Below are positions 1 through 64,000 of a stretch of 64,000 nt of DNA, one piece after another. Every line of letters starts with the position of its first letter. Within the stretch, counting starts at the first letter, position 1. This stretch comes from Verrucomicrobia bacterium Tous-C9LFEB (lineage in GTDB: Bacteria > Verrucomicrobiota > Verrucomicrobiia > Methylacidiphilales > UBA1321). The stretch covers positions 62,001 through 126,000 of the forward strand of contig NEUU01000009.1 in NCBI GenBank assembly GCA_002304345.1. Reading direction: 5' to 3'. The position numbers were made by a program, and so were the translations under genes. Below the pieces are notes generated by a model, which had not been told where the DNA came from, did not search any database, and saw nothing but the letters and a program-made list of their open reading frames with translations.

Positions 1-40
1 CGAGGAGCATCCAGAGCACAATGGCAAAACGGTGAGTCAT
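1..40 (-). CDS. 5' end of a gene running off the left edge
   Basis: An ATG at 40-38 on the minus strand opens a frame reading MTHRFAIVLWMLL to the window edge. This is a short basic start followed by hydrophobic residues, as in a signal peptide. It starts 25 bp after the stop of the FAD oxidoreductase in the same direction, so it is probably the next gene of the leftward operon. Nothing more can be said about its function. Confidence 0.5.
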   Translation of the reverse strand, partial: MTHRFAIVLWMLL

Positions 41-65
41 AAATACAACGGGGAAGCGTTGGAAT

Positions 66-1472
<1,407 letters not shown>

Positions 1473-1529
1473 GGGTGAAATCGGTTGGTTTTCTATGTGC
1501 CAATCGGAATAATCTGGAGTGTGGGTGAA

Positions 1530-2708
1530 TCAGGGTAAAACACAGGCCGGGGTGATTGCGCCACGCCACTCTTCCGCCAGCAGTGTACGATGGTCATAGC
1601 AGCGGTTCAATGCTTCCTGCAAACCCGGGACAAAACACCGCGGCGCATCGCCTGAGTGATCCACCTCAATACTGGAGGAGGGGAAATCATGAATCGGAAA
1701 GCCAGCGTCATGCATGTGATTCACGCATCGCGTATGCGCGCTGGCGGCATCGATTCCACAGAGCGGTGAGGCGCCGGTGCGTGCGGAATTCACCGCCTGC
1801 CATAGTTTCCGGCAGGGCTCGTCCTCGGGGGAGCCATAGGAAATCTTTTCGCCCGAGCGGAGCGTGGCGATAATATTTTTCCGTTCGACCGAATAGTCGA
1901 TCACCGCCTGTTCAAACTCGTAGCGGAAACGGGGGTCCTGCCGATCCGCGGTCACATGGGACGCGAGAAATTGCAATTCCACGCCCGATTCCGTCCGCAA
2001 GCGCAGGGCCGCGGTTTCGAAGCTTTCAATCGGATTGACTCGCCACAGTTCCGCCTCGGAGACGGTGGCTGTGGCACTCTGCCCGATGGACGATCCCAGC
2101 AGGTAAAGCATATTGTGGAGATAATGCGCCATGGCGTTGTTCACGGGGCTGTCGAGAAGTCGCTCGCCCGTTTTGGTCCGCAAGCGTCCCGCCCAGTCAT
2201 TGCGGCGGTAATAGCGGTCGCCGCGCGGCCAGCAGATCAGCGTCTGGAATTGGAGGGGGCAACCGAAGCGGCCCTCCAGAAGATCGCCTTTGAGTTTTTG
2301 AATGGCCGGGCTGAAGGACCATTGATAACCGATCGTTACGCTTTTTCCCGAAAGCATTTCCGCAGCTTTCATCTGCTCAATCTGTTCCACGCTGGTGCAG
2401 AGCGGCTTCTCGCACAGGACATGCGAACCGTGGGCGAGGGCCAGACAGGTCTGCGCGCAATGAAAATGAATGGGAGAGGAAATGATGAGCAGGTCGCACC
2501 CGGCCACGGCATAGAATTCTTCCAGTCGCGAAAAGGTGGGAATGCTGCGCGACACAATTTCCGGCCATTGGGAGCAATGCTTCGGAAAGGGCTCGATGAT
2601 GCCGGCGAGTCGGCAGTTCCTCGCTTCCGCTTCGGCAAGCAGAGCGGTGAGATAGCGTTCGCCATAGCCACCCGCGCCGCACAGGGCGATGGACAGGGGC
2701 GGCGTCAT
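1530..2708 (-). CDS. Gfo/Idh/MocA family oxidoreductase
   Basis: A 392-residue NAD(P)-dependent sugar-type oxidoreductase. The N-terminal Rossmann motif is ALCGAGGYGERYL, and the family's EKP motif occurs as HVLCEKPL around residues 95-102, where the Lys is the usual catalytic or cofactor-contacting residue. The C-terminal half fits the mixed alpha/beta substrate domain of the family. No signal peptide is visible, so it should be cytoplasmic. It sits between the PEP-CTERM gene (78 bp upstream) and the FAD oxidoreductase (57 bp downstream), all leftward, which points to oxidation or epimerisation of a sugar handled by this locus. The exact substrate cannot be read from sequence. Confidence 0.88.
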   Translation of the reverse strand: MTPPLSIALCGAGGYGERYLTALLAEAEARNCRLAGIIEPFPKHCSQWPEIVSRSIPTFSRLEEFYAVAGCDLLIISSPIHFHCAQTCLALAHGSHVLCEKPLCTSVEQIEQMKAAEMLSGKSVTIGYQWSFSPAIQKLKGDLLEGRFGCPLQFQTLICWPRGDRYYRRNDWAGRLRTKTGERLLDSPVNNAMAHYLHNMLYLLGSSIGQSATATVSEAELWRVNPIESFETAALRLRTESGVELQFLASHVTADRQDPRFRYEFEQAVIDYSVERKNIIATLRSGEKISYGSPEDEPCRKLWQAVNSARTGASPLCGIDAASAHTRCVNHMHDAGFPIHDFPSSSIEVDHSGDAPRCFVPGLQEALNRCYDHRTLLAEEWRGAITPACVLP

Positions 2709-2786
2709 CGGCCCACGCCTTCCTGCGGCGCGATGGAAATCAGATGAATCGGGTGCATAATCGTCTTTCAGCGGATCGAGTGCGGT

Positions 2787-3674
2787 TTACTGCGAGGAAC
2801 GGGATCTCCAGCTCCGGCGGAAGCAGAGGCTCAGCGCGAAGGCTGAGGCCAGCATGAGAAGATTTGTGGAGGGCTCGGGTACGATGGTTCCGGGAGCCAG
2901 CGAGAGCACGCTGACGCCATTGACCGTGTCTCCCAGTGAATTCCAGACGCCGAAATTATCATACCAGGTGGTCAGGGATAAATTGTTGCCGAGAGTGCTC
3001 AGCGATTCGCCGATTCCAAATCCGGTGATAAATCCGGTCGTCGCGCCTCCCGTTCCCAATTGAGCAATGCTGGTGGTGGTGCCATCGGACCAATAGGTGG
3101 CCACGGTATCGGTGGCCAGGCTGGTGCTGGCGGCATCGCCCAGCGTGATGTTCGCCCCGGTTCGGTTGATAACGATGGTGAAATGATACGTCTTGGAAAG
3201 GGCGATGCTGGAGGAGTTGATCGTGCTGCCATAGCGGCCCGTGGAAGTGCGGGCTTCATTCGGCGCGGTGTCCACGACCCCCGTATTCCAGAGATCAAAA
3301 CCCACCACGAGCGCTCCCGCCCCGGCGGCGAGGGAGGCGATGTTGTTTTGAAAAACACGCATACTGGCACTGGCCGCCGCACCGGTGGTATTTGTGCCGG
3401 AAGTATAGAGGGCATTCCCGTGCAGGTTGGTAAAGGCTGGCGAGGCGGCGCGCACGTCTATGGCCACGGAGGTCAAATTATTGGAAGAGGTGGACGTGAA
3501 GGTGTCGCTGGCCCCAGTGCCATTCACTAACAAGGCGGCGGAACCGCTGCTGGTATCATAGGACTCGAAGTCCGCGTTCCAGATCAGCGCGGCGCGCAGG
3601 AAGGTGGTTCCCATGAGAAGAAGGAGAGTGGATGCGGTCAGAATCCAGCGAGTCCGGGAGTGATCGGTTTTCAT
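2787..3674 (-). CDS. PEP-CTERM sorting domain protein, LamG-like
   Basis: A 295-residue exported protein with an N-terminal signal (RWILTASTLLLLMGTTF) and a C-terminal PEP-CTERM signal: VPEPSTNLLMLASAFALSL followed by an Arg-rich tail (CFRRSWRSRS). The family is processed and retained at or exported through the outer envelope by an exosortase. The body starts LIWNADFESYD and ends with a motif around WYDNFGVWNSLGDTVNGVSVLSL, resembling concanavalin-like secreted proteins. A clear paralogue lacking the sorting tail lies at 7572-8369. It is the first gene of the leftward operon, 45 bp after a LacI-type palindrome. Its ligand is not known. Confidence 0.85.
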   Translation of the reverse strand: MKTDHSRTRWILTASTLLLLMGTTFLRAALIWNADFESYDTSSGSAALLVNGTGASDTFTSTSSNNLTSVAIDVRAASPAFTNLHGNALYTSGTNTTGAAASASMRVFQNNIASLAAGAGALVVGFDLWNTGVVDTAPNEARTSTGRYGSTINSSSIALSKTYHFTIVINRTGANITLGDAASTSLATDTVATYWSDGTTTSIAQLGTGGATTGFITGFGIGESLSTLGNNLSLTTWYDNFGVWNSLGDTVNGVSVLSLAPGTIVPEPSTNLLMLASAFALSLCFRRSWRSRSSQ

Positions 3675-3718
3675 GAGTTCACATTGCTCTATTCGAAATA
3701 GAGAGGCAATTGTGAGGC

Positions 3719-3736
3719 TTTTTAACTCGTTAAAAA
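3719..3736. promoter_or_regulatory. candidate LacI-family operator, left arm
   Basis: The core TTTAACTCGTTAAA (3721-3734) is a palindrome with 6-bp arms and a 2-bp centre; two more pairs extend it to 18 bp. The same site in inverse orientation occurs at 4914-4927 on the other side of the LacI-type gene. It lies 45 bp upstream of the PEP-CTERM start. Even-symmetry palindromes with a central CpG-containing core are usual for LacI-family regulators; binding by the neighbouring regulator is inferred. Confidence 0.7.
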
Positions 3737-3780
3737 CGGAGCGCGCTACGCGGCTGGCGTAGGCTGGACGAGGGTCCGTG

Positions 3781-4821
3781 TTATTTCCGGGACCGGGTGA
3801 TCTGCCGGATGGTGGTGCCGGGATTGAAATCGCTGCCGATCATGGTGATTCGCGATTCTTCCTCCTCGCAGCGGATGTTACCCTCGACAAGGCTGGCCAG
3901 GATTTCGACGGCCGCTCCTCCCAGGCGATGGGTATTCTGGTACATGCCGCTCAGGTGGTCATTGCGCTGGCAGTCGAGATGGAGGAAGCCGAGTTGATCC
4001 GGAATGCGGCGGCCCAGAGCTTGCGTCCATTTCCAGACATCGAGCGTGACGCCGATAATCACCTCCGGCCGGGTCCGGCGATACCACTTTTCGTAAGCGG
4101 CCTGACTCCATGCCGCCGGGGCGAAAATCACGATTTCGGCGCGGGGAAAACGCCGCTGTGCGGTCGTTACGCCCGCCATCCAGAGATGATTGACCCGTTC
4201 GATGTCGGTATCGCGGATGACGATGCCGATTCGTTCGTGGCCGTGTTCGAGAGCGCGTTGAATCGCCTGTTCCATCGTCTGGACATGGTGATTGCATACG
4301 CGCGGCACGGTGGGGGAGTCCAGCGTGTAACCGAGGGCAACGATGCTGAAGCCACTGACATCAATTTCCAGCGAACGTTTTTCGATCGGCAGTGGGGGGA
4401 CGATGATGCCAGCAATACCCCGGGCTTTCAGGACGGCGGTGAAACGGGCGGGGTCCTTGGCATAATCGCCCATCCAGAAATGCTCGATATTATAGCCCAG
4501 TTCCTGTCCGCGCTCGGTGGCGCCCCGTATGTACTCCGGGTAAGAATGCCAGGTCTTCCAAATGTCTCGCGTCTTGTATTGGGTGAGGAAGGCGAGGGTG
4601 GCGCGATAGGTCGGGCCGCGGCCCTGCCGCACACTGGTCATGAGGGCGCGCACCATGGGATTGGGGGTATAGCCGAGTTCTTTGGCCAGTCCCTGGATTT
4701 TGATCCGGGTAAGCTGGGCGACCTTGGAGGAGTTGCGCAGGGCCATGGAGACCAGGGCCCGGGTGACCCCGGCGTGGTCGGCGATGGTTTGCAGGGTGAC
4801 GCGCTGGTGCGGATCGCTCAT
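3781..4821 (-). CDS. LacI family transcriptional regulator
   Basis: A 346-residue regulator. Residues 8-55 form a LacI-type helix-turn-helix and hinge (VTLQTIADHAGVTRALVSMA, then YTPNPMVRALM). The rest resembles a periplasmic-binding-protein-like effector domain (for example GIAGIIVPPLP, GHERIGIVI, PEVIIGVTLDVW). It sits between two oppositely oriented gene sets, each preceded by the same palindrome (3719-3736 and 4914-4927), so it probably represses both until a sugar or oligosaccharide binds. Family and fold are clear; the effector is unknown. The start at MSDPHQRVTL leaves almost no extra sequence before the HTH, as is normal. Confidence 0.92.
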   Translation of the reverse strand: MSDPHQRVTLQTIADHAGVTRALVSMALRNSSKVAQLTRIKIQGLAKELGYTPNPMVRALMTSVRQGRGPTYRATLAFLTQYKTRDIWKTWHSYPEYIRGATERGQELGYNIEHFWMGDYAKDPARFTAVLKARGIAGIIVPPLPIEKRSLEIDVSGFSIVALGYTLDSPTVPRVCNHHVQTMEQAIQRALEHGHERIGIVIRDTDIERVNHLWMAGVTTAQRRFPRAEIVIFAPAAWSQAAYEKWYRRTRPEVIIGVTLDVWKWTQALGRRIPDQLGFLHLDCQRNDHLSGMYQNTHRLGGAAVEILASLVEGNIRCEEEESRITMIGSDFNPGTTIRQITRSRK

Positions 4822-4913
4822 GGGCGTTTGAATGTTATTTACAAGCTTTCAAGGGAAGTGGGCTTGCCGATAAGGTTATCATACACGATGCGGGAGTCGG
4901 GGCGAAAGGAGAA

Positions 4914-4927
4914 TTTAACGAGTTAAA
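4914..4927. promoter_or_regulatory. candidate LacI-family operator, right arm
   Basis: TTTAACGAGTTAAA is the exact reverse complement of the core at 3721-3734. It lies between the divergent LacI gene and the prepilin gene, 52 bp upstream of the preferred ATG at 4979. It could control both the rightward operon and the regulator's own promoter. Confidence 0.7.
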
Positions 4928-4978
4928 GAAGCGCCCGATTGCTTGGCTTCGGGGTTGCCATTACCTTCATCAAGACAC

Positions 4979-5641
4979 ATGAATTCACCAGCCTTCAACA
5001 TCCGGCGTGGCGGTTTTACCCTCATGGAGTTAATGGTTGTCGTGGCCATTATAGCGGTGCTGGCCGCGCTTCTCATGCCGAGCATGGCGAAGATGTCGCG
5101 GAACGCGCAGGGCAGTCATATAGCGTCGCAGATGCGCCAGCTCGGCCAGGCGATTTTCAGCTATGCGGGGGAACATGATGGACAGCTACCGGGACCACTT
5201 TGGGACGGACAGGGTTTCCGCTACAAGGCCACCCACCCTGAAGCGCTGATGACGCACCTCAGTTCTTATCTGGGTGTGCAAAATTCGGATGCCAATTGGA
5301 GAATTGCCGATCAGTTCATGACTCCGCCGCAGCGCGCTTTCTGGCGCAAGATCAATAACGATTCCGCCGCATTTCTGAAAATCACCGTATCGGGAAGCGT
5401 CATTCCATTCGGTTATTCTGCCGGAGCTACGGTCACGGCTTCGATGCGCCTCCAGTCGCTGGCCACCCCCAGCGAAACGTACATGTTCCGCGAGGCGGAT
5501 CAAAAGGCGTCCTGGGTTTCGATCAGCAGTGGTTATTATCGGCAATGTCCGCCTGCTCCGCTCCATGGAGACTACCGGTATATTTCCTATTTTGACGGGA
5601 GTATCCGTCCCGTTGCGGTCAAAGAAAGCAACCGCCAGTAA
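4979..5641 (+). CDS. prepilin-like H-X9-DG protein
   Basis: A type IV pilin/type II secretion pseudopilin-like protein. After a short basic leader the cleavage and methylation region reads RRGGFTLMELMVVVAIIAVL, and the hydrophobic N-terminal helix follows. The C-terminus contains H-X9-DG (His, then YRYISYF, then DG), the hallmark of a family abundant in Planctomycetota and Verrucomicrobiota. The frame is open upstream to a TTG at 4943, but the ATG at 4979 (MNSPAFNIRRGGFTL) gives the normal short leader and is preferred. It heads the rightward operon under the second LacI-type palindrome. It is probably an envelope protein tied to polysaccharide use; exact role unknown. Confidence 0.85.
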   Translation: MNSPAFNIRRGGFTLMELMVVVAIIAVLAALLMPSMAKMSRNAQGSHIASQMRQLGQAIFSYAGEHDGQLPGPLWDGQGFRYKATHPEALMTHLSSYLGVQNSDANWRIADQFMTPPQRAFWRKINNDSAAFLKITVSGSVIPFGYSAGATVTASMRLQSLATPSETYMFREADQKASWVSISSGYYRQCPPAPLHGDYRYISYFDGSIRPVAVKESNRQ

Positions 5642-5652
5642 TTTTAATTTTC

Positions 5653-7554
5653 ATGAATACCCCCGTTATCGTGCGTCTCGTCCGCCTCATCGCGATTTCA
5701 TTTCTGACTGCCACCGCAACCGCTCGGGCCACCCTCTGGCATGTGGACCTGAAAGGGTCGAACGGAGACGGGAAAAGTCCGGAAACGGCACTGACATCCA
5801 TCCAGAGGGCGGTCGATCTGGCGGAGCCGGGCGATACGGTGCTCATTCATCCGGGGATTTATTATGAGAATGTGATTCTGAAACGTGGCGGCACGGCGAA
5901 GGCGCCGTTGCGTCTGATGGCGGACACGGTGGAACGGGATCGGGTGATTCTCAGCGGCGCGGCACGCGCAATCCGCGAGGGGAAAATGGCTTGGGAATTG
6001 GTCGACAAAGACTCCGGACTTTATCGCATTCCCTTTCTCTACCGGCCCACACGCGTGCTGGCCGCGGGCGTCGACTTGCAGCCGTATCCATCGTTGGCGG
6101 ACCTCAAGGCATTCCGCTTTCTGGCCGATAATTATCCCGGCAATTCCCACGGTTTCGCCTGGGACCCGGAATCGAAAAATCTCTATGTCCGGCTACGCGC
6201 GGATGGCCGGTATGGAGCGACCAATCCCAATAGCGCTGTCATGGCCGTATCGGGACCGCCGGCAGGGGGAAAGTGGGGTAATGAGATTACCTCTAATGAA
6301 AATTGGAATCTGGCGCTTCGATTTGCCGAGGAGGCCCATGTCATCATCGATGGGCTGACCTTTGAGGCGCCCGGCTATGCCGGCGTTTACACGGAAGCAG
6401 GGGAGCTGACGGTCCGCAATTGTTACTTCATCGGTTGCCGTTACGGCGTGGCCGGAAAGGAGCCGGGACGCGGTGGAAAGGGGCTCACAGACCGCGTTAC
6501 GGTGGAGAATTGCTACTACACGCAATACCCCGCATTTACCGACGTGGAGGACATCGTCGCGAAATATAAGGCGGAACAATACACCAAGTCCGAGTGGTGG
6601 CAGAAAATCATGCATTGGCAGCGCAAGGGTGGGCTTCCGCCCAAAAGCGGGGGAGTGGGCCGCGCCTTTAATTATGAAACGGGACTGACCCGTGGCATGG
6701 GGGCCGGCTGGGTCGTGCGCTACAATTATCTGTATGACGTGTTTGAGGGATTCAGCGCGGGCTCGACGTCATCGAGCCAGGGCGCGGAAATTTACGGCAA
6801 CCGCCTGGAGCGAATTTGCGACAACGCGGTGGAGACGGAGAATCATTCGCGGGATCTGCGCTTCCACAACAATTTGATCATCGATGCGTTCGAACCCATT
6901 TCGTGGCAACCCATCGATGGACCGCCGATGCCTGGTCCCGCATACATCTATGACAACGTCGTGCTGCAAACGCCTGCCGTGGCTGCAATGTGGGAGGTGG
7001 CGGGCAATAGTGGCGGCATTTTCAAAATGGGAATTCAGAATAGAAGCGGAGCCAGTGAAGTGGCGGAAAGCAACGTGCCCGGTGGCTTCTGGGTGACGCA
7101 CAACACGATCCTCGTCACACGCGGCAAGGTCTTCACACTTTTGACCGCGCCTCCCTCTCCCTATGGTCAATTCTACTTTGCCAACAACGCTTTCTTAACG
7201 GGCGGCATTGCGGGGGCAAATAGCATGAACGACAAGGGGAGGGGAATCTATTTCGACGGCAATCTGCTGGCTCCCTCTGTCGTGCCAACCTCGACCCATG
7301 AGTCGTACCTGCAGCGCGCCGCGCTCGTGGCGGGGCCGCATGGCAAAGTGTTCGAAGATCCATCCGTGGTGACGGTCGCGGCGGATGGTCGGGTGACAAT
7401 GAAGGAGATGGAGGCGTTGAACATCGGGATCACCACACGAACGGTTTCCTGGAACGGGCAGAATATCGAATTTCCCGCCCTCATGCCGCTGCGGACGGTC
7501 GTGGGGGCCGTCCCTTTCGACAACAGCCGAGTGGGCCCGCAGCCCCGAAAATAA
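5653..7554 (+). CDS. secreted right-handed parallel beta-helix protein
   Basis: A 633-residue exported protein with an N-terminal signal sequence (VRLVRLIAISFLTATATARA). It then shows the entry motif of pectate-lyase-like beta-helix proteins (TALTSIQRAVDLAEPGDTV, then IHPGIYYENV around residues 45-72), followed by many short coils with Asn-rich turns such as VRNCYFIGC, VENCYYTQ, IYGNRLERI and FHNNLIID. This architecture is typical of polysaccharide lyases and related glycan-binding enzymes. I see no motif that fixes the substrate or a catalytic residue. It lies 11 bp after the prepilin gene and 17 bp before a LamG-like protein gene, in an operon ending in a sugar symporter, so extracellular glycan depolymerisation is the likely role. 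Confidence 0.78.
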   Translation: MNTPVIVRLVRLIAISFLTATATARATLWHVDLKGSNGDGKSPETALTSIQRAVDLAEPGDTVLIHPGIYYENVILKRGGTAKAPLRLMADTVERDRVILSGAARAIREGKMAWELVDKDSGLYRIPFLYRPTRVLAAGVDLQPYPSLADLKAFRFLADNYPGNSHGFAWDPESKNLYVRLRADGRYGATNPNSAVMAVSGPPAGGKWGNEITSNENWNLALRFAEEAHVIIDGLTFEAPGYAGVYTEAGELTVRNCYFIGCRYGVAGKEPGRGGKGLTDRVTVENCYYTQYPAFTDVEDIVAKYKAEQYTKSEWWQKIMHWQRKGGLPPKSGGVGRAFNYETGLTRGMGAGWVVRYNYLYDVFEGFSAGSTSSSQGAEIYGNRLERICDNAVETENHSRDLRFHNNLIIDAFEPISWQPIDGPPMPGPAYIYDNVVLQTPAVAAMWEVAGNSGGIFKMGIQNRSGASEVAESNVPGGFWVTHNTILVTRGKVFTLLTAPPSPYGQFYFANNAFLTGGIAGANSMNDKGRGIYFDGNLLAPSVVPTSTHESYLQRAALVAGPHGKVFEDPSVVTVAADGRVTMKEMEALNIGITTRTVSWNGQNIEFPALMPLRTVVGAVPFDNSRVGPQPRK

Positions 7555-7571
7555 GAACAAAAAGGAAACGC

Positions 7572-8369
7572 ATGAGTCGTTTAAATTCTCTGTGGTGCCG
7601 GATCGCGTATGGCAGTTGGCTGCTGGCAATTGCCAATCCTTCGCAGGCGGAACTGGTTTGGAAAGCCGACTTCGAAGATCCGGCGAAAAATTCCCAGACT
7701 ACGCTCGTTGAGGCAGGGGGGCAGAATAATACTTTCTCCGCGATCAAGCCCGGTGGGTTAATGACATTGAGCGAGTGCAAGGTTGTCACGGGAGGAACCG
7801 CTCCGAAATTCATGAAGGGCGGCGTGCTTTATGTGGAGGCGGTCAACAGCGGAGGCGAAAATGGATTGGGGGCGGTGCGGTTGACGCAGGCTTCGCTGCG
7901 TCATTTTACCCCGGGGAATGCGGTTGTTTTGAGCTATGATTTGTATTACTCCGCAGATCAGGCGTTCAGTATCGGTGTCGAGGCGAGGACGAGTCGGGAC
8001 CAGCGCCTTGGGAATACCCTCTATATTCCTAACCTGCCGAAGGGCGTCCCCTTGCGCATTACAGTAGTGGTGAATCGCGGCGGCGACCCGGTGACCCTTC
8101 CGGGGGATTTGGGCGCGCTCGAAGCGAACCGCATGGCCACCTATTATTACGATGGTAGCCGGTTTAGTCGGGTTGAAATTTCCGACGCCATTTCCTTTAA
8201 GGGAGAGATGGCTGGATTCGCCATCAGCCTTAGTTTGAGCAAGCTCAAGCCCGGCGGCATGCTGGCGGTCTGGTACGATCATTTCGGCATCTGGACGCAG
8301 GCATCCGATCTGGTGGATGGCGTCAGTGTTTTAAAGCTGCCTCCCGGCACAGGGATTCCCCAAGTATGA
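7572..8369 (+). CDS. secreted LamG-like protein, paralogue of the PEP-CTERM protein, lacking the sorting tail
   Basis: A 265-residue exported protein with a signal peptide ending near NPSQA. Its body follows the 2787-3674 protein closely: LVWKADFEDP against LIWNADFESY near the start, and WYDHFGIWTQASDLVDGVSV against WYDNFGVWNSLGDTVNGVSV near the end. The PEP-CTERM motif of the paralogue is missing: the protein stops at PPGTGIPQV, exactly where the paralogue continues into VPEPST. The stop codon overlaps the ATG of the next gene (ATGA at 8366-8369). It may therefore be a freely secreted version. Function in glycan binding is inferred only. Confidence 0.78.
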   Translation: MSRLNSLWCRIAYGSWLLAIANPSQAELVWKADFEDPAKNSQTTLVEAGGQNNTFSAIKPGGLMTLSECKVVTGGTAPKFMKGGVLYVEAVNSGGENGLGAVRLTQASLRHFTPGNAVVLSYDLYYSADQAFSIGVEARTSRDQRLGNTLYIPNLPKGVPLRITVVVNRGGDPVTLPGDLGALEANRMATYYYDGSRFSRVEISDAISFKGEMAGFAISLSLSKLKPGGMLAVWYDHFGIWTQASDLVDGVSVLKLPPGTGIPQV

Positions 8370-9799
8370 GCACCACTCTCGAAAATAAACCGGCCCAGTC
8401 GTCCACCAAAGTGTGGACGGCCGGGACACTGACCTATTCGATGGGAGGCATTGCTGCCCTGTTTTTCTGGTTATTGGTTGGCGATTTCGCCTGGTCGATG
8501 CGCGAGAAGTCGGTCGGCCCGATGGCGCAGTGGTACCTGCATCATTTGATGGTGCCGAACTTTATTTTGGGATTGCTCGTCAGTTCGCTGCCTGCGGTGA
8601 TCCAGCTCTTTGTTGGCCCCTTCATCAGCGTCAAATCGGATCGCACGCGGAGCAAATGGGGACGGCGCATTCCCTTCCTTTTTATCACGACGCCGATGGC
8701 GGCGCTCGGCATGGTGGGTTTGGGCCTGACCCCGCTCGTGGCCAAATGGCTGCACCAGACTTTCAATGATTCATCGGTGGCGGGCGCGGGAATCGGATCT
8801 TTTTTGGCCAACGAGATGATTATTTCGGTGATTTGTTTCGGCATCTGCTGGACGTTGTTCGAAGTGGCGGTCATCGCCGGAAAACCGGTCTTCGACGGGC
8901 TGATCAACGACGTGGTGCCTCAAGCCTTGCTCGGGCGTTTTTACGGACTGTTCCGTGCGGTCATGCTGATCGATGGCATGGTGTTCAATTTCTGGGTCAT
9001 GGGATATGTGCCCACACATTTTACCTTGATCATGGTGTCGGTGGGGGTGTTCTACGGCGTGGCTTTTTTCTGGGTCTGCCTGAAGGTGAAGGAAGGCCAG
9101 TACCCGGCGCTTCCTCCGGTTCCCGAGAAAGCCGGTGTCGCCGGCAATTTGCTCGGCGCGGCGGGAACCTACTGTCGGGAATGTTTTTCCCATCCCTATT
9201 ATCTTTCTGTTTTCGTCATGATGATGGCGGCGGCGGTTTGCTTCGGACCGATCAATACCTTTGCGATTCCGTTTGCCGGGCATGTCGGAGTCGATATGAA
9301 AACCTACGGACAGGCGGTGGCCTTCACCTATCTTATTTCCCTGAGCCTGGCCTACTTTTTGGGCTGGATGGCCGACCGGTTTCATCCGTTGCGCCTGTGC
9401 ATCGGGGTGCTGATCGGGTACGTTGCGGTGACAGCTTGGGGCAGTTTTTATGCGCGCAACGCGACGACTTTTCTGATCGCGTGGATCTTGCACGGACTTT
9501 TGTCGGGTTGTTATTTCACTTGTGCGGCATCACTCGGACAGAGATTGTTTCCACGAGAGAAATTTGCGCAGTACGCCTCGGCTGCAGCCCTGTTTAGCGC
9601 CGGAGCGAACATTTTTCTCGCACCGACGATGGGCTCGATCATCGATCTCTCCGGTAATACCTATCGCTACACTTTTGCCGGTTCCTGTCTTCTGGCCATC
9701 ATCGCCCTCGTGGCCGCTTGTCTCGTCTATGGCCGATTCCGGAAGCTGGGTGGACCAGCGCATTACATCGCTCCAGATTACAGAGAGGGGAGGGGCTAG
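8366..9799 (+). CDS. MFS/GPH-family sugar:cation symporter
   Basis: A 477-residue polytopic membrane protein with about 12 hydrophobic segments. The loop SVKSDRTRSKWGRRIPFLF (about residues 91-109) matches the conserved D-x-T-R-x-K-W-G-R-R-x-P pattern of glycoside-pentoside-hexuronide symporters. It would import a mono- or oligosaccharide at the cytoplasmic membrane. Translation is coupled to the preceding gene by an ATGA overlap. The TAG stop (9797-9799) lies inside the outer end of a palindromic repeat element starting at 9796, so the insertion may have supplied the stop codon. Confidence 0.88.
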   Translation: MSTTLENKPAQSSTKVWTAGTLTYSMGGIAALFFWLLVGDFAWSMREKSVGPMAQWYLHHLMVPNFILGLLVSSLPAVIQLFVGPFISVKSDRTRSKWGRRIPFLFITTPMAALGMVGLGLTPLVAKWLHQTFNDSSVAGAGIGSFLANEMIISVICFGICWTLFEVAVIAGKPVFDGLINDVVPQALLGRFYGLFRAVMLIDGMVFNFWVMGYVPTHFTLIMVSVGVFYGVAFFWVCLKVKEGQYPALPPVPEKAGVAGNLLGAAGTYCRECFSHPYYLSVFVMMMAAAVCFGPINTFAIPFAGHVGVDMKTYGQAVAFTYLISLSLAYFLGWMADRFHPLRLCIGVLIGYVAVTAWGSFYARNATTFLIAWILHGLLSGCYFTCAASLGQRLFPREKFAQYASAAALFSAGANIFLAPTMGSIIDLSGNTYRYTFAGSCLLAIIALVAACLVYGRFRKLGGPAHYIAPDYREGRG

Positions 9800-9925
9800 C
9801 AGGTTGCTGAAAAAGTCCAGAGGGTCAAAAATGACTCCTAAAAACACCATTAAAACACTCCGCTCATGTTGAGGAAATCGATCCTGAGCGTTTTTTAAAA
9901 CACCCCTTTTTCAGCAACCTGCTAG
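9796..9925. repeat. MITE-like palindromic element 1
   Basis: Perfect 20-bp terminal inverted repeats, CTAGCAGGTTGCTGAAAAAG at 9796-9815 and its reverse complement at 9906-9925, bound a 130-bp element with further internal symmetry (TCCGCTCA near 9857 and TGAGCG near 9886). No coding potential is visible. The ends resemble non-autonomous transposon or REP-type repeats. It overlaps the stop codon of the MFS gene. Confidence 0.75.
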
Positions 9926-10079
9926 AGCATTTTAAAGTATCGTGCACACGTTTCGAAATGGCTCCAAGACTGGGAATGCCACGTCCCTTGTAGGGCGCCA
10001 TTGTATGGCGCCGCGGCGCGATGCAATCGCGCCCTACAAAGCAGGCATGCTTCTGTGCGCAATACTTTAAAATGCTCTA
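9923..10079. repeat. MITE-like palindromic element 2, abutting the first
   Basis: TAGAGCATTTTAAAGTAT at 9923-9940 is repeated as a perfect reverse complement at 10062-10079. Inside is a second palindrome with arms TTGTAGGGCGC (from 9989) and GCGCCCTACAA (ending near 10039). The element shares its first bases (CTAG) with the last bases of the preceding element, so the two are fused end to end. No ORF. Confidence 0.75.
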
Positions 10080-10086
10080 ATTAGAA

Positions 10087-10229
10087 TAAGTACGAATTCC
10101 CCGAAGTCCAATTCCCACCGGGATTCTTTCTGACAATTCTTCTGACAATTTGCCTGAAAAATCCACTTTTTGTCAGCGCATCGACTTGGGAATGGATGCC
10201 TTAAGAAATGGCGGACAGGGTGGGATTTG
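10087..10229. repeat. left attachment-site repeat (attL) of the tRNA-Ser island
   Basis: About 143 bp that match 38087-38228 with only a few substitutions and one single-base indel. The match ends with TGGCGGACAGGGTGGGATTTG, which in the right copy is the 3' end of an intact tRNA-Ser gene including the encoded CCA. Here only these 21 tRNA bases are present, so this is a displaced tRNA 3' end. It contains two TTCTGACA octamers 12 bp apart (10128, 10140). Confidence 0.85.
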
Positions 10230-10451
10230 CTCGTTTAAGTCGTTCGCATTTAATTGCTTATGCGCCAGACTTAAGTGTAAATCAAGCCTAATCCGAGCCT
10301 ATTCATTTTAACTAAACGCTATCAAAACCTGCAATTCTTCTGACAGTTTTTCTGACACCTCAAGAGGCTTTGGCCGAGTTGGTACAGGTATTCTCTTTCC
10401 AAGTAGCCCGCATGAAATTCAATCCTCTCGAAGGACTTGATTTAATCTTTG
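10230..10451. other. island left-end noncoding region with TTCTGACA repeats
   Basis: No gene is seen. TTCTGACA occurs at 10338 and 10350, again 12 bp apart, matching the spacing of the pair inside both att repeats (10128/10140 and 38128/38140). They may be recombinase arm-type sites; this is inferred from repetition and position only. Confidence 0.4.
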
Positions 10452-12011
10452 TTATTTGATGATACGTAGGAGCGAAGGATAATCTACTTTGGCGTTATGT
10501 CGTCTATCGACTGGTATATTTTTCAGAGGAATCAGACGGTCAATGTGTGCCCATTTAAGCGAGTGAAGGAGAGTATCACGTTCTGCGGTGGTAGGAACTT
10601 GTGAATACTCTACAGCTAGGAAGCGTTGGTTATCTTTTCCAAGAAAAGCGGAGCGTCTGACAAATGGATAGGTCTGAGCCACACATTCGACTGTGAACGG
10701 GTAGAGCGTACCTCGAGAATCTTCCACGCGAGCTGCGCATCGACCAAGCAGCCAGAGCCGTCCACTTTCATCAAGGTAACCGGCGTCCCCGGTTCGGTGC
10801 CAGGTCTTGTCATCCACCTTAAACTTGGTTTCGGAGTCACCTTGTCCGTTGAGGTATCCTTTTAGGACGTGCTCTCCTGTAACGCAAATTTCACCGTGCT
10901 GCCCTAAGGGAACTCGTTTTTTCTCAAACTCGGATACGGTCAACTGTCCCAGCGGCTGCCCCCATTGGTCATGCAAGATGGCAACTTCAATCTGCGGCAC
11001 GGGCTGTCCAACGAGTAGCCCTTTGCCACTACGCATGGCCTTCAGATCATCAGAGCTGATTTGCTTCCAATCGATATGCGAGATGGGTTCAGCTTCGGTC
11101 GAGCCGTAGACGGCCACAACATTGGCCTGAGGAGCCGCCTTCTGGATTTTCTCTAGGAGCGAGGGAAAAATGGGAGCGCCGCCAGTGTAGATATTTTGAA
11201 ATGACAGCAATGAACTTGTCTCATTTTGAGGAGCGGAGAGCAGGCGCTCATAGAAAGCAGGCGACCCTTCGCTACGCGTTGGGCGGTAACGCTCAATCTG
11301 TCGGGCGACACAACGTGAATCGATGAGGCCCGGGCGAGACATGTCCGCATCAGGCAGGATGCTGGTGACACCCGATGCTAAATTGGCCAGAACGAAGATG
11401 GGTAAGGTAGCGAGGTCACTCTCCCCTGGTTTCAAATCAATGGCCTCTGACAGAGCCTGATGTTGGGCAATGAGAAAACCATGTGTGCGCATGGCGGCTT
11501 TGGGTTTTCCAGTGCTTCCGCTCGTGAAGGTGATTAATGCAGGTGTATCGGTTTGTGGTGTAGAAATTGTTGCTGGAAGACTTCCAACTCCGGCTGGGCG
11601 TTTGGGATCACTGGAGATCCAGAAATGGAGAGGTATGTGACGCAGTGCCGGTGACGCTAGCCGCAGTAAGTGCGCTTTCCACGTTCCCAGAAAAGCGCGC
11701 GGCCGCTGAATCTGGCAACAATCGTTAATGTGCTTTAATCCTGCTGACGGGTCCAAGAATACCGCCGTGGCTCCTAGACGGAAAATGCCCAGCAGGCAGA
11801 CGTAAAGTGAAATCGACATCGGGACGAAAACCAAAACAGTTTCGGCGGGCCGCACTCCATTCTGATAGAGTCGTTTGGCAAATGCGCTCGAAAGAACATC
11901 GAGTTCACGATATGTGAGTTCTCGGTGAACTCCATTCGGAGATTCGATTAGCGCCGGTTGATCTGGCATGGCCGCGACTCGTTGCTGAATGATGTCCGGG
12001 ATCGTAATCAT
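10452..12011 (-). CDS. AMP-forming acyl/aryl ligase (ANL superfamily)
   Basis: A 519-residue adenylating enzyme. The P-loop-like motif TFTSGSTGKPKA lies at residues 161-172, the A5-type motif YGSTEAEP near residue 290, and the A7-type region WHRTGDAGYLDESGRLWLLG near residue 410. Such enzymes activate a carboxylic acid as an acyl-AMP and usually pass it to CoA or another acceptor. The overall look is closest to long-chain acyl-CoA synthetase/OleC-like ligases, but a beta-lactone synthetase role is not shown. It is the last gene of the 12-gene operon and overlaps the upstream gene by 4 bp. It probably activates an acid joined to the pathway's lipid product. Confidence 0.85.
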   Translation of the reverse strand: MITIPDIIQQRVAAMPDQPALIESPNGVHRELTYRELDVLSSAFAKRLYQNGVRPAETVLVFVPMSISLYVCLLGIFRLGATAVFLDPSAGLKHINDCCQIQRPRAFLGTWKAHLLRLASPALRHIPLHFWISSDPKRPAGVGSLPATISTPQTDTPALITFTSGSTGKPKAAMRTHGFLIAQHQALSEAIDLKPGESDLATLPIFVLANLASGVTSILPDADMSRPGLIDSRCVARQIERYRPTRSEGSPAFYERLLSAPQNETSSLLSFQNIYTGGAPIFPSLLEKIQKAAPQANVVAVYGSTEAEPISHIDWKQISSDDLKAMRSGKGLLVGQPVPQIEVAILHDQWGQPLGQLTVSEFEKKRVPLGQHGEICVTGEHVLKGYLNGQGDSETKFKVDDKTWHRTGDAGYLDESGRLWLLGRCAARVEDSRGTLYPFTVECVAQTYPFVRRSAFLGKDNQRFLAVEYSQVPTTAERDTLLHSLKWAHIDRLIPLKNIPVDRRHNAKVDYPSLLRIIK

Positions 12012-13000
12012 AACGGGCGAGCGAAAAGTGTATAACGGCGCATGACGTCGCCGAAGAACTGAGAGAGATGCTGAACTTTACCGTTTCCCTGATATTCAAG
12101 GGCGTGAATGCAACGGCCGAAACCAGCTTTACGACTTTGGTAATGAAATTCGTCTACTAGCAGCGCTCCCAGTCCTCCATATGACTTGCCCGGCAGAACG
12201 GCAAGAGTTTTGATTATGGTTGTATCGACTTTCTGCCCTCGTTGAGCCTGAGCGAGATCAGGAATGCCAAAGAGATAGCCCACGAGCTTACCTTCCTTTT
12301 TAGCGAGAAAAACAAGTTCAGGAACGATATGTGGACGGATAGGTTCGTAAAGCGTATGGAAATGATCCAGTGATAAGGGAGTGTAGAGAAAATTGTGAGT
12401 GAATGCGGTTGATGAGACTTGGTGAATCTCTTGAAGCTCTTCATCAAAACGATCCAGTTGGAGTGATTGGATGGAGATGCCACTTTTCTCCAGTCGTTCG
12501 CGGACACGATTCACGCGCGGGTCGCGCTTTTGCAAATCCGTGATAAGTGACGAGGAGTATTCGGCAAGAGAAGTAAATCCACATTGGAGAAACCATTGTG
12601 GCCATTCGGAGGGATTCTGTGGCTCGAGAAAGAAAGGAGATTCGCTTCCCGTTTCTGTTACGAAGCGGTATTTTCGCCAGGTGTTTCCATCCATCGGTCC
12701 AATCGCCATCGTACACTTTTGATCTTTCAGGCGGCCGCAGAGGTGGGTAAGTAATTGCTGAGTTGCTTCGAATGAGGAAGAGGCAAAGTGTCCGATGATG
12801 CCCAATCGTTGGTTCGGCAATGCAGGTACTTGATTCCACCAGATAGACCCACGAGCTAGGGAGTTTCCGAGGGCGTCTACCAACTCCCAATGTTCGTCAC
12901 AAGCATGCTGCTGCAACGTAAGGTCATGTAGAGCATCAAAATGGAGCGACGGCGGCAGTGCTTCGATTTTTTCACTCGGTAAGAAGCGTATCAATTTCAT
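12008..13000 (-). CDS. GNAT-like acyltransferase
   Basis: About 330 residues starting at MKLIRFLPSEKIEALP. This start was chosen because its ATG overlaps the upstream stop as ATGA (13000-12997); the frame stays open for 22 more codons upstream. The C-terminal third resembles a GNAT fold: ELVFLAKKEGKLVGYLFGIP as beta4, then TLAVLPGKSYGGLGALLVDE in the position of the acetyl-CoA pyrophosphate loop. The N-terminal half may be a second, degenerate GNAT-like domain. It probably transfers an acyl group from CoA or a carrier to an amine or alcohol of the operon's product. It overlaps the ligase gene by 4 bp, hinting at a ligase-transferase pair. Specificity is unknown. Confidence 0.6.
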   Translation of the reverse strand: MKLIRFLPSEKIEALPPSLHFDALHDLTLQQHACDEHWELVDALGNSLARGSIWWNQVPALPNQRLGIIGHFASSSFEATQQLLTHLCGRLKDQKCTMAIGPMDGNTWRKYRFVTETGSESPFFLEPQNPSEWPQWFLQCGFTSLAEYSSSLITDLQKRDPRVNRVRERLEKSGISIQSLQLDRFDEELQEIHQVSSTAFTHNFLYTPLSLDHFHTLYEPIRPHIVPELVFLAKKEGKLVGYLFGIPDLAQAQRGQKVDTTIIKTLAVLPGKSYGGLGALLVDEFHYQSRKAGFGRCIHALEYQGNGKVQHLSQFFGDVMRRYTLFARPL

Positions 13001-14325
13001 CGGGTGAACAGGATAAATAATCCAATTGAGGCTGCCAACGGCGCAATAGCTGACTCGACAAACCATTGACGCGATTGGCGATCAGGCGGAGGTGTGATAG
13101 GTGACCAATATTTAGTAAACGCCAGTACTGAAGTAAGAACTGCCAGCGCCAATAAGGCTATCGAAATGGCCCAACTGCGTATCGGGATGAAGCAAAGAAG
13201 AGGCGGAGCAAACAGGAGTACCGGAACGAGCCACGCCATGAAAATGACGCGCGTGGCTGAAAAGTTTGGCCGGACAACCTGCAAGCGTGCGCTGATGATA
13301 TTGCCAGCATGGCAGGCGACGCAAAGGTGGAATGGTAACCATCCAACGTCATTACCGGTATTCAGCGCCACGAATAAGTAAAGGTAAGCGCCGCCGATCA
13401 CACGGGTGACGGCATGAAGGTTCTGGATGGGGCGAGTAACTGGATCAAATCCGGGCAATAGGAGATAAAGGGCGAATAAAAGAAGTGGACTTATCAGAAA
13501 AGTCCATCCACCGAAGGCCCATAGTCCGTATCCCGCCAACGCGGCAGCCATGAGGGCACTGTCGCTGAGGGTTGTTCGTTTACGCCAATAGAGCGAGAGA
13601 ATGGCGAGGCAGGTGAGCACGACAAGTCGAAGGCCCAGATGAAAAGCATCCATCGACCAATAAAGCTTGAGTAGATAGAGGGTCCCGATGGGAATGAAGA
13701 GATTGTCTAGGCCCCGCCAGGAAATGGCTTCAAGCAGCATGATAAGAAAGCCAATCGTCAGACCGATAAGTAAACATTCAGCCCGACCAATCGATGTGAA
13801 TAAAAGAAGCGGAATATGCGCCGAGAGAAAGGCGGCACTGAAAAAAGCGATGGACCCTTCGGCGCTTTTTTCACCTTCGTCAGTTTGATAGCGGGAAATG
13901 CCATACCGTAGACCCACTAATGCTCCGACGGAATCGGCCACAGTTAGGACAAGAATCGGAATGAAGTAGAGAATCCAATTACTTTGTGCGAGCCAGAACG
14001 TCGTTGCGACGGCTATCGGAAAACAGATTTCGCCAAGCGAGTTGCGCTCCACGCCCCCCAGTACACCGCCTAATTGATTCTTTAGGTGCGGAACAAGTCG
14101 GACTGAGAGAAGAACCGCAGTGATGGCAATGGTCAATACAAGGACGGGCCAGAGTTGCGTGAAAATCCACGGAAAACTCAAGCAAATGAGGCCTGTAATA
14201 ATATGTGCGGCTTTGCGTGAGAATTCAGGGTGGAGTTGGTAGCGATGTTGCGCCGCCCGCAGACCTCCGAGCATGGCTCCAAGAATGATCAATATCCCGA
14301 CGATAGCGAACAAAGGAGGAATCAT
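12997..14325 (-). CDS. phytol/dolichol-kinase-like membrane protein with an extra C-terminal membrane domain
   Basis: A 442-residue polytopic membrane protein. The N-terminal 225 residues look like the phytol kinase/dolichol kinase/CDP-archaeol synthase superfamily: HPEFSRKAAHIITGL (residues 37-51), VADSVGALVG, GEKSAEGSIAFF and RGLDNLFIP. The C-terminal 200 residues form more membrane helices starting LSDSALMAAALAGYG, faintly like the DUF92 family that includes plant phytyl-phosphate kinase VTE6. If that holds, one protein would carry both steps from prenol to prenyl diphosphate; this is tentative. A second, shorter family member lies at 20352-21179. ATGA overlaps join it to both neighbours. 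Confidence 0.7.
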   Translation of the reverse strand: MIPPLFAIVGILIILGAMLGGLRAAQHRYQLHPEFSRKAAHIITGLICLSFPWIFTQLWPVLVLTIAITAVLLSVRLVPHLKNQLGGVLGGVERNSLGEICFPIAVATTFWLAQSNWILYFIPILVLTVADSVGALVGLRYGISRYQTDEGEKSAEGSIAFFSAAFLSAHIPLLLFTSIGRAECLLIGLTIGFLIMLLEAISWRGLDNLFIPIGTLYLLKLYWSMDAFHLGLRLVVLTCLAILSLYWRKRTTLSDSALMAAALAGYGLWAFGGWTFLISPLLLFALYLLLPGFDPVTRPIQNLHAVTRVIGGAYLYLFVALNTGNDVGWLPFHLCVACHAGNIISARLQVVRPNFSATRVIFMAWLVPVLLFAPPLLCFIPIRSWAISIALLALAVLTSVLAFTKYWSPITPPPDRQSRQWFVESAIAPLAASIGLFILFTR

Positions 14326-15428
14326 CCGACGACCTCCTCGACATGAAACGCGGAATAGAAGAAGGCTTTATCGACTTGGTGTAACCTTGCGCCCAGATCG
14401 TCAATGGGACGTATTAGATGATGTAAATCGGCAGGCACGCAGCGTGGTGCCAGCATATTCCAATAGGCTAGGCGACTCCCTTTTTTGGCTGTTTGTCCGA
14501 TTTTCTCAAGGATCGCATGAGTGTTAGCCTCAGACATATACTCGAATATATCGCTCAGGTTGAACTTGGAGATAAGGTCAGGGGCGCCCTCCAAGTAGGA
14601 CTCGATAGATGATTCGTGCCATTCGAGTCGATCCAGATTGCGCCGGATGGATTCGTAATTCTCCTCCCTCAGATAGTGAGGCAGCACCGTCCGATAAGTA
14701 CCCAATAAGATCCATTGGAGATAGGGGTTTTTATCCGGTTCGAGTTCGATGAGAGCGTGGCGAAGTCGCGTAAGAATTCGATCCGATACAGTTCCTTCCA
14801 CATAGCGAAAGAAACTTGGGTCGCGCCCCTTCCATCCCATTACTGTGCGGGAGAAAAAGAGGTGAAAGAGCATTCGCCAGCGGCTCGAGTCAATAGCCTC
14901 ATGATAAAATCGGGAGCGATCCTCTTTGCTCTTTGGGCTGAGCAGTGCGTCCACCTTTTTGCGATTCATCACCAATGGTAGAATGAATCGACGAAAGACA
15001 CTGAAGTAATGTTCAAACTTTCCGACATGGCCAATTCCTTGAGCAATCCATTCAGGATGCGAATCCCAAAAAGCACGAGTGCCTTCACAAAGGTTGATGC
15101 GGCATTTTTGATAATGATCAGATCTATTCTCGCTATGCTTGATACCGATCAATTCGAGAATTGTTGGATATTCCAACTGCCGAAACGCTGCGACACGCAA
15201 CTCCATGCAGGCAAGCTGAGCGGGACTCAAATCCAAGGCAATCACTCGTGCTGGACTACGAGAAATCAGGGAAAGGACATTATCACCAGCAGAAGCGATA
15301 GAGAGACACACATCTGTCGGCTGAATATCCAGCGCGGCGAGCAAGATGTCGGCATCCTCCCAAACCTGTGCATAGCGGATCAAATTGAAGTCAGCGTGGG
15401 TGGCTGCTTCTGCAAGCTCAGCAGACAT
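14322..15428 (-). CDS. DUF3419 family protein, BtaA-like aminocarboxypropyl transferase
   Basis: A 368-residue protein with the DUF3419 signature YAQVWED (residues 19-25) and a SAM-binding-like segment LSIASAGDNVLSL (about 42-54). The best-known member, BtaA, transfers the 3-amino-3-carboxypropyl group of SAM to diacylglycerol in betaine-lipid synthesis. No BtaB-like N-methyltransferase is seen nearby, so a betaine lipid is not implied; the acceptor could be a prenyl or other lipid made by this operon. It overlaps both neighbours (11 bp and 4 bp). Family assignment is strong; the reaction here is inferred. Confidence 0.8.
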   Translation of the reverse strand: MSAELAEAATHADFNLIRYAQVWEDADILLAALDIQPTDVCLSIASAGDNVLSLISRSPARVIALDLSPAQLACMELRVAAFRQLEYPTILELIGIKHSENRSDHYQKCRINLCEGTRAFWDSHPEWIAQGIGHVGKFEHYFSVFRRFILPLVMNRKKVDALLSPKSKEDRSRFYHEAIDSSRWRMLFHLFFSRTVMGWKGRDPSFFRYVEGTVSDRILTRLRHALIELEPDKNPYLQWILLGTYRTVLPHYLREENYESIRRNLDRLEWHESSIESYLEGAPDLISKFNLSDIFEYMSEANTHAILEKIGQTAKKGSRLAYWNMLAPRCVPADLHHLIRPIDDLGARLHQVDKAFFYSAFHVEEVVG

Positions 15429-18024
15429 GAGTGGACTTCTCCTCCGATGCCTTGTTGATCAAAGTGATGAGTCCCGTTGAGCCATCCATTTCCACTTCAT
15501 CACCACTGGCAAGCCATGAGGTGAGTCCTTTCACGGACACAATGGCGGGAATGCCCATTTCCCGGGCTACAATCGCAGAGTGCGAGAGCAGGCTTCCGTA
15601 TTCCACTAGCAACCCAGCGGCAGAGGGAAAGAGCATGATCCACCCCGGATCTGTCCTGGGAGCGACAAGTATTTCACCAACTTCCATCTGGGCTTGGCGC
15701 GGATCAAGAATCACACGTACGCGACCTCTGACAATTCCGGGGCAGCAACCAATGCCTTTGAGTGTGGTGCCTTCTGTTGCCGCAGTTTTCATAGTGATGG
15801 GAACTGAACAGGTATTGGCGACATATACGGTGCCGCGAGTGATAAAACGGTCGACTGGAGAGGTCGTCCGATAGGTTTCGAACTCATTCTGGCGCAGTGC
15901 TACTAAACCCCTCAGATCTGTGGTCACGGCAGTTCCTTCCACAAATCCGAGAATCTCTTCCACAGTAAGAAAGAAGATGTCGCGTGGTTCTTTTAGTACT
16001 CCATCGGCATGGAATCGTTTTCCAATTTCGACGAAGATGCGTCGGGCGCAGCCAAATACACGCGTGCGTTCGAAGCGTAAATTCTCGCGATCTTTAACCC
16101 GCGCTCGCGCACGTTTCAATACGAACCGAAAGATCAGGCGACGAATGGGATGTTTTTGGAGTGCTTGAGCAGCTTTGGCTTCTGCTTGCGCTCTTAAGGT
16201 TGGGCTGGTGGCCTTGGAATAGGCGAGCAACTCTGGGCGGGTAGCAAGTCGCCCGATGGAACGGAAAAGCATCAATGGATCATCGTGAAGCGTGGCGCTT
16301 TCGAGTTTTAATTCTTCAAGGCAGCGCTCGCCGAATTTATCCAGATAGGATTGGACGAGTACCTGGAAACGGGGATGTGACGGCAGTGTTTGCTGGATAT
16401 CATAGAGAGAACCTTCGTGCAGGATTTGGATCAACTCCGTATGACCAGCCGCCAGTCGCGCCATTTCCTGAATGCGGAGCGCAGGCTCGGCACTAATAAT
16501 ACCGCCTTGCCCTGAGACGAGATCATTTTGCAAAGTGGCATTTCTGTCACCGCACCAGCGGTCGCACAGCGAGCGCAAGATCCCGTAGTAAATCATCGCG
16601 AAGAAATCGTTGACCAACGGGGCATCCCAGTGGGTGAGTAATTGCCCTTGGATTGTGCGAAAAGAATGAGTGAGCTCGTCGGTCCGCATGGAACTCAGTG
16701 GCAGTTCCTTGGCATTTAATACGGCATCGAGTCGTTGATAGAAGTTGCGAATTTTTTCGGGCAAAAGCCAGTGATTGCGAATGAGTCCGCAAATGGTTCC
16801 GATCAATTCTATATAATCATGCCAGCCAGCCGGAGGTGTTTTGAATTCCGCAAGAACATCGTCCGGCAATGGTTCCTTAACGCCCATCATCTGTTCCATG
16901 AATTTCCGGTTGATGGAGAATCCAGGTAACATCGACAAGACGCGATACCAGCTCAGTAAATTGTAATAAACACGTCCTTGAAGCAGGCCCAGCATGCGCG
17001 AAAAGGTAGTTTGATTGGCGTCGATTCGTCGTTGTGGTACTCCGAGGATGGCAACGAACTGGCGATACACCCCTTCGTAATTTTGTCGAGCGAAGCTGAA
17101 GGTTAACGGCGTGGTGACACCACTATAACTCTCCGAAATATTGCTGTTGTCCCAAAGATTAAAAGCGGCATCAGGATCGGGAAGATTTTTAAGCGAGGTG
17201 ATCGGACGCGATTGAAGCAGGAATAACCGGTCATCTTGAATGGCCCATTCGATGTCTTGTGGAGTGCCAAAATGAGCTTCACAAAGTCGGGCCAGTTGAG
17301 CAACTTTTATGGCTTGTTCCTCAGTAAGGCTGGCATTGCCGTACGATTCATTGGAGAGATGGTGCGAGATCAACCGATCTTGACGGTCGATATGGTAGGT
17401 GTCGCTATTGGCATCGCCACTCACAAGTCGATCTCCCAGACCATGCACAGCCGCCACGACGGCAATACCCCGGCGACCCGTGACGGGATCTACACTAAAT
17501 GCCACGCCTGCGGCATCGGCTGGAACCATTGCTTGGATGATGATAGCTGGGGCAGGCGGAGGCAGAGAGAGCTTCGCTTGGCGACGATAGGTGAAGATGC
17601 GCTCACTAAATCCTGATCGCCAAACGTCGGCGATCCGCTGCGGAAGCTCTTCCCAAGTCACATTCAAATAGCTCTCGAGTTGACCGGCAAAAGAGTGCTC
17701 GTGTCCGTCTTCATCTAAAGCGGAAGAGCGGACGGCGAGGAGCGCGTCGCCAAGGAGGGCTTTCAACTTAGGCAACTCCCCATTGAGCCACTCCTGATTA
17801 GGGGAAATATCTTTTAGTAAGACGGCGACCTCTGCGGCGTTGGAAACGCGGGATAACTCACTTTTTTGAGTGAGAGTTAACGAAACATCAAAGGTACCTG
17901 GCAATATGACGCGCCACTCGGGTATCGGGGAACCAGCCAATGACAAAGCACCCAGAGCGCGAGCTTTACCCCCGACAGGTAGATTGGCGAAATCCGAAGC
18001 GCGATAGGAGATTATCCAGCTCAT
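15418..18024 (-). CDS. PEP-synthase-like enzyme (ATP-grasp plus swivelling phospho-His domain)
   Basis: About 868 residues from MSWIISYRASDF; this ATG overlaps the upstream stop as ATGA at 18024-18021, so the 20-codon upstream extension is discarded. The N-terminal 300 residues match the PEP synthase/PPDK ATP-binding domain (VGGKARALGALS, AVRSSALDEDG, SFAGQLESYLNV, GVAFSVDPVTGRRG, IEWAIQDDRLFLLQSRP). The last 90 residues are the PEP-utilising mobile domain with its catalytic His (LLSHSAIVAREMGIPAIV). The PEP synthase TIM barrel is absent; a helical middle region takes its place, as in rifampin phosphotransferase. It probably uses ATP and a phospho-His to phosphorylate an unknown alcohol or acid of the pathway. 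Confidence 0.85.
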   Translation of the reverse strand: MSWIISYRASDFANLPVGGKARALGALSLAGSPIPEWRVILPGTFDVSLTLTQKSELSRVSNAAEVAVLLKDISPNQEWLNGELPKLKALLGDALLAVRSSALDEDGHEHSFAGQLESYLNVTWEELPQRIADVWRSGFSERIFTYRRQAKLSLPPPAPAIIIQAMVPADAAGVAFSVDPVTGRRGIAVVAAVHGLGDRLVSGDANSDTYHIDRQDRLISHHLSNESYGNASLTEEQAIKVAQLARLCEAHFGTPQDIEWAIQDDRLFLLQSRPITSLKNLPDPDAAFNLWDNSNISESYSGVTTPLTFSFARQNYEGVYRQFVAILGVPQRRIDANQTTFSRMLGLLQGRVYYNLLSWYRVLSMLPGFSINRKFMEQMMGVKEPLPDDVLAEFKTPPAGWHDYIELIGTICGLIRNHWLLPEKIRNFYQRLDAVLNAKELPLSSMRTDELTHSFRTIQGQLLTHWDAPLVNDFFAMIYYGILRSLCDRWCGDRNATLQNDLVSGQGGIISAEPALRIQEMARLAAGHTELIQILHEGSLYDIQQTLPSHPRFQVLVQSYLDKFGERCLEELKLESATLHDDPLMLFRSIGRLATRPELLAYSKATSPTLRAQAEAKAAQALQKHPIRRLIFRFVLKRARARVKDRENLRFERTRVFGCARRIFVEIGKRFHADGVLKEPRDIFFLTVEEILGFVEGTAVTTDLRGLVALRQNEFETYRTTSPVDRFITRGTVYVANTCSVPITMKTAATEGTTLKGIGCCPGIVRGRVRVILDPRQAQMEVGEILVAPRTDPGWIMLFPSAAGLLVEYGSLLSHSAIVAREMGIPAIVSVKGLTSWLASGDEVEMDGSTGLITLINKASEEKSTHVC

Positions 18025-18977
18025 GACAGGCACCTCAATAGTAGCGGAATGATTCCGAGTGTGAGGTAGAGTGCCAAGGTCCAAATGCCGGAGAAGAGTT
18101 CAAAGCGTTTGCCTTGCCCGGGTGTTGGATTCTTAAGAAATGCGCAACCGAGCACCACTGCGGCGCAGGCCAAGACTGTCACCAACATAGTCATGGGAAT
18201 AAGAAATCCGATTTGATTAGCTGCGCAGATCGCATTAATCGCTGTCAGGACGATAACAATCCACCAACCCCTAACTGCCGTGGCGCTTCCCCATAAGGCC
18301 GAGTATGTGGGTACTCCCGGTTCTTCGTCTTTCGGAGAACGGATTTTGCGACCAATCTCAATGATGAATCCACTGAAGAAGCTAACAGCGACAAACCAGA
18401 GGATTCCATGGGGAGGCTCGTTTTGTTTTGGCAGCCAATCGCAGGCCGTCGCATAGAAATCGATCAGCGGCATGATGAACATATGCGTCCACATGTACGT
18501 GAATGGATGCGCCTTGAGCCAATCGCGGACGAAGAACTCCCGACTCATCAGCGTGAGGTAAATCCAGGTGACCAGAAGCGGCCAGACCAGATGGACATTG
18601 AGCCAAAGCGCCATCACGAGTTGCAGGGCTCCGGTAATTATCCAGAGGACTGCCAATTCGCGTAGCGTGATTAATCCTCGTGGAACAGGACGATAGGGGC
18701 GGAACCGGGAGTCTTCCTCAAAATCCTTGAATTCATCGGCGAGTCGCAGATGCAGAAACGAGATGAACGAAGAGAAAAAAGCGACGGCAAATACTGTCAA
18801 GTGGGGAAGCGACGTTTGGCCCTGCAGCAATGTGGAAAAGCAGACAGCAGAAGAACTAAAAGCGAGGATGAGTGGTCCATGGGCGAATATGGGAAAGCGC
18901 TCGCGCTGATAGATCCACCACTTTTGAAAGAAAGTGGGGCGAATCGTCTGCTGCTCAGTGTTCCCGGTACAACCCAT
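18021..18977 (-). CDS. UbiA family prenyltransferase
   Basis: A 318-residue integral membrane protein with about eight hydrophobic segments. The first Asp-rich motif is LADEFKDFEED (D81, D85, D89), followed by RFRPYRPVPRGLI, both typical of UbiA enzymes, which bind prenyl diphosphate through Mg2+. The second motif region is GRKIRSPKDEEPGVPTYS. These enzymes prenylate quinone rings, chlorophyllide, glycerol phosphate or carotenoids. The acceptor cannot be read off. Its place between HMG-CoA reductase and the PEP-synthase-like gene, with phytol-kinase-like genes in the same operon, supports an isoprenoid substrate. Confidence 0.88.
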   Translation of the reverse strand: MGCTGNTEQQTIRPTFFQKWWIYQRERFPIFAHGPLILAFSSSAVCFSTLLQGQTSLPHLTVFAVAFFSSFISFLHLRLADEFKDFEEDSRFRPYRPVPRGLITLRELAVLWIITGALQLVMALWLNVHLVWPLLVTWIYLTLMSREFFVRDWLKAHPFTYMWTHMFIMPLIDFYATACDWLPKQNEPPHGILWFVAVSFFSGFIIEIGRKIRSPKDEEPGVPTYSALWGSATAVRGWWIVIVLTAINAICAANQIGFLIPMTMLVTVLACAAVVLGCAFLKNPTPGQGKRFELFSGIWTLALYLTLGIIPLLLRCLS

Positions 18978-19004
18978 AGCGTTAAGAATAAAGGAAGATC
19001 GTTC

Positions 19005-20291
19005 TTAGTCGATGGTTGCTGTCGGCTTGCGACGTGCCAGTTTTTTGTGAGCGCGGGAGAAGTGTCCCGCCGTGACTGCACCAATAATGGAGAGTTCCCC
19101 GGCAAGGGAGAGAGCGGCGGCGACCTCGGCCAAAGCCTGTGCATGTCCGTTACCGCGTAAGCCGAGAATATCGAGACAAGCCGCTTGAGCTGGCAGGCTT
19201 GTACCTCCACCCACGGTTCCGACAATCAAATTGGGCAGTGTGACTGAGGCATAGAGGCTACCATCCTCTTGTTTTTCAAATCGGGTAATACCCACAGCCG
19301 CTTCAGAAACGCAGGCAGCGTCCTGGCCCGTAGCGATGAACAGCGCAGCAAGGCCGTTTGCGTAATGGCCTTGAGCACCGATAGTTCCGCTCTGAACGCC
19401 TCCGAGAACCGTCATGGCCCAATATTCCGATATGGCGGACACATCGGTATGGAGTCGCTTGCGGATCAAGTGGGCGGGAATGATGACTTCGGCGGAGACT
19501 TTCTTGCCTCGCACAGAGAGGAAGGACTGGGAGCTGGCTTTTTTGTCTCCCGAAAGATTGGCCTCGACGAAAATCTTGCGTACTTTGACCGGGGAATGCT
19601 GTCGTATGAATTCGCAGATTGCTTCTGTGGCGATGGTAACCATATTTTGCCCAGCAGCGTCACCGGTCAGGAATTCAAAGATCAGATAGACGTGATTGCC
19701 CTCAATCGCCACCCGCATGTCGGAAAGCTTTCCATGGCGAGTTGTCGTTGCCGCTTTAGTGGCGAAAGCGTCTTTTTGACCAATGGCCCAAGCGACGAAT
19801 TCTCCTGCTTGAGCAAGGGTTGTGAAAATGAACCCGGGCGCCCGACTCACTCCCTCTGCCAGAGTCACAGCGCTGCAGCCCCCACACTCGCTGATAAGGC
19901 GTGCCCCTCGATGATATGAGGCGACGAGGGCGGCTTCAGTCGTAGCGAGTGGGACATAATAATCGCCACTGGCGTAGGTGCCATTGATTCGTAGGGGCCC
20001 TGCGACTCCTACCGGAACTTGAACTGTGCCGATCAGATTCTCGATATTACGAGCATAGTGAGCTAATGATCTGATTGAAGGGGCTGGAGCCAGATGAGCC
20101 TTACTGGAAGAAGCATGGGAAAGGGCTTTCCAACGCGCATCGATTGCCTTTGTCGATGCAATGGTGGCTCCGGGAATTCGGGTCGGCAGCGGGTGATGCC
20201 TCGATTCCAGCTTGCTGCGGATTTCCTTAACGGAAGTCGAGCCCAGCAATCCTTGCAGGTGTGAGGCGGCTCCCTGAGAACTCGTAGGCAT
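19005..20291 (-). CDS. class I-like hydroxymethylglutaryl-CoA reductase
   Basis: A 428-residue soluble HMG-CoA reductase, which makes mevalonate from HMG-CoA with NADPH. Signature stretches are ENLIGTVQVPVGVAGPL (84-100), LATTEAALVAS with catalytic E119, FLTGDAAGQNMVT (207-219), SGDKK with catalytic K250 or K251, GQDAACVSE with D324, and GHFSRAHKKLAR with H410. Length and motifs fit class I. No other mevalonate-pathway gene lies in the window, so it may boost a host pathway or act in a specialised one. It is embedded in the 12-gene operon, 27 bp before the UbiA gene. Confidence 0.92.
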   Translation of the reverse strand: MPTSSQGAASHLQGLLGSTSVKEIRSKLESRHHPLPTRIPGATIASTKAIDARWKALSHASSSKAHLAPAPSIRSLAHYARNIENLIGTVQVPVGVAGPLRINGTYASGDYYVPLATTEAALVASYHRGARLISECGGCSAVTLAEGVSRAPGFIFTTLAQAGEFVAWAIGQKDAFATKAATTTRHGKLSDMRVAIEGNHVYLIFEFLTGDAAGQNMVTIATEAICEFIRQHSPVKVRKIFVEANLSGDKKASSQSFLSVRGKKVSAEVIIPAHLIRKRLHTDVSAISEYWAMTVLGGVQSGTIGAQGHYANGLAALFIATGQDAACVSEAAVGITRFEKQEDGSLYASVTLPNLIVGTVGGGTSLPAQAACLDILGLRGNGHAQALAEVAAALSLAGELSIIGAVTAGHFSRAHKKLARRKPTATID

Positions 20292-20351
20292 GGTGTTAAC
20301 TTATGAGCTCTGGCGCGACCTTAGCCAGTCGAAAACACTATCACATCAAAG

Positions 20352-21179
20352 TCACAGAACCTCGGAGTTGGAGCAAAGCGGATAGGCGCGTAGGGCTGGC
20401 AAGGGTTGATTTGAGATGGTGGGCGAAGGTACCGCCTGGGAGCGAAGCTCTTTTACAATCCATGCGGCAATCGCGGTTACCACAAGAATATTGGAAAACA
20501 GCAGGCTCCAGACATTCAGAGTCAAGCCAAGTTGAAAGACTCCGTAAGTGGCAATTGGAATGCAGAGATTGTCGGACCCACGAATAAACAAAGCTTCAAC
20601 GATCATTCCAGATAGGGCGATGGAGAGCGAAAGAAGTAGGGTGTAGGAGACCGGGTATTGCTCAGACTGTGCGAGCAGAAAACCGGCGATCAGAAAGGAG
20701 CTGATAGAGAAAGCGATCGAACCTTCGAGCGTCTTATCATTACCCCAGCATTTGAATTTACCTTTCAGAACACCAATCAGACCGGCAGAGGCGTCAGCCA
20801 GCGAGAGAGCTAAAACAGCCATCACGTAACCGGCCTTGTGTTCATGCGCAATGAGGAATGTAGCAAGGGCGCCTGCTACAAAATAATAATGTCCTGCAGT
20901 TTCCCGTTGTACGGCATTCAAGGCCACACTCCAGCGTTTGAGGAATGGGATATAATAAAGAGCCCATAAAAGAGATGCTCCGACAACAGCCATGCAGATC
21001 CCTTGCCACGTTTCCGCGAAAAGCCAGGGAAGTGGAAGTAACGCTAGTCCCATGGTGACATGAACCAGCTTGCGAACGATTTCCGGATGCATCGAAAAGC
21101 GGCGTAGTAACCACTCCGCGCAGATGATAATGCCCGCAAAGGTAATTGAGATGAAAATGAGTCCTAGAATAAACGACAT
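20352..21179 (-). CDS. phytol/dolichol-kinase-like membrane protein
   Basis: A 275-residue polytopic membrane protein of the same superfamily as the N-terminal part of the 12997-14325 product: HPEIVRKLVHVTMGLALL (residues 32-49), SLADASAGLIGVLKGK, DKTLEGSIAFS and RGSDNLCIPIATYG. The acidic DA/DS and K-x-x-E-G-S motifs are those that bind CTP or another nucleotide triphosphate and Mg2+ in this superfamily. It would phosphorylate a prenol or activate a prenyl phosphate. It lies 7 bp after the stop of one gene and 60 bp before the HMG-CoA reductase. Two such genes in one operon is unusual. Confidence 0.78.
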   Translation of the reverse strand: MSFILGLIFISITFAGIIICAEWLLRRFSMHPEIVRKLVHVTMGLALLPLPWLFAETWQGICMAVVGASLLWALYYIPFLKRWSVALNAVQRETAGHYYFVAGALATFLIAHEHKAGYVMAVLALSLADASAGLIGVLKGKFKCWGNDKTLEGSIAFSISSFLIAGFLLAQSEQYPVSYTLLLSLSIALSGMIVEALFIRGSDNLCIPIATYGVFQLGLTLNVWSLLFSNILVVTAIAAWIVKELRSQAVPSPTISNQPLPALRAYPLCSNSEVL

Positions 21180-21186
21180 GATGAGA

Positions 21187-21609
21187 TTAAGTGGCTTGAT
21201 CTAAATATTCAAATTGCTTGGAAATAAACTCTTTACTCCAACCTGCGCGTTGCAGGCTTTCGATAATCTCGATGCGGCTATTACCACGACCTAGCTGTTT
21301 CCGAATGTAATCACGGGTAGCAGCGACCACGCGATCTTGTTTATTCACGGTACGATAAGAATCGATTTGAGGTTTTGATGTCGTTGATTGAGTGGGAGTA
21401 TCAGAGGCGGATTCATCTTCAATTTTTGGCCACCAAAAGGTGGCGAGCCAACCCAAGGCATAAGCAAGTGGTATCCAAATGATCAGAGCAAGGCCGCAGG
21501 AGAGAATTATGGAGCAAATTACCGTCTCAGCTGCCCCTCGGTTGATAAAGCAGTACGCTCCAATGATAAGCGCTCCGAAGAAGGTTCTAGCGTAAAAACG
21601 AGATGACAT
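21187..21609 (-). CDS. small membrane protein with UBA-like C-terminal helices (first of two)
   Basis: About 140 residues from the ATG at 21609 (MSSRFYARTF); an upstream TTG at 21633 is less likely. There are two N-terminal hydrophobic segments, then a polar linker rich in Ser/Thr, then a helical tail reading RKQLGRGNSRIEIIESLQRA with GWSKEFISKQFEYL. That tail resembles the UBA/SHOCT-like motifs at the C-termini of many small bacterial and archaeal membrane proteins. The next gene upstream has the same architecture, so the two are distant paralogues. Function unknown; a scaffold or partner of the membrane enzymes is possible. Confidence 0.6.
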   Translation of the reverse strand: MSSRFYARTFFGALIIGAYCFINRGAAETVICSIILSCGLALIIWIPLAYALGWLATFWWPKIEDESASDTPTQSTTSKPQIDSYRTVNKQDRVVAATRDYIRKQLGRGNSRIEIIESLQRAGWSKEFISKQFEYLDQAT

Positions 21610-21633
21610 ATCTAGAAATATGAAAGTGAGCAA

Positions 21634-22140
21634 TCAGAAATGTGCTGCCAACAAGGCTTGTTCCACTTCGGACTTACACCATCCACTATTGAGTAGTTGT
21701 TCCTTGATCTCAGTATCCTTGAATCCCTTATCGCGGCAATCAAACACATACTGTTGCACTGAGGCGGTTGCATTGGCTTGACTAGATTCGTTCGACCTCT
21801 CAATTACAGATGAAATTGCGGCATGAGATGTACCCACAGGAATCCACCAGAAGGTAAGTAGTAATCCGACTATGTACGAAGCAACTACGCCAGGAACGGC
21901 AAACATAGCTGTAGGTACAGCAATGACGCAGAGGCTGACAATGCCTGCGACTGGACTAGCCCAACGAGCAATTTGATGCGTGATTAAAAAAACGACAGGA
22001 AAAGGGGCTGCAAATAGCAATCCGCAAGCAAGCCCAAGTGATTGATCTCGCTCAGGAATCGTAGCCAGAACAAAGTAAACAAATCCTGCGATGATTGCGA
22101 TGGACCCAACCAGGCAGCGGAATAGAAAATTGACGGCCAT
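21634..22140 (-). CDS. small membrane protein with UBA-like C-terminal helices (second of two)
   Basis: A 168-residue protein with four hydrophobic segments followed by a polar linker and a tail reading VFDCRDKGFKDTEIKEQLLN then SGWCKSEVEQALLAAHF, matching the pattern of the neighbouring 21187-21609 product (helix, GW, helix). Its ATG overlaps the stop of the lycopene-cyclase-domain gene as TAATG at 22142-22138, indicating translational coupling. I do not recognise the family. The shared tail suggests a common binding partner or oligomerisation. Confidence 0.65.
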   Translation of the reverse strand: MAVNFLFRCLVGSIAIIAGFVYFVLATIPERDQSLGLACGLLFAAPFPVVFLITHQIARWASPVAGIVSLCVIAVPTAMFAVPGVVASYIVGLLLTFWWIPVGTSHAAISSVIERSNESSQANATASVQQYVFDCRDKGFKDTEIKEQLLNSGWCKSEVEQALLAAHF

Positions 22141-23195
22141 TAGGCATCCAATCTTTTGTTGCTGAACGCAATTTCCGTCACGCGAATCGTGGCGATGATG
22201 AGCGCCATATACATTGGTATGGCAAACACCACCTCGATTGGAACGGAGGTTCCCACAAGTTTGACGCCGGTAAAGTTAGCCTGCGCGCTTGGGCCGTAGA
22301 CCCTATAGCCGTGTGCGATGAACCATGCCTCAACAGGCGTAGCAACAATTGCCATAGCCGCGAGATAGAGCAGAAAGCGATGAAATAAATCCCAGTGGAT
22401 GAAGCGGCGGTCGATAAGATTTACCACCAGCCAAATGCCCACGATCCATAATCCGGTCATGATGATTGTAATGTCGTGGTAGACGTAGGACCAACTCGGA
22501 AAGCCGACATTATCGACCATGGGTTCGATCATGAGTTCGAATAGAAAGACGGCCGCGAAGGTAATCAGGAATGTACGGAACCAAGGTGTATTTTTGACCG
22601 GGACAACAGGAACGCCATCGAGCACTAGACCCCAGTATTTGTAGAAACCGATGACCAGCGTCATAAAAACGGGCACGTAGTAGAGTGCTTCAATCGGTAC
22701 GCCCAGAACGCTCACTCCGCAGACAGACTTGAGCACTTCCGGGGAATAAGTACGGATGCCAATATTGACAGTGAGGATTTGAATGGCAAATACGACTGGA
22801 GCAAGAATAAGCAGGTAGAGGCCAAAGCGATTGAACGGGGATGCCTTGCTGACGAAATGGTCAATAGCTGTGACGACGGTGATGATGAGCGTGGTCCAGC
22901 CCAGCGTCAGAATCCAACTCTGATCCTGATACAGGTACGCCCACGAACCCATGTGGTAGTTATGCCACATCGGCGCAGTGAACATTTCAAAAATGAAAAC
23001 GCCAATGGCAAGAACGCCAAAGCGCGCGGGGTAATTTTTGACCCATTTACGGAACAGAAAAAAGGCAACAATGGCCGCGATGACGATAAATACTTCAAAA
23101 CCAATGATGGCAGGAGTCGGTGTTTTGTCGAAAACTCCTCCAGGGTAGTTTCCAGTGAACCAGCGTTGAATGAAGAGTGGTTGTTGTTGGGGCAT
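22140..23195 (-). CDS. lycopene-cyclase-domain membrane protein with internal duplication
   Basis: A 351-residue polytopic membrane protein resembling the heterodimeric-type lycopene cyclase (CrtYc/CrtYd) domain. Two copies of a motif are visible: FEMFTAPMWHNYHMGSWAYL with YQDQSWILTLGW, and FELMIEPMVDNVGFPSWSYV with YHDITIIMTGLW, about 140 residues apart. Each half ends with VEAWFIAHGYRVYG-like or VPIEALYYVPVF-like segments. In known carotenoid cyclases two such halves work together; here they are fused. No phytoene synthase or desaturase is in the window, so the substrate may be a different polyprenoid. It is the second gene of the operon, 19 bp after the radical SAM gene. Confidence 0.7.
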   Translation of the reverse strand: MPQQQPLFIQRWFTGNYPGGVFDKTPTPAIIGFEVFIVIAAIVAFFLFRKWVKNYPARFGVLAIGVFIFEMFTAPMWHNYHMGSWAYLYQDQSWILTLGWTTLIITVVTAIDHFVSKASPFNRFGLYLLILAPVVFAIQILTVNIGIRTYSPEVLKSVCGVSVLGVPIEALYYVPVFMTLVIGFYKYWGLVLDGVPVVPVKNTPWFRTFLITFAAVFLFELMIEPMVDNVGFPSWSYVYHDITIIMTGLWIVGIWLVVNLIDRRFIHWDLFHRFLLYLAAMAIVATPVEAWFIAHGYRVYGPSAQANFTGVKLVGTSVPIEVVFAIPMYMALIIATIRVTEIAFSNKRLDA

Positions 23196-23214
23196 AAAAT
23201 AGTTTTGGTTCTAT

Positions 23215-24411
23215 TTAGCGAAAAGAGTAGTGTCCGTTGCCATGGCTGGAGCAAGTCGTAGAAGTGGAGTCGGCAGGTGAGTCCATTCGTTCTGTGATGA
23301 ACGCGGAGTCTTTGACTTTGCATCCGCCCCACTTGGCTTCCTTATAAGCGGCATGGGAGGTCATCTTATCCCAGACTTGATAGAGGGGTTCTTCGAGCAC
23401 ATTACCGAACGGGCGATTATTAAAATCGCAGGAAGTCATATCCCCGTATGGGGTAATGTAAAAATAGCTCGTGCCACAGGAACAACCCACGCTCCGGTGG
23501 CTGGTGGAATAGGCATGGAGGAGAACTCCGGGGTAATTCCAGTCGGCGTTGTATTTCACGCTGGCGCGGATCATCTCCTCTTTCCACTCATTATTATCCA
23601 TGAGGTTCGGGTGATCCTTGGAGCGCCCCGTTGGCATTGCATCAAATACGACCAGTTCGTGAGCGCCCAGAGATTTGGTGAACTCCACCATGCGATCAAA
23701 TTCACCTGCCGCAAATCCCTCCGGGGTAATGCAGGTAGATATACCGACGGACATGCCCGTTTTTAGAGAGGCTTCAATACCACGTACGGCTCGATCGTAT
23801 AGTCCCTTGAGCCCACGAATTTCATCATGTTTGTCGCGGTCGGCGGAATCGATACTGACGTAGATTCCATCCAGACCGGCTTCTCTTAGTTTCGGAGCCA
23901 TTTCAGCGAGGGGCCAGCCATTGGTGAAGAGAGTGGTGATCGAGGTGTTCTTGTCCACCGAGCGAATGATTTCGAGAATCTCGGGGCGTTTCAGTGGCTC
24001 ACCTCCGACAATATTGATAATCGAAACACCGAGTTCCTGCGCATCGCGAATGACCTTACGGCATTGGTCCAAGGACATCACCGTACGGGTCTTGTCGTCA
24101 ATTGCCTCGTAAAAGCTGCAATGAGAACAAGTGGCATTGCACACGTCCGTGACGGCGAAGCTCATCAGATTCGGCATATTCTTATTCTGAATCCCACGAT
24201 AGAGCGTGCGTGCGAACATATTCGCCGCCGGCTTGCTGTAGAGCGCGGGAGTGGAAAGGGAATAAACCGGATAACCATCCCTGAAATGAATCACCTTACT
24301 GTGATTCAGGTAGATTTTGAACATCTGGTCGCTGAAGTCGGCTCCAAACCCAAGAGCCCGTCGCGACATGAATAGCTTCGTGCGAAATCTTCCCCACCAT
24401 TTGTTCATCAC
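23215..24411 (-). CDS. radical SAM enzyme with C-terminal Cys region
   Basis: A 398-residue protein with the radical SAM cluster motif CNATCSHC (C91, C95, C98), then NIVGGEPLKRPEI as the GGE motif and SIDSADRDKHDEIRG further on. A C-terminal Cys-containing region, CSCGTSYFYITPYGDMTSCDF followed by GGCKVKDSAFITERM, looks like a SPASM- or twitch-type auxiliary cluster. It is the promoter-proximal gene of the operon. HpnH and tetraether-forming radical SAM enzymes act on membrane lipids, so C-C bond formation or alkylation of a lipid is conceivable, but this protein cannot be assigned to either from sequence alone. Confidence 0.82.
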   Translation of the reverse strand: MMNKWWGRFRTKLFMSRRALGFGADFSDQMFKIYLNHSKVIHFRDGYPVYSLSTPALYSKPAANMFARTLYRGIQNKNMPNLMSFAVTDVCNATCSHCSFYEAIDDKTRTVMSLDQCRKVIRDAQELGVSIINIVGGEPLKRPEILEIIRSVDKNTSITTLFTNGWPLAEMAPKLREAGLDGIYVSIDSADRDKHDEIRGLKGLYDRAVRGIEASLKTGMSVGISTCITPEGFAAGEFDRMVEFTKSLGAHELVVFDAMPTGRSKDHPNLMDNNEWKEEMIRASVKYNADWNYPGVLLHAYSTSHRSVGCSCGTSYFYITPYGDMTSCDFNNRPFGNVLEEPLYQVWDKMTSHAAYKEAKWGGCKVKDSAFITERMDSPADSTSTTCSSHGNGHYSFR

Positions 24412-24581
24412 ATTCCCCTTTAGAATCGGAGCATGTGCTTTATTTTTTAACGATCAAGAGATTTTAGCAGGCTCGTGTAGGTTGTAGCAGTTGAAGATTG
24501 GACCAATTTATGCTCAAGTAGATCAAATAGACGATTTAGGTCAATCTGACCGATTGGATTGCTACTAGCTGAACGCACGCT
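24412..24581. promoter_or_regulatory. divergent promoter region upstream of the 12-gene operon
   Basis: This 170-bp AT-rich gap separates the leftward operon from a small rightward gene. Two short palindromes may be operators: ATTGGACCAAT at 24497-24507 and GGTCAATCTGACC at 24539-24551. No regulator gene is adjacent, and no convincing -35/-10 pair could be fixed. Regulatory role is inferred from position. Confidence 0.4.
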
Positions 24582-24764
24582 ATGAACCAGCACGACAAAG
24601 AAATCGAAGAATTAAAGCGCGATCAAAGCATGACACCCCAAGAACGATGGGCGCATATCATGGCTGCGATCGAGTTTGCTGAGGCAAATATGCCTCCAGA
24701 ACAGCGTAGAAATAGGCCTCGTTGGGCGAAGTATTCTCGACCGCTACCTCTGAAGCCATCTTAG
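24582..24764 (+). CDS. small conserved-looking hypothetical protein
   Basis: A 60-residue charged, mostly helical protein (MNQHDKEIEELKRDQSMTPQ at the start, then RWAHIMAAIEFAEANMPPEQ). There is no membrane segment or signal peptide. The MTPQERW-type opening and the EANMPPEQRRNRPR ending look like a recurring family of small accessory proteins, but I cannot name it. It starts from an ATG in the divergent region upstream of the radical SAM gene and has no same-strand neighbours, so it may be a separate island gene. Confidence 0.55.
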   Translation: MNQHDKEIEELKRDQSMTPQERWAHIMAAIEFAEANMPPEQRRNRPRWAKYSRPLPLKPS

Positions 24765-24862
24765 TTTCACTGAAAGACTTTTTTGGATTTTCGCCGTTGT
24801 GCGCTTCGGATAAGGGCCGTCTTTAGCGGATTGAGAATCATGGAGCAGCCTGTTGTTATTTC

Positions 24863-25963
24863 CTACAAAACAATGCGGCTGTTTCGATTCTCCTTGGAAA
24901 AGAAATGAACAGTAGTACCGCTCGGTAGTCGATGATCATTTAACACTTTTTTGATAATCGCGAGGCTATTTGCACCGTCAAATATCATAACGTCAATATA
25001 CGCAAAGCGCGTACCAAAAGCGCCGCCCAATACCCGTCCACATTGAGCTGCCTTCAGCTCATTTTCTAGGGCGTCCTCGATGCGGCTTCTCGAATCGACT
25101 TCGCTGCCTTTGGGTAAAATGGTTGCATCGAAGGCTACGAATACGTAATCAGCTCCCGTTCCTGCTAATGGATTTTCGAGCTCTCCTTGAGCATCCAGAT
25201 ACTCGTTGATCAGGACGATATTCGAAGTCGATCCGGCGATAATATCGCCTCTTAAAAAATCGTCATGCTGACGCTCGAAACTGTATCCAGTCCAAGACTC
25301 TCCGGGCGGATATTTCTGCCATCCTTTTTCAGTTTTTACTTTTTCAATGAATCTTAACAGTTCTGATATAGGTATGGAGTCCGCAAGTTGTTTACCATCA
25401 AAAGCTATTTTTCCAATCCAGTGCTGAGTTCCGTATTCTCCGAGAATTTCATCTAGAAATAAGAAAAGTACCGTATACCGGTCTCGTTCTGGAACGATGG
25501 CTAAAAGCGGATGCCATACTATAAGGTCTACGACTTCATTTTCAGAATTTATGCTGGGAGTGATCCAAAATTCTTTTGGATCAAATTTGCGATCTCCAAT
25601 GTTGATGCAGCATCCTTCGATAGTACCAGGTTGACGTGAAGGATAGAATGTCCAGCTAGTTATCTTGGGAGCTTGACTGGCCCAATAGATAGCCACTAGC
25701 TGTCGATGAAGATTACCTTCTCCGCTTAGCGTAAGAGAATGGCTTTTATCGGTTTCTCCTGGTCCGAATACCCAAGCAAACCCGGGCAGAAGCTCGTCGA
25801 TTTTCGCACTGACTTCAGCTGCTAACGCCGGACATTGACCGGCAGCAATGGTTTGAGAAAACCGGGGCGCTACCTCTTCGTACCAACTCCAAAAATTTTG
25901 AACCCGCGTTTTTAGAGTGAGCGGTTGAATGGGTACAGCCCTTCGTTTAAAAAAAGAAAACAT
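24863..25963 (-). CDS. uncharacterised 366-aa protein, possibly immunity-related
   Basis: I do not recognise this family with confidence. The first 150 residues (QNFWSWYEEVAPRF at about 28-41, then AGQCPALAAEVSAKI) resemble soluble bacterial proteins of the DUF695-like type. The second half contains INEYLDAQGELENPLAGTGA and GRVLGGAFGTRFAYIDVMIF. There is no signal peptide or membrane segment. It is the last of three leftward genes (26662 to 24863), two of which look like polymorphic-toxin immunity proteins, 7 bp after the 115-residue gene. That context suggests an immunity-type role, but no partner toxin is seen. Confidence 0.65.
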   Translation of the reverse strand: MFSFFKRRAVPIQPLTLKTRVQNFWSWYEEVAPRFSQTIAAGQCPALAAEVSAKIDELLPGFAWVFGPGETDKSHSLTLSGEGNLHRQLVAIYWASQAPKITSWTFYPSRQPGTIEGCCINIGDRKFDPKEFWITPSINSENEVVDLIVWHPLLAIVPERDRYTVLFLFLDEILGEYGTQHWIGKIAFDGKQLADSIPISELLRFIEKVKTEKGWQKYPPGESWTGYSFERQHDDFLRGDIIAGSTSNIVLINEYLDAQGELENPLAGTGADYVFVAFDATILPKGSEVDSRSRIEDALENELKAAQCGRVLGGAFGTRFAYIDVMIFDGANSLAIIKKVLNDHRLPSGTTVHFFSKENRNSRIVL

Positions 25964-25970
25964 AATGGTA

Positions 25971-26318
25971 TTAACTCTGACTTAAGGTCGACTGAGGGCT
26001 ATCTGGTTCGTTCTTTTCCCTTTTCCAAGGAGCCCCAACATTACTGCGTACCGCCTTCCATCCCGGTAGCAGATCGGCCACCTCAATGACGGTTGGATCG
26101 TGAAAATAGATTTCTTTCAAGGCTACGATCATCAAATCCGAGGTTGTTTTCGCCCCCGGATAGTGAAACTGCCATCCGTGATCATCTTCGTCGTGAAAGA
26201 TGTGGGTTATGGCCTTACCTTGCCTCATTACATGAACGGTAGTGAATACCGCGCAGTTTGGTGGCTGATCGAATGGCCAGGGATTTGGCAAATCAGGCTT
26301 CAAAGGTGCAATGGCCAT
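25971..26318 (-). CDS. small conserved hypothetical protein (DHGWQF motif)
   Basis: A 115-residue soluble protein with NPWPFDQPPNCAVFTTVHVM near the start, a His/Asp-rich FHDEDDHGWQFHYPG around residues 41-55, and DPTVIEVADLLPGWKAVRS near the end. The DDHGWQF...LPGW pattern recurs in small bacterial proteins found beside immunity genes, but I cannot give a family name. It lies 8 bp after the DUF2185-like gene and 7 bp before the 366-residue gene, so the three are likely co-transcribed. No signal peptide. Confidence 0.65.
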   Translation of the reverse strand: MAIAPLKPDLPNPWPFDQPPNCAVFTTVHVMRQGKAITHIFHDEDDHGWQFHYPGAKTTSDLMIVALKEIYFHDPTVIEVADLLPGWKAVRSNVGAPWKREKNEPDSPQSTLSQS

Positions 26319-26326
26319 AGCACAGA

Positions 26327-26662
26327 CTAGGCATTCTCTTTTTTGAACTCGTCAGTACCTGATACTTTTCCTAATTGAGTCCCGATCGGACTATTCAAAT
26401 ATGGAATAACAGCAGTGTCGTAATTACAAATGGTATTCACTGCATAAAGAGCCAAATTATCAGGATTATCGACGTAATCTTGCGCTTCGTCTCCAGAGAA
26501 GAATCTCCACCCGCTATCCACATTATTATCGGGCTGATCTCTGTACATGTAGCCAACTTCTAGTCCGTCCACCGTAATGCGATCTGATGCGAAGCAAGTT
26601 CCCATATTTGGAATGAGCTGCTTGATTTGCTCACCCGGTATTTTGAACTTTTTATTTTTCAT
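26327..26662 (-). CDS. DUF2185 (Imm33-like) immunity-type protein
   Basis: A 111-residue protein with the DUF2185-like core: CFASDRITVDGLEVGYMYRD, then DSGWRFFSGDEAQDYVDNPD and LYAVNTICNYDTAVIPYL. Family members act as predicted immunity proteins in polymorphic toxin systems or as orphan protective proteins. It leads a three-gene leftward set. No toxin gene is adjacent; the neighbour upstream is an XRE regulator 45 bp away. The domain match is good; the immunity role is inferred. Confidence 0.75.
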   Translation of the reverse strand: MKNKKFKIPGEQIKQLIPNMGTCFASDRITVDGLEVGYMYRDQPDNNVDSGWRFFSGDEAQDYVDNPDNLALYAVNTICNYDTAVIPYLNSPIGTQLGKVSGTDEFKKENA

Positions 26663-26707
26663 CCACCCACCTTGTCGACCCTTACGCAGATTTGTATGAT
26701 AAAGGGA

Positions 26708-26944
26708 TCAGAGATTCCGAGAAACTAGTTCTTCGAGACTTATCTTTAGAATCTTGGATATCAACACTAATTCAAAATCACCAACCCAGCGCGCATGAGA
26801 TTCAATTTTCGCAATGGTATCGCGACCAATATCCCAACCCTCTCTTTGGCATTTTGCCGCCAATTCCTGTTGCGACAGACCGGATGCGATTCTCTTTTTG
26901 CGAACATTATGACCGCAAATATTCTTTTTTTTGGATTTTGCCAT
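26708..26944 (-). CDS. XRE-family HTH regulator (short)
   Basis: A 78-residue Cro/C1-type DNA-binding protein: KKNICGHNVRKKRIASGLSQ, then QELAAKCQREGWDIGRDTIA and KIESHARWV, filling almost the whole protein with no effector domain. Its ATG (26944-26942) directly abuts a 16-bp palindrome (26945-26960), and a second copy lies at 26991-27006, so it very likely represses itself and the divergent membrane-protein gene. The KNICG-containing N-terminus is shared with both HTH units of the 36007-36645 regulator on the other side of the restriction operon. Confidence 0.85.
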   Translation of the reverse strand: MAKSKKKNICGHNVRKKRIASGLSQQELAAKCQREGWDIGRDTIAKIESHARWVGDFELVLISKILKISLEELVSRNL

Positions 26945-26960
26945 GTGCTTGATTCAGCAC
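26945..26960. promoter_or_regulatory. operator 1 of the short XRE regulator
   Basis: GTGCTTGATTCAGCAC, an inverted repeat of GTGCT/AGCAC half-sites with a 6-bp centre. It immediately precedes the XRE start codon, so binding would block initiation. A second, nearly identical site follows 46 bp away. Confidence 0.7.
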
Positions 26961-26990
26961 TTGACGCTATCTTTTTTTTGAGGTCGTATT

Positions 26991-27006
26991 GTGCTTGTTC
27001 GAGCAC
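26991..27006. promoter_or_regulatory. operator 2 of the short XRE regulator
   Basis: GTGCTTGTTCGAGCAC shares its first seven bases and the AGCAC end with operator 1 and has the same 16-bp length. It lies between the divergent XRE and membrane-protein genes, about 50 bp from the latter's start, in a promoter-like AT-rich stretch. Confidence 0.7.
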
Positions 27007-27054
27007 AATTGATAAGCCGTCGTCTTACGCGAAAAAGAAAGGAATGGGGCGCTT

Positions 27055-27570
27055 ATGACATTCGATGGGGTAGCCAATAAGCTTCTGAAATTCATTTTTA
27101 GGCTTCTGCTCGTTGTCCCATTAATAATCGTGGCGATGCACTCCTACATTGCCTTGTGTGATCACTTTCTAAAGGGACGAGAAGGGGCTGGACTTATCGG
27201 AATTATAGGGTTGATTCCTTGGATATTTTTGTGCAGATGGGTATTTCTTCCGGTTATAAAATTCTTTCTTTGGAATGGCGGATTTATCGTTTCCATTAAG
27301 CGACTGTTCGTACTCGGGTTGTTCGGTGCGATATTTGAGGTTGGTAGCTTAATATTATCCGATGCGAAGAACGGCTATATCATGCCGGTCATAGCAATAC
27401 TCGTCGTCAGCATCCTCGTTGGTCTATGGTGGTTGGCAGGTTATCTCGGTATTAAAATCGAGAACTCTTTCAAACGAAAATTGCAGCCTCAGAGCTGTGG
27501 GAATAATACTACTAAAGGAAAGGTACGACCCGTAGATTCAAAACAGATGCCCGACGCTTGGAAGAATTAA
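27055..27570 (+). CDS. hypothetical integral membrane protein
   Basis: A 171-residue protein with about four membrane segments (for example FIFRLLLVVPLIIVAMHSYI, GLIGIIGLIPWIFLCRWVFL, LFVLGLFGAIFEVGSLIL and VIAILVVSILVGLWWLAGYL) and a polar C-terminal tail of about 35 residues. I do not recognise a family. It is transcribed divergently from the XRE regulator across the two operators, so the regulator probably controls it. It converges with hsdR, which ends 23 bp away. A membrane effector linked to the defence cluster is possible but not shown. Confidence 0.6.
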   Translation: MTFDGVANKLLKFIFRLLLVVPLIIVAMHSYIALCDHFLKGREGAGLIGIIGLIPWIFLCRWVFLPVIKFFLWNGGFIVSIKRLFVLGLFGAIFEVGSLILSDAKNGYIMPVIAILVVSILVGLWWLAGYLGIKIENSFKRKLQPQSCGNNTTKGKVRPVDSKQMPDAWKN

Positions 27571-27592
27571 ACGAGCGTGGTCTTTTGGGAGC

Positions 27593-30500
27593 CTAAGCCG
27601 CTTCGCCGCCGTAAATGCTCTTTCCATCGCCGGAATACGCTTCGTATACATGCTCAAAGAGCTTGGTGCACTTCTGCTCAAATATGGGCTTGGAGTAGGC
27701 TCTGGGGAGTCCCTCATCAAGGGTGTTCTTGATGGTCATTAACACCTGGGCACGCGTCTGAGACTTCTGCCTCCAATCCAAAGCGAGAACAGTCTTCAGG
27801 CGCTCAAGAAGCTGTCGAGTTACCTTTTTCACCTCTTCGCGCTCTTCAGGAGCCAATTCCGGGTCTGGGCGCGTTAGGAGGTCAAAGACAGTCAGCTCTT
27901 CCTCTGAAAGATTTTCCCGGACGTGGCGTTGTTGCTCCTCATTAAGGGCGCGAGTCAATGCCAGTAGTTGCTGGAACAGATCGTCGATATTACGGCTGCC
28001 CGCATTGTAGGATTCGATGAGTGCCTCAAACTTGGACGAGTAATCAGCTCTGGTTTTATTCAACCGGATGATTTTATCCAGCTGAGCGCGAATCGCCGCC
28101 TTAAGTTGTTCCAGCTCGATATTCTTCCTCTTCGACTTCTCAAATCGCTTGGATAGTGCCTCGAAGTCAATGGCTGAAAGGTCGATTAACCGAGGCTTTA
28201 CGCCCTCCCCATTGGGCGTCTCGCGAATACGAAATCCATCGGCAGCGATCGATTCATCCAACAAGGCATTAATATCAGCCATTACCACTGAGATGTCTGC
28301 TGAGCCTTGCCCCAAGCGTTCACGAATGGCGGCATCTATCCTCTCCAAGCAGCCGACAGCCTCAATGTACTCCAGCACAACCGGATCAGGTTTCACCGCT
28401 TGGAATAGAGTCATGACCCAGCGGACATGGGTTTGAAATTCCTTCCGGCGTGTGTCCGGCGAGATCAGAAGCTCTACGGCGTCGGCGATGCGGTGCAGTT
28501 TCTCCATTCCACCGGCGGGCAGTGTGACAATTCCCTCAATATTGACACCTTGAGCAAGGCAGAACGCCTGCGCTGCAGCCACCGCTTGCTTCAGCGCCTC
28601 TACCAACTCCTTTTTATCACGCACCGGCGTTGCCCCGCCTTTGCCAGCGCCGTAGATCGCCAGCGCCTTCTCCAGCGAGACAAACACATTGGCATAATCG
28701 ACGATCAAGCCGCTTTGCTTGCCGGGATAGACGCGGTTTGCCCGCGCAATGGTCTGCATGAGCGTATGATTCCGCATCGGCTTATCGAGATAGATCGTGG
28801 AGCAACTGGGTGCGTCGAACCCGGTCAACCACATGGCGCAGACGAAAACGAGCGAGAGCGGATCTTCGGTATCCTTGAACTTTTCGTCCAGGTCTTCCTC
28901 GTTCATCCGTTTGCGATGCGGGACAATATCGAGTCTCTGAGCCTGCATCTGGGCAATTTCATTCTGGCCGGGAGAAACAATCACCGCCATGTCGGTAGTC
29001 GTCAGGACATGCAACCGCTGGCGCAATTCCTCCGCCACATCGGGATCAAGCGGCTTGTTCCGGTACGAGGCCGACTTTGCCAATTCCTGCTCAACTCGCT
29101 TTTTCTCCGCGATCCAATGCTTCTGCACCTTATCGTACATACGTATCGCCGTGGCCTTGTCGATGGAGACGACCATGGCTTTCCCTTGGAATCCGCGTCC
29201 GAGGAAATGTTGCACGATATCCTTGGCGACGGTCTCCAAACGATCATCGCGGGTGATGAGGTGATACTGGCGACCCAATTCTTGCTCAAGGCGCTTCTCC
29301 TGATCTTCGTCGAGTTCGGACGCTTCGATCAAAGCGTAAACGTCGTCATTCAGGTCAGGATTTTCGAGATGCAACTCAGGGGTGCGATTCTCATAGTAGA
29401 GCCGTACCGTTGCACCATCCTCGACCGACTGCTGGAAGTCATAGATCGAGACGTAATCTCCGAAAACTTCCCGCGTGCGCTCTTCACCGGCAATGAGCGG
29501 TGTGCCGGTAAAGGCCAAGAACAACGCCTTGGGTAAGGCCGCGCGCATATTGAGGGCGAGCGTATCGTATTGGCTGCGGTGCGCCTCATCAGTGAGGACG
29601 ATGACATCCGAACGATCGCAAAGAACATCGGGCGTCTGGAACTTATGAATGAGCGTAAAGACGTACCGGTGGTTCTGACCGAGTAATTCACGCAAGTGTG
29701 CGCCGCTGGAAGCATGGCACTGATCACCTTCCGCTTCGCTCACAGCATTGCAGGCTTTGAACGTCTTCGCGATCTGATCGTCCAGTTCGGTGCGATCCGT
29801 CACGACAACAAAGGTCCAGTTGCCCGGCAGCTTGCGGAGGATCTTCTGGGCGTAAAACACCATTGAGAAACTCTTACCTGCACCTTGGGTTTGCCAGAAA
29901 ACACCACCGCGCCCGTGACCTTCCTCTCGCGCCTTGAGTGAAGCGGCAATGGCATTGTTCACGCCGAGGTACTGGTGATTCTGTCCAATGATCTTTACCA
30001 GTCCGGCCTTGTGCTCGGAGAAGAGGGTGAAGTTCTCAACAATATCGAGCAATCGGGCCTGATCGCACACGCCACGAATCATCACTTCAAGCGAGACGCG
30101 GCGAGGTTCGTCTTCCCGCTCAATGCGTTTCCATTCAAAGAATCGATCCCAATCTGCTGTAATCGAACCCACTCGGCTTTCGGTGCCATTGGAGGCAATC
30201 AACAGGGCGTTATACCAGAGCAAGGAAGGAATCTGATCTTTGTAATGGGTCAGATTGTCATCAAAGGCGGCGCGAGCGGGAACGCCCGGCTTCTTCAACT
30301 CAATTACGACCAAAGGCAAACCATTCACGTAGCCGATGAGATCGGGACGGCAGGTATAGAGTTCGCCCGTGATGCTGAGCTGACTGACTAAGAGAAATTC
30401 GTTATTCGCAGGTGCATCCCAATCCAAAACCCGTACCTTTTCGGTGCGTTGACCGCCACGTTCATGATCGGGAATCGAAACGCGAATGCCTTCCTTAAGG

Positions 30501-30787
30501 AGGTCGTAGATTTCGCGATTCGCTCCGGCCAACGTCATCGCCGACCGATCCCGCGATAGCTCATCGACGGCGCTCGCAATCGCCTCCGGCGGCAACGACG
30601 GATTCAACTTCACCAACGCCGCCTTGAGATTCCGAACGAGAACAACCTCGCCCTTCGTTTCACGTCCCAACGTGCCATTGGCGCCAAGAACCTCTTCCAT
30701 TGCCGACATCGTCTGCCAGCCAAGCTCCGCAAACAACCCGATGGCGGGTTGCTCGACAAGCTGGTCTTCGTTGTATGCTGGAGTCAT
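27593..30787 (-). CDS. hsdR: type I restriction endonuclease subunit R
   Basis: A 1064-residue HsdR, the motor and nuclease subunit of type I restriction-modification. The N-terminal PD-(D/E)xK nuclease core is seen as CRPDLIGYVNGLPLVVIELK at roughly residues 160-180. It is followed by the SF2 translocase: Walker A QTQGAGKSFSMVFYAQ, DEAH-type LTDEAHRSQYD, motif III LAFTGTPL and motif VI-like QTIARANRVYPGK. The C-terminal helical region should contact HsdM. Length is normal for the family and no frameshift is seen. Its start overlaps the stop of the STAND ATPase gene by 4 bp, and it ends the hsdM-hsdS-STAND-hsdR operon. Confidence 0.95.
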   Translation of the reverse strand: MTPAYNEDQLVEQPAIGLFAELGWQTMSAMEEVLGANGTLGRETKGEVVLVRNLKAALVKLNPSLPPEAIASAVDELSRDRSAMTLAGANREIYDLLKEGIRVSIPDHERGGQRTEKVRVLDWDAPANNEFLLVSQLSITGELYTCRPDLIGYVNGLPLVVIELKKPGVPARAAFDDNLTHYKDQIPSLLWYNALLIASNGTESRVGSITADWDRFFEWKRIEREDEPRRVSLEVMIRGVCDQARLLDIVENFTLFSEHKAGLVKIIGQNHQYLGVNNAIAASLKAREEGHGRGGVFWQTQGAGKSFSMVFYAQKILRKLPGNWTFVVVTDRTELDDQIAKTFKACNAVSEAEGDQCHASSGAHLRELLGQNHRYVFTLIHKFQTPDVLCDRSDVIVLTDEAHRSQYDTLALNMRAALPKALFLAFTGTPLIAGEERTREVFGDYVSIYDFQQSVEDGATVRLYYENRTPELHLENPDLNDDVYALIEASELDEDQEKRLEQELGRQYHLITRDDRLETVAKDIVQHFLGRGFQGKAMVVSIDKATAIRMYDKVQKHWIAEKKRVEQELAKSASYRNKPLDPDVAEELRQRLHVLTTTDMAVIVSPGQNEIAQMQAQRLDIVPHRKRMNEEDLDEKFKDTEDPLSLVFVCAMWLTGFDAPSCSTIYLDKPMRNHTLMQTIARANRVYPGKQSGLIVDYANVFVSLEKALAIYGAGKGGATPVRDKKELVEALKQAVAAAQAFCLAQGVNIEGIVTLPAGGMEKLHRIADAVELLISPDTRRKEFQTHVRWVMTLFQAVKPDPVVLEYIEAVGCLERIDAAIRERLGQGSADISVVMADINALLDESIAADGFRIRETPNGEGVKPRLIDLSAIDFEALSKRFEKSKRKNIELEQLKAAIRAQLDKIIRLNKTRADYSSKFEALIESYNAGSRNIDDLFQQLLALTRALNEEQQRHVRENLSEEELTVFDLLTRPDPELAPEEREEVKKVTRQLLERLKTVLALDWRQKSQTRAQVLMTIKNTLDEGLPRAYSKPIFEQKCTKLFEHVYEAYSGDGKSIYGGEAA

Positions 30788-33051
30788 TCTTGATTTAAAA
30801 TCTTTGCCCTAAGATCAGCCACCGCCATTAGGTCGCCTTGCTGTTGATAACACTTTAATAATAGAGGCCTTACTTTACTGCGAGTATCTTCGTAAGGATG
30901 GTGTACTATTTTCTCCAAAAGCGGAATTGCGCGGGCATACATTCCCTTTCGTTCGAGGCCTTGCGCCAAAGCAAAGATCGTTAAAGTGTCATCGGGTGCG
31001 TGTACGATTGCTTCTTCAAATTTCTCTATAGCCCGGTCAGAAGCATCTATCTGCCCTGAAGAACGCAAAACCATTCCCCATTCTCTATATATCTTAGCTC
31101 GTGTCGAACCTGTGCTTGGCGCACAACTTGCCGCTTGCTCATAGAGGCGCAACGTGTCTGAAATATTTTGGAAGCGATGTCGATGTAGCTCAGCTAGTAA
31201 CTGAGCTGCCTTGAAGTTCTTTGGATTCCGAGATAACGCTTGCTCGTAAAGATCTCGCGCCGTAGTTATGTCTCCTCGACGTTCGGCAGCACGAGCAAGA
31301 TCTACTAGAGCGTTCTCCGATTCGTTCTTGCCCTGCCTCAGCTCTCGAACTACGACTCTTTCAGACGGATCAGTAAAGTCCAAGGCTTCAAAATAATTCT
31401 TTAATCTAGTGCGAATATCTGCCTCTAGATTCCCGCTACTTTTTACCTGACTATAAACAAATGTGCGCGTTAGCGGCATCAGGAGGTAAGTATAATCGTT
31501 TCTTTCCTCATCAAAATAACGTTGGACAAGCGCATCCTTAATTAAAGCACTTAAAGTGTCCTGCATTTTGAGCTGGCTGATACCCGACCCGACGTAAAAC
31601 ACTTCGCTAGGTTGCGGCTGGTGAAACAAAGATAACACCTGAAGCAATGCTTTCTCGTCTCTAGTTAACGAGTCGAAAACGCGTCGAAACGAAAATTCTA
31701 ATAGCTCTTCACCTAGCTTCCCTGAATTTGTAATTGCCTCAGCGATCTTAATCGCCTCTGAAGCACTCTTCGCTCGAGCAACTGCCCATCGAATGGCTAG
31801 AGGTAACCCGTCGCAGGCTTTACGAATTATTTCACATTCAATATCAGGCAGATCTAGTAAAAATCCAAGTCCCGGTAGATGCCCGAGCGATTTTATGAAT
31901 AAAACCCCTTCATCTTCCTTTAACCATTCTAATGGAATCGGAAATACGGCAAATCGAACCGTATCTCTGCGAGAAGTTACTAGCGCGCGGACGCCTATTG
32001 GTAAGTCGTCAAGGAGACGGATAATACGCGGATCATCGACTGTTTCCAGATTATCAACAAAAAGTAGTCCTCCACTATTTTGCAGCAGGTCTCGAACTGC
32101 TTTTTCTTTCTTATCAATTGAGTGTTGCTTGTAGTCTGGGAAACCTAGGACATCCAATACAGAATTTAGCAGACTCTCAAAACTCGTGAGCTTAGGCGAT
32201 AAAGATTGAATGCCATGCGCAGTTAATTCTCTATCTTTCGCTGTGGTAGATACAATGAATTGAAATTGCTTTCTTTCATAGGCTCTTAGTACAGCCCAAG
32301 TTGCTAGCGCAGTTTTTCCCGCTCCACCGACGCCAGTGATTTGGGTAACTGATGTGCGCGGATCTTGAAGTGCTTTTTCTAATAGTTGGCAAGGTCCTGT
32401 GCGCTCGATAAAATCATGGTACTCCGGATTTAAAATTCTATAGAACGGCTCATCGATAGCGTAAACTTGACTATATTCCGGTACGCGGGATCTAGCCTCA
32501 AAGGCTTCGGCTTGAACGTCCTTTAAGAGCTTAGATGAATCTCCCTCTCGAATTGCACTTTCACCTTTCTTGAATAGATATTTACCGTTATTGCATGGGG
32601 AATCTTTTGCAAAACGTAGGATAATTGGTCCTCGTGGAGGAATAAGAATCAAACCGATATGAGATTGATCCTCTTTAATGTTTAGTCGGTGATAATCTAA
32701 CCAAATTTTGTCTCCGACGTATTTTCTCAATCTGTCATTTAGCAATTTACTATCGAGTGGGCTCCGATGCCCAACCACTTCAAACCCATTTGTCACTCCA
32801 AAAACGATCACTCCACCTCGATGGTTGTGAAATGACAATACATCTTTGGCCAAATTGGCCCACTCTTCCGACGATCCTGCTCCAAGTGATGGTGCGGTTA
32901 CTTTGTAGTCCCAATACTCTGTTTCTGTACAATAGCCAGGGCGAAGGCTCCAATCTGATTGATCGAACATCAATGCAGAAATACTCGCCACGTTACTTTG
33001 CCTAATTGCTTTAGCAATGTCTGATAGCGGTTTGTTTGGCATTGGACTCAA
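30784..33051 (-). CDS. AlbA_2/Schlafen-STAND (NB-ARC-like) ATPase with TPR tail
   Basis: A 755-residue protein. Residues 40-175 look like a Schlafen-type AlbA_2 domain (TETEYWDYKV, LSFHNHRGGVIVFGVTNG, YLFKKGESAIREGDSS). Residues 235-420 form a STAND NTPase: Walker A GVGGAGKT (240-247), Walker B GLLFVDN (about 328-334), sensor-like LVTSRRDTV and a GLPLAIRWA motif. The last 190 residues look like TPR repeats (YEQALSRNPKNFKAAQLLAE). STAND proteins of this shape sense phage proteins and trigger abortive infection. The gene sits between hsdS (11 bp upstream) and hsdR (4-bp overlap), so it is part of the restriction operon. Domain calls are solid; a defence role is inferred. Confidence 0.85.
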   Translation of the reverse strand: MSPMPNKPLSDIAKAIRQSNVASISALMFDQSDWSLRPGYCTETEYWDYKVTAPSLGAGSSEEWANLAKDVLSFHNHRGGVIVFGVTNGFEVVGHRSPLDSKLLNDRLRKYVGDKIWLDYHRLNIKEDQSHIGLILIPPRGPIILRFAKDSPCNNGKYLFKKGESAIREGDSSKLLKDVQAEAFEARSRVPEYSQVYAIDEPFYRILNPEYHDFIERTGPCQLLEKALQDPRTSVTQITGVGGAGKTALATWAVLRAYERKQFQFIVSTTAKDRELTAHGIQSLSPKLTSFESLLNSVLDVLGFPDYKQHSIDKKEKAVRDLLQNSGGLLFVDNLETVDDPRIIRLLDDLPIGVRALVTSRRDTVRFAVFPIPLEWLKEDEGVLFIKSLGHLPGLGFLLDLPDIECEIIRKACDGLPLAIRWAVARAKSASEAIKIAEAITNSGKLGEELLEFSFRRVFDSLTRDEKALLQVLSLFHQPQPSEVFYVGSGISQLKMQDTLSALIKDALVQRYFDEERNDYTYLLMPLTRTFVYSQVKSSGNLEADIRTRLKNYFEALDFTDPSERVVVRELRQGKNESENALVDLARAAERRGDITTARDLYEQALSRNPKNFKAAQLLAELHRHRFQNISDTLRLYEQAASCAPSTGSTRAKIYREWGMVLRSSGQIDASDRAIEKFEEAIVHAPDDTLTIFALAQGLERKGMYARAIPLLEKIVHHPYEDTRSKVRPLLLKCYQQQGDLMAVADLRAKILNQE

Positions 33052-33062
33052 TCCCGTATCAA

Positions 33063-34283
33063 CTATTTCTGATTGGTTAGTAGACGTGGTAGCAGTAGAT
33101 TGCGAGTACCACGTAAGTTTTGAATTTGACGTTGCAGCACATGAATTTGCTCGAATATCGGGACCGTGACATCACCGAAGTTTTGCAAAAGTGGGGTTGG
33201 AGGAATTAGCAAGTCTGCTTTCTCGAAAGTTGTGGCGGTGACGGCGGGATAAGCAGAGCCAGTCGCATTGTTAGAAAGATAAGCGACGAAATCGTCCGTC
33301 GTTGTGGCCGCATACAGAAAAGTGAATGGGACTTGAGTTGCGGTAAGTACGGCGAATCCAGTAGATGCGATAGTATTTGGCGCTGGGTCCATCACCAGAG
33401 CATAAGAGCGCCGATTCGGACGCACACAGGACCACAGCACATCGCCATGTCGGACAATACGCCGCGCCCGTCCCGGTGCATCGGCAAATGGATAGGCAGT
33501 AATATTGTCAATCTGCCCCGGACTTACAGAAGAGATATCAATGTAATGAAGCTCATCTGGAGCATTGCGTGCATTAATTTGAAGCCGGTTAACCTCCGCA
33601 ATTTTCGCCAATGTCTTTACTTCCCAGCCTTTGGGAATCATGCCGAGGACGGAGGGGACGAATTTGGCTTTTTCGTGGCCGGGGAAGCGGAAGTTGACGA
33701 ACCATTCGCGGTAGAGGGATCGCGCCATTTCTTCCAATATCTGAATGCGGCGTTGGCTATTTTCAATTAGTTCGTCGTAGGCCGAAAGAATGCCTCCAAT
33801 TCGTCGCTGGAAGGTAATATCCAGGTGATAGCGAATGCGGTAATCACGTAATTGATGTAGAGCAAGAAACGGTTGCGCTGATCCCGTTTTTGTTCCCTTA
33901 GCGAATCCTTGAAATTCAGGTCCGATGATACAGTAGTAAAGATAGCGGGCATCAATAATGGCAGGATTTGGTTTGAAAAGCGCGATATTCTTAATACTGA
34001 ATTCTTGTGTGGTATTAACGAATGCGGCTTCACCGAGAGATGCTCCTATGTGCGCAAACAATGTATCACCAAACTCCGGCTTCGATCGTGCGATGACTTT
34101 ACGATGATCTGACTCCGAAATTTGATCGCTGGATTCAAAGTCTATTTTTCCTCCAACAATTTCCTTTGCCTTAATGAGAGGATAACCTGTAGAGACGCGC
34201 TTTGGAGTATCATGCGTACCGTCAGTAACGAGACTGCAAATTTCACCGAGCGTTGATTCGGTTAGTCCGTTATCCATTATCAT
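33063..34283 (-). CDS. hsdS: type I restriction specificity subunit S
   Basis: A 406-residue HsdS with two target-recognition domains. TRD1 runs from about residue 5 ([20 protein letters not shown]) to 165. It is followed by the conserved helical spacer ([20 protein letters not shown] then [20 protein letters not shown]). TRD2 starts near [18 protein letters not shown] and ends before a second helical region ([20 protein letters not shown]). It sets the bipartite DNA sequence recognised by the complex; the target cannot be predicted here. The ATG overlaps the hsdM stop as ATGA (34283-34280). Confidence 0.92.
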
Positions 34284-35899
34284 GTCCCCAGAATTTCTGC
34301 TGCGTTCTTGGCAATGGTTACTTCCAGTTCCCTGGCTGAAACATTCAGGGTTTCGAGTTCCTCATTTAGCTTCTCGAATTGTTCCTTGAAGTCTTCGTCG
34401 CTGACTAATTCGCCAGCAGCAACACCAACGTAGCGGCCGGGGTTAAGTGACCAGCCTTGCGCTTCAATTTCCTTGAGCGAGGCAACCTTGCATAGGCCCG
34501 GAATGTCGGAGAATTTCAGTTTCTTGCCAAACACTTCCACGAGTTTTTCCCGTACTTCGTCGCCGCCAAAGGTGAAATCGGGTTCTTCCTCACGATAGAG
34601 ACGAGCGATATTGGCGAGGAATGAAATCTGGGCTGGTGTCCATTCGCGATGGGCGCGGTCGATTTGGCGATAAATGTGACGCGCGTCGATGAAGAGTACC
34701 GACTCGGCGCGCCTGGTTTTGGATTTACCGCGATCCAGAAACCACAAGGTGCAGGGAAGCGTGACGGTGTAAAACATGTTTGGCCCCACGGCGACCATGA
34801 CATCGACTGCCTGCGCTTCGATCAATTGACGGCGGATTTCCTGCTCGGAGGAACGCGCATCCGAAGCGGAGTTGGCCATGACGAATCCCGCCCGGCCATT
34901 ATTATTCAGCGAGGAATAGAAGAGTTGAATCCAGAGATAATTACCGTTATCGGTGCGGGGAAGTCCAAATGGGAAGCGGCGCTTGGGGCCGACATCGGAG
35001 GCGATGCGCTCCTTGTCCACGCCGTCCACATTGAAGGGAGGATTAGCGAGAACGTAATCGAATTTGCCCACCGCGTCGTGTGGATTGTCGTAGTAGCTAT
35101 TGATCTGGCCGCCATGCCGGATGTCGCCATCCAATCCGTGAATCGCGAGATTCATGCGGCACAGACGGCCGGTGTCGTCGGTCTTTTCGACGCCATGAAT
35201 GGACAACTCCGTGGAGGGATTCTTGCGGTGTTCGGCAACGAATCGCGCCGATTGCACAAACATACCACCCGAACCGCAGGCGGGGTCTAAGATACGGCCA
35301 TGGAATGGTTCCAGTACTTCCGCGAGAAAGCGAACGATAGGCGCGGGGGTATAAAATTCGCCACCTTTCTGCCCTTCCGTCCGGGCAAATTCGCCGAGGA
35401 AGTACTCGTAAATCCGCCCAAAGGCGTCGTAGTCCAAGCTCACCGGGATTTCCGAAACGCGCTTGAGCAGCTCTTTGAGCAGGTTGTTGGAAAAGAGATT
35501 GAATGTCTTGGGGAGCACGCCAGAAAGCGGAGAGTTGTGCTTCTCGATGTCGCGCATGGCTTCGTTGACTGCCTTACCCACATCGGTTCCTTCCGGGCGG
35601 TTCAGCAGGTGGTCGAAGCGAGCATTGGGAGTCAAATACAGCACCCCTTCCGCTTGATACGCGGCAGGGTCGTCAACACTGGAGGTGCGTCGTGCCGAGG
35701 CTGCTTTCTTTTCGAATTTGGCCCGTTGGGCATTGAATCGAACTTCGGCGAAGCGAAGGAAGATCAGTCCGAGAACGGGCTGAGAATACTGCTGCGCGGT
35801 CAACCCTGAGTTGGCGCGGAGTTGATCCGCAGCATCCCAAAGTTGTTTTTCCAGCGAGCTTGTCGCTACGTCTTTTTCAGCAGGTGCAACCCATTCCAT
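34280..35899 (-). CDS. hsdM: type I DNA methyltransferase subunit M
   Basis: A 539-residue adenine-N6 methyltransferase. An N-terminal helical HsdM domain ([19 protein letters not shown]) precedes the SAM-binding motif [12 protein letters not shown] around residue 205 and the catalytic motif IV NPPF (in [13 protein letters not shown]). It modifies host DNA with HsdS and is also part of the restriction complex with HsdR. First gene of the leftward restriction operon, starting about 100 bp from the divergent double-XRE regulator. Length and motifs are normal. Confidence 0.95.
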
Positions 35900-36006
35900 A
35901 AAGTTTAGAGAGGTTAGGAATCATTTCGCCGTTTTCCAAGAGCTTTGTTTCACGCTTGGATTCCGTCGAATTGGAGCTAATTAGAGATCGATATCACCAT
36001 TATTAA

Positions 36007-36645
36007 TTGGGTCGTATTACCGTGACCGTTCCTTCCAAAAATATCTGTGGGTCAAACATCCGTGCTCTGAGGATGAAGTATAGCCTTTCCCAAGGAGAAC
36101 TCGCTAGATTTTGTACGAAGTGGGGGTGTCGATTTAAAACTAGGATAATGACAACTAGTAAAATTAGTCAGATTGAGATTGGTGAGAGGAGGTTATTTGA
36201 CATCGAGCTTACGGCAATTACAGCGGCCTTTATGACTCGTAACCCCAAAATAACAATTTACGATGTCACCGGCCACAAAGGCTATTTTGATCCAGCCGAT
36301 TCAAGCGGAATAAAAGTCGAGCCAGATAATTCTCCACGGGGAGGATATAAAGGACGCAATATCTGTGGACTGGTCATTACAGATGCGTTCAACAAGAATG
36401 GTCGGAGAAAAGATTTCGTCCGTCAATGCCGAAGAGCGAACTACCCTATGACGTTGACAAAATTGTCATTGATTGAGCGACGGTTGCGTAGAGTGTCTGA
36501 CATCGAGCTTATCTCTCTATCGCACTTGCTTAAAATGTCGCTGCGCCAGTTAACGTACGACAATGCGGCGAAAAAACGCTGCATGAAGATCTTCAGGGAG
36601 AAGACGCGAAGCGAAAAAGAACGATGGGGTAAAAGTCCAAAGTAA
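36007..36645 (+). CDS. regulator with two tandem XRE-like HTH domains
   Basis: About 212 residues with two related DNA-binding units: KNICGSNIRALRMKYSLSQG then ELARFCTKWGC (residues 11-70), and GRNICGLVITDAFNKNGRRK then DFVRQCRRANYPMTLTKLSL (about 112-170). Both begin with the NICG motif also present in the short XRE protein at 26708-26944. It is divergent from hsdM with about 107 bp between them, the usual position of a controller gene for restriction-modification. The start is uncertain: a TTG at 36007 and a GTG at 36022 are both possible. The second domain has lost the typical spacing, so it may be degenerate. Confidence 0.65.
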   Translation: MGRITVTVPSKNICGSNIRALRMKYSLSQGELARFCTKWGCRFKTRIMTTSKISQIEIGERRLFDIELTAITAAFMTRNPKITIYDVTGHKGYFDPADSSGIKVEPDNSPRGGYKGRNICGLVITDAFNKNGRRKDFVRQCRRANYPMTLTKLSLIERRLRRVSDIELISLSHLLKMSLRQLTYDNAAKKRCMKIFREKTRSEKERWGKSPK

Positions 36646-37018
36646 AATACCTTTTTCGATTTTCGATAATCAATTTTCTCGAACGAGCGTCGGTTTACAA
36701 ACATCTTTTTTTGGTGTAAGTTATTATTGTCCTTAATAATACATCGCTCATTCGGGTTTGCGATGTCAGTTGAAGTTGACTTGTCAACTTCAATGGCAGC
36801 TCGTTTTTTTTAAAAAAAGAGTATTATTCGTTATCCATGCAAGAACGCATGGATGGTCGTCCGAAAGCAGCTCCGAACCAATCTGCTGACGGTTTGCTGA
36901 CAGCAGGGTTCCAAGCTAGCCCTCTAAATAGCAATAGCTTACGTGAAAACGCTGACAATTCTGCTGCTGATCGATGCGCAGTAATCTCGGGCGATGCGGC
37001 GATTGCATTGAAGTTACT
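36646..37018. other. noncoding gap with hairpin and decayed recombinase 3' end
   Basis: No convincing gene is seen. It contains a perfect hairpin (36770-36793), a run of T then A (about 36804-36818), and towards 37018 a minus-strand stretch that probably derives from the lost C-terminal part of the recombinase: in another frame it reads VKVRLHAIWFADEW, resembling the HxxR box of tyrosine recombinases with Arg replaced by Trp. Confidence 0.5.
36770..36793 (+). terminator. hairpin, possible terminator of the double-XRE gene
   Basis: TTGAAGTTGAC (36770-36780) and GTCAACTTCAA (36783-36793) pair perfectly over 11 bp with a 2-base centre, followed 10 bases later by a run of eight T (36804-36811) on the plus strand. 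The very short centre and the distance to the T-run make it an atypical terminator; a protein-binding palindrome is the alternative. Confidence 0.45.
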
Positions 37019-37996
37019 TCAAGCGGCGAATTCAGAAGCGCAAATACAGGAGCTAAAAACATTCTTAGCCTTATCCGCCATTCGTCCGCAAACCATATGG
37101 CGTGGAGACGAACTTTTACCGCCGGGGTCACTGCTCGAAAGGATAATTCGTTCTTTTCGCAGTGGAACGAACATCGCCCTGGAGCTGCCATTATTCATTA
37201 CGCTTAATGTAATTGCTGGGTGGCTGTTGAAGAGAGGTATCCATCCTTCCTTGGGTAACTCCTTCAAGATCTCCCGAATGCGAGGGCCAATGGCGATAGT
37301 CACGCTTCCAAACCCCCGAGTAGCCACTTTTTGACGACAATAGTAGAGCCGATTATTTTCCCTATCGATGTCGTCATGACTGAGGTTGGCGATGTCGCTT
37401 TGCGATCCGCCCGTTTCCCAAAGTAATTTGAAGTACAGCCGGTAATCATCGAGATTTTCGCTGGCGATGATTTTTTCATGCTCCTTCGCAGTGATGGCAC
37501 GTTTCTGGCCGTAACGAATTTTTGGCCATGCACGCTTAACCAGTACTGGGGCCAGCAACCATCCCAGATCAAGGGCTCGATTGTGCAAAATCCGCAGCCA
37601 GACATTGGTTGATACTCCAGCGCGTTTGTGCCGCAAGACCTCCATAAAATGGCTGCTTTCCGTATCGATTAACTTGATGTTAGCCAAGAGGCGAAAAGGC
37701 GGACTCTTGATAACTTTTCCCCATCGAAGAAGGGTTGAACCGGAGTATGACAGCTCCAGGTCACGCATGACATCGGCCCATGTGCGGTTGACTAACTCTG
37801 GAGACTTTGCCGTAAGGTACGCTCGCGCCATCGCCATATTCAGGGCTGGCATTTCGGACGCTTGGTTCTTGGCGGCGATCAAGCGTTTGGCCTGAGAAGC
37901 GTTAGACGTGTTCAGGCTCGTCTGGCGCTTACTGATCCGGTCCTGTGCGTAGTAGCGGCCATTGCCGCGACGGAACAAGTAGAACTGATCTGCCAT
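37019..37996 (-). CDS. int: tyrosine recombinase/integrase, C-terminus degenerate
   Basis: A 325-residue ORF next to the right att repeat and tRNA-Ser. An N-terminal arm/core-binding-like region (YLFRRGNGRYYAQDRISKRQ) is followed by a SAM-like domain and the start of the catalytic domain (YRLYFKLLWETGGSQSDIAN then LSHDDIDRENN). The usual first catalytic Arg position reads Ser/Gln in GGSQSD, as in some phage-type relatives. Beyond GWIPLFNSHPAITLS the expected HxxR and Tyr boxes are missing and the sequence no longer looks like the family; part of them may survive in another frame (37100-37060). It is therefore probably a frameshifted, non-functional integrase of the island. Confidence 0.7.
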   Translation of the reverse strand: MADQFYLFRRGNGRYYAQDRISKRQTSLNTSNASQAKRLIAAKNQASEMPALNMAMARAYLTAKSPELVNRTWADVMRDLELSYSGSTLLRWGKVIKSPPFRLLANIKLIDTESSHFMEVLRHKRAGVSTNVWLRILHNRALDLGWLLAPVLVKRAWPKIRYGQKRAITAKEHEKIIASENLDDYRLYFKLLWETGGSQSDIANLSHDDIDRENNRLYYCRQKVATRGFGSVTIAIGPRIREILKELPKEGWIPLFNSHPAITLSVMNNGSSRAMFVPLRKERIILSSSDPGGKSSSPRHMVCGRMADKAKNVFSSCICASEFAA

Positions 37997-38086
37997 CTCT
38001 TCTTTCGGTTGCGCGAAAGATCATAGAGCGAATCCCGTCCAAGCCGTGAGCTAGCACTTGGAGAGTATGGCGGGGCAACCAGCGAT

Positions 38087-38228
38087 TAAGCACGAATTCC
38101 CCGAAGTCCAATTCCCACCGGGATTCTTTCTGACAATTCTTCTGACAGTTTGCCGGAAAAATCCACTTTTGTCAGCGCATCTGCTTGGGAATGAATGCCT
38201 TAAGAAATGGCGGACAGGGTGGGATTTG
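38087..38228. repeat. right attachment-site repeat (attR), overlapping tRNA-Ser
   Basis: About 142 bp matching 10087-10229. The last 21 bp (38208-38228) are the 3' end of the intact tRNA-Ser gene with its CCA. The repeat includes TTCTGACA at 38128 and 38140, 12 bp apart. The recombinase start codon is about 90 bp to its left. Confidence 0.85.
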
Positions 38229-38297
38229 AACCCACGGTAGAGTTGCCCCTACGTTCGATTTCGAGTCGAGTGCCTTCAACCACTCAGCCACCTGTCC
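38208..38297 (-). tRNA. serX: tRNA-Ser(CGA)
   Basis: The minus strand starts GGACAGG (38297-38291) and ends CCTGTCCGCCA (to 38208), giving a 7-bp acceptor stem, discriminator G and encoded CCA. A D-arm (GGCTGAGTGGTTGAAGGC), anticodon loop CTCGAAA with anticodon CGA, a long variable arm (GTAGGGGCAACTCTAC) and the T-arm GTGGGTTCAAATCCCAC are all visible. Length 90 nt with the long variable arm is typical of tRNA-Ser. One mismatch sits at the top of the anticodon stem. It is the integration target of the island. Confidence 0.95.
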
Positions 38298-38946
38298 TGA
38301 AAAACACATAGCAAAGCAAAAGCCTTTGCTAGAGCCTTAGTAATAAGTCCAAAAAAGCATTCACGCAAGCCTGTTTACAATCAAAAACAAATCCGTTTGT
38401 TTTCTGTTTTAACGGCGAGGAATCCAGGGAAGGCACTGCCGTTTGACAATGGCGCAAACGAGCTTACTTTTATAATGAAAGACCCGAGTGTGAAAGTCTG
38501 ACGAGCTACCCTGAGGTAGGCTTCAGGCCAGTTTCCACCGGGTCTTTCCTATTTAGATGCCTGACTATCATCATGGCATCGTGGATAGGTTCTTATTCTA
38601 ATTAGAATTAATACGCCATAGAATCTGGAACTTCGTGTCTTTTCCCACTTTTCTCGCACCCCTAGCCAACGTAGCAAACCTAAGCCTAACGGTTCGCCCC
38701 TTTTCCATGGTTTAATGGTCCACGTGAGGACCTATTATAATCTGATACTCAAACATCCTCTGAAAACTCCGCTGGCAGCGGTCGGCGCGGGGTTTCCCGT
38801 GTGGGGCGGATGGGCAATGACAAGGGCTTACGTCGGGGCGTACAGGTTTGGAGCCATTGGGAGCACGCATTTTTTATTTCCCACCGCTGGCAAAGGCTGC
38901 TAGCCCTTAGAGCTTGCGTTAATTCTAGAAAAGGAACCGATCTCTC
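38298..38946. other. noncoding region upstream of lpxC-fabZ
   Basis: About 650 bp with no convincing gene. It holds a strong hairpin (38477-38548) with a TATAAT just before it (38471-38476), and another TATAAT at 38736-38741 that could serve the lpxC-fabZ operon. A 14-bp stretch, rc CTAATTAGAATAAG (38592-38605), also occurs at 10077-10090 just outside the left att repeat. A 62-codon frame at 38715-38903 shows no protein-like features. Confidence 0.5.
38477..38548 (+). ncRNA. candidate structured RNA or long hairpin, family unknown
   Basis: Outer arms GAAAGACCCG (38477-38486) and CGGGTCTTTC (38539-38548) pair over 10 bp. Inside are CTGA/TCAG (38498 and 38523) and CTACC-CTGA-GGTAG (38506-38519), giving one long branched hairpin. 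TATAAT ends directly before the outer stem, so a transcript would begin near or inside it. I cannot match it to SRP RNA, 6S RNA or a riboswitch. It may be a small RNA, a leader of the lpx operon or simply a hairpin repeat. Confidence 0.4.
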
Positions 38947-40263
38947 ATGCCCGTTTTGAAACAAGCCACGATTCGTGATGCCCAGACCGTCAGTGGCGCC
39001 ACGCTCCACACCGGTAACAATGTTACCCTGACCATCAAGCCCGGCGCGCCCAACACCGGCTACATTTTCAAGCGCCTCGATCTCTCGGACGAACCGACTA
39101 TCGCGGCCCACATTGACAACGTCAAACAGGTCGAACGCGCCACCACCCTCGGCGAGGGCGGCGTGAAGGTCCACACGGTCGAACATCTGCTCTCCGCCCT
39201 GCGCGGTTTCAGCATCGACAACGCCGTGATCGAACTCGACGCCAACGAACCCCCCATCGGCGACGGCAGCGCGTCGATCTACGTGGAAGCGCTCGAAAAG
39301 GCCGGTCGCGTCGAACAGGACGTTCCCGTTCTCACCTACCACGTCCGCGAGCCCATTCATATCGAGGGCAAGGACGGCGCGTTTATCTCCGCCTGGCCGA
39401 GCGACAATTTCGAAGTGAACTGTACGAACGCGAACCACACCGGCAAGCACACGCAGTACCTCCACTGGAACCTCGACAAAGGCGACTACGCCAAGGAAAT
39501 CTCCAAGGCCCGCACCTTCGTATTCTACGAGGAAGTGGAACCGCTCATGGAGAAGGGTCTCATCAAGGGTGGCAGCCTCGAGAACGCCATCGTCATCCGT
39601 GGCGACGCCATTCTCTCCCGCGAACCGCTCCGGTATGAGGACGAGTTCGTCCGTCACAAGATCCTCGATATCGTCGGCGATCTCACGTTGTTTCCGGCCC
39701 GGTTGAAGGCCCGCATCGTCGCGGCCAAGCCCGGACACGCGCTCAACGTCGAACTGGCCCGCGCCATTTACAAGCAGTACCGTCACTACGTCTCGCAGCA
39801 GATGCCGGTGGAGAACATCCCCACGGGCGAATCCGGTCTCGATATCAACGAGATCATGAAGATCCTGCCGCACCGCTACCCGTTCCTGCTCGTCGACCGC
39901 ATCCTGAAATTCGACGGCGAGTTCAAGGCGGTCGGCCAAAAAGCCGTCACGATCAACGAACCGTTCTTCCAGGGCCATTTCCCCGGTCACCCCGTCATGC
40001 CGGGCGTGCTCCAAGTGGAAGCCATAGCGCAGGTCGCGAGCATTTTGATGCTCAAGGCGTCCGGCCAGGGTGGTCGCATCGGTTACTTCATGAGCGCGGA
40101 CAAGATCAAGTTCCGCAAGCCGGTGCTGCCGGGTGATACCCTGATTATTCAGGTCGAACTCACCAAGGCGCGCGGCAAGATTGGTCGCGCCACCGGTCAG
40201 TGCCTCGTCAAGAACGAGGTCGTCTCCGAAGGCGATCTGACCTTTGCCATGATCGACACGTAA
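38947..40263 (+). CDS. lpxC/fabZ: bifunctional LpxC-FabZ
   Basis: A 438-residue fusion. Residues 1-290 are LpxC, the zinc UDP-3-O-acyl-GlcNAc deacetylase that commits to lipid A synthesis: TVEHLLSALRG supplies a zinc His near residue 79, with IGDGSASIYVEAL, KILDIVGDLTLFPARLKA and KPGHALNVELARAI further on. Residues 298-438 are FabZ, the 3-hydroxyacyl-ACP dehydratase: LPHRYPFLLVDRILKFDGE, the catalytic-His loop GHFPGHPVMPGVLQVEA and SADKIKFRKPVLPGD. The fusion is known from Bacteroidota, Verrucomicrobiota and relatives. lpxA follows 206 bp later. It supports a lipid A-bearing Gram-negative envelope. Confidence 0.96.
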   Translation: MPVLKQATIRDAQTVSGATLHTGNNVTLTIKPGAPNTGYIFKRLDLSDEPTIAAHIDNVKQVERATTLGEGGVKVHTVEHLLSALRGFSIDNAVIELDANEPPIGDGSASIYVEALEKAGRVEQDVPVLTYHVREPIHIEGKDGAFISAWPSDNFEVNCTNANHTGKHTQYLHWNLDKGDYAKEISKARTFVFYEEVEPLMEKGLIKGGSLENAIVIRGDAILSREPLRYEDEFVRHKILDIVGDLTLFPARLKARIVAAKPGHALNVELARAIYKQYRHYVSQQMPVENIPTGESGLDINEIMKILPHRYPFLLVDRILKFDGEFKAVGQKAVTINEPFFQGHFPGHPVMPGVLQVEAIAQVASILMLKASGQGGRIGYFMSADKIKFRKPVLPGDTLIIQVELTKARGKIGRATGQCLVKNEVVSEGDLTFAMIDT

Positions 40264-40285
40264 AACCGGAACCAAGACAATTTCC

Positions 40286-40450
40286 GACGGAATTTACGGA
40301 ATTAACCAAATTAAAAGACAAGGGACTTTTAAATCAGAGACTCAGGAAAGCAGGAAACTCTTTCAGAACCTCCGTCCGATTTTCTTGATTTCCTGAGTTC
40401 CTGATAGAAATTGCCTTTTTCTTCATTTCGTAAATTCCGTTAATTTCGTC
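40286..40450. repeat. MITE-like imperfect palindrome between lpxC-fabZ and lpxA
   Basis: Left arm 40286-40314 and right arm 40422-40450 form an imperfect inverted repeat (GACGGAATTTACGGAATTAA against GACGAAATTAACGGAATTTA on the other strand). A second inner pair involves ACTCAGGAAAGCAGG near 40341 and CCTGAGTTCCTG near 40392. No coding potential. The whole 165-bp block folds back on itself and interrupts the lpx operon. Confidence 0.65.
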
Positions 40451-40469
40451 AAAAAAAATTCAGAGAAGT

Positions 40470-41246
40470 ATGTCTCAGAACATTCATCCCACGGCGATCA
40501 TCGATCCCTCTGCGGAGTTGGGGGCCGACGTCGAAATCGGCGCCTACGCGTGGGTCGGGGCCGGGGTCAAACTCGGCGCGGGTTGCCGGGTCAATCACCA
40601 CGCCTCCATCAACGGCCCGAGTCGTATCGGGCAGGGGAACCACTTCTTCCCTTACGCATCAATCGGCGAAAAATCGCAGGACCTGAAATACAAGGGCGAG
40701 CCGACCTATGTCGAGATCGGCGACAACAACGTCTTTCGCGAATTCACCACGGTGAACCGCGGCACCGCTCCCGATGCGTGGACGCGCATCGGCTCGAACA
40801 ATCTGTTTCTCACCTACTCGCACGTGGCGCATGATTGCATCGTCGGCAGTCACACGATTTTTTCCAACAACGCCACGCTCGCGGGTCATGTGGAAGTCGG
40901 CGATTACGCCATCATCAGCGGACTCTCCGCTATTCACCAATTCTGCCGGATCGGCACCCACGCCATCATCGGCGGTTGCACCAAGATCGTGCAGGACGCC
41001 CCGCCTTTCTTCATCGCGGACGGAAATCCTGCCGAAGTGCGTGGCGTGAATGCGGTCGGGCTCCAGCGCAAGGGCTTCGCCGACGAGAACATCAAGGCCT
41101 TGCGTGCGGCCTATAAAATCCTTTACGACAAATCGCTCAACACCTCGCAGGCCGTGGATAAACTCGCCAGCGAATACGCCGACCATCCCCAGGTCAAGAT
41201 ACTGATCGATTTCGTCCGCTCCAGCCAGCGCGGCATCATCCGCTAG
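40470..41246 (+). CDS. lpxA: acyl-ACP--UDP-GlcNAc O-acyltransferase
   Basis: A 258-residue left-handed beta-helix acyltransferase that catalyses the first step of lipid A synthesis. Hexapeptide repeats begin at IHPTAIIDPSAELGADVEIG and run to about residue 190. The catalytic region contains the conserved His in LTYSHVAHDCIVGSHTIFSN (about residue 124), and IISGLSAIHQFCRIGTHAII follows. The C-terminal helical domain starts near NAVGLQRKGFADENIKALRA. Normal length for LpxA. It follows lpxC-fabZ in the same direction. Confidence 0.96.
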   Translation: MSQNIHPTAIIDPSAELGADVEIGAYAWVGAGVKLGAGCRVNHHASINGPSRIGQGNHFFPYASIGEKSQDLKYKGEPTYVEIGDNNVFREFTTVNRGTAPDAWTRIGSNNLFLTYSHVAHDCIVGSHTIFSNNATLAGHVEVGDYAIISGLSAIHQFCRIGTHAIIGGCTKIVQDAPPFFIADGNPAEVRGVNAVGLQRKGFADENIKALRAAYKILYDKSLNTSQAVDKLASEYADHPQVKILIDFVRSSQRGIIR

Positions 41247-41255
41247 GATGGGAAG

Positions 41256-41358
41256 TTTCTCGCAGAGTTCGCCAAGACGCAAAGGAAGAAGGGGCACTCC
41301 CTTTATATTAAGCGCTTTTTGTCCTTAACTTTGCGGTCTTGGCGAGCTTTGCGAGAAA
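41256..41358. repeat. intergenic palindrome after lpxA
   Basis: Left arm TTTCTCGCAGAGTTCGCCAA (from 41256) and right arm 41329-41358 (rc TTTCTCGCAAAGCTCGCCAA) pair over about 29 bp with few mismatches. It lies between the convergent lpxA and dUTPase-like genes and could act as a bidirectional terminator. The sequence has the look of a dispersed hairpin repeat. Confidence 0.65.
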
Positions 41359-41367
41359 TGATCCTCG

Positions 41368-41766
41368 TCAAATATGCTTGGAATCGTTCTCGTCCTTGAC
41401 GGCGTAACCGGAATCCTGGCGCTTGAAATTGACCTCGTTCTTCTTCACGTAAGCGTTGAAGACGTCATCGGCGCTCATGCCGAGGACTTGGGCGAGGGAG
41501 ATCAGGAAGTGGAACAGGTCGACCACCTCGACGCGGGCGTTCTGCTCGTCGAACTTCTGGTACTTGGCCCACCATTTCCACGGCACGCTGTCGGTCAGCT
41601 CGGCCATTTCCTGCGACATCGCGCGGGTGTAATTGAGCACCCATTTCGTCTTCGTCTCCTCGTCCATCGCGGAGGTATCCACGCCAATGCGCAGATTCAG
41701 GGCCGCTTGCATGCGGAAGAGTTCGTTCAGTTTGTCGGCGGAAGGGGTAGGGGCGGGGCTGCTCAT
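41368..41766 (-). CDS. dUTPase-like all-alpha NTP pyrophosphohydrolase
   Basis: About 132 residues from MSSPAPTPSADKLNELFRMQ. The frame continues upstream into a palindromic repeat (41802-41940), so those extra 27 codons are rejected. Motifs LNLRIGVDT, TRAMSQEMAELTDSVPWKWW and RVEVVDLFHFLISLAQVLGM match the dimeric dUTPase/MazG-like superfamily (PF08761-type), with the metal-binding acidic residues in QEMAE and VEVVD. It probably hydrolyses dUTP to dUMP. It converges with lpxA and is divergent from trxB. Confidence 0.8.
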   Translation of the reverse strand: MSSPAPTPSADKLNELFRMQAALNLRIGVDTSAMDEETKTKWVLNYTRAMSQEMAELTDSVPWKWWAKYQKFDEQNARVEVVDLFHFLISLAQVLGMSADDVFNAYVKKNEVNFKRQDSGYAVKDENDSKHI

Positions 41767-41801
41767 AGGGGGCGAGGCTAGAAGCTTCCGGCCCGGGCGA
41801 C

Positions 41802-41940
41802 AAGTTTTCAGTTCGAAGTTTTCGGTTTTCAGTGGCCAGTCGTCCATTTTTGGCTATGGGTAGGCGGTTGCATTTATCGGCGCAGACCCGATAGTGTTCC
41901 TGCCTCTTACTGAAAACCGAAAACCTCAAACTGAAAACTT
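41802..41940. repeat. MITE-like palindrome upstream of trxB
   Basis: AAGTTTTCAGTTCGAAGTTT and the bases following (41802-41833) pair with 41909-41940 with two mismatches over 32 bp. The right arm ends 8 bp before the trxB start codon, and the left arm lies in the upstream extension of the dUTPase-like frame. No ORF of its own. It may have brought or replaced promoter sequence for both genes. Confidence 0.7.
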
Positions 41941-41948
41941 AGTCATCC

Positions 41949-42875
41949 ATGGAACAAGTTCTTATCATCGGTACCGGCTGCGCCGGTCTGACCGCCGCCA
42001 TTTACTCGGCCCGCGCCAATCTCAAGCCCATCGTCCTGACTGGCACGATGCCCGGCGGCCTGCTGACGACCACGAGTGTCGTGGAGAACTTTCCCGGCTT
42101 CCCGGAAGGCATTGATGGCTATGAACTCATGATGAAGCTGCAGAAGCAGGCCGAGAAATTCGGCGCACAGGTGAAGTTCGGCAATGTGGACAGCGTCGAT
42201 TTCTCCAAGCGCCCCTTCACCGTTGTGGTCGATGGCGACCCCGTCGAAGCCCGCACCGTCATCGTTGCGACCGGTTCCGGTCACCGCCACCTCGGACTCA
42301 AGAGTGAGGATCTCCTCGAGAAGAAGGGCGTCACCTATTGTGCCACCTGCGATGGCGCGCTGCCCATGTTCCGCAACCAGCCGCTCGTCGTGGTCGGCGG
42401 TGGCGACTCCGCGTGTGAAGAAGCGATGTACCTCACCCGCTTTGCTTCCACGGTCTATTTGATTCATCGCCGCGACCAACTCCGCGCCTCCAAAATCATG
42501 GCCGAGCGCACCCTCGCGCATGAGAAGATCAAGCCGGTCTGGGACTCCGTCGTTGAGGACGTCCTCGACCCCGCCCAGAACAAGGTGACCGGGGTGAAGG
42601 TGAAGAACCTCAAGACGGGCGAAAGCCACGTCATCGATTGTGCTGGGGTCTTTGTGGCCATCGGGCACCTCCCGAACACGCAGGTCTTCAACGGCCAGCT
42701 CGCGCTCGACGAGGCCGGGTACATCAAAACTTTCGGTGGCACCCGCACCAGCGTGGAAGGCGTTTACGTTGCCGGTGACGTGGCCGATTCGGTTTATCGC
42801 CAAGCCATCACGGCAGCGGGCACGGGTTGTGCTGCAGCGATTGAAGCCGAGCGTTATCTCGCCGCTCAGGAATAG
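41949..42875 (+). CDS. trxB: thioredoxin reductase
   Basis: A 308-residue NADPH-dependent flavoenzyme that reduces thioredoxin in the cytoplasm. The FAD motif is LIIGTGCAGLTAAIYSARAN at residues 5-24, the redox-active CATC is at residues 131-134 in TYCATCDGA, the NADPH motif is VVVGGGDSACEEAMYLTRFA, and the final FAD motif is VYVAGDVADSVYRQAITAAG. Length is normal. It begins immediately after a palindromic repeat, so its promoter position is unusual. Confidence 0.96.
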   Translation: MEQVLIIGTGCAGLTAAIYSARANLKPIVLTGTMPGGLLTTTSVVENFPGFPEGIDGYELMMKLQKQAEKFGAQVKFGNVDSVDFSKRPFTVVVDGDPVEARTVIVATGSGHRHLGLKSEDLLEKKGVTYCATCDGALPMFRNQPLVVVGGGDSACEEAMYLTRFASTVYLIHRRDQLRASKIMAERTLAHEKIKPVWDSVVEDVLDPAQNKVTGVKVKNLKTGESHVIDCAGVFVAIGHLPNTQVFNGQLALDEAGYIKTFGGTRTSVEGVYVAGDVADSVYRQAITAAGTGCAAAIEAERYLAAQE

Positions 42876-42933
42876 TTCCGGTGCTGCAAGATTCTGCTTT
42901 TCAATGACTTCAACCCCAAAACAAGTCCAGTCG

Positions 42934-42958
42934 AATGCAGCGGAAAAACCGCTGCATT
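42934..42958. terminator. hairpin between trxB and phoH
   Basis: AATGCAGCGG (42934-42943) and CCGCTGCATT (42949-42958) pair perfectly over 10 bp around an A5 loop. There is no T-run after it, so it is a weak terminator candidate. TGACTTCAACC occurs on both sides of it (from 42905 and 42957), which hints at a small repeat unit. Confidence 0.4.
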
Positions 42959-43002
42959 GACTTCAACCGCCGTACTCCTACCCTCATAGAAACACCAAAA
43001 CG

Positions 43003-43980
43003 ATGACTGCTTCCGAAACGTTGAACTTCGAGAACGCCCGTGCCGTTCAAGCCCTCTATCTGAACGATCCGCTTAACCTCAAACTCATTGAGGATAAATT
43101 TGGGGTCAAAGTCACCACCCGTGACGGTTGGATCAAAATCGACGGTCCTCAGGAATCTCTTGAGAAGGCTCGCGACGTCTTCCAGCAGCTTCACATGGCC
43201 AAGGAAAAGGGCCTGCACATCCGCAAGCACGAGTTCAAGTTCGCCCTCGATTCCGTCGGCACCAAAGGCAGCGCCACACTGGCTGATCTGCACTCGTCCC
43301 GTATCCAGCTTTCCTTCAAGAAACCGCCGGTCGTTCCCAAGACCCTGCAGCAGAAATCCTACGTCGACTCGATCAAGAAGAACGATCTTGTCTTCGGCAT
43401 CGGCCCTGCCGGTAGCGGTAAAACCTTTCTCGCGATGGCCATGGCCGTGGCCGCGCTCAAAAATGAGGAAGTCTCCCGCATCGTTCTGACTCGTCCCGCC
43501 GTGGAAGCGGGCGAAGCGCTCGGCTTTCTGCCCGGCGATTTGCAGGAAAAAATCTTCCCGTACTTGCGCCCGCTTTACGATGCCCTCTACGACATGCTCG
43601 ATACCGAGGAAATCCAGCGGTACATGGACAAGGGCATTATCGAAATCGCTCCGCTGGCCTACATGCGCGGTCGCACGCTGAGCCATAGCTTTGTGATTTT
43701 GGACGAAGCGCAGAACACGACCACGGAACAGATGTTCATGTTCCTGACCCGTCTCGGTCAGGACTCCAAATGTGTGGTGACGGGCGATCCGACGCAGGTT
43801 GACTTGCCGAACCATCGCAAATCCGGCTTGGTGGAATCGGTTCAGGCGCTCACCAGCACCGAGGGGATCGGCTTCATCCGCTTTGACGAGGTCGACGTGA
43901 TCCGTCACGAACTCGTCCAGAAGATTATCCGCGCGTACAAGGCGCACCGTGGCGAAAAGACCACGAGCATGGCCCTTTGA
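43003..43980 (+). CDS. phoH: PhoH-like ATPase
   Basis: A 325-residue PhoH family protein with Walker A GIGPAGSGKTFLAMAMAVAA (about residues 132-151) and Walker B SHSFVILDEAQNTT. The conserved GEALGFLPGDLQEKIFPYLR, MRGRTLSHSFVILDEAQNTT and GDPTQVDLPNHRKSGL stretches all match. An N-terminal KH-like region precedes the ATPase. It is believed to act in RNA metabolism and is often found with ybeY, as here (phoH - HD phosphodiesterase - ybeY - recO, all rightward). Confidence 0.95.
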   Translation: MTASETLNFENARAVQALYLNDPLNLKLIEDKFGVKVTTRDGWIKIDGPQESLEKARDVFQQLHMAKEKGLHIRKHEFKFALDSVGTKGSATLADLHSSRIQLSFKKPPVVPKTLQQKSYVDSIKKNDLVFGIGPAGSGKTFLAMAMAVAALKNEEVSRIVLTRPAVEAGEALGFLPGDLQEKIFPYLRPLYDALYDMLDTEEIQRYMDKGIIEIAPLAYMRGRTLSHSFVILDEAQNTTTEQMFMFLTRLGQDSKCVVTGDPTQVDLPNHRKSGLVESVQALTSTEGIGFIRFDEVDVIRHELVQKIIRAYKAHRGEKTTSMAL

Positions 43981-44076
43981 TTAGACTATGATCGCGAACG
44001 GTTTAGAGCGGGTTTCGGGTCGGGTGATGTGCGAGCTGGCTTAGCCAGCTCGGCCGCTGTGGTATATTAATTCCAT

Positions 44077-45675
44077 ATGATCAAGTGGTTTCAGCACCAG
44101 ATGCTCGTCAAAAAGGGTTTGGCGTGCGACAAGACCCGTCGTCAGCGGTCCGAGGGGACTTGGCTGGAAGGCATGGACTGTAGTGCTCTGGTCCGACTGG
44201 GTGTTTTCGCCTTCTTCGCGGCCGTTCTCTATATCATCAACTTCTGGCAGAACGGCGCGATCAATAATAATGAGCAGCATCTGCTGATCTTCATCGTGTT
44301 CTTCAGCTCCATCATGCTCATGCAGATGGATCAGCCGGAAATCTGGAACTCGAATTTCAAGATCATCCTCAGTCTCGGCGTGACGTGGGTCAGTCTCTTC
44401 ATCTGCAAATTCATTTTCGTCTATGCGCAGAGCCGGCATCACATGCACCCGGCGGCCATTTACTATCTCTTGCCGAGCGCCATGGCGCCGTTCTTCATCG
44501 CGTTATTGCTGGGGCCGACTGCGGGACTCTATACCGTGCTCAATGCCAGCCTCATGCTCGCGTTGTTATTTGACCAAAGCTTCAGTCTTTTGCTGATCAA
44601 TCTGGTGACCGGCTTCACGGCGGTTTACTTCCTGCGCGGTGCACGCAAGCGCGGGGACCTGATCAAAGCCGGTGTGGCAGTTGGTGTGGCGAGTCTGCTG
44701 TGCGCTATCGCTTTCGGCCTGATTGGTGGTCGCAGCATTCAGGCGTTGCTGGAACAGGCTGCTCTGGGCATTGGCGTGGGCATCATGACCGCGCTGGTCG
44801 TGAGCGCGTTGCTGCCGATTTTCGAGTCGACCTTTGGCATCATCACGGACATCTCGTGGATTGAAATGGCCGATTTGAATCATCCGCTACTGCAGCAGAT
44901 GACCATCGAAGCGCCCGGTACGTATCATCACAGCCTCGTCGTGGCGAACCTGATGGAGGCCGCCGCCGTGCCGCTGAAGCTTAATCCCACGCAGTGCCGC
45001 GTGATGGCTTATTTTCACGACATCGGCAAGATCATCAAGCCGGAGTACTTCTCGGAGAACTGCCCGCCGGACCGCAGCCCGCATTTGAACCTCAGCCCCT
45101 CGATGAGCGCCCTGATCATTATTGCGCACGTCAAGGAAGGCGTCGACCTCGCGCTCAAATTCCGGTTGAAAAAGCCCATCGTGGATGCCATTCAACAGCA
45201 CCACGGCGATTCGCTGGTTTATTATTTCTACAAGCGCGCCAAGCAGCTCGAGCAGGACGCCCGCGAAGGTGGCAAGATCATGAATATGCGCGAGGAAGAT
45301 ATCCCGGAAGTCTCCGAGAATTCCTTCCGCTATCCCGGTCCGCGCCCCAACAGCAAGGAAATCGGATTGCTCTGCCTCGCTGATGCGATTGAAGCGGCCT
45401 CCCGCACGCTGGAGCGGCCCACACCGCAACGGGTGGAAGGGCTCGTCAACGAAATCGTCGATCGTCGCATTGCCGAGGGCATGCTGGATGATTGTGGGCT
45501 GACGCTGGGCGAAATTCGCGCGGCGGCCGACAGCTTTGTCTTTACGATCAAAAACATGATGCACAGCCGCATCGTCTATCCCAAGGATGAGAAAGAAAAA
45601 CCTGCCTCCTCTGCTGCTCTCCAATCGCCAAAGAAAAGTTCGCATCTCCCTCCCTCTTCTTCAGCGGCAGCTTGA
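44077..45675 (+). CDS. HD-domain membrane protein, PgpH-like
   Basis: A 532-residue protein. The N-terminal half has about seven membrane segments (for example VRLGVFAFFAAVLYIINFW, YYLLPSAMAPFFIALLLG and VGIMTALVVSALLPIFES). The C-terminal half is an HDIG-type phosphohydrolase: EAPGTYHHSLVVANLMEAAA, MAYFHDIGKIIKPEYFSENC, and DAIQQHHGDSLVYYFYKRAK. PgpH proteins degrade c-di-AMP. The large extracytoplasmic 7TMR-HDED domain of classical PgpH is missing. It overlaps the start of ybeY by 89 bp in another frame. Confidence 0.88.
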   Translation: MIKWFQHQMLVKKGLACDKTRRQRSEGTWLEGMDCSALVRLGVFAFFAAVLYIINFWQNGAINNNEQHLLIFIVFFSSIMLMQMDQPEIWNSNFKIILSLGVTWVSLFICKFIFVYAQSRHHMHPAAIYYLLPSAMAPFFIALLLGPTAGLYTVLNASLMLALLFDQSFSLLLINLVTGFTAVYFLRGARKRGDLIKAGVAVGVASLLCAIAFGLIGGRSIQALLEQAALGIGVGIMTALVVSALLPIFESTFGIITDISWIEMADLNHPLLQQMTIEAPGTYHHSLVVANLMEAAAVPLKLNPTQCRVMAYFHDIGKIIKPEYFSENCPPDRSPHLNLSPSMSALIIIAHVKEGVDLALKFRLKKPIVDAIQQHHGDSLVYYFYKRAKQLEQDAREGGKIMNMREEDIPEVSENSFRYPGPRPNSKEIGLLCLADAIEAASRTLERPTPQRVEGLVNEIVDRRIAEGMLDDCGLTLGEIRAAADSFVFTIKNMMHSRIVYPKDEKEKPASSAALQSPKKSSHLPPSSSAAA

Positions 45676-46027
45676 GACAGCTCTCAACCTGTTGAGCCCC
45701 GCGCAAGCGCGAGCGTTGCCGGAGTCCATCGAGATCACCTTTATTGGGCACGGCACCATGTGTGACGTGCATCGCGACTTTCTGAACGATCCAACGCCCA
45801 CGGACGTGATCACGTTTTTGCATGGCGAGATTCTCGTCTGCCCGGAAGTCGCCCGACAGCAATCACGTCGCTTTGGCCGGACGACCGTCGAGGAAACCTT
45901 GCTCTACGGCATCCACGGCATCCTCCATCTCATCGGGTACAAGGATAAAACACCCGCCGCCTTTAAGCGGATGAGCGCCGCGCAGGAAAAACTGCTCACT
46001 GCCGTGCTCAAGCAATGCCCGAAGTAA
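45587..46027 (+). CDS. ybeY: endoribonuclease YbeY, with altered third zinc ligand
   Basis: A 146-residue YbeY homologue, an rRNA maturation and quality-control metalloenzyme. The zinc motif normally reads H-G-x-L-H-x-x-G-Y-D-H; here it is HGILHLIGYKD, so H110 and H114 are kept while the third His is replaced by D120. PTDVITFLHGEILVCPE is also typical. The start at 45587 gives an 89-bp overlap with the preceding gene; no later start keeps the conserved N-terminal part. The neighbours phoH and recO support the assignment. Confidence 0.9.
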   Translation: MRKKNLPPLLLSNRQRKVRISLPLLQRQLETALNLLSPAQARALPESIEITFIGHGTMCDVHRDFLNDPTPTDVITFLHGEILVCPEVARQQSRRFGRTTVEETLLYGIHGILHLIGYKDKTPAAFKRMSAAQEKLLTAVLKQCPK

Positions 46028-46037
46028 GGCTTACGTC

Positions 46038-46586
46038 ATGACCGGCGCCAGCGAATCCGCGCGGGGCTTTATCCTGGGCCGACTACCTTTCGGCAATACA
46101 GGACTCATTCTTCGCTGGCTCACGCCGGACTCGGGGCGCATGACGACCATGGCCAAGGGGGCGCTCAAGCCGAACAACAGCTTTGGGCTGCAGTTCGATC
46201 TCTATTATCTCTGCGAACTTCAATTCATTCCCGCCCGTCGTGGCGACATGCATACCCTCAAGGAAGTGCGCTTGGTGGAGCCCTACCTCGGACTGCGACG
46301 CGAGTGGAAAACGCTACTGGCACTCGAATACTTCGCCGCGCTCATTGAAGCAATGACGGAATCGAGTACCGCGCTGCCGGACGACTTCGATCTTTTTGCC
46401 AAAGCCGTGGATTACCTGAACACTCATTCCGCCACGCAGACGCTCGTGGACCGGTTTGAGCAAAAGATGCTTGTGATTCACGGACTGGGCTCGTCGGAGA
46501 GCGGCGATTTTCTCACCGCCATCCGACGCCATCATCTGCATGTGCCCGTGCAGCGGGGGCGTTTGCTGCACGAGCTCTCGGGATGA
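46038..46586 (+). CDS. recO: DNA repair protein RecO-like
   Basis: A 182-residue protein with an N-terminal OB fold like RecO (ARGFILGRLPFGNTGLILRW, then GRMTTMAKGALKPNNSFGLQ and FDLYYLCELQF) and a helical remainder. RecO helps load RecA at gaps. It is shorter than typical RecO (about 240 residues) and the C-terminal zinc-finger Cys residues are absent. It follows ybeY by 10 bp and ends 3 bp before the convergent DUF2961 gene. Confidence 0.8.
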   Translation: MTGASESARGFILGRLPFGNTGLILRWLTPDSGRMTTMAKGALKPNNSFGLQFDLYYLCELQFIPARRGDMHTLKEVRLVEPYLGLRREWKTLLALEYFAALIEAMTESSTALPDDFDLFAKAVDYLNTHSATQTLVDRFEQKMLVIHGLGSSESGDFLTAIRRHHLHVPVQRGRLLHELSG

Positions 46587-46589
46587 TTA

Positions 46590-47684
46590 TTAGATAATCT
46601 CCAACTCATCGCGCGACGGTAGCTTGGGGAACGGTTTGGCGGCGTGCGCTTGATACCAATAGGCGACCGAAGCGATGTCGTCCTGCAACGGTAAGAAGCG
46701 CCCCTCGCTACGCCAGCCAAGCGCTTGCATGGTCACCTTGATATTTTTCTCAAAGCGCACCGGATCCATGATATGCCAGCGGTACATGCCGAAGCGCGGC
46801 AGCGTACTATGAAAATTGGCGGCGGGAACCTGATAAAAGCCTGAGTAGGGGGTAGTGTAATCCTCGTACTTTCGAGCTTCCGCAGGTCCAACGTGAAAAC
46901 ACCAGGCGCCACCGAAATAATCTTCCGTCCCAGTGCCGCAGATCGTGGGGAATTCGCGGTCGCCATCGAGAAAGAATTTGATTTCACCTTCACCCCACCA
47001 ACCACTGTTATGAGTGCCCCAAGCCATGGTGGTGCCGACGTAATGTCCCCAACCTTCCACTCCGTCCAGGATGGTATACTCGGTTTTATCGGGAAGGGGA
47101 TTCGTGCGGCGGAATTGCGCATGGAAATAGCCTGCATGTTCAGGCACTTCCTGCAGGGAGTAATTCACTTGGTAGAAAAGCCCCTTATTTTCCAGACCGA
47201 TATTCTCCATCGTGATGCGGCATTTTTTTCGAAACGGCATCGGCCAGTAGCAATTGAAGCCGTTGCTGGGATTAACGCACACTGCCAGCGAAACAATGGG
47301 GAAGTAACGACCCCAGCCATTTGCAAAGAAATCGCATAGCGGGCATTCAATGGCGGGATGCTCACAGTCATCCCAATAGATGCGGAGAATCAGATGCCGA
47401 CAAACGCCTTGAGCTGTCATCCAGATTTGCTGAATGACGCCAGGGCCTTCGATGTTGGCTACTTCAAAGGTTTCTCCAGCTTCGATGCCTACGCAAGGTG
47501 ACACCTTCCAGCCTGTTCCCAATTCCCGTGAGGGCCCATTGCCCGTCTCGCTGGCCATGGCACCTTTACCTTTTTCGCCGGTGCGATTTTCCGCGCTGAT
47601 CGAGCGTGTCTGCGCGCGACTCAACAGGGAGAGATTGCCGAGGGAGGGATCGAATCCAGAGAAGGATGAAGGAGGGGTATTCAT
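46590..47684 (-). CDS. DUF2961 family glycoside hydrolase (GH172-like)
   Basis: A 364-residue protein with the DUF2961/GH172 hallmarks: LGTGWKVSPCVGIEAGETFE, a jelly-roll-like stretch VANIEGPGVIQQIWMT, CRITMENIGLENKGLFYQVN and the strongly conserved GTGTEDYFGGAWCFH. GH172 enzymes act on fructofuranosyl or arabinofuranosyl linkages as oligomers. No signal peptide is seen, so it probably works in the cytoplasm on imported oligosaccharide. It is divergent from an AraC regulator 79 bp away, which likely controls it. Confidence 0.88.
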   Translation of the reverse strand: MNTPPSSFSGFDPSLGNLSLLSRAQTRSISAENRTGEKGKGAMASETGNGPSRELGTGWKVSPCVGIEAGETFEVANIEGPGVIQQIWMTAQGVCRHLILRIYWDDCEHPAIECPLCDFFANGWGRYFPIVSLAVCVNPSNGFNCYWPMPFRKKCRITMENIGLENKGLFYQVNYSLQEVPEHAGYFHAQFRRTNPLPDKTEYTILDGVEGWGHYVGTTMAWGTHNSGWWGEGEIKFFLDGDREFPTICGTGTEDYFGGAWCFHVGPAEARKYEDYTTPYSGFYQVPAANFHSTLPRFGMYRWHIMDPVRFEKNIKVTMQALGWRSEGRFLPLQDDIASVAYWYQAHAAKPFPKLPSRDELEII

Positions 47685-47763
47685 GTGTTATTTTCACTAT
47701 AAATAAATGAGTCGCTCGGATACATGGGTAGACTTTTAAAAAACATGTCTTATTTTATTTGGC

Positions 47764-48624
47764 ATGGTAGAGCTAACGCGTAAGGCATCCGGTCATTCCA
47801 CAGGATTCAAGCGTTTCTATTCCCCTCGACCTCTCGTTTCGCCGGAGATCACCGTGCGTGGAATCGGAATTCGAGAGCAAATGCCGCCGTGCCAGATTCA
47901 GCGTCCGCAGGGCACGGGTGATTTTTTGCTGATGGTCTTCCACGATCCGGCCAGTGCGTCGACGCAATCGTCATGGGACGTGGTGCAACCAGAGGAAACC
48001 ATGATGATTTGGCCGCCACGGTGTGGGCAGTATTATGGCAATTCTCACAAGCGTTACTGCCATAGCTGGATCCACTGCGATGGCGCTCGCGTACGGAAGA
48101 TCATCAGGGAATCGAAGGTGTCGGTCAGGCATCCTTTTGTTGTAGGAAATTCGGCATGCTTTGAGCAATGTCTGGCCGAGGTACACCGGGAATTGGTCTC
48201 CTACGTGAGACCGGACGCGGTTATAGTGGGAAATCTGCTGGAGAACTGTCTGCGTGATTTGGTGCGTCGCCAGAATGCCGATTCCGGGTTGGAACGCGTC
48301 CCGGATGGTTTGCTCAAGGTGCGGCAATTAATCAGCGAGGCTCCCGCGCGAGAGATCACTCTTGGTCAGATGGCCGCCTTGGCCGGAATGTCGATTCCGA
48401 ATTTGAGTCTGCGCTTCAAGCAGGTGTTTGGCGTTTCACCGGTGGAATGCCTGATTCAACACCGCATACATCATGCCGCGCATTTGCTCGCGAACCAAAA
48501 TCTCACCGTCACCGAGGTGGGGCAATTGGTAGGCTACGACGATCCGTTTCACTTTTCCAAAATGTTCAAGAAACACTATGGATTCAGTCCGCGGGCGATG
48601 CGGCAGCGAGAATTGCGGACGTGA
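47764..48624 (+). CDS. AraC family transcriptional regulator
   Basis: A 286-residue regulator. The N-terminal region is a cupin-like effector domain (FLLMVFHDPASAS, then PEETMMIWPPRCGQYYGNSH). The C-terminal 100 residues form two HTH units: ITLGQMAALAGMSIPNLSLR followed by FKQVFGVSPVECLIQHRIHH, and LTVTEVGQLVGYDDPFHFSK with MFKKHYGFSPRAMRQ. It is divergent from the DUF2961 gene and probably activates it in response to a sugar. Effector unknown. Confidence 0.92.
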   Translation: MVELTRKASGHSTGFKRFYSPRPLVSPEITVRGIGIREQMPPCQIQRPQGTGDFLLMVFHDPASASTQSSWDVVQPEETMMIWPPRCGQYYGNSHKRYCHSWIHCDGARVRKIIRESKVSVRHPFVVGNSACFEQCLAEVHRELVSYVRPDAVIVGNLLENCLRDLVRRQNADSGLERVPDGLLKVRQLISEAPAREITLGQMAALAGMSIPNLSLRFKQVFGVSPVECLIQHRIHHAAHLLANQNLTVTEVGQLVGYDDPFHFSKMFKKHYGFSPRAMRQRELRT

Positions 48625-48629
48625 CAGAA

Positions 48630-49355
48630 TTACTTTCCACTCCAAAACGTATCCGATGCTGACGTGGGGACTGTGCTCAACGACATCCACTCCACATGCC
48701 CGTCGTAGAAAAGAAAATTGGCTCCGGCTGTATGGGATATTAATCCCCAGTACTCATTGTATCCGCTCCAGTCGCCAAGGGGAAAGCTGACTTCCGCGAC
48801 CATGACGGTGCGCGTGGCATAGGTCGCGAGATTGAGTCGGATGGGTGTCGTCCAGCGCGCGCTCCAAGGGAGATCTGCGGCCATGGTCAATGGCCCGCTA
48901 TTGAGTCCGTAGGAAAATTTGTTGCTGTTGATTTCGTTGGCCCGGGGATTTTTCACGGCGAATTTCATGGACGGACAACGAAAGATATTTTTGCCTTTCG
49001 CCGGCGGCAATTGGCATAGGTCAAAAACTTTAAACTGAAAGGCAGAGGAGCTATAACCAGCATATTCCCAGATGGCTTTTCCCCAGGTGTAGTCTTGACC
49101 GGGCGGTGGCCAAGAGGTGGAGACTGGCGGCAGCATGCCGTCATGATCCGAGGCATAGGTGAAAAGTGCCGACGCGATTTGCTTGAGATTGTGTACGCAT
49201 TCTGCGCGACGAGCGCCTTCCCGCATGTTCTTCACGGCTGGCAGGAGTAGCGCGATCAAGACGGAAAGGATCGCCATCACGACCAACAGTTCCATCAAGG
49301 TAAGTCCGAGACGATCATCGCCTTTGAATTTTCTGAGTGAAAAGCGATTTTTCAT
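48630..49355 (-). CDS. prepilin-like H-X9-DG protein
   Basis: About 241 residues from [10 protein letters not shown] (the frame is open 8 codons further up). The prepilin cleavage region reads [20 protein letters not shown], where Leu replaces the usual Phe after Gly, followed by the hydrophobic helix. Near the C-terminus is H-X9-DG ([16 protein letters not shown]). It is a second member of the type found at 4979-5641 and again sits beside a sugar-type regulator. It converges with the AraC gene (5 bp apart). Confidence 0.85.
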
Positions 49356-49727
49356 AACTGAATTGTGACAGCGCGGCAAAATAGCTTCAAGGATTGCAGT
49401 CGTAATCCCTCTTTTAGCAGTGATCTATGATCATAAAAAAGTGACTTATTGCCGTTTTGGTTTTTGCCGGACTACGGACATATGACTAGGGTGGCTATAT
49501 TGCAAAGCGGATCTTTCACGTGCGAGTAGGTGGAAAATAGTCGTTGCGCTAGAGATTCGATGTTGGATCAATGATTAAAGAATAATGGGTAGTAGGCCCA
49601 TTCGCTTTTGCCCGGATATGGGGTCGGCGTTAAATTATGAAGTATTAAGGAGCCCATGACGGATGCTGGCTGGCAGGGAAGAGAATGTTTTTTTTCACGC
49701 TGTTCGGCATTTCAGTGGTTGTAAATT
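49356..49727. promoter_or_regulatory. divergent noncoding region between prepilin and GH5-like genes
   Basis: About 370 AT-rich bases with no gene. A 10-bp palindrome TATGATCATA lies at 49426-49435. It should carry promoters for both divergent transcripts, but I could not fix a convincing -35/-10 pair. Confidence 0.35.
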
Positions 49728-51206
49728 ATGACGAATGAAGAGCTGGTCGGCCAAAGATCGGCAGACGAAGGAACGACTGGTTTGTTATTGGAGTCCGAAC
49801 CACGGAGTGAGATCCGTTCGGTCGCTGTTTATGGCCATAGCCATATTACGCCGAGCCCGCGCCATGCTCGCTATTTTGAAACGGTGGAAGGTCGAACCTA
49901 TATCCCCATCGGGTTGAATCTTTGCTTTCCGCGTCATGTCGTGAAGCGCGAAGAGGGGCTGAACAAAATGTTTCGCTGGCTGGATCGACTGTCCGAGAAT
50001 GGCGGAAATTTCGCGCGCATTTTCATGGGACACGCCTTCTTTGATATTGAGTCGGGTGACTTCGGGACATTCGATGAGGAAAAGGCGTCCCGACTCGATG
50101 CCGTGCTCGAGTACGCATGGCAGAGGGGCGTTCGCTTGAAGCTGACGATCGATCTGTTTCGTACGGTCGAGGAGGCTGAGCAGGCCGAGATTTTTCCCGG
50201 TGCTGTAAGTTTCTCAAAGCCCAATTTTCACACGTCCAATAATGGTCGTTTCGAAGACATGGATGACTATCTGTTGAGCCGCGAAGGCAGGGCGCACTTT
50301 TTGCGCAAGCTGGATTGGCTGGCAGAGCGGTATGGGGATCATCCGGGAATTTTTGGTTGGGATTTATGGAATGAAATGAACGCTGTCAGCAGCGTGCATT
50401 GGCAATCTTGGACGCGCGAAATGCTGGTGGAGCTCAAGAAGCGATTCCCCAGACATCTTGCGATGCAAACGCTGGGTAGCATGGATGGGGACGACTCGGT
50501 CAGGAATTACGAAACCATTATGCCGTTGGCCAGTAATGAGGCGTCCCAAGCGCATCGTTATCTGGATGCCGGGGCGCGCTACGCTATTTGTCATGGCCCT
50601 GTTGATGTCATGATGGCCGATGCCGTTGGGATCTTGCTACGCGTGGCGCCGGGTAAGCCTGCCATTCTGGCGGAAGGTGGTGCCGTGGAGCGGCAACATA
50701 TCGGGCCGTGGCTTTTATATCCGTCGGATACGGAGGGTATCGTTTTGCATGATGTACTCTTCGCGCCATTTTTTGCCGGAGCCGCTGGTTGCGGACAGGC
50801 ATGGCATTGGCAGGAGTATGTCGATCCGAATCATTTGTGGGCACATTACGCTCGATTCGCCAAAGCTATTGAGGGGGTTGATCCAATCGAACAACGACTG
50901 ACGCCCGAGTGTTGGGAAGCGAATGATCTCCGCGTTTATGCCTTGGTCGGACGGACGCAATGTTTGGTCTGGTGCCGGGAGACTCATTCGGACTGGAGGA
51001 CAGAACTGGTCGATCATATCCCGGCTGGAGTGGTGAAAGGCGCGAAGGTTACGCTTCCGTCACGGCTGGGGTCCAATTGGCAGGGGCGCTTTTATGATCC
51101 GTGGACGAATCGCCAGTCAGAACCACAGGCGATTGTCGATGGATGTGTGAATATTCCGGATTTCCGTCGCTCCATGGTTTTGCGGCTGGAACGGGTCGAG
51201 GAATAA
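49728..51206 (+). CDS. cellulase-like (GH5/clan GH-A) glycoside hydrolase
   Basis: A 492-residue protein with a TIM-barrel glycosidase fold: YIPIGLNLCFPRH early, FARIFMGHAFFDIESGDF, YGDHPGIFGWDLWNEMNAVS with the likely acid/base Glu in WNE, and a possible nucleophile Glu in KPAILAEGGAVE. An accessory beta domain probably covers the last 90 residues. No signal peptide is visible, suggesting intracellular oligosaccharide cleavage. It precedes a GH39-like gene by 15 bp. Clan membership is good; the exact family is not certain. Confidence 0.75.
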   Translation: MTNEELVGQRSADEGTTGLLLESEPRSEIRSVAVYGHSHITPSPRHARYFETVEGRTYIPIGLNLCFPRHVVKREEGLNKMFRWLDRLSENGGNFARIFMGHAFFDIESGDFGTFDEEKASRLDAVLEYAWQRGVRLKLTIDLFRTVEEAEQAEIFPGAVSFSKPNFHTSNNGRFEDMDDYLLSREGRAHFLRKLDWLAERYGDHPGIFGWDLWNEMNAVSSVHWQSWTREMLVELKKRFPRHLAMQTLGSMDGDDSVRNYETIMPLASNEASQAHRYLDAGARYAICHGPVDVMMADAVGILLRVAPGKPAILAEGGAVERQHIGPWLLYPSDTEGIVLHDVLFAPFFAGAAGCGQAWHWQEYVDPNHLWAHYARFAKAIEGVDPIEQRLTPECWEANDLRVYALVGRTQCLVWCRETHSDWRTELVDHIPAGVVKGAKVTLPSRLGSNWQGRFYDPWTNRQSEPQAIVDGCVNIPDFRRSMVLRLERVEE

Positions 51207-51221
51207 TTTTAACAGGCGCTT

Positions 51222-52784
51222 ATGACATCCCATCGCGGGGACCTTGCCCGTCTCGTTACTGTTTCGCGCGGACCTCTGCGCAAACCGTGGAAAAATTGTA
51301 TCGCGGTGGGGCGTGCTTACGATCTGTTGCGCGACGATTTGCTCTCCCATCTGGACTGGCTTCAGAAGGAGGTGGGATTTCGTTCCTCCCGGTTTCATGC
51401 GGTTTTTCACGATGATGTGGGAATCGTCAAGAAGACGCGCGATGGACAGATTTATTACTGCTGGAATCAGCTCGATAAAATCTATGATGCCCTACTGGCG
51501 CGCGGATTACGTCCTTTTGTGGAGTTGAATCCGATGCCCGCAGCCTTGGCCTCGGGGCCGGCCCGAATCATGCATTACAACATGAATGTGTCGCCCCCGG
51601 CCAAGTGGGAAGCCTGGGGAGAGTTGGTGGAGGCTTTCGCTCGGCATCTGGTGGAGCGCTACGGCATCGAGGAGATTCGTCAATGGAACTTCGAGGTCTG
51701 GAATGAACCGAACCTTTCCGCATTTTGGAGCGGAACCAAAGAGGATTATTTTCGTTTGTACGAGACGGCGGCATGGGCGTTGAAGCGGGTCGATTCGACT
51801 TTGAAAATCGGTGGGCCGGCCTCATCGAAAGCGCATTGGTTGGGCGATTTGATCGCGTATTGTCATGCGAACCGCGTGCCACTCGATTTCATCTCCACGC
51901 ATCTTTATCCTCAGGATGAGCAGGTCGAGGCGGGGCAGGGGAAATCGCCCTACGCACCGGGAGAATTCTTTCGCGAGATGTTCCTTGGTGTGCAAAAGCT
52001 GGTGCGCTCCTCGGCCATGCCCGATCTCCCCATTCATTGGACGGAATGGAATACGCAAAGCGCTGCCGACTCAGCAGGGATCACCTGGTTTGATAACGAG
52101 GCGTGCGACAATGCCTATGGTGGCGCTTTCGTGGCGCGGCAATGCTTGGAACTGGATGCCACGTGCGAGACCATGGCGTTCTGGGTGGCGAGCGATGTTT
52201 TTGAAGAGCATCCGATTCAACCCGCTCCTTTTTCAGCGACGTACGGAATCGTCACGATTGATGGAGTGCCCAAGGCGGCCGCGAATGCTTTCCGACTGCT
52301 GAATCGTTTGCGAGGCAATGTGGTCGCGGAAGTTTTCGATGCGCCTCTTGGATGTGGTGGTGCCGTCACGCAGGAAGGGGCGGTCACGCATGCGCTCTTT
52401 TATAATTGTCAGCCGCCTTCCGAGAAGAATCCGGGAGACTGGTTGACAACGTTTGCGCTGCCTGCTGTAGCGGGGGATCGGTTGATTACGCGTTTGTTCG
52501 TCGGACCCGAAGCTGGCAGCCCTTACGAATGGTGGTGCCGGATTGGCCGCCCCATGCATTTGTCGTCTGCGCAATTGGCCGCAATGAGGCAGATTGCAGA
52601 ACCGAAAAGTGAGACATGGCTGGAGAAATCGGGAGACGAGCCGTGTAGATTGGCTGTAGATCTGCCCGCGAATACCTTTGCGTATTTTGAAATTCGTCCG
52701 GCAGAACCCTCCGCCCCGCGCAAGAGCGAATGGGCGGATCTGAAATTAATCGAGGAGGAGCTCGGCGAATTGTCACGTGAGTAG
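51222..52784 (+). CDS. GH39-like glycoside hydrolase
   Basis: A 520-residue protein resembling GH39 beta-xylosidases/iduronidases: VGFRSSRFHAVFHDDVGIVK, RGLRPFVELNPMPAALASG, the acid/base motif WNFEVWNEPNLSAFWSG, and a probable nucleophile in LPIHWTEWNTQSAAD. A C-terminal beta-sandwich follows. No signal peptide is seen. With the neighbouring GH5-like enzyme and zinc-type dehydrogenase it suggests breakdown of an imported plant- or algal-type oligosaccharide. The linkage is unknown. Confidence 0.85.
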   Translation: MTSHRGDLARLVTVSRGPLRKPWKNCIAVGRAYDLLRDDLLSHLDWLQKEVGFRSSRFHAVFHDDVGIVKKTRDGQIYYCWNQLDKIYDALLARGLRPFVELNPMPAALASGPARIMHYNMNVSPPAKWEAWGELVEAFARHLVERYGIEEIRQWNFEVWNEPNLSAFWSGTKEDYFRLYETAAWALKRVDSTLKIGGPASSKAHWLGDLIAYCHANRVPLDFISTHLYPQDEQVEAGQGKSPYAPGEFFREMFLGVQKLVRSSAMPDLPIHWTEWNTQSAADSAGITWFDNEACDNAYGGAFVARQCLELDATCETMAFWVASDVFEEHPIQPAPFSATYGIVTIDGVPKAAANAFRLLNRLRGNVVAEVFDAPLGCGGAVTQEGAVTHALFYNCQPPSEKNPGDWLTTFALPAVAGDRLITRLFVGPEAGSPYEWWCRIGRPMHLSSAQLAAMRQIAEPKSETWLEKSGDEPCRLAVDLPANTFAYFEIRPAEPSAPRKSEWADLKLIEEELGELSRE

Positions 52785-52886
52785 TGCGGTTGCCGCTATT
52801 TTTTATCAAATACCACAGCCGAAAAACACCAATAATCGCTGTTTATTCGAATGGGATACAAGGTCGCAGTGTAGTCTAGTAGTGGC

Positions 52887-53894
52887 ATGTCATCGCCCCA
52901 TTTTGCAGAGGCTTCGCGCCTCGTTTTCACCGGAAAACAACAAGTCTCGCTGGAATCGTTCGATTCCGGCGCTCTCGACAAGAACGAAGTGCTCGTCAAA
53001 ACGCACCTCTCGTTGATGAGCACCGGCACCGAAAATATCGTGTTCAACCGTCTCTTCGATCCCGGTACGCACTGGGATAATTGGGTGAAATACCCCTTTT
53101 ATCCAGGCTATGCATCCGTTGGAGTTGTCGAGGCCATTGGAAGTGAAGTCACGACTTTAAAAGTAGGCGACCGCGTAGCGGCGAGATCCGGGCATCGCTC
53201 GCATTTCCGGAGTCAGGCGGCCGATTGCTTTCTGATCCCCGATGCTTTGAGCTTTGATGCTGCCGTATGGTTTCCCTTGGCCAAGATCGCTTTTCATGGT
53301 GCCTTGGTGGCGCATTATCAGCTCGGCGACAGCGTTCTGATTATCGGTGCGGGTCCGATTGGACAGATGTCGATTCGCTGGGCGCATGCCGCCGGGGCGG
53401 CTTCCGTCATTGTTGTGGATGCGGTGCCAAATCGCATGGCTCTGGCGAAATCGGGAGGAGCGACAGCGACGATCACCGAATCGATTCAAAAAGCGAGCGA
53501 CGCAGTCAAGCAAGCGGGTAATGGCGAGTTGCCGCGCGTGGTGATCGATTCAACGGGAAATGCGGCGGTGTTTGAAGCGGCTTTGGGGCTTGCGGCGAAA
53601 TTTGGAACGGTGGTTGTACTGGGTGATACGGGAACGCCGGGACAGCAGCGGTTGAGTCTGGATGTGATTACGCGCGGGCTGACGATTGTCGGGGCGCACG
53701 ACTGTCATAACTCGGAGCAATGGAACAATGCGACGATTGCGCGGCTGTTCTTTACGCTGGCGGCATCGGGACGGTTCGCGCTGGAGGGGATGAACACGCA
53801 TCGGTTTAAGCCGAGCGATTGCGTTGAGGCATATACCGTGGCGAATCGTGACCGGGCGAGCACGATGGGCATTGTGTTTGACTGGGTCAACTAA
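52887..53894 (+). CDS. medium-chain alcohol/polyol dehydrogenase
   Basis: A 335-residue MDR-family oxidoreductase. GroES-like N-terminal domain (NEVLVKTHLSLMSTGTENIV, YPFYPGYASVGVVEAIGSEV), then a Rossmann domain VLIIGAGPIGQMSIRWAHAA with an Asp at the end of the second strand (VIVVDAVPNR), indicating NAD preference. The usual Cys and His catalytic zinc ligands and the four-Cys structural site are not apparent, so it may be a zinc-independent subtype. It probably oxidises a sugar or polyol released by the preceding glycosidases. A terminator follows. Confidence 0.85.
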   Translation: MSSPHFAEASRLVFTGKQQVSLESFDSGALDKNEVLVKTHLSLMSTGTENIVFNRLFDPGTHWDNWVKYPFYPGYASVGVVEAIGSEVTTLKVGDRVAARSGHRSHFRSQAADCFLIPDALSFDAAVWFPLAKIAFHGALVAHYQLGDSVLIIGAGPIGQMSIRWAHAAGAASVIVVDAVPNRMALAKSGGATATITESIQKASDAVKQAGNGELPRVVIDSTGNAAVFEAALGLAAKFGTVVVLGDTGTPGQQRLSLDVITRGLTIVGAHDCHNSEQWNNATIARLFFTLAASGRFALEGMNTHRFKPSDCVEAYTVANRDRASTMGIVFDWVN

Positions 53895-53916
53895 GAGAAA
53901 ACGCTCACTAAGCGAC

Positions 53917-53955
53917 AAAGCCGATTCCTGCCGAAGGCGGGGATCGGCTTTTTTT
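53917..53955 (+). terminator. Rho-independent terminator after the dehydrogenase gene
   Basis: AAAGCCGATTCCTGCC, loop GAA, then GGCGGGGATCGGCTT with a run of seven T. The stem has one weak pair. It ends the rightward GH5-like/GH39-like/dehydrogenase transcript. Confidence 0.8.
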
Positions 53956-54060
53956 AATTTTTTCGCACACCTAAGAAATGTGTTGATAATGAAGGGGATA
54001 GCTATGCGATTGGTGAGTTCATGAAAATCGAGTTATTGTGGGATATTCTCGGCGTTCACC

Positions 54061-54741
54061 ATGATCAGCGCCACCAGTAAATTGCAGGTTATTCACACGG
54101 AGCTTTGCGACAAGATCCTGCGCGGGGCATTTCAATGCGGGGATCGTCTCCCGACTACGGAAGAGTTGGCCAAGCAGTTTGACTGCAGCGTGGGAATGGC
54201 CAGCAAGGCGATTGCGATGTTGGTTCACTCGGGGTTGGTGGAGCAGCGTCGTGGCTTGGGGACCCGGGTGTTGAAGAATGTAGAAGCGGAGACTGGTTCG
54301 TCTCTGGATTTGAATGCGTTTGTGTTCATCTATCCCAGTGAAAAGCACGAGGGAATCTGGCGTACGGTCAAAGGCTTTCAGGATGCGGCGCAGGAGCAGG
54401 GGCGTCGGACCATTACGCTGACCACGGGCACGGATTATAAAAAGGAAGGCGAGTTGATCGGTCGTCTCAAGGAATTTGACGTCAAAGGGGCGGCGGTTTA
54501 TTCGACGATTTCTCTTGTTCTGGCGTGTATCCATATACCGGGGATGAATCGCATCAAGATTGAGTATCGGCGCGGTGAGAACAAGGTGTCGATGTATGTG
54601 AACGATCAGAAGGTTCTCGGTGGCTTTAATCTGGAGAAGCGCGGGTTCATTCCTGATGCGGCCTATGCGGGTGTGACGGGGTATGGCCAGGTGGCCGATC
54701 AGCAAAGCGTGGATAACGTGGTGCTGACGTTGCAGCCCTGA
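54061..54741 (+). CDS. chimeric GntR-type regulator fused to an unrelated C-terminus
   Basis: A 226-residue ORF. Residues 1-80 are a GntR winged helix (ILRGAFQCGDRLPTTEELAK, QFDCSVGMASKAIAMLVHSG). Residues 85-152 are the start of a LacI-type periplasmic-binding effector domain (NAFVFIYPSEKHEGIWRTVK), as in GntR/LacI hybrids. Around residue 153 it switches abruptly to IKIEYRRGENKVSMYVNDQK followed by DAAYAGVTGYGQVADQQSVD, which looks like the end of a secreted LamG-type protein. The normal effector domain is therefore cut short. It reads like a deletion fusion of two genes and is probably not a working regulator. Confidence 0.7.
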   Translation: MISATSKLQVIHTELCDKILRGAFQCGDRLPTTEELAKQFDCSVGMASKAIAMLVHSGLVEQRRGLGTRVLKNVEAETGSSLDLNAFVFIYPSEKHEGIWRTVKGFQDAAQEQGRRTITLTTGTDYKKEGELIGRLKEFDVKGAAVYSTISLVLACIHIPGMNRIKIEYRRGENKVSMYVNDQKVLGGFNLEKRGFIPDAAYAGVTGYGQVADQQSVDNVVLTLQP

Positions 54742-54804
54742 ACGTCGCTATTTTCGTAGAGGCGACGTTGAGACTGGGGTAAAGGAGAACTTCCGTGAAG
54801 ATTG

Positions 54805-54833
54805 ACACACCCCGGCGCAGCGCCGGGGTGTGT
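54805..54833. repeat. GC-rich intergenic hairpin
   Basis: ACACACCCCGGCGC (54805-54818) and its perfect complement (54820-54833) around a single A. It lies between the convergent chimeric regulator and ADP-ribosylglycohydrolase genes. There is no T-run on either side, so it looks more like a REP-type palindrome than a terminator. Confidence 0.5.
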
Positions 54834-54858
54834 GCAAAAATTTAAAAGGCTATAGTCA

Positions 54859-56808
54859 TCACTCGTCCCATGGGAAGCGGGGGCGGAGGAGGTCGGTGAC
54901 TCCGGCGTGGAGCCGCTTCTTGTCGCTGTAGAGGACGTGGCAGGCGAATGGCGGGCAGGTGTCGTCTGCGGCGAATTTCATGAGGACTTCGTTCCATCCG
55001 GCGCGAACGGGAAGTTCTCCATGCAGACCGCCTTCGCCACTGCCCCAGGCAGCGGGACGCAGGGGACGGGTGGCTTTGGATTCGAGGATGACTTTTCCGT
55101 TGAGCCAGACTTTGGCGGGGACTCGGGAGCAGGTGTGCAGCCAGAGGTTTTGTTCCTGGTCGCTGTGGAGAAAGCTGCGGAGGTAGACGACGCCACTTTT
55201 AAAACCGGACAAGCAGCCGGTGACGTCATTGCCATCAGAGAGGACGGCGCTCCATTCCGTGCCGCGCGCGTTCGGTTCGGTCAGGGAGCCGATGGCGGTT
55301 TCCGGTGCGAAGGGGTGATCAATAAGTTCTGCGGCCGTTTTTCCGTCCGCCGGGAAAAGTGTCGATTTGAGGTAGGTGGGGGCACCGATCAAAACGAGTG
55401 GCGACGGGGAGAGGACGGGGCGACGTTCGGGCTGGAGGTGGAAGTAAAGCGATTGGCTGTTGGCGAGGTGGGCGCGTTCGGGGGCGTGGACGGTGACAGT
55501 GCCGGTCCACGGCTGATGCGGGTGGAGGGTGAGGGGAATCGTGGCGGGAGTGGCGGTCCAGCCGACGGGCGTTTGAACGCGGAGTGTGGCGGGCATTGGC
55601 TCGGGGTGACGACTGTGGGCGGTGACGCGAATTTCTTTCGTTTCACCCGCCGCAATCTGGGGGGTGTCGAGGTAGTCGAGCGTGAGGTCGAGCCGATGGG
55701 TGAGCGGGAAGGTCAATACGGTGGGGGGCTGATTGACGGATTGCAGTGTGGCCGCGTCGGCATAGAGCGAGGCGAGATCGGTCGGCGCGGCACCGAAGCG
55801 GGCTTCGACGAGTTTCTGAATCCGGATCACGCGATCGGTGAGTTCCGTGATGCTGCGCGGAGAGGGATTGGGCGGGAGGTAGAGATTCTTGACGCCATTG
55901 GGATCGCTCGTGGCGAGGGCGTCGCCCAGCGGGGCGGCCCAGCGTTCGGGCAGGGCCTTGGCTCCCATGATGATGCCGAGAAACGAGCCGAGGGTGGCGC
56001 CGGTGCAGTCGGTGTCGTAGCCGCAGTTGACCGCTTTGCAGAGGGCGTCGCCGAAGTCTTTTCCGTAGAGCCAGCCGATGACTTGGAAGGCGATGTTGGG
56101 CGGGGAGAATTGGGCGTTGATGTGGTAGCCGATTTCAATAACGCGGCGGCGCGCTTCGAGCCAATCGCCACCATCCGCGTGCGCGGCGAGGACGGCGCGT
56201 AGGCAACGCGCGGTGAGCGATTCCTTCGGGAGATAGGAGAGACCGATGTCAATGAGCGTGGGGACGTCGCTGACGGAGAATGCGGCGGCTTCAACGGTGA
56301 CATTGAAGAGCGAGCCGTAGAGGCTTTCGCCTCCGGCGTGGTCCACAATGGAGTCGAGCAACGCATAGCGGGCGGCGAGCCGGGGTTGACCCGGTGCAAT
56401 ACAGGCCCATATCTCGGTACGGATGGGACAGCCCATGCAGTCGCGGAAATAATTATTGTAGTATCCGGCCACGGGTGGGAGGAGACCGAACCGCAGATTG
56501 GTCATCATGAGGCCATACTCGTCGAAATTGTAAGCGACGTGATCGAGCCAGTATTGGGCGAGATCGTGGGCGGTGAGATCGAGGCCGATTTCTTCGACAG
56601 CCTTGAGCCAGATGAGCTGGATTTCGAGATCGTCGTTGGGGATTCCACCTTCGCGAATCTCGGAGTAGTAGGAAGCGTTGAAGGGTTCCGCTTCGGAGTA
56701 GCATTTTTCCAGTGGCCCGCCCAAGGTGCCGCCGCAGTTCTTGCCCATCCAACAACCGAGGATTTTGTCGTAGAGGGTTTCCTGGTCAGGGAGAGCGATG
56801 GAATTCAT
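54859..56808 (-). CDS. ADP-ribosylglycohydrolase family protein with C-terminal beta domains
   Basis: A 649-residue protein. Residues 10-320 match the ADP-ribosylglycohydrolase fold: LYDKILGCWMGKNCGGTLGG, EGGIPNDDLEIQLIWLKAVE with the metal-binding acidic residues, and NCGYDTDCTGATLGSFLGII with the second Asp cluster. The C-terminal half consists of beta-sandwich segments (residues about 370-640), including an IgG-like stretch and a carbohydrate-binding-like region WLHTCSRVPAKVWLNGKVIL. In sugar loci such fusions probably act on glycans, not ADP-ribose. No signal peptide. Divergent from an AraC gene. Confidence 0.82.
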   Translation of the reverse strand: MNSIALPDQETLYDKILGCWMGKNCGGTLGGPLEKCYSEAEPFNASYYSEIREGGIPNDDLEIQLIWLKAVEEIGLDLTAHDLAQYWLDHVAYNFDEYGLMMTNLRFGLLPPVAGYYNNYFRDCMGCPIRTEIWACIAPGQPRLAARYALLDSIVDHAGGESLYGSLFNVTVEAAAFSVSDVPTLIDIGLSYLPKESLTARCLRAVLAAHADGGDWLEARRRVIEIGYHINAQFSPPNIAFQVIGWLYGKDFGDALCKAVNCGYDTDCTGATLGSFLGIIMGAKALPERWAAPLGDALATSDPNGVKNLYLPPNPSPRSITELTDRVIRIQKLVEARFGAAPTDLASLYADAATLQSVNQPPTVLTFPLTHRLDLTLDYLDTPQIAAGETKEIRVTAHSRHPEPMPATLRVQTPVGWTATPATIPLTLHPHQPWTGTVTVHAPERAHLANSQSLYFHLQPERRPVLSPSPLVLIGAPTYLKSTLFPADGKTAAELIDHPFAPETAIGSLTEPNARGTEWSAVLSDGNDVTGCLSGFKSGVVYLRSFLHSDQEQNLWLHTCSRVPAKVWLNGKVILESKATRPLRPAAWGSGEGGLHGELPVRAGWNEVLMKFAADDTCPPFACHVLYSDKKRLHAGVTDLLRPRFPWDE

Positions 56809-56879
56809 GAGGAAGAGTCTGCCCCAAGCGGGAAAAGAAAGCTTGCATGGGGTGGTGGAATGACTTGAATATTTTGGCC

Positions 56880-57794
56880 ATGCCGAATCTTGTCCCCCGT
56901 TTTCGCATCAGTCAGGAACAGGTGCGGCTGGAGTCGAGCCGACCGGTACGGGTGCAGCCGGACATTCGGCAGGTGGATTATCCGCCGCATGATCATGAGT
57001 TCGCGGAACTCAGCATCGTCTGGTCGGGCCGGGGCTGGCATCGGACGCGGGAGGGATTGCGGCCGTTGCAGGCGGGATCGATGATCGTGATGATGCCGGG
57101 GCAGGTGCATGCGTTCGAGAAGACGCGCGGCCTGATTTCGACCAATGTGTATTATCTGAGCGAGTGGCTGCTGGGTGATTTGCGCGCGTATGCGGATGGG
57201 GGCCGGTTGTTGCCGCTCTTTCTTTTCCAGAGTTTGTTCAAGCGCCCGGCGTGGCAGGAGGTGCCGTTGTTCCAGTTGAGCCCGGAGGATCAGGAGGCGT
57301 CGCGTCGGGATCTGGCGGATCTGCAGCGGGAGTTGAGTTTGCCAGAACCGTCGGCGTTTTATTTGCGGACGACTTTTTTGCGCTTTCTGTATCGCAGCGC
57401 ACGAGCGTTTGGGACGAGCGGTCGCGTGGCCGATTGGGCGGTGCCAGCGGAAGTGCAGCGGTTGCTGGACGAGGTGGAGGTGGCATTGGCGGAGCGCCGG
57501 GCGTTGTCGATGGAGCAGGCAGTACGTCGCGCGGGTTTGTCGCGGCGTCACGCGTCGCGGAAATTCAAAGAACACATTGGGATGAGCCTGGCGCGTTACT
57601 ATCAGCGGCGTCGCATTCATGTGGCCTGTGCATTGTTGCTGGACCCGACGCGTTCGGTGACGAGCGTGGCGTATGAACTCGGCTTCGCGGACGGAGCTCA
57701 TTTCACGCGCTCTTTTCATGCGGAGATGGGGGTGTCGCCGAGAGGCTATCAGCAGACTTACCGGACGGCTGAGGAAGATAAAAGACGTGATTGA
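56880..57794 (+). CDS. AraC family transcriptional regulator
   Basis: About 304 residues from MPNLVPRFRISQEQ (the frame is open 11 codons upstream). The N-terminal cupin effector domain reads DYPPHDHEFAELSIVWSGRG with LQAGSMIVMMPGQVHAF. The C-terminal double HTH reads LSMEQAVRRAGLSRRHASRK with FKEHIGMSLARYYQRRRIHV and SVTSVAYELGFADGAHFTRS with FHAEMGVSPRGYQ. It is divergent from the ADP-ribosylglycohydrolase-family gene (71 bp) and probably controls it. Confidence 0.92.
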   Translation: MPNLVPRFRISQEQVRLESSRPVRVQPDIRQVDYPPHDHEFAELSIVWSGRGWHRTREGLRPLQAGSMIVMMPGQVHAFEKTRGLISTNVYYLSEWLLGDLRAYADGGRLLPLFLFQSLFKRPAWQEVPLFQLSPEDQEASRRDLADLQRELSLPEPSAFYLRTTFLRFLYRSARAFGTSGRVADWAVPAEVQRLLDEVEVALAERRALSMEQAVRRAGLSRRHASRKFKEHIGMSLARYYQRRRIHVACALLLDPTRSVTSVAYELGFADGAHFTRSFHAEMGVSPRGYQQTYRTAEEDKRRD

Positions 57795-57822
57795 CGCGGT
57801 GAAATCTGGGAGAGTGGCGGGC

Positions 57823-58194
57823 ATGACAACGAATTCCTTCCTTCCTGCGAACAAGACCTTGATCTTTGCCTGTTCGGGCGGTTCGGATGTCGGGGGTGTC
57901 ACGGACCGGGTGGCGCGACGACTCACCCGCGAAGGCGCGGGGAAGATGTATTGCATCGCGGGAATCGGTGCGCGGACGGAAAGCTTTCTGCAAAACACGC
58001 GTCAAGCGGAACGGATTTTGGTTTTGGATGGCTGTCCGCAGCGGTGTGCGCGCAAAACATTGGAGCAGGCGGGACTGACCGTGACGCAGGCCCTGGAACT
58101 CTCTTCTCTGGGTTTCATGAAAGGGCAGACTCCCGAAGCCGAGCCGGTGATTGAGCATGTCGCCGCGAAGGCCCGGGCGGCTCTGGCATCGTAG
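57823..58194 (+). CDS. putative zinc-binding protein (DGC domain)
   Basis: About 123 residues from MTTNSFLPANKTLIFACSGG; the frame continues upstream into the AraC gene and those codons are rejected. Motifs ACSGGSDVGGVTDRVARRL, MYCIAGIGARTESF and LDGCPQRCARKTLEQAG match the DGC-domain family of small proteins with conserved Cys (here C17, C48, C75 and C79, approximately). The biochemical role is not established. It lies 28 bp after the AraC gene. Confidence 0.8.
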   Translation: MTTNSFLPANKTLIFACSGGSDVGGVTDRVARRLTREGAGKMYCIAGIGARTESFLQNTRQAERILVLDGCPQRCARKTLEQAGLTVTQALELSSLGFMKGQTPEAEPVIEHVAAKARAALAS

Positions 58195-58254
58195 GGGCGA
58201 AGGCAAAAACAAGACTCGTCAAAAAGTATCCCTCTTCCTAGAGTCGGGGCTGCT

Positions 58255-59301
58255 GTGACTACGCCTGTTATTGATTCCTCTCCTTCTGTTTCCACTGAAA
58301 AAAACAAACCGTTTATCGTCATGATCGGCCAACCCCAAGCCTTGGGGTTGGCTTACTCGCGGGCTGCCCGGACCGAATTGACCAAACTGGGATCGCTCGC
58401 GGCGACGGAATTGACCCTGGATAATTGGATGGACCACCCGGAGATCACGCGCCAGGCGGATCTCATTCTCTCCACGTGGGGTATGCCCAGGATGGACGAA
58501 AAGTTTCTCGCGGCGTTCCCGAAGCTGAAAGCGAATTTTTACGCGGCGGGAACGGTGAAGGGATTCGTAACGGACGCTTCCTATGCGCGGCCGGTGGTGG
58601 TCAGCAGTGCGGCGACCGCCAATGCGATTCCAGTGGCGGAGTATACGATTTCCACCGTGCTGATGAGCTTGAAGCGGTTTTGGAGCATGGCGCGGGACGT
58701 GCGCCAAACTAAAACCTGGAAGCGGATGGAGGAGGGCGTTCCCGGAACCTATCATTCCACGGTGGGGATTGTTTCCTTGGGCGCGGTGGGGCGTTCCGTG
58801 GTGCAGATGTTATCGCGCTTCGAACTGGATTTGATCGCTTACGATCCGTTTGTGCCGAAGGACGTGGCGGAGGAATTGGGCGTGGAGCTGGTTTCCCTCG
58901 AGGAGCTTTTTCGCCGCTCGGACGTGGTGACGCTGCATTCCCCGTGGATTCCCGAAACGGAAAATCTGGTGAATGAACGTCTGCTGCGCCTGATGAAAAC
59001 GGGGGCGACCTTTATCAATACCTCGCGCGGTGCCATCGTGAATGAGCCCGATCTCTGCCGCGTGCTGAAAGAGCGGGACGATTTGACCGCCATTCTGGAT
59101 GTCACGCATCCCGAGCCGCCGGTGGAGGGTTCACCGCTGTATCAACTTGAGAATATCATCCTCACGCCGCATATCGCCGGGAGCATGGGTAGTGAAGTCA
59201 CGCGGATGGGCGATTGGATGGTCGAGGAAATGCGCCGTTACCTGAACAAGGCACCCCTTCGTTATCAAATCACCCAAGCAATGCTCGCGCGCATGGCCTA
59301 A
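58255..59301 (+). CDS. D-2-hydroxyacid dehydrogenase family protein
   Basis: A 348-residue NAD-dependent dehydrogenase starting from GTG. The NAD domain reads VGIVSLGAVGRSVVQMLSRF with a terminal Asp (LIAYDPF). Then come HSPWIPETENLVNERLLRLM, the catalytic-Arg segment INTSRGAIVNEPDL, ILDVTHPEPPVEGSPLYQLE with the Glu, and LTPHIAGSMGSEV with the catalytic His. It probably reduces or oxidises a sugar-derived 2-keto or 2-hydroxy acid. It precedes a TIM-barrel isomerase by 19 bp. Confidence 0.9.
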   Translation: MTTPVIDSSPSVSTEKNKPFIVMIGQPQALGLAYSRAARTELTKLGSLAATELTLDNWMDHPEITRQADLILSTWGMPRMDEKFLAAFPKLKANFYAAGTVKGFVTDASYARPVVVSSAATANAIPVAEYTISTVLMSLKRFWSMARDVRQTKTWKRMEEGVPGTYHSTVGIVSLGAVGRSVVQMLSRFELDLIAYDPFVPKDVAEELGVELVSLEELFRRSDVVTLHSPWIPETENLVNERLLRLMKTGATFINTSRGAIVNEPDLCRVLKERDDLTAILDVTHPEPPVEGSPLYQLENIILTPHIAGSMGSEVTRMGDWMVEEMRRYLNKAPLRYQITQAMLARMA

Positions 59302-59320
59302 TCGGAACGGGGAATCGATC

Positions 59321-60079
59321 ATGCGTATTGGACTTGTTTCGGTGACTTATCGTAAGCTCAGCCCCGAGGAGGTCGTGTCGCTTTCTCGTGAAGCGGGCGT
59401 GGAGTGCCTCGAGTGGGGTGGTGATGTGCATGTGCCGCCTGGGGATCTTGCCCGCGCCCGGCAGGTGGCGAGCCTGACCCACGATGCGGGGCTATCCGTG
59501 GCGGCGTACGGTTCGTACTATCGATTGGCTGTCAGCGAGGCGGATGGATTACCTTTTGAAAAAGTGCTCGAAAGTGCCGTCGCGCTGGGGGCACCCGTGA
59601 TTCGCGTGTGGGCGGGAAATAAAGCCTCCTCCGAAGCCGACGAATCGTACCGCCAGCGGGTGGCTGCCGATGCGTTGCGCATCGCGGGGCTGGCTCACGC
59701 CGCTCACATCAAGATTGCTTACGAATACCATGGCGGGACGTTGACGGATGAGACCGCCTCGGCCCGCGCATTGCTCGATGCGACAGTGCATCCGGCCGTC
59801 ACCACACTCTGGCAGCCGTACAACGGTGAGAGTCTCGAAACGTGTCTGACCAGCTTGCATTCGGTGATCGATCGTCTCAGTAACGTGCATGTTTTTCATT
59901 GGTGGCCGGATGCGGGAACGCGCTTGCCGCTGGCGGAGGGGGCGGAGCGCTGGCAGCAGTATTTGACGGTGCTGCGTCAGGCGGGGAAGAATCCGGACCT
60001 TCTGCTGGAGTTCGTGCCGAAGGATGATCCGGCGGTTCTCGCCCGCGAAGTGGCGACGCTGCGCAGGTGGCTGGCGTAA
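59321..60079 (+). CDS. sugar phosphate isomerase/epimerase family (TIM barrel)
   Basis: A 252-residue xylose-isomerase-like TIM-barrel protein: RIGLVSVTYRKLSPEEVVSL at the start, ECLEWGGDVHVPPGDLARAR, VIRVWAGNKAS, KIAYEYHGGTLTDETA with a metal-binding Glu, NVHVFHWWPDA, and LLLEFVPKDDPAVLAREV. Members isomerise or epimerise sugars using a divalent metal. It likely works with the dehydrogenase just upstream. Its end overlaps the next gene by 13 bp. Confidence 0.87.
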   Translation: MRIGLVSVTYRKLSPEEVVSLSREAGVECLEWGGDVHVPPGDLARARQVASLTHDAGLSVAAYGSYYRLAVSEADGLPFEKVLESAVALGAPVIRVWAGNKASSEADESYRQRVAADALRIAGLAHAAHIKIAYEYHGGTLTDETASARALLDATVHPAVTTLWQPYNGESLETCLTSLHSVIDRLSNVHVFHWWPDAGTRLPLAEGAERWQQYLTVLRQAGKNPDLLLEFVPKDDPAVLAREVATLRRWLA

Positions 60080-60849
60080 AAAGATTTGGGGCCGAACCGG
60101 ATCTACGCTACGTTTTCCTTGTGCAGCTGGATTTTCTATGGGCGAAAAGGGAAGACGCCACACCGCCGACGGTGCTGCAACTGGATGCCACGCGGCAGGT
60201 GGCGATTGAATTTCACCACCATGAACGGGCGCGCCGTTACCTTTTGAGGTTGCGGGCGGATGGTGTCGCGCGCGTGACGATTCCCCGTCGCGGTTCCCTG
60301 CGGCAAGCCCGCCTTTTTCTCGAGGAGAATAAGCCGTGGTTGCTGCAGCAATATCAGAAATGGCAGGCGCATCCCAAAGAAACTTGGGAGTGGAGTCCGG
60401 GCGCGGAATTCTTTTTCCGAGGTGAGAAAGTGCGGTTGGAAGTGGAGGAGGAACGTTTTGCGGTCTTCTCCGGGGAGCGTATTCCCTTGCGTAAAGGAGT
60501 GTCACTTCGCCGGCAGGTGGAGGCGCGATTGCTGAAAATCGCCCAGCACGAATTACCCGGACAAGTCGTTAGCTTTGCGCGTCAACATCACTGCAAGATC
60601 GGGCGGGTGACCGTCCGCAATCAACGCTCGCGGTGGGGTTCCTGTTCCGTGCGTGGCACGATTTCCTTGAACTGGCGGATCATTCAGATGCCACCAGCGG
60701 TCAAGGATTACATCATTCTCCACGAATTGATGCACACGCGGGAGATGAATCATTCCCGGCGTTACTGGGCGCAAGTGTCCGAAGTCTGTCCTGATTTCGA
60801 AGCCGCCGAGCGCTGGATTAAAGTGCATGGCCGTGAGCTGGCGAAGTAG
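60067..60849 (+). CDS. YgjP-like M48-type metallopeptidase domain protein
   Basis: About 260 residues from a GTG at 60067; a GTG at 60121 is an alternative start. The C-terminal part has a zinc motif HELMHTREMNHSRRYW (HExxH form HELMH, third ligand His further on) preceded by VRNQRSRWGSCSVRGTISLN and WRIIQMPPAVKDYIILHELM, the signature of the YgjP/WSS1-like (DUF45) family. The N-terminal region is beta-rich (RVTIPRRGSLRQARLFLEEN). Role in the cell is not well defined. It overlaps the isomerase gene by 13 bp. Confidence 0.88.
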   Translation: MAGVKRFGAEPDLRYVFLVQLDFLWAKREDATPPTVLQLDATRQVAIEFHHHERARRYLLRLRADGVARVTIPRRGSLRQARLFLEENKPWLLQQYQKWQAHPKETWEWSPGAEFFFRGEKVRLEVEEERFAVFSGERIPLRKGVSLRRQVEARLLKIAQHELPGQVVSFARQHHCKIGRVTVRNQRSRWGSCSVRGTISLNWRIIQMPPAVKDYIILHELMHTREMNHSRRYWAQVSEVCPDFEAAERWIKVHGRELAK

Positions 60850-61184
60850 CTCACCCAGCTTGCTTGTTCTCCAATCGCATTGGATGAATTCACAGCCAAA
60901 GTGAGAAATATTGTCCCACCTTACCGGTAGGTATGGCGAATGATACTTTATCCTAAGATTAGCTTTCCACATGCAATGTTTAAGTGGCTAATTATCAGGA
61001 GGATTTGAAATCATCGTTAGTGATTCAAAAGCAATGGCATGCATAAGTTTTAGAGGAAGGTTTCGAGGCTTTATGAAGTAGTTCTTATATTAGTTGATGT
61101 AGATACAATAGGGCTTGGACTTATCGTGGCTCGTTATTATCTTGCCCGGCGCGAGTGAGATAAACACGAAACCAAACGAGCTTT
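60850..61184. promoter_or_regulatory. AT-rich upstream region of the adhesin gene
   Basis: About 335 bp with no gene. It is clearly more AT-rich than its neighbours, as expected for a promoter region of a long secreted protein. A GC-rich imperfect palindrome (CCTTACCGGTAGG) lies near 60921. No -35/-10 pair could be fixed. Confidence 0.35.
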
Positions 61185-64000
61185 ATGAATCTGACGCGAT
61201 GGAAAAAAGGATTGAGATACGGACAATCTGGACGTCTGGCCAACGCTTTCTTGTTTGCTTTGGTTCTGGGTTGGCAATTGAGCCCCGCCCTGGTGTATGC
61301 CAATCCCACGGGTGGTGAGGTGGTGGGCGGCAGTGCCAACATCAGCTCAGCGGGAAACACGCTGACGGTTAATCAGGGCAGCCAGTATGCGGTCATCAAC
61401 TGGCAAGGGTTTTCCATTTCCATGGGGGAACTCACCAAGTTCATCCAGCCGGGGGCGGATAGCGCGGTCTTGAATCGCGTGGTGGGCGGCAATCTTTCCG
61501 AAATTTACGGAAGCCTGCAGGCGAATGGCCGCGTTTATCTGATCAATCCCAACGGGGTGCTGATCGGGTCCAGCGGCGTGATCAATACGTCGGGATTTCT
61601 AGCGAGCACGCTCAATGTGGCGAATGACGAATTCATGGCGGGAGGGAAGCTCCATTTCGTCGGCGACTCGAATGCTTCCGTGATCAATCAAGGCACGATC
61701 AATTCCGTGCGGGGCAACGTGTACCTGATCGCGGCGCAGGTGGTCAATGAAGGGACCATCACCGCGGCGAATGGAACAGCGGGATTGGCGGGCGGTCATG
61801 ATGTGTGGCTGCAGCAGGAAGGGGACGAGCGGCTTTTTATCGCGACGGGTTCCAATGGTTCGGTGTCGAACATGGGGGCGATTCACGCCGCGCAGGTGGA
61901 ATTAAAAGCGGCGGGTGGTAACGCGTACGCGCTGGCGATCAACAACGGCGGGACGGTCCGCGCGACGGGCGTGGCGAATGTGGATGGTAAGATCATACTT
62001 GCGGCGAACGGCGGCAAGATTCTCAACAGCGGGACTCTCGCGGCGAAAAAAGCCAACGGCGATGGCGGTGCGATCAAGGTCAATGCGAAGGATATTGAAT
62101 TTACCTCGGGCTCGTCCTTCGACGTAGATGGCGAAGGCACCGGTTCCGGCGGCACGGCGGATATTATCGCGACCGATACTTTGATTTTTGCCGGCACGGG
62201 CAGCGCGCGCGGGGGCGAGTTGGGAGGCCATGGCGGCTTTGCGGAATTGAGCGGTTACAATCAGGTCTTGATCTCGGGCCATGTGGATTTCCGGGCGGAC
62301 CATGGCGCGTGGGGCAGTTTGTTGATCGATCCCGGCGCGGTCACGATTCAGAGCGGACCGAATGCGGCGATTGATTTCAACACGTTCAACGATGGGTACG
62401 TCAATGCCCAGTTGGGTTTGGGTAGCGTTGTCATCTCCACGGCGAATGCCACGGGTGGTGGCGCGGAGAATATTACGTTGAATGCTGGAGCCGCGCTGGA
62501 TTGGTCCGCGGCGACGATCCTTTCGTTGGGTGCGGGAAACTCCATCATTCTCAATGGCACCATCACCGCAACGAACGGCGTCCTGGTTTTGAGTGCGGCG
62601 AATGCCGCGTCCTCGATCACGGCGGGCGGAGACATTTACGTGATGGATTTCCGGCTGATGCAGGGACAATGGTCCCAACTGGGCGCGTTGCCCGCCTTCA
62701 CGGTGCTCAATAATTTTGTTCTCTCCAACGGCGTACAGTTTTTGCGCGCCGCGGGCGGGACAGGCGCGACGCTCGATCCGTACATTCTCATGGATGTCTA
62801 TGGATTACAGGGCATGGCCTATTCGCCGATGACCTATTCGTATCAGTTGGGCTCAAATATCAATGCTTCGGGCACGGCGACGTGGAACAGCGGAGCGGGT
62901 TTTGTGTCGATCGGTTCGGCGGCGGATGCGTATACCGGCACGTTTAACGGGGCGACCTATTCGATCAGCGGTTTGACGATCAACCGGTCGTCAGCGAATG
63001 ATGTCGGCTTGTTTGGTCGTAGTACCGGGACCGTCCAGAATGTGACTCTCGCCAATGTGTCGATCACGGGTGGCACCAATACGGGCGCGTTGGTTGGCTC
63101 CAATTCGGGATCGATTTTATCCAGCACAGTGAGTGGTGTCGTCAATGGGGTGCAGAATGTCGGCGGTATCGCGGGGGTGAGCTCGGGTACGGTGGCCAGT
63201 ACGATCAACAACTCGACGGTGAGCGGCGGCTACTACATCGGTGGTGTGGTGGGTATGAACACCACCTCTGGCCGTATTATCGGTAGCAGCAACAGCGGCG
63301 CAGTCTCTGCTACGGGCAATGTTGTCGGTGGTATTGCGGGGTGGAATAATGGCGTGGTGGATGGAGCGAGCAATTCCGGAACGGTGTCGGGGACCAATAT
63401 TGTCGGCGGCATCGCGGGCTACAATGCGTGGCAGGTGCTGAACTCGACGAATTCCGGCAGCGTGAGCGGAACCTATCAGGTCGGTGGTATTGCCGGAATC
63501 AATCTGAGCACGCTCAGCGGGGTTTATAATCTCGGGACCGTGACCAATAGTAGCGACGCCACCGGCGGTCTGGTGGGAAACAATCTGGTTACGGGAACGG
63601 TGGTCAATAGTACCAACTCTGGACGTGTTTTCGGTACGGGTTCCGATATCGGCGGTATTGCCGGGTACAATGCGGGAACTCTCAGTGGGGTGATCAATGT
63701 CGCCACGGTGAGCAGCCCCAGCGGACCGGTCGGTAATTATGTCGGTGGTATCGCGGGCCGAAACGCGACCTCGGGAAGAATTACGAGCGCCACCAATAGC
63801 GGACAGGTTAACGGCTTTACGCAGGTGGGTGGTATCGCCGGTTTCAATGCCGGAAGCCTTTCGAATGCGATCAATAGCGGAACGATCAGCGGCAGCACCT
63901 ATGTCGGTGGTATCGCAGGGGTGAATTCCGGTAGTGGCGTCATCACCAATAGCACGCAGAGTGGCAAAGTGTCGGGTGTCCGAAACGTTGGAGGTCTGGT
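61185..64000 (+). CDS. TpsA-like filamentous adhesin with GLUG repeats, 3' end outside the window
   Basis: Opens with ATG at 61185 and stays open for 938 codons to the edge. A long signal sequence of the extended type (MNLTRWKKGLRYGQSGRLAN, then FLFALVLGWQLSPALVYANP) leads into the TPS/haemagglutination domain: AVINWQGFSISMGELTKFIQ, LNRVVGGNLSEIYGSLQANG, VYLINPNGVLIGSSGVINTS. From about residue 575 there are at least a dozen GLUG-type repeats (NVGGIAGVSSGTV, VVGGIAGWNNGVV, QVGGIAGINLSTL). Such proteins cross the outer membrane through a TpsB partner and act in adhesion. No TpsB gene is in the window. Confidence 0.9.
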   Translation, partial: MNLTRWKKGLRYGQSGRLANAFLFALVLGWQLSPALVYANPTGGEVVGGSANISSAGNTLTVNQGSQYAVINWQGFSISMGELTKFIQPGADSAVLNRVVGGNLSEIYGSLQANGRVYLINPNGVLIGSSGVINTSGFLASTLNVANDEFMAGGKLHFVGDSNASVINQGTINSVRGNVYLIAAQVVNEGTITAANGTAGLAGGHDVWLQQEGDERLFIATGSNGSVSNMGAIHAAQVELKAAGGNAYALAINNGGTVRATGVANVDGKIILAANGGKILNSGTLAAKKANGDGGAIKVNAKDIEFTSGSSFDVDGEGTGSGGTADIIATDTLIFAGTGSARGGELGGHGGFAELSGYNQVLISGHVDFRADHGAWGSLLIDPGAVTIQSGPNAAIDFNTFNDGYVNAQLGLGSVVISTANATGGGAENITLNAGAALDWSAATILSLGAGNSIILNGTITATNGVLVLSAANAASSITAGGDIYVMDFRLMQGQWSQLGALPAFTVLNNFVLSNGVQFLRAAGGTGATLDPYILMDVYGLQGMAYSPMTYSYQLGSNINASGTATWNSGAGFVSIGSAADAYTGTFNGATYSISGLTINRSSANDVGLFGRSTGTVQNVTLANVSITGGTNTGALVGSNSGSILSSTVSGVVNGVQNVGGIAGVSSGTVASTINNSTVSGGYYIGGVVGMNTTSGRIIGSSNSGAVSATGNVVGGIAGWNNGVVDGASNSGTVSGTNIVGGIAGYNAWQVLNSTNSGSVSGTYQVGGIAGINLSTLSGVYNLGTVTNSSDATGGLVGNNLVTGTVVNSTNSGRVFGTGSDIGGIAGYNAGTLSGVINVATVSSPSGPVGNYVGGIAGRNATSGRITSATNSGQVNGFTQVGGIAGFNAGSLSNAINSGTISGSTYVGGIAGVNSGSGVITNSTQSGKVSGVRNVGGL

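What the first reader, a model, noticed from the sequence alone, without database searches (positions are those of the whole stretch)
10452..24411. Twelve-gene, translationally coupled operon with the parts of an undescribed isoprenoid-lipid pathway
Twelve leftward genes run with overlaps or very short gaps (ATGA or TAATG junctions at 12997, 14322, 18021 and 22140). They combine a radical SAM enzyme, a duplicated lycopene-cyclase-domain protein, two UBA-tailed membrane proteins, two phytol/dolichol-kinase-like proteins, HMG-CoA reductase, a UbiA prenyltransferase, a PEP-synthase-like phosphotransferase, a DUF3419/BtaA-like transferase, a GNAT-like protein and an AMP-forming ligase. Each family handles polyprenyl or lipid chemistry or group transfer, but I know of no described pathway with this set. 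A plausible logic: mevalonate supply, prenol or prenyl phosphate activation, prenyl transfer by UbiA, then addition of an aminocarboxypropyl and an acyl group. It is carried on a mobile island.
Basis: partly seen in the sequence, partly recalled or inferred. Interest (0 to 1): 0.88.

Follow-up and report, generated by a model that had tools for sequence, protein, structure and literature searches.

The report
Widespread undescribed amino-lipid biosynthesis operon
Seven genes that recur side by side in bacteria of eight phyla, here joined by five extra genes, likely build an undescribed hybrid amino lipid, and their "HMG-CoA reductase" is predicted to make a fatty alcohol rather than mevalonate, so a widespread lipid pathway may have been overlooked.

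Summary
The twelve-gene leftward operon is real. It splits into seven core genes (HMGR-like, UbiA, PEP-synthase-like, DUF3419, DK1, tandem GNAT, AMP ligase) and five accessory ones. Of the 80 loci kept from a DUF3419 search, 79 hold another core gene, 39 all seven and 35 the window's order, across eight phyla by record name: probably one shared pathway. The mevalonate idea fails: HMG-CoA synthase is in 1 of 49 searched carriers, MVD over its cut-off in 0 of 50, IspH (MEP) in 49 of 50. The 'HMGR' keeps the catalytic residues but shows the three pocket changes of FcrA, a published fatty acyl-CoA reductase (PMC11948995), in 58 of 58 rows, against 0 of 15 ordinary HMGRs of the same phylum. A formyltransferase stands in the GNAT's place in two loci, which points to N-acylation of an amine. 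I propose a hybrid lipid of fatty alcohol, prenyl chain and N-acylated aminocarboxypropyl group; product and step order are inferred. Ten paper searches gave no account of this gene set.

The parts
10452..12011 (-). AMP-forming acyl ligase (core gene 7), FadD/OleC-like
   Evidence: PF00501 192 bits; best NCBIfam PRK09274 382 bits, below its 478 cut-off; OleC models 233-237 bits, below cut-offs; conserved TSG, YGSTE, TGD and C-terminal lysine motifs
12008..12997 (-). tandem GNAT acyltransferase (core gene 6), likely N-acyltransferase
12997..14325 (-).
14322..15428 (-). DUF3419 (BtaA-family) aminocarboxypropyl transferase, predicted (core gene 4)
   Evidence: PF11899 243 bits; DUF3419 is the BtaA family (PMC6642084, passages)
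15418..18024 (-). PEP-synthase-like phosphotransferase of rifampin-phosphotransferase layout (core gene 3)
   Evidence: PF01326 and C-terminal PF00391, no PEP-binding TIM-barrel domain listed; best solved relatives 5fbs and 5hv1 (E 1e-61), alignments cover residues 96-288 and 490-856
18021..18977 (-). UbiA-family prenyltransferase (core gene 2)
   Evidence: PF01040 52.5 bits; only PDB hit DGGGP synthase 6m31, E 2e-4; conserved DExKDxxxD and RKxRxxxDEE-like motifs
19005..20291 (-). HMGR-like enzyme, predicted fatty acyl-CoA reductase of the FcrA type (core gene 1)
   Evidence: PF00368 385 bits; FcrA pocket signature in 58 of 58 cluster-type rows; separate clade 100/99
20352..21179 (-). DK2, shorter second dolichol-kinase-like protein (accessory)
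   Evidence: no Pfam hit; DK1 matches the DK2 gene at 31% over 204 residues (L001 row); only the window's own ORF was labelled DK2
21187..21633 (-). UBA1, small membrane protein (accessory)
   Evidence: 27-28% similar proteins next to the cyclase-domain gene in L088, L091 and L092
21634..22140 (-). UBA2, small membrane protein (accessory)
   Evidence: four hydrophobic windows; one weak partial match in L091, on the UBA1-like gene
22140..23195 (-). CYC, duplicated lycopene-cyclase-domain membrane protein (accessory)
   Evidence: PF18916 16.5 bits, under cut-off; internal repeat 35%, E 4e-20; 421 proteins at E <= 0.001, window's own included
23215..24411 (-). radical SAM/SPASM enzyme (accessory), first gene of the operon
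   Evidence: PF04055, PF13186; next to CYC in all four genomes where CYC was found

Best explanation
The operon likely makes an undescribed hybrid amino lipid: its HMGR-like enzyme is predicted to reduce a long-chain acyl-CoA to a fatty alcohol, which the kinase-like and UbiA enzymes would join with a prenyl chain, while the DUF3419 enzyme would add an aminocarboxypropyl group that the GNAT and AMP ligase would N-acylate. Shown here: the seven core genes travel together in loci of eight phyla (by record name); nearly all searched carriers lack HMG-CoA synthase and MVD and have IspH; the reductase has the residues of FcrA and not those of HMGR; a formyltransferase stands in place of the GNAT in two loci, and a thioester-reductase-like gene in place of the HMGR-like gene in one. 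Inferred: (1) FcrA-type reduction of acyl-CoA by NADPH; (2) phosphorylation of the lipid alcohol by DK1 (CTP) and a further ATP-driven activation by the rifampin-phosphotransferase-like enzyme; (3) UbiA transfer of a MEP-derived prenyl group; (4) transfer of 3-amino-3-carboxypropyl from S-adenosylmethionine to a lipid hydroxyl, as BtaA does on diacylglycerol (recalled); (5) acyl-CoA or acyl-AMP made by the ligase, N-acyl transfer by the tandem GNAT; (6) in the window, the radical SAM and cyclase-domain proteins would modify the prenyl end. The order of steps 2-5 is not known.
For: Co-occurrence: 79 of 80 loci have at least one other core gene, 39 of 80 all seven, 35 of 80 the same order (in two of these, L026 and L064, GNAT and ligase lie several ORFs apart from the rest), 79 of 80 all core genes on one strand. 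Distances between core families correlate (Spearman 0.51-0.93 over 33-58 shared rows; 0 of 200 permutations as high for each of 21 pairs). HMGR reassignment: 58 of 58 rows keep E559, R590, K691, K692, D767, H866 but have S684 to E, K735 to M/V/I/L and L862 to F; 15 of 15 ordinary HMGRs in the same phylum keep S, K, L; FcrA with such changes reduces fatty acyl-CoA and not HMG-CoA (PMC11948995, sections 18-20). Orphan status: HMG-CoA synthase 1 of 49, MVD over cut-off 0 of 50, IspH 49 of 50. Not wax esters: WS/DGAT over cut-off in 2 of 50 (G044, G045), neither of which has the HMGR-like gene. Replacement logic: NAD_binding_4/thioester reductase overlapping PEPS in L043 (best NCBIfam PRK07201, the profile that paper used for AcrB; 143 bits against a 549 cut-off); formyltransferase in L012 and L132, where no GNAT was found. 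Lipid context in single loci: MGDG-synthase-like gene after the ligase in L016, PS decarboxylase in L043.
Against: A saturated fatty alcohol is not a normal UbiA donor, so how the alkyl and prenyl parts meet is unclear; UbiA may use another donor. Seven of the 50 searched carriers have no HMGR-like gene in the held genome, and 14 loci, all named as Clostridia or Eubacteriales, have the order DUF3419-DK-GNAT-ligase-UbiA-PEPS without it nearby, so fatty alcohol is not always supplied by this enzyme. L010 has HMGR-like, UbiA, PEPS and DUF3419 only, in 10-kb flanks; L052 lacks DK1; L133 has neither GNAT nor formyltransferase. MVD matches under the cut-off (19-23 bits) occur in 10 of 50, and two GHMP kinase matches in the own genome were not identified. 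The FcrA-type enzyme also occurs alone (Vibrionaceae loci, L127). The gene correlations have no non-cluster gene as a control. The 80 loci are the best of 122 relatives found with DUF3419, so loci of more distant relatives were not seen.
Confidence: 0.45

Rival explanations
1. A secreted specialised metabolite (signal, antibiotic or metal-binding molecule) rather than a membrane lipid: the same enzymes build a prenylated, acylated amino acid of modest size.
For: The PEP-synthase-like enzyme is related to rifampin phosphotransferase and prodigiosin ligases; cytochrome P450 beside the cluster in L034 and, by similarity to it, in L017, L018 and L026; FecCD permeases 1.1 kb upstream in L034; patchy distribution and a plasmid copy.
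Against: Three core proteins are lipid-type (two membrane enzymes plus a BtaA-family enzyme); no further family, such as a transporter or regulator, was found in more than 9 of the 80 loci.
Confidence: 0.2
2. An alkyl ether lipid pathway without any prenyl chain: UbiA works on alkyl phosphate or another donor (as decaprenyl-phosphate phosphoribosyl transferase does, recalled), and FcrA alcohol gives the alkyl chain.
For: FcrA supplies a fatty alcohol, and its authors suggest ether lipids for some FcrA; the only PDB relative of UbiA found is an ether-lipid enzyme, DGGGP synthase, E 2e-4.
Against: The cyclase-domain protein that joins the operon points to an isoprenoid end group; UbiA keeps two acidic motifs.
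Confidence: 0.17
3. One reading: HMGR supplies mevalonate for an isoprenoid lipid.
For: HMG-CoA_red domain at 385 bits with all catalytic residues.
Against: No HMG-CoA synthase match in 48 of 49 carriers, no MVD over cut-off in 50 of 50, IspH in 49 of 50; HMG-binding residues changed in 58 of 58; six genomes of the phylum sample hold this type beside an ordinary HMGR.
Confidence: 0.04
4. A variant of betaine lipid (DGTS) synthesis, with the other genes as suppliers.
For: DUF3419 is the BtaA family and a DGTS marker (PMC6642084, passages).
Against: No methyltransferase family among the 12 proteins by Pfam, so no BtaB partner in the operon (rest of the genome not searched); rhizobial plasmid-borne DUF3419 proteins are 24-28% identical to the window's, against 43-60% in the 80 cluster loci.
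Confidence: 0.06

Closest known systems
FcrA fatty acyl-CoA reductase (Grossi et al. 2025, PMC11948995)
   Same: Class-I HMGR fold, same catalytic residues, same three pocket changes, found in genomes without the mevalonate pathway.
   Different: Described for wax esters and suggested for ether lipids; the abstract, sections and passages I read do not mention UbiA, DUF3419, PEP-synthase-like, GNAT or kinase partners. At 428 aa the window protein seems too short to carry the extra N-terminal Lad domain of the assayed enzymes (not tested).
BtaA/BtaB betaine lipid pathway
   Same: DUF3419 enzyme predicted to move the aminocarboxypropyl group of S-adenosylmethionine.
   Different: No methyltransferase in the operon; six other core genes have no known part in it.
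Rifampin phosphotransferase and PigC/RedH ligases
   Same: ATP-grasp domain first, phosphohistidine domain last, substrate region between.
   Different: Scores are far below the curated cut-offs (285 of 999, 328 of 1300 and 340 of 1350 bits), so no membership is claimed.
Tocopherol phytol salvage (phytol kinase plus UbiA-type transferase; recalled)
   Same: Kinase-like membrane protein with a UbiA enzyme.
   Different: No aromatic acceptor genes in the operon; reductase, DUF3419 and acylation genes are added.
Bacterial ceramide synthesis (GNAT-type acyltransferase plus acyl-CoA ligase; recalled)
   Same: Would N-acylate a lipid amine with a ligase-made acyl donor.
   Different: No serine palmitoyltransferase in the operon; not compared by sequence.

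Membership tests
FcrA (HMGR-derived fatty acyl-CoA reductase) | Catalytic Glu559, Lys691, Asp767, His866 kept | tested here: met
   58 of 58 rows including the window
FcrA (HMGR-derived fatty acyl-CoA reductase) | Ser684 to Glu, Lys735 lost (printed as Lys795 in the paper; its own Gly411 corresponds to 735), Leu862 to a bulky residue | tested here: met
   E 58/58; M/V/I/L 58/58; F 58/58; ordinary HMGRs of the phylum S, K, L 15/15. In the paper residue 735 is 'generally small', in the cluster rows it is hydrophobic
FcrA (HMGR-derived fatty acyl-CoA reductase) | Same clade as the assayed FcrA proteins | not tested
   The assayed sequences were not at hand; cluster rows form one clade 100/99 apart from 18 HMGR rows (with a long-branch warning)
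[quoted passage not shown]
   Needs an enzyme assay
Mevalonate pathway | HMG-CoA synthase and diphosphomevalonate decarboxylase in the same genome | tested here: not met
   Own genome: neither (89.7% complete). HMG-CoA synthase in 1 of 49 carriers; MVD over cut-off in 0 of 50 genomes, own included
Betaine lipid (BtaA/BtaB) pathway | DUF3419 enzyme | tested here: met
   PF11899 243 bits
Betaine lipid (BtaA/BtaB) pathway | Partner N-methyltransferase BtaB in the operon | tested here: not met
   No methyltransferase among the 12 proteins; rest of the genome not searched for it
Carotenoid cluster | Phytoene synthase or desaturase beside the cyclase-domain gene | tested here: not met
   None among the 12 proteins by Pfam
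Wax ester pathway | WS/DGAT in the genome | tested here: not met
   No match in own genome; over cut-off in 2 of 50, both without the HMGR-like gene; two more matches under the cut-off
True PEP synthase | C-terminal PEP-binding TIM-barrel domain | tested here: not met
   Only PPDK_N and PEP-utilizers found, the latter at residues 782-851 of 868

The most novel reading that the evidence does not exclude
A new class of hybrid lipid: a fatty-alcohol chain and an isoprenoid chain on one molecule with an N-acylated aminocarboxypropyl (homoserine-ether) head, made by a seven-gene pathway that has spread across eight phyla and that gives an HMGR-descended fatty acyl-CoA reductase a role outside wax esters; in some bacteria a radical SAM and a cyclase-domain enzyme finish the isoprenoid end.
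Probability: 0.35. Interest if true: 0.9.

Novelty: categorically new. Interest (0 to 1): 0.8.

Why it matters
If right, a lipid pathway present in verrucomicrobia, planctomycetes, cyanobacteria, proteobacteria, deinococci, desulfobacteria, bacteroidetes and firmicutes (including the isolates Brevibacillus laterosporus and Desulfobulbus rhabdoformis) has been missed because its genes carry misleading names: HMG-CoA reductase, PEP synthase, DUF3419. It also gives a concrete, testable role to many orphan 'HMG-CoA reductases' in genomes without a mevalonate pathway, and the replacement cases (thioester reductase, formyltransferase) predict how the products should differ between hosts.
Full report

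CORE AND ACCESSORY GENES. A search with the DUF3419 protein kept the best 80 of 122 confirmed loci; more distant relatives were not seen. Mapping the twelve proteins on these 80 loci shows seven recurrent genes: HMGR-like, UbiA, PEP-synthase-like (PEPS), DUF3419, DK1, GNAT, AMP ligase. 79 of 80 loci have at least one other core gene (L066 has none in its held stretch), 39 of 80 have all seven, 35 of 80 have the window's order (in L026 and L064 GNAT and ligase are set apart by several ORFs), and in 79 of 80 all core genes lie on one strand. Several loci are cut by contig ends. Other orders exist: GNAT-ligase first (3 loci) and DUF3419-DK-GNAT-ligase-UbiA-PEPS without an HMGR-like gene nearby (14 loci, all named as Clostridia or Eubacteriales). 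No further family occurs in more than 9 of the loci. By record names the loci span Verrucomicrobiota, Planctomycetota, Cyanobacteriota, Deinococcota, Pseudomonadota, Thermodesulfobacteriota, Bacteroidota and Bacillota; most are metagenome bins (the Bacteroidota and Deinococcota ones only bins), but records of isolates (Brevibacillus laterosporus, Desulfobulbus rhabdoformis, Rubritalea profundi, Haloferula) are among them, and a Roseinatronobacter plasmid carries the set. Pairwise distances of the seven families correlate (rho 0.51-0.93 over 33-58 shared rows, 0 of 200 permutations as high in each of 21 pairs; no non-cluster gene was used as control). PEPS-ligase (0.93) and UbiA-ligase (0.90) correlate best, the HMGR-like family least.

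THE RADICAL SAM-CYCLASE MODULE. The cyclase-domain protein (CYC) was found in 2 of 387 genomes of the host's phylum (the window's own and G182) and in 2 of 386 genomes of the phylum of G008 (G008 itself, chosen as a carrier, and G647). In all four the radical SAM gene and a UBA1-like gene sit beside it. In G182 they lie between core genes; in G647 they are followed by UbiA-PEPS-DUF3419, with no match to HMGR, DK1, GNAT or ligase in the 17.9-kb stretch; in G008 the core is on the same contig about 66 kb away. Outside these, radical SAM and CYC relatives share 15 identical longest-contig lengths over 5 kb in the two lists of 120 (counted by eye), which suggests a wider two-gene module, some of it in records named Woykebacteria or Patescibacteria. 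So the module is separate from, and sometimes joins, the core.

THE 'HMG-COA REDUCTASE' IS PROBABLY NOT ONE. Own genome: no HMG-CoA synthase and no MVD match, but IspH; two GHMP kinase matches were not identified. Carriers: HMG-CoA synthase in 1 of 49 (G012), MVD over its cut-off in 0 of 50 (own genome included; 10 of 50 have matches of 19-23 bits under it), IspH in 49 of 50. HMG-CoA_red matches occur in 43 of 50, one gene each (in G042 split over two frames); the seven others have none in the held genome. In the phylum sample 72 of 387 genomes have a match; 15 (own included) have one of 399 bits or more, all other matches have 196 bits or less, and six genomes hold both kinds. Of the 14 others of the high-scoring kind, 13 have DUF3419 nearby (the exception is L127). 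Of the lower-scoring kind 15 places were held as loci, and none shows a core gene in its 3.0-4.1-kb stretch. Alignment of 58 cluster-type rows and these 15 ordinary rows (places with pieces under 300 residues dropped): E559, R590, K691, K692, D767 and H866 are kept in all; S684 is Glu in 58 of 58 but Ser in 15 of 15; K735 is Met/Val/Ile/Leu in 58 of 58 but Lys in 15 of 15; L862 is Phe in 58 of 58 but Leu in 15 of 15. The cluster rows form one side of a branch with support 100/99 (the program warns of long branches). These are the changes described for FcrA, an HMGR relative shown by assay to reduce fatty acyl-CoA and not HMG-CoA (PMC11948995: abstract, passages and sections 10, 18, 19, 20 read). 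The paper prints Lys795, but its own residue Gly411 corresponds to 735 by the offset of its Glu360/Ser684 pair. So the reassignment is a known enzyme kind in a new setting. Wax esters are not the likely use: WS/DGAT is over cut-off in 2 of 50, both without the HMGR-like gene.

REPLACEMENTS THAT HINT AT CHEMISTRY. In L043 a NAD_binding_4 reductase overlaps PEPS where the HMGR-like gene would be; its best NCBIfam model is PRK07201 (143 bits, cut-off 549), the profile that the FcrA paper used for fatty acyl reductase AcrB. In L012 and L132, of different phyla, no GNAT was found and a Formyl_trans_N protein overlaps PEPS or the ligase. Both fit: the first gene supplies a reduced acyl chain, the GNAT acylates an amine. 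Against this, L133, close to L132, has neither (an alpha/beta hydrolase lies between UbiA and the ligase). The amine would come from the DUF3419 enzyme, whose family is that of BtaA (PMC6642084, passages). Lipid enzymes beside single loci (MGDG-synthase-like in L016, PS decarboxylase in L043) agree with a lipid product.

HOW IT MOST LIKELY WORKS. Fatty alcohol from the FcrA-type enzyme; CTP- and ATP-driven activation by DK1 and PEPS; prenyl transfer by UbiA; aminocarboxypropyl transfer by the DUF3419 enzyme; N-acylation by ligase and GNAT; in the window, work on the prenyl end by the radical SAM and CYC proteins. Only the gene association and the residue signature are shown; every reaction is inferred, and how alkyl and prenyl parts meet is open. 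I put 0.9 on the FcrA assignment, above 0.9 on one shared pathway, 0.6 on an N-acylated amino lipid and 0.45 on the whole scheme (my judgement).

NOVELTY. Ten searches of the paper library found no account of this gene set (listed under Tried and rejected); most subscription papers are not held, so this is a limited claim. Each enzyme family is known; the combination belongs to no pathway I know of, and the operon fails tests for the mevalonate, betaine-lipid, carotenoid and wax-ester systems.

Noticed in passing
L135:11968-13230, L137:9001-10281, L138:9001-10257: Vibrionaceae replicons carry an FcrA-like HMGR (56-60% identical; Asp instead of Ser684, Met instead of Lys735) with no other core match in the fetched stretches.
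   Followed up: partly
window 27593-35899: Type I restriction genes (HsdM at 34280-35899, specificity subunit at 33063-34283; the 1064-aa ORF at 27593-30787 looks like HsdR, not tested) enclose a Schlafen-AlbA_2/NB-ARC/TPR protein at 30784-33051: a defence-like stretch before the tRNA-Ser at 38208.
   Followed up: no
L127: An FcrA-type gene without any core match in the 19.9-kb stretch, in a genome (G239) that also has an ordinary HMGR match.
   Followed up: no
L012:12396-13187 and L132:17074-17814: Formyltransferase genes overlapping the core where the GNAT is missing; predicts N-formyl products.
   Followed up: partly
L008:5244-7167, L010:11362-13423: In two planctomycete loci DUF3419 is followed by a DUF2752 membrane-type protein and a TPR protein instead of DK1, GNAT and ligase (L010 has HMGR, UbiA, PEPS before it; L008 UbiA and PEPS, cut by the contig end).
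   Followed up: no
PMC11948995 section 19: The residue printed as Lys795 appears to be Lys735 by the paper's own numbering.
   Followed up: yes
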